From a virus, in the IMG/VR virus record IMGVR_UViG_3300047319_000426, positions 1 to 27,930 of that record: a stretch of 27,930 nt of DNA. One strand, given 5' to 3'. The translations under genes were made by a program, and so were the position numbers. Positions 1 to 27,930 of this stretch are shown piece after piece; positions within the stretch are counted from its first letter, which is position 1, and each line of letters begins with the position of its first letter. The notes beneath the pieces are model-generated. The model saw only the letters and a list, made by a program, of their open reading frames with translations, was not told where the DNA came from and made no database searches.

Positions 1-939
1 CCGCTCAACAAGGATTACACAATCGAGGAGACAGGCCATCAGGCGAAGCACAACGCAGGAGGGGGCGATACGATCGTGCTCGATACTCTCGGAGCTCCGA
101 CAGATATCACAACTCTGAATTCCAGCACATCAGCGCATGGACTTCTTCCGAAGCTCGATAACACCGCGACTCACTTCTTCGACGGGACCGGCTCATGGGA
201 TACGGTGAAGGATTCGGATCTTTCGTTGAGCAACATCACGACGAATGATGTATCGACATCGGCACACGGATTCACTCCGATACTTCCGAATGACGCTACG
301 AAATTTCTTGACGGAACCGGCGCATGGACGAATCCCGCCGCCGCCGCAGCAACGTGGTCCCTTGTCATAAATGAATCTGGTGCATCGCTTTCAAACTGGA
401 CTCAGACTGCAGGATCGTGGTCTGTTGTGTCTTCCGCATTCTTTGTCAACACAGGAGCCACGACATTTGCTTATTTGCGATATACGGCAAAAACTCCACA
501 CGCAATGTCCGTCATCCAGGCTGATGTCAAAATCGAGTCCACTGGTGGGTTCGGTGCGGATAATCGAGTTGGGTTCCGATTCAATTGGGATTCAACATCG
601 GGAGCCGGTTCCGGAAATTCTGCCGCCATATTTATGCGATGCACCGGCGCTTTGAATCCCTCCTCAACTGGAGGCATCTATTCTGAAGGTCCGTTCGGCG
701 TCACCGCTGGAGCACATCTTTCAAACAACTTCAATCTCGACCAGTACTATAATTTAAAGATTGTTCTGACTGGTAGGATGGCGGATATCTATATCGACGG
801 TACGTACATCACGTCCCGCACGGTGACGATAATTGCTACCACTCTTCCTGCAATCGAATCGGCTTATGTTGGTTGTATCGCTTACAATTGCAAGGCGGAT
901 TTCAAGAACTTCAAAATGTACAAGTTGACGCTACCCTAA
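1..939 (+). CDS. Tail fibre / receptor-binding protein, 3' part (5' end outside window)
   Basis: The reading frame is open from the first base, so the true start lies upstream; the GTG at 76 is only an internal candidate. The N-terminal visible part carries two copies of a 32-residue motif with the core STSAHG...P.L...AT.F.DGTG.W, which is typical of phage tail fibre and collar proteins. The remaining roughly 190 residues look like a single beta-sandwich of the concanavalin A/LamG type: many alternating beta-strands, FNWDST, then a late YNLKIVLTGRMADIYIDG segment that matches the 'ligand strand plus DIYIDG' pattern of such folds. A role in binding a host surface glycan is inferred from the family and position. 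The stop codon overlaps the terminase ATG as TAATG. It could also be an accessory tail spike subunit; no catalytic motif is visible. Confidence 0.8.
   Translation, partial: PLNKDYTIEETGHQAKHNAGGGDTIVLDTLGAPTDITTLNSSTSAHGLLPKLDNTATHFFDGTGSWDTVKDSDLSLSNITTNDVSTSAHGFTPILPNDATKFLDGTGAWTNPAAAAATWSLVINESGASLSNWTQTAGSWSVVSSAFFVNTGATTFAYLRYTAKTPHAMSVIQADVKIESTGGFGADNRVGFRFNWDSTSGAGSGNSAAIFMRCTGALNPSSTGGIYSEGPFGVTAGAHLSNNFNLDQYYNLKIVLTGRMADIYIDGTYITSRTVTIIATTLPAIESAYVGCIAYNCKADFKNFKMYKLTLP
106..330 (+). repeat. Two diverged 32-residue tail-fibre repeats (106-201 and 235-330)
   Basis: Both copies are 96 bases long, with starts 129 bases apart, and encode ITT...STSAHG..P.L...AT.F.DGTG.W. The copies differ at many codon positions while keeping the HG, P, DGTG and W residues, so they are conserved structural repeats, not a recent duplication. 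Such units are usual in trimeric fibre shafts. Confidence 0.75.
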
Positions 940-2483
940 TGCTAATAACTGATGCGTACTCCAATCGCGAATTGGAGCTGATGAATCTCATGGAGTGCGG
1001 AGCTTCGCTCTGGCTTCCGAATCCCGATAACGTGCCACAGGTCATGGCGTATTTGAGCGACGCGACCGTTGTAGGCTACGGTGGCGGCGCCGGAGGCGGC
1101 AAGACCGATCTCATGATCGGGAAGGCTCTCAACCAACACGAGAAGTCGATGATCGTTCGAAAGGAAGGAACGCAGATGACATCGATCGTCGATCGCATCG
1201 GCGACCTGCTCAAGACTCGCGACGGATACAACGGCCAATCGAACATCTGGCGATTGCCGAAGCGCGGACAGCAAATCGAATTCGGATCGCTGCCGAATCT
1301 TGGCGAGGAGACGAAGTACCAGGGACGTCCGCACGACTTCCTGGGCTACGACGAAGCGACGAACATCTTCAGCTCCCAGGTTCGATATCTCTCGACTTGG
1401 TTGCGATCGACGACACCGGGACAGCTCTGCGAAATGCTCCTGACCTTCAATCCGCCGACAACATCGGATGGTCGTTGGGTGCTCGACTACTTCGCTCCCT
1501 GGCTTCTCGCGAAGACCGCGCTGCCGGGAGACATTCGATACTTCATCACGATCTCGCAGCGCGATATCGAAGTGCCGAACCGACCGTGTGTCATCATCGG
1601 CGACGAGCCAGTGTTTGACTTCGATCCAAAAAATTTTAAGCTTACAGATATCCTGATACCACAATCAAGGACGTTCATCCCGGCGCGAGTCGGCGACAAC
1701 ACGTACCTCGGGAGAGAATACATGGCACAGCTTCAAGCTCTACCGGAGCCCCTGCGCTCCATGATGTTAGAAGGCGACTTCACAGCGGGTATGGAAGACA
1801 GTGAATGGCAAGTCATCCCGACCGCTTGGGTGAAGATCGCGATGGACCGTTGGAAGAAACCCGACAAGCTCGCATCAATGGACAGCATGGGCGTTGACGT
1901 TGCCCGTGGAGGCCACGACAACAGCATCATCTTCCGGAGACATGGGATGTGGTTCGACGAGCCTCTGGTGTACCCTGGAACGCAAACGCCGAACGGTCAC
2001 GTGCTCGCCGGTCTTATCGTCGCGCACATGCGCGATCAGGCGCCGGTCCACATCGACGTCGTTGGCGTCGGATCGAGCCCGTATGACTTCCTGAAGGTTG
2101 CCAAGTTCCAAGTCTCCGGCATCAGCGGAGGCGAGAAGTCGAACGAGAAGGACAAAGCGGGCATCCTCGGATTCTCGAATGTAAAGTCACAAGTTTGGTG
2201 GAGAGCCCGCGAAGCTTTCGATCCGGCGAACAACACCGGCATCTGCATTCCGCCCGATCCGCAGCTCCTGAAGGACTTGACAGCTTTGACTTGGAGGCCG
2301 GAGGGGAATAGAATAAGAGTCGAGTCGAGGAAGGAAATCATCAAGCGAATGGGCCGCTCTCCTGATTGGGGCAGCGCCTTTGTGTTGGCCCTGATGAAGA
2401 CTCCAAAGATGACGGAGTTCATGAAGAAACGCAGCGACGCCTCGGGCAACTACAACCCGATGGATGTTCTTGAGGAGTTATAG
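939..2483 (+). CDS. terL: Terminase large subunit (packaging ATPase and nuclease)
   Basis: This is the DNA-packaging motor: an N-terminal ATPase and a C-terminal RNase H-like nuclease. From the ATG at 939 it is 514 residues. The Walker A loop GGGAGGGKT is at residues 48-56 (Lys55), Walker B FLGYDEA has Asp138-Glu139, and a coupling motif LLTFNPPT follows. Nuclease acidic residues are visible at Asp320 (GVDVARGG), Asp373 (HIDVVGVG) and Asp476 (SPDWGSAF). All expected motifs are intact and the length is normal. The start at 939 overlaps the fibre stop (TAATG) and lacks a strong Shine-Dalgarno; an ATG at 981 preceded by GGAG is a possible alternative. No small terminase is seen in the window. 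The portal gene lies one gene downstream, as in many phages. Confidence 0.95.
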   Translation: MLITDAYSNRELELMNLMECGASLWLPNPDNVPQVMAYLSDATVVGYGGGAGGGKTDLMIGKALNQHEKSMIVRKEGTQMTSIVDRIGDLLKTRDGYNGQSNIWRLPKRGQQIEFGSLPNLGEETKYQGRPHDFLGYDEATNIFSSQVRYLSTWLRSTTPGQLCEMLLTFNPPTTSDGRWVLDYFAPWLLAKTALPGDIRYFITISQRDIEVPNRPCVIIGDEPVFDFDPKNFKLTDILIPQSRTFIPARVGDNTYLGREYMAQLQALPEPLRSMMLEGDFTAGMEDSEWQVIPTAWVKIAMDRWKKPDKLASMDSMGVDVARGGHDNSIIFRRHGMWFDEPLVYPGTQTPNGHVLAGLIVAHMRDQAPVHIDVVGVGSSPYDFLKVAKFQVSGISGGEKSNEKDKAGILGFSNVKSQVWWRAREAFDPANNTGICIPPDPQLLKDLTALTWRPEGNRIRVESRKEIIKRMGRSPDWGSAFVLALMKTPKMTEFMKKRSDASGNYNPMDVLEEL

Positions 2484-2485
2484 AA

Positions 2486-3025
2486 ATGGGTAACGGCGCA
2501 AACAACGCGAGAACGAAAACGGTACAGGCGAAATCCGAACAGGATCAAGCTGCAGCAATGGCTCTCCCGAATGCGAGCGCAGCGCAGCTTGCGTCGTTCA
2601 ATGCGAAAGACAAGTTCGAGTTGGTGAAGTTCGATAAGGGAACATCGGCGAAGGATTCTGGATTCACGTTCAAGCAGAATGGAGTGACCTTTGGTGCTGG
2701 AACTTTTGAGAGCCAGTACGACAAGGTGAGCCAATTCGATCCGAACAAAGCATACACAATCGGCGGGAAAGGTGACACGCCTACCGTGACTCAAGGCGGG
2801 CTCTCATTCTCCATTCCGAATCCAGTTGCGCTTACGAGTCCTGTGGACGCGGGAACGATTTCTCCTAACGCGAGTGAAGCGGCAAAGACCACGCTCTCAC
2901 GCGTGCCGCGCAATATCAAGACAGGAACGATCGACACCAACGCGTCAGCGCGTGCGGTCAGCGGATCGACATTCAACAAATCAAGAGCGGTCGCGATCAA
3001 GCGTCCGTTGCTCTCGGGGTATTAA
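2486..3025 (+). CDS. Hypothetical protein between terminase and portal
   Basis: I do not recognise this 179-residue protein. It begins three bases after the terminase stop with a good Shine-Dalgarno (AGGAG at 2473-2477, 8-base spacing). It is polar and low in cysteine, with an Ala/Gln/Ser-rich N-terminus, a middle part of short beta-like segments (FKQNGVTFGAGTFESQYDKV) and a Ser/Ala/Thr-rich C-terminus ending in basic residues (KSRAVAIKRPLL). No signal peptide or membrane segment is visible. Its place between terminase and portal suggests a head or packaging role, but that is inferred from position only. Confidence 0.8.
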   Translation: MGNGANNARTKTVQAKSEQDQAAAMALPNASAAQLASFNAKDKFELVKFDKGTSAKDSGFTFKQNGVTFGAGTFESQYDKVSQFDPNKAYTIGGKGDTPTVTQGGLSFSIPNPVALTSPVDAGTISPNASEAAKTTLSRVPRNIKTGTIDTNASARAVSGSTFNKSRAVAIKRPLLSGY

Positions 3026-4741
3026 ATGAAAGACTACAACTCAGAGTACCAATCAATCATTCAGAGATGGGGCGCCTTGCAGCGCGAACGCTCCAGTTGG
3101 ATGTCTCACTACCAGGAGCTGTCTCGTTACTTCCTTCCGCGAGTCGGAAAGTTTCTGACCAACGGAGCCTCGGGCTCCAGCCAGAACGGGATCAACGCAT
3201 CGACACCGAACGACGGCACGAAGAAGCATCAGCACATTCTCGACAACTCGCAGCTTCGCTCGGTTGACGTGGCGACCGCTGGCCTCGTCGCCGGTATGAC
3301 TTCGCCCGCTCGCCCGTGGTTCAGACTGCAGACGCCGGACGAGAAGTTGAATGAGAAGCACTCCGTCAAGAAATGGCTCAGTGATCTCGAACAACAGATG
3401 CGGAACATCTACGCGCATTCGAATACGTATCGATCCTATCGCCGGATCTACGAAGAGATCCTTGTGTTCGGGACCGGCGCCTCGATCAAGGTGCAGGACT
3501 ACAAGGACGTGGTTCGCCACTTCCCAATGACTGTTGGCGAGTACGCCATCAGCACAGACGATCGCGAAGTGGTGGACACTCTGTATCGTCAGTTCAGCAT
3601 GACTGCCGCGCAGCTCGTCGGTAAGTTCGGATTCAACAACTGCAGCAAGCGGACGCAGGATCTGTACACAAATAAAAACCTGAACGCCTGGATCGATGTG
3701 ATTCACGCGATCGAGCCGCGACGCGAACGTGATCCGCTCAAGATCGGCAACGACAACATGCCGTGGAAGAGTGTGTACGTCGAAGTCGGCAATGACAGCG
3801 AGAGGAACAAGAAGTTTCTGCGCGAGTCCGGCTTCAAGAATTTCCCTGCGCTCGTTCCACGCTGGAAGATCAACGGCCATGATTTTTACGGCGAGGCGCC
3901 AGCCATGCGTGCTCTCGGCGATGTGAAAGCATTGCAGCAAGAGCAGTATCGAAAGGCGCAAGCGATCGACTACCAGACGCAGCCACCGTTGCAGGTTCCT
4001 TCCTCACTCATGGAAGCCTTCGACAAATCGCCCGGAGGCGTGAACGTAGTTGACATGCTCGGCCAGGGAATCAAATCCGCATGGGATGTGAAATTGAATC
4101 TCCAGTACTTGCTGAACGACATCATGGACGTTCGGCAGCGAATTGCACAGGCAATGTTCGAGGACATGTTCTTGATGTTCACGACTTCACGCCGGGGAGT
4201 GCAACCGCCAACCGCCGAAGAGATCTCGGCGCAGCAAGAAGAGAAGTTGCTGATGATCGGGCCGGTCCTCGAAAACCTGCACGATGAAATGTTGACTCCG
4301 GATATCGAGTCCACGTTCCAATACATGATCGAAGCAAACATCGTGCCTCCGGCTCCTCCGGAAATGCACGGTCAACCTTTGATCGTGAAGTTCGTCAGCA
4401 CGCTCGCGCAAGCGCAGCGATTGATCGGACTCAACTCTCTTGATCGCATGATCGGCACAGTGATGAATCTGGCACAGATCAAACCGGACGCAGTTGACAA
4501 GCTCGACGGCGACGCGATCGTTGACTCGTACTCTGATGTGCTCGGTATCGATCCGGATCTCATCGTGGCGAACGATAAGGTCGCATTGATTCGCGCAGAT
4601 CGGGCGAAGAATCAGGAACGGCAAGCGCAGATGGCCGCAGCGCCGGAAGCCGCGAAGACAGCGAAGACACTCGGCGAAACAAATGTGCAGGGAGCGGGCG
4701 CCGCGCTCGGCGCTCTGCAGTCACTTGGAGGAACACCGTAA
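3026..4741 (+). CDS. Portal (head-tail connector) protein, T7 gp8-like
   Basis: A 571-residue protein with the hallmarks of the 'bacteriophage head to tail connecting protein' family: an N-terminal helical region (ELSRYFLPRVGKF), then LDNSQLRSVDVATAGLVAGM.TSPARPWFRL, and a C-terminal helical region rich in Ala and Gln. It would form the dodecameric ring at one capsid vertex through which DNA passes and to which the tail tubular proteins attach. Length is typical (T7 gp8 is about 536 residues). The ATG immediately follows the preceding TAA (TTAAATG), and only a weak GGGG is upstream, so translation is probably coupled. The stop overlaps the holin ATG (TAATG at 4739-4743). Confidence 0.95.
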   Translation: MKDYNSEYQSIIQRWGALQRERSSWMSHYQELSRYFLPRVGKFLTNGASGSSQNGINASTPNDGTKKHQHILDNSQLRSVDVATAGLVAGMTSPARPWFRLQTPDEKLNEKHSVKKWLSDLEQQMRNIYAHSNTYRSYRRIYEEILVFGTGASIKVQDYKDVVRHFPMTVGEYAISTDDREVVDTLYRQFSMTAAQLVGKFGFNNCSKRTQDLYTNKNLNAWIDVIHAIEPRRERDPLKIGNDNMPWKSVYVEVGNDSERNKKFLRESGFKNFPALVPRWKINGHDFYGEAPAMRALGDVKALQQEQYRKAQAIDYQTQPPLQVPSSLMEAFDKSPGGVNVVDMLGQGIKSAWDVKLNLQYLLNDIMDVRQRIAQAMFEDMFLMFTTSRRGVQPPTAEEISAQQEEKLLMIGPVLENLHDEMLTPDIESTFQYMIEANIVPPAPPEMHGQPLIVKFVSTLAQAQRLIGLNSLDRMIGTVMNLAQIKPDAVDKLDGDAIVDSYSDVLGIDPDLIVANDKVALIRADRAKNQERQAQMAAAPEAAKTAKTLGETNVQGAGAALGALQSLGGTP

Positions 4742-5187
4742 TGCCTGGAATTGTAGAGATCGTCAGCGGACTGCTCAAGCCAGCCGCAGACATTATTGAC
4801 GAATTGCACACGAGCGAAGACGAGAAGCTCGCCGCGAAGCAGAAGCTTCTCGTCGTTCAAACGCAGGGAGTATCCGCTGTCCTCGATTACGAGCGCAGCG
4901 TCGCCGCAGAGCAAGGGCAAACGATTCGTGAAGAGGCGAAGGGAGAATCGTGGATACAGCGCTCGTGGCGCCCACTTATCATGCTCATGTTCGGATCGAT
5001 CATCGGCTTCAACTATCTCGTTGTGCCGATCGCAGGAATGTTCAGCACGCGCATTGTTGTCTTGACATTGCCGCCCGATTTGTGGGATCTTCTCAAGCTA
5101 GGCATTGGGGGTTACATCGGTGGACGGACTGCAGAAAAGATTGTCCCGTCGATCATGGAGGCTTTCAAGACCAAAGAAAAAACGTAG
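4741..5187 (+). CDS. Holin, 3TM-type
   Basis: A 148-residue membrane protein that matches the 3TM holin family found in gene transfer agents and phages. It has a charged, helical N-terminal half (residues 20-68), the family signature SWIQRSWRPLIML at about 70-82, a long hydrophobic segment at 79-102, a short loop with PPD, and a second membrane segment at about 115-132 containing GIGGYIGGRTAEK. Holins form the membrane lesions that let endolysin reach the cell wall. A clear Shine-Dalgarno (GGAGG at 4727-4731) lies inside the end of the portal gene. The endolysin candidate follows directly, which supports the assignment. Confidence 0.88.
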   Translation: MPGIVEIVSGLLKPAADIIDELHTSEDEKLAAKQKLLVVQTQGVSAVLDYERSVAAEQGQTIREEAKGESWIQRSWRPLIMLMFGSIIGFNYLVVPIAGMFSTRIVVLTLPPDLWDLLKLGIGGYIGGRTAEKIVPSIMEAFKTKEKT

Positions 5188-5205
5188 ATCAACTGGAGGA
5201 TCAAT

Positions 5206-5580
5206 ATGTACATTTCTTCGATACACTTCCCATCACACGAATTCGATAGTCCTGACGCGCCAGGGAGCGGAAACAACATGAGCCAGGCTCTTGTTGACAT
5301 CCTCGACTCCATGCGCGAAGAGGACGGCAGACCGATGCGAATCACGTCCGGCTTCCGAACAGTTCCACACAACGCGCAGATCGGAGGCGTTCCAAACTCC
5401 GCGCATCTTCGCGGGCTCGCGGTAGACATCGCATGTCCCGACAGCGCGTATCGCTACAAGATCATCACAATGGCGCTCAAGCGAGGCGTCACGCGCTTCG
5501 AGATCGCGCCCGCGCATGTTCACATCGACATCGATCCGACACTGCCTAAGAACGTGATGGTGCATCTGGCGAAGTACTAA
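5206..5580 (+). CDS. Endolysin, peptidase M15 family
   Basis: A 124-residue zinc peptidase of the M15 (D-Ala-D-Ala carboxypeptidase/endopeptidase-like) type. The zinc motif SAHLRGLAVD is at residues 65-74 (His67, Asp74), and a second motif HVHIDID is near 104-110 (His106 the likely third ligand). ITSGFRT at 47-52 is the usual strand before the active site. There is no signal peptide, so export should depend on the preceding holin. It is compact, essentially one catalytic domain with no separate wall-binding domain. The Shine-Dalgarno GGAGGA (5195-5200) is five bases before the ATG. Cleavage of peptidoglycan cross-bridges is known for the family; the exact bond cannot be told here. Confidence 0.9.
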   Translation: MYISSIHFPSHEFDSPDAPGSGNNMSQALVDILDSMREEDGRPMRITSGFRTVPHNAQIGGVPNSAHLRGLAVDIACPDSAYRYKIITMALKRGVTRFEIAPAHVHIDIDPTLPKNVMVHLAKY

Positions 5581-5888
5581 TGACGAAAGAAGAACAATCA
5601 CAGCAAATCAAGAACGATCTGGCCTTCCTGATGTCCACAGTATCAGGGCGCCGGACCTTTGCCCGTATCCTCCGTCTCGGCGGGATGTGGCGGTCAAGCA
5701 TAACGGAGAAGCGCGAGGCTACAGATTTCAACGAAGGAATGCGAGCACTCGCGCTCGTGATCTACGGGGAACTTGAGAAGAACTGTTTCGACCAACTTTT
5801 AATTTTACTGAAGGAGACTCACAGAGATGTACAAATCATTGCTGAAGCGAATCGAAAATCTAAACCAGTTGACGGTGGATTCGAATGA
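5580..5888 (+). CDS. Bbp19-like phage protein
   Basis: A 102-residue protein resembling Bbp19 of Bordetella phage BPP-1 and its relatives. The family pattern is an N-terminal helix (DLAFLMSTVSGRRTFARIL), a short loop with GMWRSSIT, then F.EG.R.LAL.IYGEL and a helical tail. Members usually sit just upstream of the scaffold and capsid genes, as here. The function is not established; a small head-morphogenesis role is inferred from context. The ATG overlaps the endolysin stop (TAATG), and the 3' end overlaps the scaffold gene by 62 bases in another frame. Confidence 0.78.
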   Translation: MTKEEQSQQIKNDLAFLMSTVSGRRTFARILRLGGMWRSSITEKREATDFNEGMRALALVIYGELEKNCFDQLLILLKETHRDVQIIAEANRKSKPVDGGFE

Positions 5889-6603
5889 CGACACCACGCT
5901 GTTAGGCGGCGCGGAGAAGACACACGTCGTACCGGAGAAATACGAGTTCGCAAAAATCAAAACGAAAGACGACAAAGGCGTCGAGACGGAAGTCGAAGCG
6001 CCAGCGGAGATCGTGACGAAGGTCGCGGAATTCGCCAAGGCGAACAAGATGAGTCAGGCACAGGCCCAGGCGCTGTTCGATCGCGAACATGCGTTGCCGA
6101 AGCCAGCGACAATTCCGGAGAAGTACGAATTCGCCAAGGTCAAAGCGAAGGACGAAAAAGGCGTTGATGTCGAGACGGAAGTCGCAAAAGAGATTGCCGA
6201 TCCGATCGCGGCCTTCGCGAAGGAAAACAAACTCACGCAGGAACAGGCGCAGAAAATGCTCGACCACGAATTGAAATCACTTGAGCAAGCGACTGCGGAT
6301 TATCAGAAGATGTCTGACGATCAAGTGAAAACCTGGAGAGAGGAAGCGAAGAAAGATCCAGTCCTCGGCGCGGGCAACTTCGAAGAGAATCTTGGCACCG
6401 CAAAGAAAGCACTCGACACATTCTTCCCCGGCCTCGCGAAGAATGTCAATGACCACATGTTTCTCGATCACCCGATGATTCTGCGCGGCCTGTTCGATAT
6501 CGGGAAGAAGTTGTCTGCAGATGGGACCATCGTGACCGGCAAGGAAACCGAACAGACGACGGCGCCCGAAGGAAAGATGTACCCGACAATGGCGAAAAAA
6601 TAA
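5827..6603 (+). CDS. Capsid scaffolding protein with a duplicated unit
   Basis: A 258-residue, Lys/Glu/Ala/Gln-rich, mostly helical protein just upstream of the major capsid gene. The pattern PEKYEF...A..FAK.NK..Q.QAQ.L.D followed by TWREEAKKDPVLG...FEENL..AKKALD.FFP and HPMILRGLFDIGKKLSADG is that of phage scaffolds, which nucleate capsid assembly and then leave the shell. Residues 35-95 and 96-156 are two copies of one 61-residue unit, whereas the scaffolds I know carry one. The start is set by AAGGAG (5811-5816), 10 bases before the ATG, and makes a 62-base overlap with the preceding gene. No protease motif is seen. Confidence 0.88.
   Translation: MYKSLLKRIENLNQLTVDSNDDTTLLGGAEKTHVVPEKYEFAKIKTKDDKGVETEVEAPAEIVTKVAEFAKANKMSQAQAQALFDREHALPKPATIPEKYEFAKVKAKDEKGVDVETEVAKEIADPIAAFAKENKLTQEQAQKMLDHELKSLEQATADYQKMSDDQVKTWREEAKKDPVLGAGNFEENLGTAKKALDTFFPGLAKNVNDHMFLDHPMILRGLFDIGKKLSADGTIVTGKETEQTTAPEGKMYPTMAKK
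5929..6294 (+). repeat. In-frame tandem duplication of 61 codons (5929-6111, 6112-6294) in the scaffold gene
   Basis: Both units start with a PEKYEFAK.K.KD.KGV sequence and end with an FAK.NK..Q.QAQ.L.D.E helix. The peptide is well conserved while many third bases differ, so the duplication is not new and both copies have been kept under selection. Confidence 0.8.
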
Positions 6604-6614
6604 ACATTGTCGAT

Positions 6615-6644
6615 TTGACTTTGCGGTTCTCGTCGTTGGATACT
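6615..6644 (+). promoter_or_regulatory. Possible sigma70-type promoter ahead of the capsid gene
   Basis: TTGACT at 6615-6620 (5 of 6 matches to TTGACA) is followed after 18 bases by GATACT at 6639-6644 (4 of 6 matches to TATAAT). The predicted start, near 6651, lies within the loop of the 6621-6669 inverted repeat, so a transcript from here would lack the left arm of that hairpin. This is a by-eye match and could be chance. Confidence 0.35.
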
Positions 6645-6680
6645 TGTTATCAGGTGGCGAGAACCGCAACCGTAGTTTTT
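6621..6680 (+). terminator. Perfect 12-bp inverted repeat plus T-run upstream of the capsid gene
   Basis: TTGCGGTTCTCG (6621-6632) is the exact reverse complement of CGAGAACCGCAA (6658-6669), with a 25-base loop that contains a short inner GATA/TATC pairing. A TTTTT run is at 6676-6680, six bases after the stem. The long loop and the gap before the T-run make it a weak or partial terminator, an RNase processing site or an mRNA stabiliser rather than a full stop; the capsid gene downstream must still be expressed. Confidence 0.55.
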
Positions 6681-6721
6681 GAAAATTGGCAGCGAACCTG
6701 CCTGAAGGGAGAAAAAAAGAA

Positions 6722-7726
6722 ATGGCTGAACTTAGCACTGCGAATCCTACATTGCTGGACATCGCCAAAGCCACCGATCCAAACGGGGGCATTGCGACCG
6801 TCGTTGAAATGCTGCACCAGAAGAACGACATTCTGGATCACGCAACATGGCTGGAAGCGAACGATGGTTCCACGCATGTAACAACTGTCCGAACCGGACT
6901 TCCTCAACCGACATGGCGCAAGCTTTACGGTGGAGTGCAGCCCACGAAATCAACCCGCGCCCAGATCAAGGATGCAACCGGAAGTCTGTGGGCGTATGCC
7001 GAAGTCGATAAGGAACTGGCGGACAAGAGCGGCAACGCTGCAGCTTTCCGTTTGTCTGAAGACTCCGCGCACATCGAAGGCATGAACCAGGAATTTGCCC
7101 AGACGCTGTTCTACGGAAACGAAGGAACGGCTCCTGCAGAATTCACCGGCCTTGCTCCTCGATTCAATTCTCTGACTGGCTCGGCCAGCGGATACAACAT
7201 CATCGACGCAGCGGGCAACGACAGTGACCTGACTTCCATGTGGCTCATTGTTTGGGGACCGCAGACTGTGTTCAACATTTATCCCAAAGGCGCTCCGGGC
7301 GGATTGGAGATGAAGGATCACGGCGAAGTGACGATCGAAGATGCAGACGGCAGCAACGGTGGACGTATGCAAGCGTACCGCACTCACTACAAGTGGAGCT
7401 GCGGCCTTGTTGTGCGCGACTGGCGCTACGTTGTCCGCATCGCAAACATCGATATCAGTGCTCTGACAAAGGATGCCGCTTCCGGCGCCGACCTGTTGGA
7501 TCTGATGTCTCAGGCTTTGGAACTTCCGCCTGATTTGTCCTCGGGCCGCGCAGCGTTCTACTGCAGCCGCACGATTCGTTCGTTCCTGCGACGTCAGGCA
7601 CGCAAGGGCATTGCCAATTCCACGCTGGCTCTTGACAACATTGGTGGAAAGAAATTCGTCACGTACGACGACGTTCCAGTCGGTCGTTGCGACGCGATTT
7701 CGCACGCGGAAGATCGCGTAGTCTAA
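6722..7726 (+). CDS. Major capsid protein, Bbp17 / GP7-type
   Basis: A 334-residue protein resembling the major capsid proteins of BPP-1-like podoviruses. Characteristic parts are the N-terminal TLLDIAKATDPNG, the segment PTWRKLYGGVQPTKST, then YAEVDKELADKSGN, a P-domain-like beta region around 200-240 (HGEVTIEDADG...MQAYRTHYKWSCGL), and the C-terminal FVTYDDVPVGRCDAI. An HK97-like fold is expected. The start at 6722 is chosen over an in-frame upstream ATG at 6686 because of the strong AAGGGAG site 10 bases before it; the extra 12 residues (MAANLPEGRKKE) would only be translated Shine-Dalgarno sequence. It is flanked by hairpins on both sides, which fits a highly expressed gene. Confidence 0.93.
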   Translation: MAELSTANPTLLDIAKATDPNGGIATVVEMLHQKNDILDHATWLEANDGSTHVTTVRTGLPQPTWRKLYGGVQPTKSTRAQIKDATGSLWAYAEVDKELADKSGNAAAFRLSEDSAHIEGMNQEFAQTLFYGNEGTAPAEFTGLAPRFNSLTGSASGYNIIDAAGNDSDLTSMWLIVWGPQTVFNIYPKGAPGGLEMKDHGEVTIEDADGSNGGRMQAYRTHYKWSCGLVVRDWRYVVRIANIDISALTKDAASGADLLDLMSQALELPPDLSSGRAAFYCSRTIRSFLRRQARKGIANSTLALDNIGGKKFVTYDDVPVGRCDAISHAEDRVV

Positions 7727-7732
7727 CTGGTT

Positions 7733-7748
7733 GGGGGCTTCGGCCCCC
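7733..7748 (+). terminator. Short hairpin with a UUCG tetraloop after the capsid gene
   Basis: GGGGGC-TTCG-GCCCCC is a perfect 6-bp GC stem closed by C(UUCG)G, the unusually stable tetraloop context. It begins six bases after the capsid stop codon. Only two T residues follow, so it is more likely an attenuator or a protector of the 3' end of the capsid mRNA than a full intrinsic terminator. Confidence 0.6.
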
Positions 7749-7775
7749 TTCAGAATTCAAACGGAGGAAAGGAAA

Positions 7776-8210
7776 ATGCAGATTGACAAGAGAGCCGAAT
7801 TCACCAGTTCTTCGCACCTTACGGTCAGCTCTGGTGGAGTTGGAGATTATTACAACGTGGGAGGAGATTTCGATCTCGGTCCTGGCACGCCGATTTATTG
7901 GGTGCTTGCGATTCTCGCGAAGGGCGGGTCCATTGGGTCCACGTCCACATTCACGTTCACGCTGGAGACGGACGACAACAGCTCGTTCTCTTCGCCGACC
8001 ACGCTCGCGACTATCGTTGTACCCTACAACGTTGCTGCGGGTATCAAGCCTTACGGCGTCAGCTTGCCCTTTGCGAATGAGAAGTTCATTCGGTTGAAGG
8101 CAGTTCTCGTTGACGGCAACGGCACGGCAGATATGACGATCGCGTCTTGGCTCACCAACGAGCAGCCGGTTTCGTATCAGGCGTACAACCAGAACATCAA
8201 CCCTGCATAA
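7776..8210 (+). CDS. Capsid cement / decoration protein, Bbp16-like
   Basis: A 144-residue, all-beta-looking protein directly after the major capsid gene, resembling Bbp16 of phage BPP-1. It opens MQIDKRAEFTSS, has a Gly/Asp-rich strand region (YYNVGGDFDLGPGTPIYWV), a T/S-rich strand pair (STFTFTLETDDNSSF) and ends SYQAYNQNINPA. Bbp16-family proteins bind the outside of the capsid and stabilise it. The ATG at 7776 is preceded by GGAGG (7763-7767); an upstream in-frame codon at 7731 would run translation through the hairpin and is not used here. No hydrophobic segment is present. Confidence 0.82.
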   Translation: MQIDKRAEFTSSSHLTVSSGGVGDYYNVGGDFDLGPGTPIYWVLAILAKGGSIGSTSTFTFTLETDDNSSFSSPTTLATIVVPYNVAAGIKPYGVSLPFANEKFIRLKAVLVDGNGTADMTIASWLTNEQPVSYQAYNQNINPA

Positions 8211-8225
8211 TAGAGGAGGCGCGTT

Positions 8226-8408
8226 GTGAGCAAACGAGTCAAAGCTATCGGCATGGGTTTCAAAGGCGGAAGACGGATTCGCGAAGGCACGATCTTCTAC
8301 GTGGAAGACCACGAGAAGTCAAAATGGTTCATCGACTATCCCGAAAAATTCGATGGGCCAAAAGCCGAACCTGAAGACAAGAAAGATGTCGCAGACCTGA
8401 TGATGTAA
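8226..8408 (+). CDS. Small hypothetical protein (60 aa, GTG start)
   Basis: I do not recognise this protein. It starts at GTG with a very strong Shine-Dalgarno (AGAGGAGG at 8212-8219, 6-base spacing). The N-terminal two-thirds is basic with short strands (KRVKAIGMGFKGGRRIREGTIFYV); the C-terminus is charged and acidic (EPEDKKDVADL). The middle resembles small phage proteins that fold as a single beta-barrel. It is the last gene before the terminator at 8434-8469, so it belongs to the capsid/cement transcript. A head-completion or accessory decoration role is a guess from position. Confidence 0.75.
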   Translation: MSKRVKAIGMGFKGGRRIREGTIFYVEDHEKSKWFIDYPEKFDGPKAEPEDKKDVADLMM

Positions 8409-8432
8409 TTCCGACCGACAACTGTGGTAGAA

Positions 8433-8469
8433 TGGGCTCTGGTGAAGAAAACCAGAGCCCAAACTTTTT
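8433..8469 (+). terminator. Rho-independent terminator between head and tail genes
   Basis: GGGCTCTGGT (8434-8443) pairs perfectly with ACCAGAGCCC (8451-8460) around a 7-base GAAGAAA loop, and the T8433-A8461 pair makes 11 bp. It is followed by AAAC and TTTTT (8465-8469). This is the clearest intrinsic terminator in the window. Tail genes start 12 bases later with the AGGGAG Shine-Dalgarno (8470-8475), so some read-through or another promoter must supply them. Confidence 0.85.
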
Positions 8470-8481
8470 AGGGAGAAACCC

Positions 8482-9369
8482 GTGGCAGACACAAAAGTCG
8501 ATATCGCAAATTTAGCACTGTCCCATCTTGGGGAGGCGAAGCCGGTCACGGATCTCGACACGCCTTCCACTCCGAACGAAATCCACCTTGCGCGATTCTA
8601 TCCCATTGCGCGAGAAATTTGTCTAAAGGCTCACCCTTGGAAGTTTGCTGTGAAAAAGGCACTCCTCGTGATCCAAGACGCGGACGATCTTGACGGTCCC
8701 TTCATTGGTGAATGGGGCTTCGCTTACATTACTCCCTCTGACCTTGTGAGGCTCCTCAAGGTGCTTCCGGAAGGCGCCTCGAAGAACGAGCCGTCCGTGG
8801 ACTTCGATCGCTACACGTGGGCTCTGGACGCGCTTACGCCATCATCCACGGATCTGACCGGAGACACGGTTACATTCACTGCAGATCACGGTCTGACGAC
8901 CGGCATGGTTGTGCGCGTTGCGACGACCGGCTTCGGCCTGACGGCAGCGACAGATTACTATGTCAATGTGGTGGACAACGATACCGTCAGTTTCCACACG
9001 ACCTACGCAGCGGCAGTCGCGGGAACGGGCAAAGTGAACCTGACAACGCCTGGAGTTTCAGCAACGATCACGCCCGCTATTGTGGAATTAATTCTGACCA
9101 ACAGCGATAGCAACGTGTACGCGGATTACATCGCGCTCGTAACGGACGTCACTCGCTACACTGAGGACTTCGTGCTCGCGCTCTCGTACAAGTTGGCGAG
9201 CCTCGTGGCGCCAGCGATCATCAAAGCGAAGAACGGCATCGCGCTTTCACAGTCCGCCCAGGCCGCATATCTGGCAGCGATCGCGAATGCAGCGACCGCG
9301 AGTGGAAGACAAGGACAAAACTCCGATCACTACAAGGACCACAAACCGACGTGGGTGAGTAACAGATAA
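8482..9369 (+). CDS. Tail tubular protein A (T7 gp11-like) with an inserted beta domain
   Basis: A 295-residue adaptor expected to ring the portal and connect it to the nozzle. Family features are the N-terminal DIANLALSHLGE, then LARFYPIAREICLKAHPWKFA, and the helical C-terminus with YKLASLVAPAIIKA...AQAAYLAAIANA. T7 gp11 is about 196 residues; the extra length is explained by an insert at about residues 127-198 (TFTADHGLTTGMVVRVATT...YYVNVVDNDTVSFHTT) that looks like the E1 FCCH-type beta domain found in phage tail proteins. The ATG at 8482 follows AGGGAG (8470-8475). The stop overlaps the gp12-like ATG as TAATG. Confidence 0.9.
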   Translation: MADTKVDIANLALSHLGEAKPVTDLDTPSTPNEIHLARFYPIAREICLKAHPWKFAVKKALLVIQDADDLDGPFIGEWGFAYITPSDLVRLLKVLPEGASKNEPSVDFDRYTWALDALTPSSTDLTGDTVTFTADHGLTTGMVVRVATTGFGLTAATDYYVNVVDNDTVSFHTTYAAAVAGTGKVNLTTPGVSATITPAIVELILTNSDSNVYADYIALVTDVTRYTEDFVLALSYKLASLVAPAIIKAKNGIALSQSAQAAYLAAIANAATASGRQGQNSDHYKDHKPTWVSNR

Positions 9370-11750
9370 TGATTTCAGATTACAGAAAACCGTGGCACGC
9401 GTTCTCTGGCGGCGAAATCAGCGAGGAGCTTTTCGGGCGCACAGATCTCGATGAATACAACATGTCTCTGGCGTTGTGCAAGAACTTCGTCGTGCTGCCT
9501 CACGGCCCGATCAAGAGCCGCGCCGGGACGCAGTTCGTCTTGAACACGAAGGATGATGGTCAGGCTCGCCTTGTTCCGTTCGTTCGTGGCAATGGTGAAT
9601 CGCTCATCCTCGAACTTGGAGAAACTTACATTCGCTTCCATCGTGACGGCGGAACTATTCTCGATGGCAGCGCAGAGCAAGCAATCGTCACGATCGACTA
9701 CACGGCAGCGACCGATCCTGCAGTGCATGTCTTCACTGTCACCGCGCACGGTTACAACGACGACGACCTTGTGATCGTTTATGGCGTCACGCGCAATGGC
9801 CTCGTCATCGCGACCGGCGACGTCTACACGATCGCCAATTCAACGACCGATACCTTCGAGCTTCTGAACAGCTCGGGCCAGCCGATCTTCGGAACGGATC
9901 TCGATCTCGCATTGAACGACACGTACGCGGGCGGATTCGTGAATACTGCCGGAGCTGCAGTGTACGAGATCACAACGCCATACTTGGCCGCAGAACTTTT
10001 CCAGATCGCGTTCGAGCAATCAGGAGACACGATCACATTCGTTCATCCGAATTGGCGCCCGCGTGAGCTGACGCGCAACGCGGACAATGATTGGGATTTT
10101 ACAGAGATCACGTTCGAGAGCGAGATCAGTCCGCCATCTTCGGCGCCGGACATTGTGGCGACGGGCGGCGCGGGCAACGCGCTCACGTATCAGTACGTCG
10201 TGACCGCAGTAGACGCATCAGGAAATGAATCGATCGCCAGCTCGACGGACGGCGTGATAAACGATCTCGCTGTGACCGGCCAGTACAACACGATCACGTG
10301 GGACGCTGTGACCGGCGCGGCTTACTACAATGTCTACAAGGAATGGGCGAATAGCGGACGCTACTATCTCATCGGTTCGTCCACTGACGAAACAGTTGGT
10401 GTCGTTGACGACAACATCATCCCTGACTTCACGAAGGCGCCACCGGAGTTGACAGATCCATTCGGGACAACAGACAGCGTGACCACGCTGCCGTCCACGG
10501 TCAGCTACTTCGAACAGCGCAGAGCCTTCGCGTCAACGCTCGGAGATCCGCAGCGATTCTGGCTGACGAAATCAGGCTCGTACAAAAACATGAATGTGTC
10601 GAACGTTCCGCAGGACGATGACCCATTCAACTATCGACTTTCAAGCAGGAAGGCACACACGATCCGGCACATCATTCCATTTTCGAACTTGCTCATGCTC
10701 ACTGGCAGTGCGTTATGGAGGTTGTCGCCGGACTCGGGTGGATTCCTTTCACCGTTGAACGTCATCAGCAAAGTGGAAGCGGAGATCGGCTCGTCGAGCA
10801 CACGACCGGCCACGTATCGCCAGTTCCTGATGTATGCCGCTGCACGCGGCGAGCACATCATCTCTGTGAAGTTCTCGCAGGAAGCGGGCGGATACGAGCC
10901 TGAAGATCTCTCGCTCATCGCTCCGCATTTGATTGAAGGAAAGCGATGGACTCAGATGGATTTCCAGGAAGCGCCACATCCGACATGGTGGGGCGTGCGA
11001 TCGGATGGTGTCCTCATCGGCATCACCTATTCGCCAAAGCAAAACATTGTCGCGTGGCATCAGCACGCGTTCGGCGGCACGGATGCCGTCGTTGAATCGA
11101 TCGCTGTAATTCCGGAGAACGATGCTCCAAGCGATGTCGTATATCTCGTGGTGCGTCGAACAGTGAACGATCAGATCGTTCGCTTCGTCGAGTTTGTTAA
11201 GCCACGAAACTTCGCAGATCTTGAGCACAGCTTCTGCGTGGACGCCGGTCTTATGTACGAAGGCGATCCAGTGAACACTGTCACCGGCCTCGGTCATCTT
11301 GAAGGTGAAACAGTGAAGGTGCTCGCAGATGGAATCGTCTACGAGCTTGATGTAACGAGCGGCGCGATCACCCTGCCCAATGATGTTGACGACGAGCCGA
11401 TCACGGCATCGGTCATCGTTGTGGGTTTGGGCTACAACTGTGATATGGTAACTCCTCCCCTGGCTTACCAGTCGCAAGTTGACGGCGCCGGAGGAATGGG
11501 ACAGACGGAGATCATCAGCGGAGTGCGCGTGCGCGTGAAGGATACACTCGGACTAAGCGCCGGTCCTAGCTTCAGTGAGATGGAAGATTTCGGTTTGGAT
11601 CTTGGAGAGACGCGAGCATTGCGGAGCAAAATCATTTCCGTGAATGGCCCGTTCAATTGGGACGAAGACAGTCAAGTTTACATCCGGCAGTCTGAACCAC
11701 TGCCGGTAACAATCACAGCTTTGGCGATCGAATATGCACAGGGGAATTAA
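9369..11750 (+). CDS. Tail tubular protein B (T7 gp12-like) with inserted FCCH-like and Fn3-like domains
   Basis: A 793-residue nozzle protein. The N-terminal signature FSGGEISEELFGRTDLDEYNM and NFVVLPHGPIKSRAGTQFV is typical of the tubular protein B family, and the C-terminal half keeps EQRRAFAST and PQRFWLTKSG...NM plus TYRQFLMYAAARGEHIISVKFSQEAGGY. Two inserts stand out: residues about 116-200 (HVFTVTAHGYNDDDLVIVYGV...TFELLNSSGQPIFG), an FCCH-like beta domain like that in the gp11-like neighbour, and about 258-355 (YVVTAVDASGNES...ITWDAVTGAAYYNVYKE), a fibronectin type III-like domain. It would extend the tail tube and contact fibres. Confidence 0.92.
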   Translation: MISDYRKPWHAFSGGEISEELFGRTDLDEYNMSLALCKNFVVLPHGPIKSRAGTQFVLNTKDDGQARLVPFVRGNGESLILELGETYIRFHRDGGTILDGSAEQAIVTIDYTAATDPAVHVFTVTAHGYNDDDLVIVYGVTRNGLVIATGDVYTIANSTTDTFELLNSSGQPIFGTDLDLALNDTYAGGFVNTAGAAVYEITTPYLAAELFQIAFEQSGDTITFVHPNWRPRELTRNADNDWDFTEITFESEISPPSSAPDIVATGGAGNALTYQYVVTAVDASGNESIASSTDGVINDLAVTGQYNTITWDAVTGAAYYNVYKEWANSGRYYLIGSSTDETVGVVDDNIIPDFTKAPPELTDPFGTTDSVTTLPSTVSYFEQRRAFASTLGDPQRFWLTKSGSYKNMNVSNVPQDDDPFNYRLSSRKAHTIRHIIPFSNLLMLTGSALWRLSPDSGGFLSPLNVISKVEAEIGSSSTRPATYRQFLMYAAARGEHIISVKFSQEAGGYEPEDLSLIAPHLIEGKRWTQMDFQEAPHPTWWGVRSDGVLIGITYSPKQNIVAWHQHAFGGTDAVVESIAVIPENDAPSDVVYLVVRRTVNDQIVRFVEFVKPRNFADLEHSFCVDAGLMYEGDPVNTVTGLGHLEGETVKVLADGIVYELDVTSGAITLPNDVDDEPITASVIVVGLGYNCDMVTPPLAYQSQVDGAGGMGQTEIISGVRVRVKDTLGLSAGPSFSEMEDFGLDLGETRALRSKIISVNGPFNWDEDSQVYIRQSEPLPVTITALAIEYAQGN

Positions 11751-11752
11751 AA

Positions 11753-12007
11753 ATGTTATCGATAGTTGTTGTGGAGTGGAACGATGCTTGCGAGTACGAG
11801 GATCTGGACAACACGAGCAAAATCGCACACAAGCCGCTCGTTGTGATCTCTACCGGATTTCTGTTGAAGACAGATGAATCCGGCGTCTCGCTTTGCGCTG
11901 ATTATTCACCGGCTGAAAATACCTACCGTGGACAGGTTTTTATTCCACGAGCTATGGTCATCAGGGAGGAGATTCCAAATGGCAAAACCGATCTTCGCGA
12001 TCATTGA
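11753..12007 (+). CDS. Small hypothetical phage protein (84 aa)
   Basis: It begins three bases after the tubular protein B stop, with GGGG at 11741-11744. The layout, EWNDACEYEDL, then HKPLVVISTGFLLKTDESGVSLC, then GQVFIPRAMVIREEI, matches a widespread group of small uncharacterised phage proteins that have a beta-strand core and end in an IPR motif. No catalytic residue set, membrane segment or signal is visible. The last 29 bases overlap the next gene. No function can be assigned. Confidence 0.75.
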   Translation: MLSIVVVEWNDACEYEDLDNTSKIAHKPLVVISTGFLLKTDESGVSLCADYSPAENTYRGQVFIPRAMVIREEIPNGKTDLRDH

Positions 12008-12161
12008 CGTCAGCTTCGACGAAACGCATTACGTTCCGTACATGGATCTGCCGCACGAGACTGACCGGCTCTGCCGCTGCCAGCCGGACATCTACATCGG
12101 CCTGACTTCGGAGAAAGTCGAGCATCGTCCGTGGTCTTCGCTTACACCGGCAGATCAATGA
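11979..12161 (+). CDS. Small hypothetical protein (60 aa)
   Basis: Not recognised. The ATG at 11979 is set by a strong GGAGGA (11965-11970, 8-base spacing), so the in-frame upstream extension to 11874 is not used. The product has a hydrophobic start (AKPIFAIIDVSF) and a mid-region with two cysteines (LCRCQPDIYIGL). Its TGA overlaps the ATG of the acetyltransferase (ATGA at 12158-12161), so the two are probably translated together. Confidence 0.7.
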   Translation: MAKPIFAIIDVSFDETHYVPYMDLPHETDRLCRCQPDIYIGLTSEKVEHRPWSSLTPADQ

Positions 12162-12610
12162 TCCGCGAGGCAACCTTCGACGACATCAGGAATCTCGTCG
12201 ATTTGGCACAGGAGCTTGTCACAGAGAGCCCCGTGTTCAACATTGAGGAATTCTGCCGACTCAAAACATTCGACTTCCTAGCTGGCCTTCTGACGTCATC
12301 TGGTGGTATCCTGTTGGTGGCTGAGAGAGATGGCACCATCGTCGGCGCGATGGCTGGAGGCGTCAGTGAGCATCCGTTCGGTTATTCGAAATTTGCATTT
12401 GATTATGGTCTGTTTGTCCGTCCTCGGCTTCGGGGCGGTATTGCCGCTGCCGCACTTGTCAGAGCGTTCGAAGCCAAGGCCGCGAGCCTGGGGGCAAAGG
12501 ATTTCAGGCCGGGAATTATGACTGCGATTCACGTGTCGCGGACGACTCGACTTTACGAACGTCTCGGTTACATGAGAACCGGGACGCAGTTGATTAAGAG
12601 GTTTTTCTAA
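12158..12610 (+). CDS. GNAT-family N-acetyltransferase
   Basis: A 150-residue GNAT fold. It starts MIREATFDDI, has a beta strand pair ILLVAERDGTIVGAMAGGV (strands 2-3), the acetyl-CoA motif A at about 86-100 (FVRPRLRGGIAAAAL), and motif B with RLYERLGYMRTGTQLIKRFF near the end. The ATG at 12158 is used because it overlaps the previous stop as ATGA; an upstream in-frame ATG at 12131 would overlap more. Acetyltransferases occur at this place, between tail tube and internal virion genes, in many T7-type phages. The substrate is unknown; host-takeover or virion-protein acetylation are possibilities only. Confidence 0.85.
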   Translation: MIREATFDDIRNLVDLAQELVTESPVFNIEEFCRLKTFDFLAGLLTSSGGILLVAERDGTIVGAMAGGVSEHPFGYSKFAFDYGLFVRPRLRGGIAAAALVRAFEAKAASLGAKDFRPGIMTAIHVSRTTRLYERLGYMRTGTQLIKRFF

Positions 12611-13146
12611 TGGGTGTAGCACAAGGCGTACAGATGGGCGGGCAGGTCGCAGGTGGCGTACTGAACTATTATGCCCAGAAGAAACAAGCTGCGGTCGATA
12701 AGAAGAACGCTTTGATCGCTGCGATGTTCGCACGCAAGGCAGCGGCTGACGCGATCTCCGTTGGCGGATCGATGGCAGCACGAGCGCTCGGCGAGGGAAG
12801 CCGCAACGTCGGAACGCAACGCGCTTCAACTGCCGGTCGTGGATTTGAAATCGGAACAGGGACCGCGAAGCAGATCACTGACGCGACGAATCTCGTCTCC
12901 TCGGTCGATGCCATGACGATCCGCATCAATGCGTCCAAGGCCGCAGAGGAAGATCTGAAGACGGCATACAGCGCAGATCAGGCGGCAGCGGCAGCGAAGC
13001 CTCCAAGCTTTTTGGGAACGCTTCTCGGCATAGCGGCGCCGGTCGCGTCAACGTGGAGCACTTACTCTTCGCAGAACAAAATTGACAACACGAACGATCA
13101 GCTTTCGACGAATGAAAAATACGCCGCTGCAGGATGGCATACATAA
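12610..13146 (+). CDS. Internal virion protein A (T7 gp14-like)
   Basis: A 178-residue Ala/Gly/Ser-rich helical protein. The segment with AARALGEGSRNVGTQRASTAGRGFEIGTGTA and then SVDAMTIRINASKAAEE is like the small core protein of the T7 ejectosome, which forms the outer-membrane channel. The hydrophobic stretch FLGTLLGIAAPVASTW near 133-150 could be the membrane-inserting part. Position, first of three internal genes with TAATG coupling on both sides (12610 and 13146), supports the call. Sequence similarity is moderate by eye. Confidence 0.8.
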   Translation: MGVAQGVQMGGQVAGGVLNYYAQKKQAAVDKKNALIAAMFARKAAADAISVGGSMAARALGEGSRNVGTQRASTAGRGFEIGTGTAKQITDATNLVSSVDAMTIRINASKAAEEDLKTAYSADQAAAAAKPPSFLGTLLGIAAPVASTWSTYSSQNKIDNTNDQLSTNEKYAAAGWHT

Positions 13147-14837
13147 TGGCAATTCAAATCCCAGGACCAACACAGCAACTCCAGACTGGCGGAAAGGGCG
13201 CACCGCAGATCTCGAATCCGGATAGCCGTAATCTTCTCGGGCTCGCGCAGGGTGCGGACGCGGTAGGGAAAGCTGCGGGCCAGATCGCGCAGAACGAGAG
13301 AGCAGTCAGCGAAGCGCAAAAAGCTGCCGACGAAAAGCTTGCCGAAGTTCAACGGAAGGCCGCAGAAGAACTGCGAATGAAAACGAACATCACGACCGCG
13401 ACTGAAGCGCAGAACCTGACGCAATCGGTCATTCGTGATTACACCGCGAAGGTGCAACAGGAACGTCGTGGGCTCGGCGCCAAGGGACTGACCGAAGACG
13501 CGACAACTTATCTCGACGACAACATCCAACAGATCGGCGATGCGATCGAAGATCCTGAAGCGCGAGCAATGTACGTGAAGGCCGCGACTCAGATGAAGAA
13601 CTCGACGCTCGATAGCATGTCATCGTTTCAGGCCGGTCAGCTCAACTCCGCGCTGTCCTCGTCATTGGAATCCAGCATCGCGAGCAACGTGGACTTTGGT
13701 GCAGCGAATACCGGCAACCCCCAGGGCATCGCCATTGCACGAGCGAATATCGTGAACGCCTCCGCGAACATGGTGAATGGCGGATTCTGGTCGCCGGAGG
13801 AAGGGAAGTATCAGGAGCAGAAAGCATTGGCGACGATGCACACGCAGATCTTCGACAACCTTGCAGCGATCGATCCTGATGCAGCGCGGAAGTACAAGGA
13901 TGACAACATCAAAGAAATGGGCGGCGATCTCAAACACTTCGCCGATGTGCTGAAGGTCAAGGACGATTTGATTCCGGCGCAGAAGCTCGCAGACAAATTG
14001 ATTCGAGAGAAGACGCCGTTCGCTGAGAAGTATCAGGCGATCCGTGACAACCTGCAAGGGCAGCAACGCGAGAACGCGATGCGAATCATGAAAGAATATG
14101 AGCAGGGATTCAACGACGAAGAGAAGGCGACGAACGCCGCAAACGTGAATCAAGCAGAACAGCTTTTCGCTGAGACGCGCAACGTCTCCGATCTGCAGAA
14201 TAAGTTCCCGGCGCTGTGGGCTTCACTCCCTGGCGACGTGCGGCTTTCGATGCAGGATCGTCAGCGAACACCGCAGGAGCAGGTCGTCGGAGACGACGTG
14301 ACCTATCTGTGGCTCAAGCAACAGGCCGGTCTGAATCCGAAGTTCATGATCGATCCGTCGTTCAATCTTGGACTGTACGCATCGAAGCTGAACATTCAGC
14401 AACTGACCGATATCAACAAGGATCTGATTGCAGTTCGTTCCGGCAAAGGATTGGGCGTTGGAACGTTGGTGCAGGATGTGAACGCTGCAGTTAAATCGCT
14501 GGAAGTTCCCGGCAGATTCTATGGTGCAACTGGTTTGACGTCCGAAGAGAAAGCGGACTTCTTCCAATCTGTCTCGCAGAAGATTGAGGAAGTCGAAAAC
14601 GAAACCCATTTACCCGTTACTTCAGAACAGCGCAAGAAGATCATTGACGACCTTACCGCTGATACCGTCTGGACGAGCGGCTGGACTTCACTCGATAAAC
14701 ACACAACACTCGGATCTGTGCTCGGTCACATTCCGACTGGAGAGAAAGCGCAAATTAAGGCAAGCTTGCAATCACAAGGTTTGCCGACGACTGACGAAGC
14801 TATTGCGAAGATGTACATCAAAGCACATCCACGCTAG
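13146..14837 (+). CDS. Internal virion protein B (T7 gp15-like)
   Basis: A 563-residue, mostly helical protein starting MAIQIPGPTQQLQ at the ATG that overlaps the preceding TAA (13146). An in-frame ATG 12 bases earlier would only add MAYI. The region at about 40-120 is a long coiled coil rich in Ala, Glu, Lys and Gln (AQNERAVSEAQKAADEKLAE). The middle has repeated helical hairpins with conserved Ala/Pro turns (IDPDAARKYKDDN), and the last 80 residues are mixed alpha/beta. Such proteins form the periplasmic tube of the ejectosome. There are no cysteines and no signal peptide. Identification rests on context and composition more than motifs. Confidence 0.8.
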   Translation: MAIQIPGPTQQLQTGGKGAPQISNPDSRNLLGLAQGADAVGKAAGQIAQNERAVSEAQKAADEKLAEVQRKAAEELRMKTNITTATEAQNLTQSVIRDYTAKVQQERRGLGAKGLTEDATTYLDDNIQQIGDAIEDPEARAMYVKAATQMKNSTLDSMSSFQAGQLNSALSSSLESSIASNVDFGAANTGNPQGIAIARANIVNASANMVNGGFWSPEEGKYQEQKALATMHTQIFDNLAAIDPDAARKYKDDNIKEMGGDLKHFADVLKVKDDLIPAQKLADKLIREKTPFAEKYQAIRDNLQGQQRENAMRIMKEYEQGFNDEEKATNAANVNQAEQLFAETRNVSDLQNKFPALWASLPGDVRLSMQDRQRTPQEQVVGDDVTYLWLKQQAGLNPKFMIDPSFNLGLYASKLNIQQLTDINKDLIAVRSGKGLGVGTLVQDVNAAVKSLEVPGRFYGATGLTSEEKADFFQSVSQKIEEVENETHLPVTSEQRKKIIDDLTADTVWTSGWTSLDKHTTLGSVLGHIPTGEKAQIKASLQSQGLPTTDEAIAKMYIKAHPR

Positions 14838-14845
14838 GAGTTGCC

Positions 14846-17800
14846 ATGCCCGAACAAAATCCGTACGATAAGATCGCAAAGGATCTGAAAGATCAAGGCG
14901 CGTTCAATACGCCTACCGCGCCCACCACAGTTCTCCCAACGTCAACCTATGACTACGCCGCACAGCGGACTCCAGACGCGCACGCACAGGCGCTGAAGGC
15001 CCAGAACGAAGTCGGCTTGCCAGTGCCGGTCGCAGAGCAGGACGCGAATCAAACGGCGTTCCAGTTGCGAATGCGCGATCTGGATAAGACGCTGAAGAAC
15101 ACCACGCCCGAAGTCCAACAGTTCATGTCTGGAGGCAAACCGCCAGATGGACCTGCGGGAAAGTTTGCGGGCATTGTGGTTCCAGGCAACATCAAGAATC
15201 TGTACGATCGTAAGATCCTGAACAATCCTGACGGCAGCTATTCGACCACGGAATCCGCGAGCTTCAACATCAACGGCAAAGAAGTGTTGCTGCCAACGGT
15301 TGTTGATGGCGTGCGGCTGACGTCGCAGAATCCTGATGGCACGACGAACTACAGCAAGGTGATGGAGCGTTGGAACAAGACAGGCGAAATGCTTGGCGTG
15401 TTCGATACGCCGGAGCACGCGGACGCGTATGCCGTCGCACTGCACAAGTCACAGGAAGATTACATCGAGGCACAGAAGACGAAGATCAATCCGGTTGACG
15501 CGCTCACGGTATCGCAAGACGATCTCGGCGTTCTCGATCAGCTCTCTCGCGGCCTTAAACAGTTCTGGCATTCGCTTCAGTTCGACGCGGCTGGCGGACA
15601 CAAGGCCGCGAACGATGCGATCATCACTCCGCAACAGCTTCGCGAGCCGGTCTATTCGTTCGCTGCAGGAACGCAGGGAATTCAGACTGGCGTGTATGGC
15701 GGAACGTCATGGACTCTCAGTTCACTGTCTCAACAGTTGAAGAAGGTGGCCGGTCCCGACAACGCTGTCAGCAAATTGCTGGATCATGGCAGCAAGATGT
15801 ACAACGATCTCGCGCAGCAATCCAATGCTGTTGCACAAACACTGTCCGGCGTTACTGGAGGCGACCGCGCCAACATGGGAACGATCGAAGCTGGCCTGAA
15901 CTCCGGCGTCGAATCGCTGCCAGGCAATCTCGCAACATTGGCCGCGACTGCAGGACTGCCTGAGAAGATGAGCGTGGACTTTGCATCATTCATCGGCGCA
16001 GCCTTTGGTGGATTCCTGTCTGCAGGACAGGAGCGCACGGATCTCATCGCGAGCGGCGTGCCAGAGGAAAGAGCCAACGCTGGAGCACTCAGTAATTTCT
16101 CGATTGAAACCGCGACCGAAATCTTGCCGATCTCTGCAGTGATGGAGAGAGCGGGCGGGAAGATTGGGTTTGTGAAAATGATCGAGAAATACGGACTGTC
16201 CGAACAGATCGGCGAGCAAGTCGCTACACTCTTCGAAGACTTCTCAAGCGAAGCCTCGAAGAATCCGGATCTCTCGCTGAAGGATTACATTGCGAATCAT
16301 GACTTCGCTGGCGCCGCAGAACAGACGTTCGTGGCGACGCTCGTATCGACCGCGCTCATCGGTGGCGGACTCGGCGCACTGAACAACGCTGCGATCGAGA
16401 AGCAGAAAGCTGAAGCCGCGAAGCGCGACGCAGATCTATTGACGAAGCTGAATGGTGTCATCGAACAGTCGAAGACTCGCACGCGTGCGCCTTCGGTCAT
16501 CAAGTCATTCGTTGAATCCCAACTGCCGGGAGCGACGATGCACATCGACGCACAGACGCTCGTGGATATTCTCGCGAAGCAAGATGTAAAGCTGAAAGAT
16601 GTCCGCGACAAGGTTCCATCGATCGATTCACAGATCGACGACGCGCTCACAATGGGCGGCGACGTCGTTGTTCCTGCATCCGAATGGGCCGCAGGAATGG
16701 CCGGAGAGAAATACAATCAGGCCGTGATTCCGCACACGCGCATCGCGTCGAAGGAATTGAGCTACGAAGACCAACAGGAGTTTGGTGAGAAGCAAGCGGT
16801 TCAGGATGCACGGAAGGCGCTCGATGAATCCACCGTGCTGCAGGACCGGCAGCAACAGATCCACACGATTCAACAGAACGTCGCGCAACAGCTCATCGTT
16901 GCGAGGCCGGACCTGTACAATCCAGAGACGGCGCTGCAGAGCGCCACGCTCGTCGGTTCGACATACGACAAGCTATCCGAAGATCTCACCCTTGGCGATG
17001 TCGTCGTTACGCCAGAGGAAGCATTCGCGAAGTATCCGTTCATAGTCCAGGCCGGAGAAGGCGGCGATTTCAATCAGGTCGCACAGGCGTCTCCGTTCGA
17101 AGTTGTGCAGAACATCGCGGGCAAGTTCATCATCGAGCCGATTGACAAAGGACCGATGACGAAGCCGAAGGGCTTGCCGAATCCATCTGCGATGGAAGTG
17201 GACAATAACGGCAGACGATTGCAGAATACTGGTGCGCCAATCGATCGGCGCCAACAGTTGCAGACGAAGCAGGTTCCGTACGCTGGCGATAAGGAACTTG
17301 GCATTCCTCCCGGCACGGCGACTGAGATCATTCCGGCTAATCCGACGAAGTTCACCGAACAGCAACTCGCTGACCGGCGCAACTACAAGCGTACAGCGAA
17401 GACGCAGAAGGAAGAATCTGGTCGCGTGTGGGCGACGAATCCCGATACGCATGCGCGTGAGCTTGTCTCACCCGAACAAGCAAAGCAGTGGGGCGAGCCC
17501 GCAGCGCAGTTGCCCGCAGAGTTTCAGAACAAGAAGACGCCCCAGGCGCCGACGCAGGAATTCAACACCAAAGAGGAAGCACAAGCCGCTATCGACAAGT
17601 TACTTGCATCTGAATTTGGGCAATCTGTGTATCACGGATCGCCGCATGAATTTGACGTTTTCAGTCTTCAGAAACTCGGCACTGGAGAAGGCAATCAGAC
17701 GTATGGATACGGTCTGTACTTCGCAAGCAACAAAGCGGTAGCAGAATACTACCGCAAAGCAATCACGGCATGGAGAAGCACAGGTGATAACGTCGGACGT

Positions 17801-20800
17801 TTATATGAAGTGGACATCCCAAGTGATGAGAATTTCATTCAGTATGAGAAAAACATCAACGACCAAAGTCCAAATGTTAGGGAAGCACTGATAGCTGCAG
17901 TGAATGAAGCTCCGGTCAACGAAGGGGCAAAGCGATTGATCCTGAACGGAACAGCTCCTGCCAGCTACGCATACAGAAAGATCGCTGATGGTTTCCAAAC
18001 CGGAGAATCTGTTCCGATCAAAAGCGGAGATCAAAAAGCTAGTGAATTACTCGCAGCGAAAGGTATCGCCGGTATCCAGTATCTCGACCAACATAGCCGC
18101 AACTCTGGCAAGGGCTCAACAAATTATGTCGTGTTCGATGACAAGCTCGCGAAGATAGTCTCTTTCAATCAGGATCTTCGTGGTGCTATTAAGTTCGATC
18201 CGTCTCAGGCAATAGTTCGTCTCACAAAAACGGCGGATATGTCCACATTTCTTCATGAATTTTCGCACATGCTTCTTCGAGTACACCAGGAGCTGGCAGG
18301 TAATCCCGAAGCGCCTTCGGTGTTCCGTGAACGGATGCAGATTATCGAAGATTGGGCCGGGGATGTTTCTGAAAGAGACATGCACGAGAAGTTCGCCACG
18401 GGATTCGAACAATATCTCTTCCAGGGCAAAGCGCCAAATGAGAGCCTTCGATCCGTGTTCCGCGCTTTCTCTTCGTGGATGAAAGCGATTTATCAAAAGA
18501 TCGCAAATCTCGGCAGCGGCTTTTCGCCGGAAGTCCGGCACGTCGTCGAGTCGATGATTGCATCAGAGAATCAGGTGGACATGAAAGAGTCGCAGCTTCG
18601 TGCGACGCCGATGTTCGAGAGCCGCGACAAGGCGAATCTGACAGCGGACGAGTGGGACGCATATCAAGCGACCGACGTAGAACGCACACAGAAGGCCGTG
18701 GAGACGATGCAGACCCGCTCCCTACGTGAGATGCGGTTCCTGCGGAAGTCGCAGTCCAAGGAGCTTTCTCGCTTACAGAAACTGGTATCGGCTCGGCGCC
18801 AAGAGGCCGAAGCTGCCGCGAGAACTGAAGTGCAGAACAGGCCGATTCGCCAGATCGAGAACTTCCTCGTGACCGGCAACGTTACGGCGGAAGACGGCAG
18901 CGTGCAGAACTTCCCGCTGCACAAGTTGAACATCAACGATCTCGAAGCGATGTACACTCCGCTCGAAGAGGACAACGCCCCCGTTCCCGACTGGCGCAAT
19001 CTGAAGTCTGCCGGGAAGAAGCTGACGAGCGAGGATGGATTGCATCCGGATATCGTCGCGCAAATAGCGGGCAGCACGTTCTCGTCCGGCGATGAACTCG
19101 TGCGGAAGCTCGCGAACCTGCAGCCGATCAACGATGAGATCCAAGCGTTAACGGATCTCACCATGCTGGAGAACTACGGCGACATCTACGACAAGGAAAC
19201 ACTCGACCGCGCAGTTGACATCGCGGTCCACAACGACGCGCTCATCAAGATGGCAGCGATCGAGCTGAAAGCTTTGGGCTCTGCGATCAGCGTGAAGACG
19301 TTGAGCAAGACCGCCAAGGCGTTCGCTGAAGAGGCGATCGGACGCAAGCAGGTTGGACGTCTGCGCGTGAAGGACTTCGAACTCGCGGAATCACGCAGCG
19401 CACGTAAGGCGCTCGCGGCTTTGGAGAAGGGCAACCTGACCGAAGCTGTGATGCACAAGAAGAATCAGATCCTCAATGGCATCGCCGCGAAGTATGCAGC
19501 ACAGGCGCTCGACGAAGTGCGCGATCAGATCCGTTACAACGCCAAGTTCCGCAAGCCAGCTCTGAAGCAACGGATTGGACGCGACACAGTGGAGCAGGTC
19601 ACAGGATTACTCGAACAGTTTGGATTCAAGGAAGCGAAGGGCACGACGCGGCCAACGCTTGCATCTTGGATCGCGGATCAGCAAGTGATCGGCTACGATC
19701 CCGGCGTTCCCGCATGGATTCAGACCGGCGAGTACAAAGCTTATTCCGCTTTGACGATGGATGAATTCCGCGAAGTGTCGGATGCGATCAAGGCCGTCGA
19801 AGAGACTGGCCGCAATCGGCAACAGGTTCTGGTGAAGGGCCAAGCTATCGAATTCGAGAAGGCCGAAGCGGAGCTTGTCGATTCGATCCACGCCAATGCG
19901 GTACGCACGCAGAAGCAAGGCGTCGAAGAGAAGAAAGGACTCGTCGAGAAATTGAAGAAGTGGAAGTCGGAGCTGACGCTGTTCGATTTCACTGCGCGAG
20001 AAATTGACGGCTGGAAAGACTTCGGCCCGATGCACAACATCCTCGTTACGATGAAGAACAAAGCTTCCGTCTATGAGGCCGAACGCCAATTGGAAGCGTA
20101 CAAACAACTCAACGAACTGCAGAAGATTCTCGGCAAGGTGAAGGATACTGCGAGCTTCATCCCTGAAATAAACATGTCGTTGACGCGCAACCAACGCATC
20201 AAGTTCGCACTCTACGCTGGCACGAAGGAAAGCTATCAGCGTCTGCAGGACGGCGGCATTTACACCGGCCCGACGAAACTCTCCGCGCAGGAGATCCGCG
20301 CTGTGCTGGATTCTCTCACGAAGGAAGAGATGAACTACGTGCAAGGCATGTGGGATTTCTTCAAACCGTTTTGGGCAGAGATCGTTGAGAAAGAGAAGCG
20401 GCTCAAAGGCTACGCGCCGAAGCCAGCCGACGTTATCTCTGTGACGACGAAGCATGGTGAATTCCCTGGAGGATACTTCCCGATCGATTACGATCGACGC
20501 GGCGAAGGTATGCACAACGATCCGGACACGGCGCAGGAAGCCTACGACAAAACTCGTATGGGCCGATACACTGGCATCGTCACAAAGAACGGCGCGTTGA
20601 ACGAGCGCGTCACAACGATCAAGGACCGGCCTCTGAACTTGGATTTGTCCACGCTGCCGAACCATGTGAACGAAATGATTCACGACTTGGCATTCCACGA
20701 GTGGGCGATTCAATCGCACAAGGTTCTCTACTCGAACAAAGTTAAGGCCGCGATGCTGGAGCACTATCCAATCTCGACGTTGGACAACCTGCGTAAAGAA

Positions 20801-21730
20801 CGGGCGAACATCATCAAGGGCAACATCGGAGCTGCGGGCGCCGGAGATCAGGTCATTCGTACTCTGCGGAAATGGTCTGCCGTTGGCGCACTCGCGTTCA
20901 ACTTCCATTCGGGAATCATGCAGCCGATCGGGATGCTGCAAGCTCTCCCGCGCATTGGTGCCACCGGCCTCGCTGTGGGCGTGATGCGTGCATTCCAGAA
21001 CACTGCACGCCTGGAGCTGCCATCGACATACGCACTGGAGCACTCAGGCTTCATGCGTTCCAACTTCAACGCTTCAACTCAGGAGCTGGCAACTTGGAAG
21101 AAGGACATGGAATCCTCGAAGGCGTGGAAGCGCAACGTCGATAAGGCAACCGGCTTCGTCGTCAGCGATCTCGGCTTCATGTGGATGCGCGGTATGAACA
21201 ACGCCACGAACAACGTCATCTGGCTCGGCGCCGAATCCAAGGCCCGCAGCAAAGGCGGACTGACTGAGGAGCAGATCATTGAGTATGCCGACGACGCTGT
21301 GCGCGATACACAAGGCAGCGGATTGAAGGTCGATCGCTCGTTGTTCGAGCAGTCGATCGGCGGCGAGATCTTGTCGATGTACTACACATTCTTCTCGCGC
21401 ACGTACAACATGAGCCGCGAGATCAAAGGCAAAACTAAAAGCGTGAAGGACGTTCCTCGCGCAGCGTACCACTATGGCATGATGATCGGCGTCGCGTCGA
21501 TCCTCGCCACGATCGCGCACGGACTGGCGTCGAAGCAACCGGACAAGGATCTGGCGCCGGACGCATTCCTGAAAGACGCCATTGCATTCCTGTTGAATCA
21601 GGTTCCTGTTGGCCGCGAGTTTGGTGGATTGATCCAGGGCTATCCGTATCGCGGACCTGCGATCAGTAGCGCGATCAAGCAACTGTACGATATGATTCCT
21701 AAAGCAGAGAAAATCGTGGAGGGACAATAA
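14846..21730 (+). CDS. Giant polyvalent ejection protein (T7 gp16 position) with ADP-ribosyltransferase and zinc metallopeptidase domains
   Basis: A 2294-residue protein in the place of the largest internal virion protein. In order: an N-terminal GNI...NPDGS.STT.S.S.NI.GKEVLLPTVV module (about 114-205) known from other phage proteins; hydrophobic helices near 380-395 and 495-512; an ADP-ribosyltransferase domain of the polyvalent-protein (ART-PolyVal) type at about 927-1105 with YHGSPHEFD (929-937), GTGEG, YGYGLYFAS (953-961) and a final NYVVFDD; a zincin-like domain with HEFSH (1137-1141) and a later E.FATGFEQYL whose Glu1181 or Glu1188 could be the third ligand; long charged helices with coiled-coil parts (1230-1900); and a C-terminal region with GALAFNFHSGIMQPIGML and a membrane-like helix near 2209-2230. 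No lytic transglycosylase motif is seen. The start follows AGGAG (14836-14840). Ejection into the host is inferred. Confidence 0.9.
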   Translation: MPEQNPYDKIAKDLKDQGAFNTPTAPTTVLPTSTYDYAAQRTPDAHAQALKAQNEVGLPVPVAEQDANQTAFQLRMRDLDKTLKNTTPEVQQFMSGGKPPDGPAGKFAGIVVPGNIKNLYDRKILNNPDGSYSTTESASFNINGKEVLLPTVVDGVRLTSQNPDGTTNYSKVMERWNKTGEMLGVFDTPEHADAYAVALHKSQEDYIEAQKTKINPVDALTVSQDDLGVLDQLSRGLKQFWHSLQFDAAGGHKAANDAIITPQQLREPVYSFAAGTQGIQTGVYGGTSWTLSSLSQQLKKVAGPDNAVSKLLDHGSKMYNDLAQQSNAVAQTLSGVTGGDRANMGTIEAGLNSGVESLPGNLATLAATAGLPEKMSVDFASFIGAAFGGFLSAGQERTDLIASGVPEERANAGALSNFSIETATEILPISAVMERAGGKIGFVKMIEKYGLSEQIGEQVATLFEDFSSEASKNPDLSLKDYIANHDFAGAAEQTFVATLVSTALIGGGLGALNNAAIEKQKAEAAKRDADLLTKLNGVIEQSKTRTRAPSVIKSFVESQLPGATMHIDAQTLVDILAKQDVKLKDVRDKVPSIDSQIDDALTMGGDVVVPASEWAAGMAGEKYNQAVIPHTRIASKELSYEDQQEFGEKQAVQDARKALDESTVLQDRQQQIHTIQQNVAQQLIVARPDLYNPETALQSATLVGSTYDKLSEDLTLGDVVVTPEEAFAKYPFIVQAGEGGDFNQVAQASPFEVVQNIAGKFIIEPIDKGPMTKPKGLPNPSAMEVDNNGRRLQNTGAPIDRRQQLQTKQVPYAGDKELGIPPGTATEIIPANPTKFTEQQLADRRNYKRTAKTQKEESGRVWATNPDTHARELVSPEQAKQWGEPAAQLPAEFQNKKTPQAPTQEFNTKEEAQAAIDKLLASEFGQSVYHGSPHEFDVFSLQKLGTGEGNQTYGYGLYFASNKAVAEYYRKAITAWRSTGDNVGRLYEVDIPSDENFIQYEKNINDQSPNVREALIAAVNEAPVNEGAKRLILNGTAPASYAYRKIADGFQTGESVPIKSGDQKASELLAAKGIAGIQYLDQHSRNSGKGSTNYVVFDDKLAKIVSFNQDLRGAIKFDPSQAIVRLTKTADMSTFLHEFSHMLLRVHQELAGNPEAPSVFRERMQIIEDWAGDVSERDMHEKFATGFEQYLFQGKAPNESLRSVFRAFSSWMKAIYQKIANLGSGFSPEVRHVVESMIASENQVDMKESQLRATPMFESRDKANLTADEWDAYQATDVERTQKAVETMQTRSLREMRFLRKSQSKELSRLQKLVSARRQEAEAAARTEVQNRPIRQIENFLVTGNVTAEDGSVQNFPLHKLNINDLEAMYTPLEEDNAPVPDWRNLKSAGKKLTSEDGLHPDIVAQIAGSTFSSGDELVRKLANLQPINDEIQALTDLTMLENYGDIYDKETLDRAVDIAVHNDALIKMAAIELKALGSAISVKTLSKTAKAFAEEAIGRKQVGRLRVKDFELAESRSARKALAALEKGNLTEAVMHKKNQILNGIAAKYAAQALDEVRDQIRYNAKFRKPALKQRIGRDTVEQVTGLLEQFGFKEAKGTTRPTLASWIADQQVIGYDPGVPAWIQTGEYKAYSALTMDEFREVSDAIKAVEETGRNRQQVLVKGQAIEFEKAEAELVDSIHANAVRTQKQGVEEKKGLVEKLKKWKSELTLFDFTAREIDGWKDFGPMHNILVTMKNKASVYEAERQLEAYKQLNELQKILGKVKDTASFIPEINMSLTRNQRIKFALYAGTKESYQRLQDGGIYTGPTKLSAQEIRAVLDSLTKEEMNYVQGMWDFFKPFWAEIVEKEKRLKGYAPKPADVISVTTKHGEFPGGYFPIDYDRRGEGMHNDPDTAQEAYDKTRMGRYTGIVTKNGALNERVTTIKDRPLNLDLSTLPNHVNEMIHDLAFHEWAIQSHKVLYSNKVKAAMLEHYPISTLDNLRKERANIIKGNIGAAGAGDQVIRTLRKWSAVGALAFNFHSGIMQPIGMLQALPRIGATGLAVGVMRAFQNTARLELPSTYALEHSGFMRSNFNASTQELATWKKDMESSKAWKRNVDKATGFVVSDLGFMWMRGMNNATNNVIWLGAESKARSKGGLTEEQIIEYADDAVRDTQGSGLKVDRSLFEQSIGGEILSMYYTFFSRTYNMSREIKGKTKSVKDVPRAAYHYGMMIGVASILATIAHGLASKQPDKDLAPDAFLKDAIAFLLNQVPVGREFGGLIQGYPYRGPAISSAIKQLYDMIPKAEKIVEGQ
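17590..18300 (+). other. AT-rich island within the giant gene, covering the ADP-ribosyltransferase region
   Basis: A hand count gives about 47% GC over 17761-18300, with a minimum of about 33% in 17821-17880, against about 59% over 19321-19560 in the same gene. The boundaries match the ART domain and its junction with the metallopeptidase. The outer limits given here are approximate. Confidence 0.6.
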
Positions 21731-21855
21731 TGGTTCAACCTGACGACAAGAAATATTGGCTGACTCCCGGCGACGAAGAAGCTGATGGCGCGAAGCTGGA
21801 CGAGGGAGTCAAGAGTCTGATAGACTATTTAGAGATCAGAGAAAACGGGAAGTGA
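21730..21855 (+). CDS. Very small hypothetical protein (41 aa)
   Basis: A 41-codon frame whose ATG overlaps the stop of the giant gene (TAATG), the junction type used throughout this gene block. The product is highly charged (DDKKYWLTPGDEEADGAKLDEG...) with a helical C-terminus. It fills an otherwise 128-base gap exactly between two genes, and the next ATG follows three bases after its TGA. It is probably real, but the function is unknown. Confidence 0.6.
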   Translation: MVQPDDKKYWLTPGDEEADGAKLDEGVKSLIDYLEIRENGK

Positions 21856-21858
21856 AAC

Positions 21859-22083
21859 ATGGATGTGTCAAAGATCATTGGTAGTATCCCGCTGGCCGCA
21901 GGAGCGGTTTACGTTACAAAGGAATTGTTCGTGAGCGCCAGAGACAAAGTGAAGAAGTGGGATAAGCACGTCGCCGATGACGAGACAACCCATGCCGTTT
22001 TCAAGACGAAGCTCGAAGCACAGGCCGAATCGTTGAAGAACATCGAAAGCAATCTCAACCGGCTTGTAGATAAACTTTTGTAG
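21859..22083 (+). CDS. Small protein with N-terminal hydrophobic helix and coiled-coil tail (74 aa)
   Basis: Residues 5-24 (KIIGSIPLAAGAVYVTKELF) form a weak membrane helix; the rest (about 28-74) is a charged helix with heptad-like Leu/Ile spacing (LEAQAESLKNIESNLNRLV). That layout is seen in some phage membrane proteins of lysis systems (i-spanin or XhlA-like), but no specific family is recognised and there are no known spanin motifs. It starts three bases after the preceding stop with GGGA upstream, and is followed by another tiny gene. It might be an accessory lysis or membrane-anchoring protein; this is a guess. Confidence 0.7.
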   Translation: MDVSKIIGSIPLAAGAVYVTKELFVSARDKVKKWDKHVADDETTHAVFKTKLEAQAESLKNIESNLNRLVDKLL

Positions 22084-22091
22084 GAGGCGCC

Positions 22092-22223
22092 ATGCCCTTC
22101 AAGAAAACCGGACCTGATTCATACACAAGTCCAAGCGGTCGAAAGTGGACCGGCAAACAGGTGAGACTTTATTACGCGACTGACGGCTTCACGAAAAAAC
22201 CGAAGCGGAAAAAGAAACGCTAG
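22092..22223 (+). CDS. Very small basic protein (43 aa)
   Basis: A 43-residue frame with the best Shine-Dalgarno of this group (AGGAGG at 22082-22087, 4-base spacing). It reads YTSPSGRKWTGKQVRLYYATDGF followed by a run of lysines and arginines (KKPKRKKKR). This SPSGRK...YYATDGF layout recurs in small uncharacterised phage proteins. The basic tail could bind nucleic acid. It is the last plus-strand gene, and its final 35 bases overlap the 3' end of the convergent minus-strand gene. Confidence 0.7.
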   Translation: MPFKKTGPDSYTSPSGRKWTGKQVRLYYATDGFTKKPKRKKKR

Positions 22224-22686
22224 AAGTTCCGTTCAGATCCTTGTACCACAATTGCTTCCGCTCTGAGAGATGAGCTTCAACCTTCCGCGCTCCTCGTCCA
22301 CCTTCATGATGCCAGCCGACCGGATGACTCATTCGGTCAAACTTCCAGCCGGAAGCTGTCAACGATAATCCCGTTTCTGTTTTCAAAATGAAAGTCTGAA
22401 TTCGATTGTAGCCCAGGGCAGCGGAGGCGCGAGCTGCAGCGGAGTAGAGAAATGAGCAGACGTTCTTCGTGCCGTCAGAGCACAGCCGCGTGACTTCAGT
22501 CCAGTCTGTTTGATGCTGTCCGCCGACCGGCCTTCCTACGATCACAACGCCGACAAGCTTGTCGTCCACTGTGGCGCCCAAGCTGAACCTGTGGCCTTGC
22601 ACTTTCTTGTGGTGTCGATGCAGACGATCGACGAATTCGTTTGCTTCTTTCAACTCGACGTGGCAGAGCTTCAGCGTTCCGCTCAT
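22189..22686 (-). CDS. XF1762-family GNAT-like protein
   Basis: A 165-residue protein of the XF1762 family of phage/prophage acetyltransferase-like proteins. Signature parts are ELKEANEFVDRLHRHHKKVQGHRFSLGA, LVGVVIVGRPVGG, EVTRLCSDGTKNVCSFLY, and LGYNRIQTFI...TGLSLTASGW. The EVTRLC/SFLY/lGY/aGW series is shared with GNAT-fold DNA-modification proteins of the Mom type, so base modification is one possible role. The ATG at 22686 is chosen over an in-frame upstream ATG (22812) because it overlaps the primase-helicase stop as ATGA. The last 15 residues (NGTSSVSFSASVFS) look non-conserved and run into the convergent overlap. Confidence 0.85.
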   Translation of the reverse strand: MSGTLKLCHVELKEANEFVDRLHRHHKKVQGHRFSLGATVDDKLVGVVIVGRPVGGQHQTDWTEVTRLCSDGTKNVCSFLYSAAARASAALGYNRIQTFILKTETGLSLTASGWKFDRMSHPVGWHHEGGRGARKVEAHLSERKQLWYKDLNGTSSVSFSASVFS

Positions 22687-24290
22687 ATCCACTCCACCAC
22701 GCACGAGTCGCCGACCGGCGCCAGTCGGAAATTGTAAGTCTTGCCGCTCTCCGCGTTCTTCATCTTGGCTACGCGCATGACGCGTTTGTCTCCCTCGTCC
22801 GCGACCTGCCATTCAACTTCGAACGCTCCGTGCAAACCGCTCCAGCCTCGGGCTCCCTTGCCTTCAGACTTTCCCTCATGGTGAATTAGCATGACGAGGG
22901 CGCCGGTCGCCTTGTTGATTTGGTCGCAGAAGTGGATAACTTGACCCATATCCTTGCCCGAATTCTCGTCCGCCCCAGGGGTTACGCGGGCGAGCGTGTC
23001 AACGAACACCATAAGGGGGCGCCCTGTGGACACAATGGCCTCCAGAAACGCTTTGGAGTGGTCCTTGTTCATGAGACTAGGGGCGGCAGGAAGGACGCGC
23101 AGGGGGGCGCCTACGGCCCCTCTTACTGCCATCCCTGCGGCAAGTCTCGCCTGTACCCCCGGATCGTCCTCTGCCGCAGTGTAGAGGACCGGCCCCTGCT
23201 TGGCAGGGATGCCACGGAACGGCTGGCCCAACGCCACATCCAACGCCACATCGACGGCGAGGAATGTCTTAGCCGCTCCCGGCTGGCCGTAAATCGCCCC
23301 GACGCTCGCGTGAGGCAGTATACCAGGAATAATCCAATCAGGCGCCGGTCGTGAAAACAACTCGCCCAATTCGAGAAACTCAAATTTAATCCCGCTCGGT
23401 AACTTCTCATCTGCACCTGCCGTGAAATCGTCTGATTGTTCCTGTACGGTAACATCCTTGAACTCGGTCACTGATGCGATGTCTGTCTTCCGCAAGCTGT
23501 CCGCTGTGACCGGCGTCACCGACTGGCCGAAAGAATTCCAGTGAATGCGTCGCTCCTCGATAGGCCGCGCAGTCTTGTCAGGATTATTCCAGCGAGGAGC
23601 GCTCCACATTTCCCAGATCGCGAATCCCTCTTCAGATCCATTCGTCTCGTGGTGGATCGCCATCCCGACTTTGATCCATTCGTGATAGCTGCAGTTCGGA
23701 TCTTTGCGTGAGAGCAAAGATGTCAGCGCGGATAGCTCCGTGGTCTGCTCCGTCGCGCCAGTTCTTTCAGGCAATCTAATCTCGGTCTGCCACAGATCGA
23801 GCAGTTCTTTCGGCATTGTGGGCAGAGAACGCCAGTTGCCTTTCCATGCGTAGGTTGATCCAGAAGGGTGCCGTGATGGGGGCAGTACGTCTTGGGCGGT
23901 CTTACCCGCCGTGGTCCCACAGCGTAATTCAAAAGCGCCGTCAGCGAATGATTTAGAAGCGAGCGGAGTTTCGAGAGCATAAAGAAGTTTCCCCCTGTTG
24001 GAGCGACCGCTGAGAATCTGAACGGCATCCGGCGCCGCCATCAGCTTGTCGAGATCGATGCCGCGTTCTTTCAACCAAACAAGCGAATCATCAAACCGAT
24101 CAATATCCAAAGCGGCAGTTCCAGAATAGGCATGACATAAGCCAGCCGATTCAAGGTGAGTCGCAATGTCAGGATCTGTGATCGCCTTCTCGCGTTCGTT
24201 CCAACCGTTGTAGCGCGGGCCTTTCTGCCCGCGCCTGATGTTGCAAATTTTCCATCCATGTTCAACATAGTCCTTGAATGTTACTTCCAA
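22683..24290 (-). CDS. Bifunctional primase-polymerase / RepA-like helicase
   Basis: About 535 residues from a likely TTG start at 24290. An N-terminal Prim-Pol (AEP) domain has ALDIDRFDD with the catalytic Asp62-x-Asp64, ILSGRSNRG, and PPSRHPSGSTYAW with His141. A PriCT-like helical linker is at about 181-256 (LSRKDPNCSYHEWIKVGMAI). A RecA-like RepA/AAA_25 ATPase follows, with Walker A GQPGAAKT (335-342), VLYTAAEDD, Walker B MVFVDTLARV and IHHEGKSEGKGARG. It should prime and unwind DNA during replication. The TTG is preceded by GGAGG (24301-24297 on this strand) at 6-base spacing and overlaps the previous stop by 10 bases; the first in-frame ATG (24362) would overlap by 82. All catalytic residues are present. 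Confidence 0.93.
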   Translation of the reverse strand: MEVTFKDYVEHGWKICNIRRGQKGPRYNGWNEREKAITDPDIATHLESAGLCHAYSGTAALDIDRFDDSLVWLKERGIDLDKLMAAPDAVQILSGRSNRGKLLYALETPLASKSFADGAFELRCGTTAGKTAQDVLPPSRHPSGSTYAWKGNWRSLPTMPKELLDLWQTEIRLPERTGATEQTTELSALTSLLSRKDPNCSYHEWIKVGMAIHHETNGSEEGFAIWEMWSAPRWNNPDKTARPIEERRIHWNSFGQSVTPVTADSLRKTDIASVTEFKDVTVQEQSDDFTAGADEKLPSGIKFEFLELGELFSRPAPDWIIPGILPHASVGAIYGQPGAAKTFLAVDVALDVALGQPFRGIPAKQGPVLYTAAEDDPGVQARLAAGMAVRGAVGAPLRVLPAAPSLMNKDHSKAFLEAIVSTGRPLMVFVDTLARVTPGADENSGKDMGQVIHFCDQINKATGALVMLIHHEGKSEGKGARGWSGLHGAFEVEWQVADEGDKRVMRVAKMKNAESGKTYNFRLAPVGDSCVVEWI

Positions 24291-25852
24291 AACTTGCCTC
24301 CGATACAGATGTGTATGTGGCGTTTGTTTAGTGGATCGATCGAGACGTGCGCGTTGAGCCACGATCCGATCGGGCCTGTGTACTCCAGCGAGAGAGGCGT
24401 CATCGTGCCTGTCCGGTAATGTCCGGCTTCAATCCCTGGCGTGTGGCTGTGACCTGAAACAACTTTGACTCCAAGCTTCGAGAGATTCTTCATCGTGCCA
24501 CGGGCGCCGTTCGGTCCCTCGTGCCCATGTAGACTACACTCGATGCCGCCGATTGTAAAGCTCTTGTTCTCCGGCAGACACTTCACGCCTTTCAGCTTTG
24601 CGCGTTTGAGCCAGTAGTGAAACGGATCGGGCGTGTGCGTTCCGCTCGGCGTCATCTTCGTACCGCGCCGCATGAACAGCGCCGTCTCCAGATAGAAGTC
24701 ACCATTGACCGGCTCCTCTTTCCAGTTGCCGGTCTTGATCCAGCGGGCCAGCATGTTGTCGTGGTTCGAGGGAACGACCACAGCTTTGCGCCCGCCGACT
24801 TTCTCTTTGAGCCAGTTGATTGTGTACCGGACTTCGGCAGCAATGTCGTCAAGGCCCGATGCTCGCTTCGCTGCCGCGATGAACGGATTCCCTACATGAT
24901 GTGGGTTGACGGCATAGCAGTCAAGAAGGTCGTGGAACACGAGAGTATCCGGGTTAAGTCGCTCGACAAGCCCACCTTTATCGAACGTGGCTCTGACGAC
25001 TTCGGTATTCGCAAATTGAGCGTGTGCGTCTCCAAAGATGAGTCCCTTATATGGACCCGAATCATGGACAGTTCCGTCTGAGGAATATCTCCGATCAAGG
25101 TCACAGAAAGATCCATCACTGGACGCGTTGATGTGTCTAAGATGAAAGACACCCTCTGTATCCAGCTCGACAACAACAGCTCCAATAACATGATGAAATT
25201 CTCCCTTCTTCCCGGCGCCGGAGTCGGTGTAGTTCTCGATCGTACACGCGCCGGTCGTCGTCATTATCTTCGGTAAACGTTTGTGCGGTGTCGGCACGAC
25301 TACCATCTGCAGCTTCGGATGTGCGATGATGCCGCTCTCTCCATGTGTGATCGATTCGAATCCACCAACGGGATTGCCGCTCGTCGGCTGAACGTTGATG
25401 TCTCCAAGCAACACCAGATTTTTGTTGAGCTGTGTCCGCTGATTGTGGAGGAACGCTTCTAACTCCGGCGCCCACCACATTTCGCTTTCCTGTTTGTCGG
25501 TCCACTGACTCGTGGCGTTTCGATAGTGACCGGCGACGACGACCAGGCTGGCATCTCGATCACGGAGAAACGCAGGGACAGATCCAAGCACGAAGCCCTT
25601 GTGGATTGGAGTGGCATTCTGCGCCCACGTAATGAGGATTGTTTTCTTGATATGCTTCTGTCTGTACTCACGTTTCTTCTCCAGTTCGATCGGCTTCATG
25701 TCGCGCCCGCGATAGGCCGCATCAGGGTTCGTTGTTCGATAGCACTTCGGCACGGAGTTGCAGCACCAACGGAACAGGCCAGAGATCGCCCGCTCTTTGG
25801 TCAGGTACAGAGTCATCTTTCCACACTTCGGACACAGCTTCTTTTCTTTCAT
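24281..25852 (-). CDS. Metallophosphoesterase, phage T5 A1-like, with N-terminal zinc ribbon
   Basis: A 523-residue protein from the ATG at 25852 (AGGAG just upstream; a longer in-frame form to 26032 has no support). Residues 7-37 make a zinc ribbon (CPKC...CC.....C). A middle part (ITWAQNATPIHKGF, NKNLVLLGDINVQPT, ESITHGESGIIAHPKLQ, KKGEFHHVIGA) resembles the A1-type DNA-transfer proteins of T5 and relatives. The C-terminal half has calcineurin-like metal motifs: GDAH (274-277), FHDLLD (306-311), SNHDN (362-366), HGHEG (442-446) and GHSHTPG (467-473). It is likely a metal-dependent nuclease or phosphatase. In T5, A1 is needed for host DNA breakdown and second-step DNA transfer; whether that holds here is an inference. 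Confidence 0.85.
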   Translation of the reverse strand: MKEKKLCPKCGKMTLYLTKERAISGLFRWCCNSVPKCYRTTNPDAAYRGRDMKPIELEKKREYRQKHIKKTILITWAQNATPIHKGFVLGSVPAFLRDRDASLVVVAGHYRNATSQWTDKQESEMWWAPELEAFLHNQRTQLNKNLVLLGDINVQPTSGNPVGGFESITHGESGIIAHPKLQMVVVPTPHKRLPKIMTTTGACTIENYTDSGAGKKGEFHHVIGAVVVELDTEGVFHLRHINASSDGSFCDLDRRYSSDGTVHDSGPYKGLIFGDAHAQFANTEVVRATFDKGGLVERLNPDTLVFHDLLDCYAVNPHHVGNPFIAAAKRASGLDDIAAEVRYTINWLKEKVGGRKAVVVPSNHDNMLARWIKTGNWKEEPVNGDFYLETALFMRRGTKMTPSGTHTPDPFHYWLKRAKLKGVKCLPENKSFTIGGIECSLHGHEGPNGARGTMKNLSKLGVKVVSGHSHTPGIEAGHYRTGTMTPLSLEYTGPIGSWLNAHVSIDPLNKRHIHICIGGKFWK

Positions 25853-25859
25853 GGTTCTC

Positions 25860-26462
25860 CTAGATGCAATCGCAAAGCATACGGTCGTCGTTGCAATGCG
25901 GACAGTTGGCAACAATCGGTTCTTCCTCCAGAACGATCTCGTGATCCGGCACCGGCTTGCACTGGCATCCGTTTGTGGAGTTGATGTCCCACGTATTGCC
26001 ACAGCCATTGCATTGAACCAGACAGGGCGCATGGCCGATCTTTTGGCCGATCTCTGTGAACGCTTCCTTCGAGTCCGGATACTTTGCGATCACAGCTTTG
26101 CACGCCTTCTCCAGTTCCGTGAAGAATCCCGCTGGCGCCTTCGGTGGCCGATCATCGTTGCACTGTCCAAGGATCATCGCGTCGCGCAAAACGAAAAGCG
26201 TTGCGATCGCTTTGGTGACATGCGACAGGCCGGAGTCCGGATCGACATCTTCGCCTTCCCAACACTTCACCATGTGGCGGAAGCACGCGTCATAGTACGT
26301 GCTGAAGCGCACGCCGGAGACGCGGTAGTTGTGGCGCCCATACTTGCGCGAGCCTTCCATCATGGCGACGCCAAGCTCGGCGAGAACTGGACCTGATACT
26401 GTGGACAGCGGTGGCTTCGCGGTCCCGACTGCTTCCTTTGGGTTTGTTGCTTTCACGCTCAT
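25860..26462 (-). CDS. dATP/dGTP diphosphohydrolase-type protein (MazZ-related) with two zinc ribbons
   Basis: A 200-residue protein. Residues 1-110 match the dATP/dGTP diphosphohydrolase N-terminal domain: [53 protein letters not shown] and [13 protein letters not shown]. Members are MazG-like nucleotide pyrophosphohydrolases; MazZ of modified-base phages cuts dGTP (and dATP) to the monophosphate. The C-terminal part (about 147-200) is unusual: CNGCG...CQC and CPHC...CDC form two putative zinc ribbons. The ATG at 26462 overlaps the preceding stop as ATGA; a longer form to 26546 is not supported. It could also simply balance dNTP pools. Confidence 0.85.
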
Positions 26463-26872
26463 GCGAATCCCTCCTCGAACATTGTGATGGCGATCGAGTC
26501 TGCGTCGATCGGCTTGATGAAGCCGTCCTCGTACAGCCAGAACCAAACGCCTTTTTGAATACCAACGAAGGCTTCCAGTTTAGCACCTTTCGACTTCGAC
26601 CATCCAGGGAGAAGCACGATCCCCTGAATGCCGCCGTCTGCAATCATCTTCACATCGCGGGCCAGCATTTCGCCCCACGTGTGATTCAGCTTCGTGTTGT
26701 CGCCATCCTTCGACGCAAACACGAGGCGCATATCGAGGCCGCTGTCTTCGTCCAGCTCGACCGGCGAGACGACTTCCATCTTGAGCCCGCGCAGAACTCC
26801 TGCAGCTTTGATGAACAACGGAACGTTGAACTGTTCGTATCCAGACATAGGTCCGGCGAGATAAATTTTCAT
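26459..26872 (-). CDS. DUF4406 / nucleoside 2-deoxyribosyltransferase-like protein
   Basis: A 137-residue protein with the DUF4406 pattern: [20 protein letters not shown] (AGPMSG at 6-11), [33 protein letters not shown] (PGW at 89-91, Glu100) and a hydrophobic end. The family is related to nucleoside 2-deoxyribosyltransferases, which swap or remove bases on deoxynucleosides or deoxynucleotides. Gly90-Trp91 and Glu100 line up with the usual nucleophile region. The ATG at 26872 overlaps the upstream stop (ATGA), and the TGA overlaps the next ATG, so it is translated with the diphosphohydrolase-type gene. The catalytic activity of DUF4406 members is not well established. Confidence 0.85.
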
Positions 26873-27114
26873 TTGTACACGTCTCCATTCTCTTCGATCT
26901 TGATGTTCTCGTACGGCGCCGCGATGCGCCGGTACAGTTCCAGCTTCGCGCATTCGAGTACGCCGACGAGTCCGTTGATTGTGGCGTAGCTCATGCCGAA
27001 GTTGTCGATGTGCTGTTGCAGCAACGTCGTGATCTTGTAATTCAGTTCTCCAACAGAGGCCGGATCTGCTTCACGATCGATTGCGTTCCGTCGCTCCTGT
27101 GTGATGTAAGGCAT
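26869..27114 (-). CDS. Small phage protein, DUF6899-like (81 aa)
   Basis: An 81-residue protein starting [13 protein letters not shown], with [45 protein letters not shown] and the ending KIEENGDVY. This layout is a very widespread but uncharacterised small phage family. The C-terminal Y..RI..PYE.IKI.ENGDVY part is the best conserved segment. The ATG overlaps the helicase stop (TAATG) and the stop overlaps the next ATG. No catalytic residues are evident; it is probably a folded helical adaptor. Confidence 0.82.
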
Positions 27115-27930
27115 TACTTCCCTCTCTTTCTCATGGCGTTCATCAGGATGTCCTGAGTGTCCGCCTTTGTTGCGTGTTTGACTACAACTTCTTCGTCGAT
27201 CGTATCTTTGACGATGATGGAGTAGCGGTAAACCAGACGGTTGTGACCGGACTGCATCTGGCGGACAGGTCCGACGCGTTCGAAGATCTGTTGATGCTTT
27301 TCCAGATCCCACCAATCGGAGAAGTAGACAACGTGATGCCCGCCGTCCTGCAGGTTCAAGCCGTGACCGGCAGACATCGGATGGACCGCGAGCATCTTGA
27401 TCTTGCCAGCGTTCCAATCCAGTTCATCTTGTTTTGTTTTAAGTTCTCGAACGTAAGGAAATCGTTTTTTGATTCGAGCCAGATCATGCTTCCACCAGTA
27501 CGAAACGATAAGGTTCGCGCCCGCCGTCTCTTCGACGATCGACTCCAACGCGTCGAGCTTCAGGTCGTGGATCTCTGTCCAGCTCGTCCCTTCATGATAC
27601 GCTGCGCCCGCTGCGAACTGCAAACACTTCGTCGTTTTTGCTGCGCCCGTGATCGCTATCAGTTCGATGTTCTCGTTGAGCGCGACGAACATTTCCTTCT
27701 CAAGTTTCTTGTACTGTTCCATCAGCTTCGGCGACATGGTGCAGTAGACTGGAATATCCACCGGCTTCGCGATGTCCATGTAGTCTTCGAGCTTCACGGT
27801 TACAGTGACGTCGCGCAGCGCGTTCTGGATCTCATCCTGGGCGCCCTTCTTCAATGTCATTTCATGGGCGAACGGATTGTAATCGAAGAAGTCATGCTTG
27901 AAGTCGGTCCATGTTCGCCGCAAGCGTTGA
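27114..27930 (-). CDS. SNF2 / superfamily 2-type helicase, C-terminal part (5' end outside window)
   Basis: The frame is open to the right edge, so about 271 C-terminal residues are visible. They form a helicase C-terminal domain: NLIVSYWWKHDLARIKKRFP (motif IV region), LAVHPMSAGHGLNLQDGGHHVVYF (motif V) and HQQIFERVGPVRQMQSG (motif VI region, where Q...ER.GP.RQ.Q.G stands for the usual Q...R..R.GQ), then DTIDEEVV. This spacing is that of SNF2-like phage helicases. The N-terminal ATP-binding half with Walker A is not in the window. The TTG at 27923 is an internal codon, not a start. A role in DNA replication or recombination is likely. Confidence 0.85.
   Translation of the reverse strand, partial: QRLRRTWTDFKHDFFDYNPFAHEMTLKKGAQDEIQNALRDVTVTVKLEDYMDIAKPVDIPVYCTMSPKLMEQYKKLEKEMFVALNENIELIAITGAAKTTKCLQFAAGAAYHEGTSWTEIHDLKLDALESIVEETAGANLIVSYWWKHDLARIKKRFPYVRELKTKQDELDWNAGKIKMLAVHPMSAGHGLNLQDGGHHVVYFSDWWDLEKHQQIFERVGPVRQMQSGHNRLVYRYSIIVKDTIDEEVVVKHATKADTQDILMNAMRKRGK

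Follow-up and report, generated by a model that had tools for sequence, protein, structure and literature searches.

Polyvalent proteins were described by Iyer et al. (2017; PMC5512222) as large multidomain phage proteins in which ADP-ribosyltransferases (ARTs) of the H-Y-D (Tox-ART-HYD2-like) type occur together with zincin-like metallopeptidases (MPTases); injection of such proteins and their processing by the MPTase were predicted, and autoprocessing was proposed. The main text of that paper mentions no cleavage or linker motif, no cargo slot, and not phage BPP-1. A second point of comparison is Bbp10 of Bordetella phage BPP-1, a member of PHROG_9880, and the published analysis of BPP-1 was limited to two major bands (PMC3863775). 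Here, we examine a relative of Bbp10, P0001 (2294 amino acids), that is encoded by an open reading frame without internal stops at positions 14846..21730 of the window, by which is meant the whole stretch of DNA analyzed. The window is an entire IMG/VR virus record (27,930 bases), probably a fragment, and all features given below as window positions in brackets lie on the plus strand unless stated otherwise. PHROG_9880, a family without assigned function, spans the whole protein (residues 36-2261, E=1e-245), indicating that P0001 is a real conserved phage protein. With an ART, a zincin motif, an LPD22-like region (residues 35-95, [14948..15130]; Pfam PF18834, E=7e-5, slightly under the cut-off), and the constant modules described below, it combines two or more dissimilar domains in a single long chain and belongs to an established class, the polyvalent proteins with an ART plus a metallopeptidase. 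The first-pass annotation of this DNA had placed ART motifs and a HEFSH motif in this reading frame, and all were found where it had put them; it had also noted that polyvalent proteins with such effectors are known in phages, and the combination of ART and metallopeptidase is indeed already published (Iyer et al., 2017; PMC5512222). Relative to that work, what is measured here is a slot in the protein, the exchange of its contents, and short tags that accompany them.

The gene order of the window is that of head and tail genes followed by an internal virion protein (phrog_418; [12610..13146]), a structural-lysozyme-like gene (phrog_10475/1044; [13134..14837]), and the P0001 gene, which therefore lies inside an internal virion cassette. 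A GNAT acetyltransferase gene [12131..12610] is also found within the cassette; GNATs occur as cargo, too, in relatives of P0001. The enzymatic part of T7 gp16 is a transglycosylase, and no sequence relation between gp16 and P0001 was detected. In gene position they are alike, since gp16 and other podophage ejection proteins are likewise encoded by the last and largest gene of the internal virion cassette (reviewed in PMC8954989). The cassette had been called T7-type at first pass, and this holds for its layout but not for the phage as a whole: the major capsid protein [6686..7726] matches NCBIfam MCP_gp7_epsi_15 (E=2e-103) and is of the epsilon15 gp7 type, and P0001 itself has its closest named relatives in BPP-1-type phages. 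The gene order and the relatives both fit the suggested role as an ejection protein, and it is highly likely that P0001 serves a BPP-1/epsilon15-like podophage as its large ejection-type protein. Its presence in virions, its entry into the cell, and its action before phage gene expression are suggested by synteny and precedent. Downstream of the gene (21731-27930), primase/helicase-type genes are encoded on the minus strand, and the tail-spike or fiber gene that follows the ejection gene in relatives is absent.

Relatives of P0001 were identified by tblastn in the Caulobacter phages Jess A, RapA, SR18, and BL94, in BPP-1, and in phages of Pseudomonas, Xanthomonas, Vibrio, Cobetia, Limnohabitans, and cyanobacteria. 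A search of viral contigs with P0001 alone returned no confirmed relative. A first set comprised 15 named-phage relatives and 80 IMG/VR loci out of at least 570 confirmed, and a second set comprised 80 prophage loci in bacterial genomes, of which 74 were analyzable. Two profiles, with 555 positions for the N module and 1239 for the zincin plus C module, delimit the corresponding parts in nearly all relatives, the second profile matching every one. In P0001, these parts are a constant N module (residues 37-736, [14954..17053]), a variable cargo slot (residues 737-1115, [17054..18190]), and a constant zincin plus C module (residues 1116-2288, [18191..21709]). The zincin-C part varies little in length (mean 1303, sd 91 amino acids), whereas the part that precedes it varies widely (mean 1223, sd 459). 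The slot itself measures between 21 and 1788 residues in viral relatives and can be as short as 15 in the prophage set, where it is shorter than 70 residues in 7 of 58 relatives. We consider this three-part architecture close to certain. Within the N module, a small mobile domain (residues 105-232, [15158..15541]) is common to DNA-transfer or structural proteins of other podophages, with 37-43% identity to parts of such proteins in Aeromonas phage 4_4512, SPN1S, Klyazma, and the Rhizobium TM phages; judging from these matches, it apparently moves among the ejection proteins of otherwise unrelated podophages.

The contents of the slot are diverse and exchangeable. Searched with Pfam, 74 slots included 12 with ART-PolyVal (a clear match in Jess A, E=3.6e-22) and 10 with PBECR nucleases, along with others that hold DUF7178, LPD3, GGDEF, GNAT, or DUF3293 domains. 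Overall, the PBECR domains seen as cargo are of types PBECR1, PBECR3, and PBECR5, and MuF_C and ASCH domains also occur. Bbp10 shares with P0001 the N module, the zincin, the C module, and the gene position, but its slot holds a PBECR1 RNase-type domain instead of an ART. Among 228 pairs of relatives at least 55% identical in the C module, 146 have slots without detectable similarity. The clearest case is that of two Achromobacter prophages, from A. anxifer (L282) and A. pestifer (L283), which share 92.4% identity in the N module and 94.5% in the C module but whose unrelated slots encode PBECR3 plus an ART in the former and a GNAT in the latter; the difference is a cassette exchange.

The cargo in P0001 is an ART-PolyVal domain (residues 927-1106, [17624..18163]) with candidate catalytic residues His930, Tyr958, and Asp1081 or Asp1098. 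Its motifs are YHGSPHEFD (929-937), YGYGLYFAS (953-961), and NYVVFDD (1093-1099). Profile search and structure prediction, the checks that had been suggested for this domain, gave a match to Pfam PF18760 over residues 928-1099 (E=1.7e-5) at 26 bits, just under the curated cut-off of 31.2, as is also true of close stand-alone ART relatives, and an AlphaFold2 model with an ART fold (pLDDT 89.8, pTM 0.86). His930 on strand 1 and Tyr958 on strand 2 are invariant in 54 of 54 aligned ART sequences; for the strand-5 aspartate, Asp1098 sits in the VFDD strand, but the near-invariant residue is Asp1081. Foldseek returned as the best PDB match of the model a chain of the cyanophage A4 pre-ejectosome (9k3a_B, E=5e-5); tankyrase-2, diphtheria toxin, and a RES toxin ranked next, mostly with weak E-values. 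The A4 chain comes from a solved head-internal ejectosome, although the alignment is partial (TM 0.45 by query length) and no sequence match to it was found at the thresholds used. The region thus very probably has a genuine ART fold, as first proposed, and would be expected to act as an NAD+-dependent transferase. T4 Alt has an R-S-E active site and belongs to another ART clade than the window ART. As an ART that is packaged in the head and injected, it is nevertheless a functional precedent (PMC5512222). Across the family, an ART is present in 34 of 96 relatives, in every one upstream of the zincin. ARTs of the window type also occur as stand-alone proteins of about 320 amino acids (L101-L176, L015), many of them with a hydrophobic C-terminal tail resembling KKYGIAGLMAGG, and in phiGT1 such a gene lies between the portal and scaffold genes.

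Adjoining the ART is a zincin-type domain (residues 1112-1200, [18179..18445]) with the HExxH motif HEFSH (residues 1137-1141, [18254..18268]). HExxH was found in 96 of 96 relatives, which had been retrieved by other peptide patterns, including Bbp10 and several relatives almost without cargo. His1137, Glu1138, His1141, Glu1181, and Glu1188 are invariant in 59 of 59 aligned zincin sequences; the loss of His930 or Glu1138 among homologs, either of which would have counted against the domain assignments, was therefore not seen. The two later glutamates [18386..18409], the second of which ends the FATGFE motif, are candidates for the third zinc ligand, and in the model (pLDDT 85.7) they lie on a separate, later helix than HExxH, consistent with a zincin-like MPTase, in which HExxH is followed by a glutamate in the next helix. 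Foldseek of the zincin model against the PDB matched no zincin, sequence profiles of the zincin, the ART, and the C module found no significant relative in the PDB, and hhalign of the zincin against MPTase-PolyVal gave a weak match (28% probability) that covers HExxH and the strands preceding it. The assignment as a protease, which we regard as likely, consequently draws mainly on invariance and motif.

The boundaries of the cargo are marked by a short tag, here called PhixQ ([LFYIMV]xQ). In P0001 it occurs as FNQ at the end of the N module (residues 742-744, [17069..17077]), as FGQ directly before the ART (924-926, [17615..17623]), and as FNQ between the ART and the zincin (1107-1109, [18164..18172]), such that the ART is bracketed exactly by the latter two. 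The PBECR1 domain of Bbp10 is likewise bracketed, by FDQ (606-608) and FYQ (766-768). Whatever the cargo, the zincin junction is laid out as a PhixQ tag, a short variable stretch, and usually RG. Upstream of HExxH, the tag was present in 70 of 72 non-redundant viral relatives as compared with a mean of 31 and a maximum of 41 in 500 shuffles of that stretch, and with 28-49% in control windows; it should be noted that all tag counts given here include sequences related by descent rather than independent events, such that p-values overstate independence. The independent prophage set gave the tag at 63 of 66 zincin junctions (mean 28 and maximum 40 in 2000 shuffles). A second peak lies right after the N module, with 43 of 58 in the prophage set against a shuffled mean of 22. 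A subset of the prophage relatives (L281, L295, L298, and L317) have a slot that starts differently, with an LDRLR-type sequence or similar, and no tag at the end of the N module. The tag is loosely defined and turns up in other parts of the protein as well, at about 14-22 per 1000 amino acids, and a profile of the N-junction tag recognizes the zincin junction weakly (AUC 0.62), indicating that the tag is little more than Phi-x-Q. Its conservation is at the protein level, since the underlying DNA varies, with 48 different 9-mers among 57. In the zincin model, it falls in a lower-confidence stretch just before the first strand.

ARTs in long slots, 500-1500 amino acids from the zincin, also end with a tag (NILNQ, DILRQ, LFEQ), and in the A. 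anxifer prophage protein, which has two cargo domains, each of the three boundaries carries LNQ. One member without cargo (L280) has no tag, which counts against the cutting model set out below. After the ART, the tag was found for 60 of 69 ARTs of the ejection-protein family versus 12 of 57 ARTs of the same families in other phage proteins, where many end in RYS, RFS, TKS, or FMP; directly before YHGSP-type ARTs, it was found in 20 of 24 family copies versus 5 of 75 others. Of the four family copies without it, three (L108, L115, and L141) are without the zincin, share the distal C module only, and carry FS[IL] where the family has PhixQ. Stand-alone ARTs mostly lack the tag. Two further explanations of the tag were considered and rejected: a DNA recombination site, as its DNA varies, and a part of the ART fold, as stand-alone ARTs do without it. 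When each long protein was searched de novo for over-represented 3-mers, the result was mostly noise, with the exception of FMP in a few cases and of repeated words at ART starts. Other polyvalent proteins (L249, L235, L209, L216, L017, and L115) have repeated post-ART tags of their own (RRS, TKS, TFSV, FMP, FQR, and FS[IL]), which suggests other tag/protease pairs; that the tags of a single non-family protein agree with each other is suggestive, on few pairs.

These observations may be joined in the following model. The constant N and zincin plus C modules would form the virion part of the protein, and effector domains, here an ART, would be swapped into the slot between them. The constant zincin would be a built-in processing protease that cuts the chain at the PhixQ tags flanking the cargo units, in P0001 at FNQ 742-744, FGQ 924-926, and FNQ 1107-1109. 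Cutting would free the ART (roughly residues 927-1109, about 20 kDa), which would then modify a host target at the start of infection; the whole of P0001 would be expected to give pieces of about 80, 40 (or 20), and 133 kDa. Whether the resident zincin cuts at the tags is, on the sequence patterns described, an even call, and that step sets our view of the model as a whole, in which an ejection protein combines a cargo slot with a constant protease that cuts at the tags and for which the case stands about equally for and against. Additionally, since relatives almost without cargo keep HExxH, the zincin needs a role besides cargo release, perhaps the separation of the N from the C module.

A possible, though unlikely, alternative is that the tags merely belong to linkers at domain boundaries, retained for folding or docking, and that the cargo is delivered within the whole chain, with the zincin being structural or acting on other virion proteins in head maturation. 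The lack of a PDB zincin match to the model and the retention of a zincin-like domain in cargo-less members are in keeping with this, as is the finding that the N4 virion RNA polymerase (vRNAP) has an MPTase yet is packaged uncut (cited in PMC5512222), which counts against the cutting model. However, linkers need not have Phi and Q at nearly every boundary between unrelated folds, nor differ by host protein as the tags do, and the putative catalytic and ligand residues of the zincin are all invariant. The first-pass annotation had read the ART and the zincin as two weapons against host proteins at the start of infection, which we consider improbable. Effectors normally diversify, whereas the zincin is constant, is co-conserved with the structural C module, and is present in all 96 relatives, near-cargo-less ones included, while the ART is exchangeable. 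The two domains do adjoin and metallopeptidases are effectors in other conflict systems (PMC5512222), but a constant processing domain beside a variable cargo is the more economical account. Cutting of the tags by another phage or host protease, with a separate role for the zincin, has a parallel in P1 DarA, which is processed by a separate head protease (PMC12810830), but is very improbable given that the type of tag depends on whether the chain itself contains the zincin module.

That polyvalent proteins are cut by their own metallopeptidase is an idea of 2017, which the tag coordinates of the cutting model render testable, and BPP-1 is a cultivated phage in which it can be tested. In the literature searched, coverage of which is incomplete, no description of a cleavage site in polyvalent proteins was found. 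To our knowledge, three things are new: that proteins of the BPP-1 family have a slot, that its contents are exchanged between near-identical prophages, and that PhixQ tags track the zincin protease. The tags provide a sequence rule for locating where undescribed injected effectors begin and end, applicable to hundreds of phages and prophages. More tentatively, and on balance doubtfully, injected phage polyproteins may use private cleavage codes, in which the embedded protease of each lineage recognizes its own short tag and effectors with matching tags are drop-in cartridges that are released in the infected cell. If so, the code would be PhixQ in the BPP-1-type family and RYS/RFS, FMP, or FS[IL] elsewhere.
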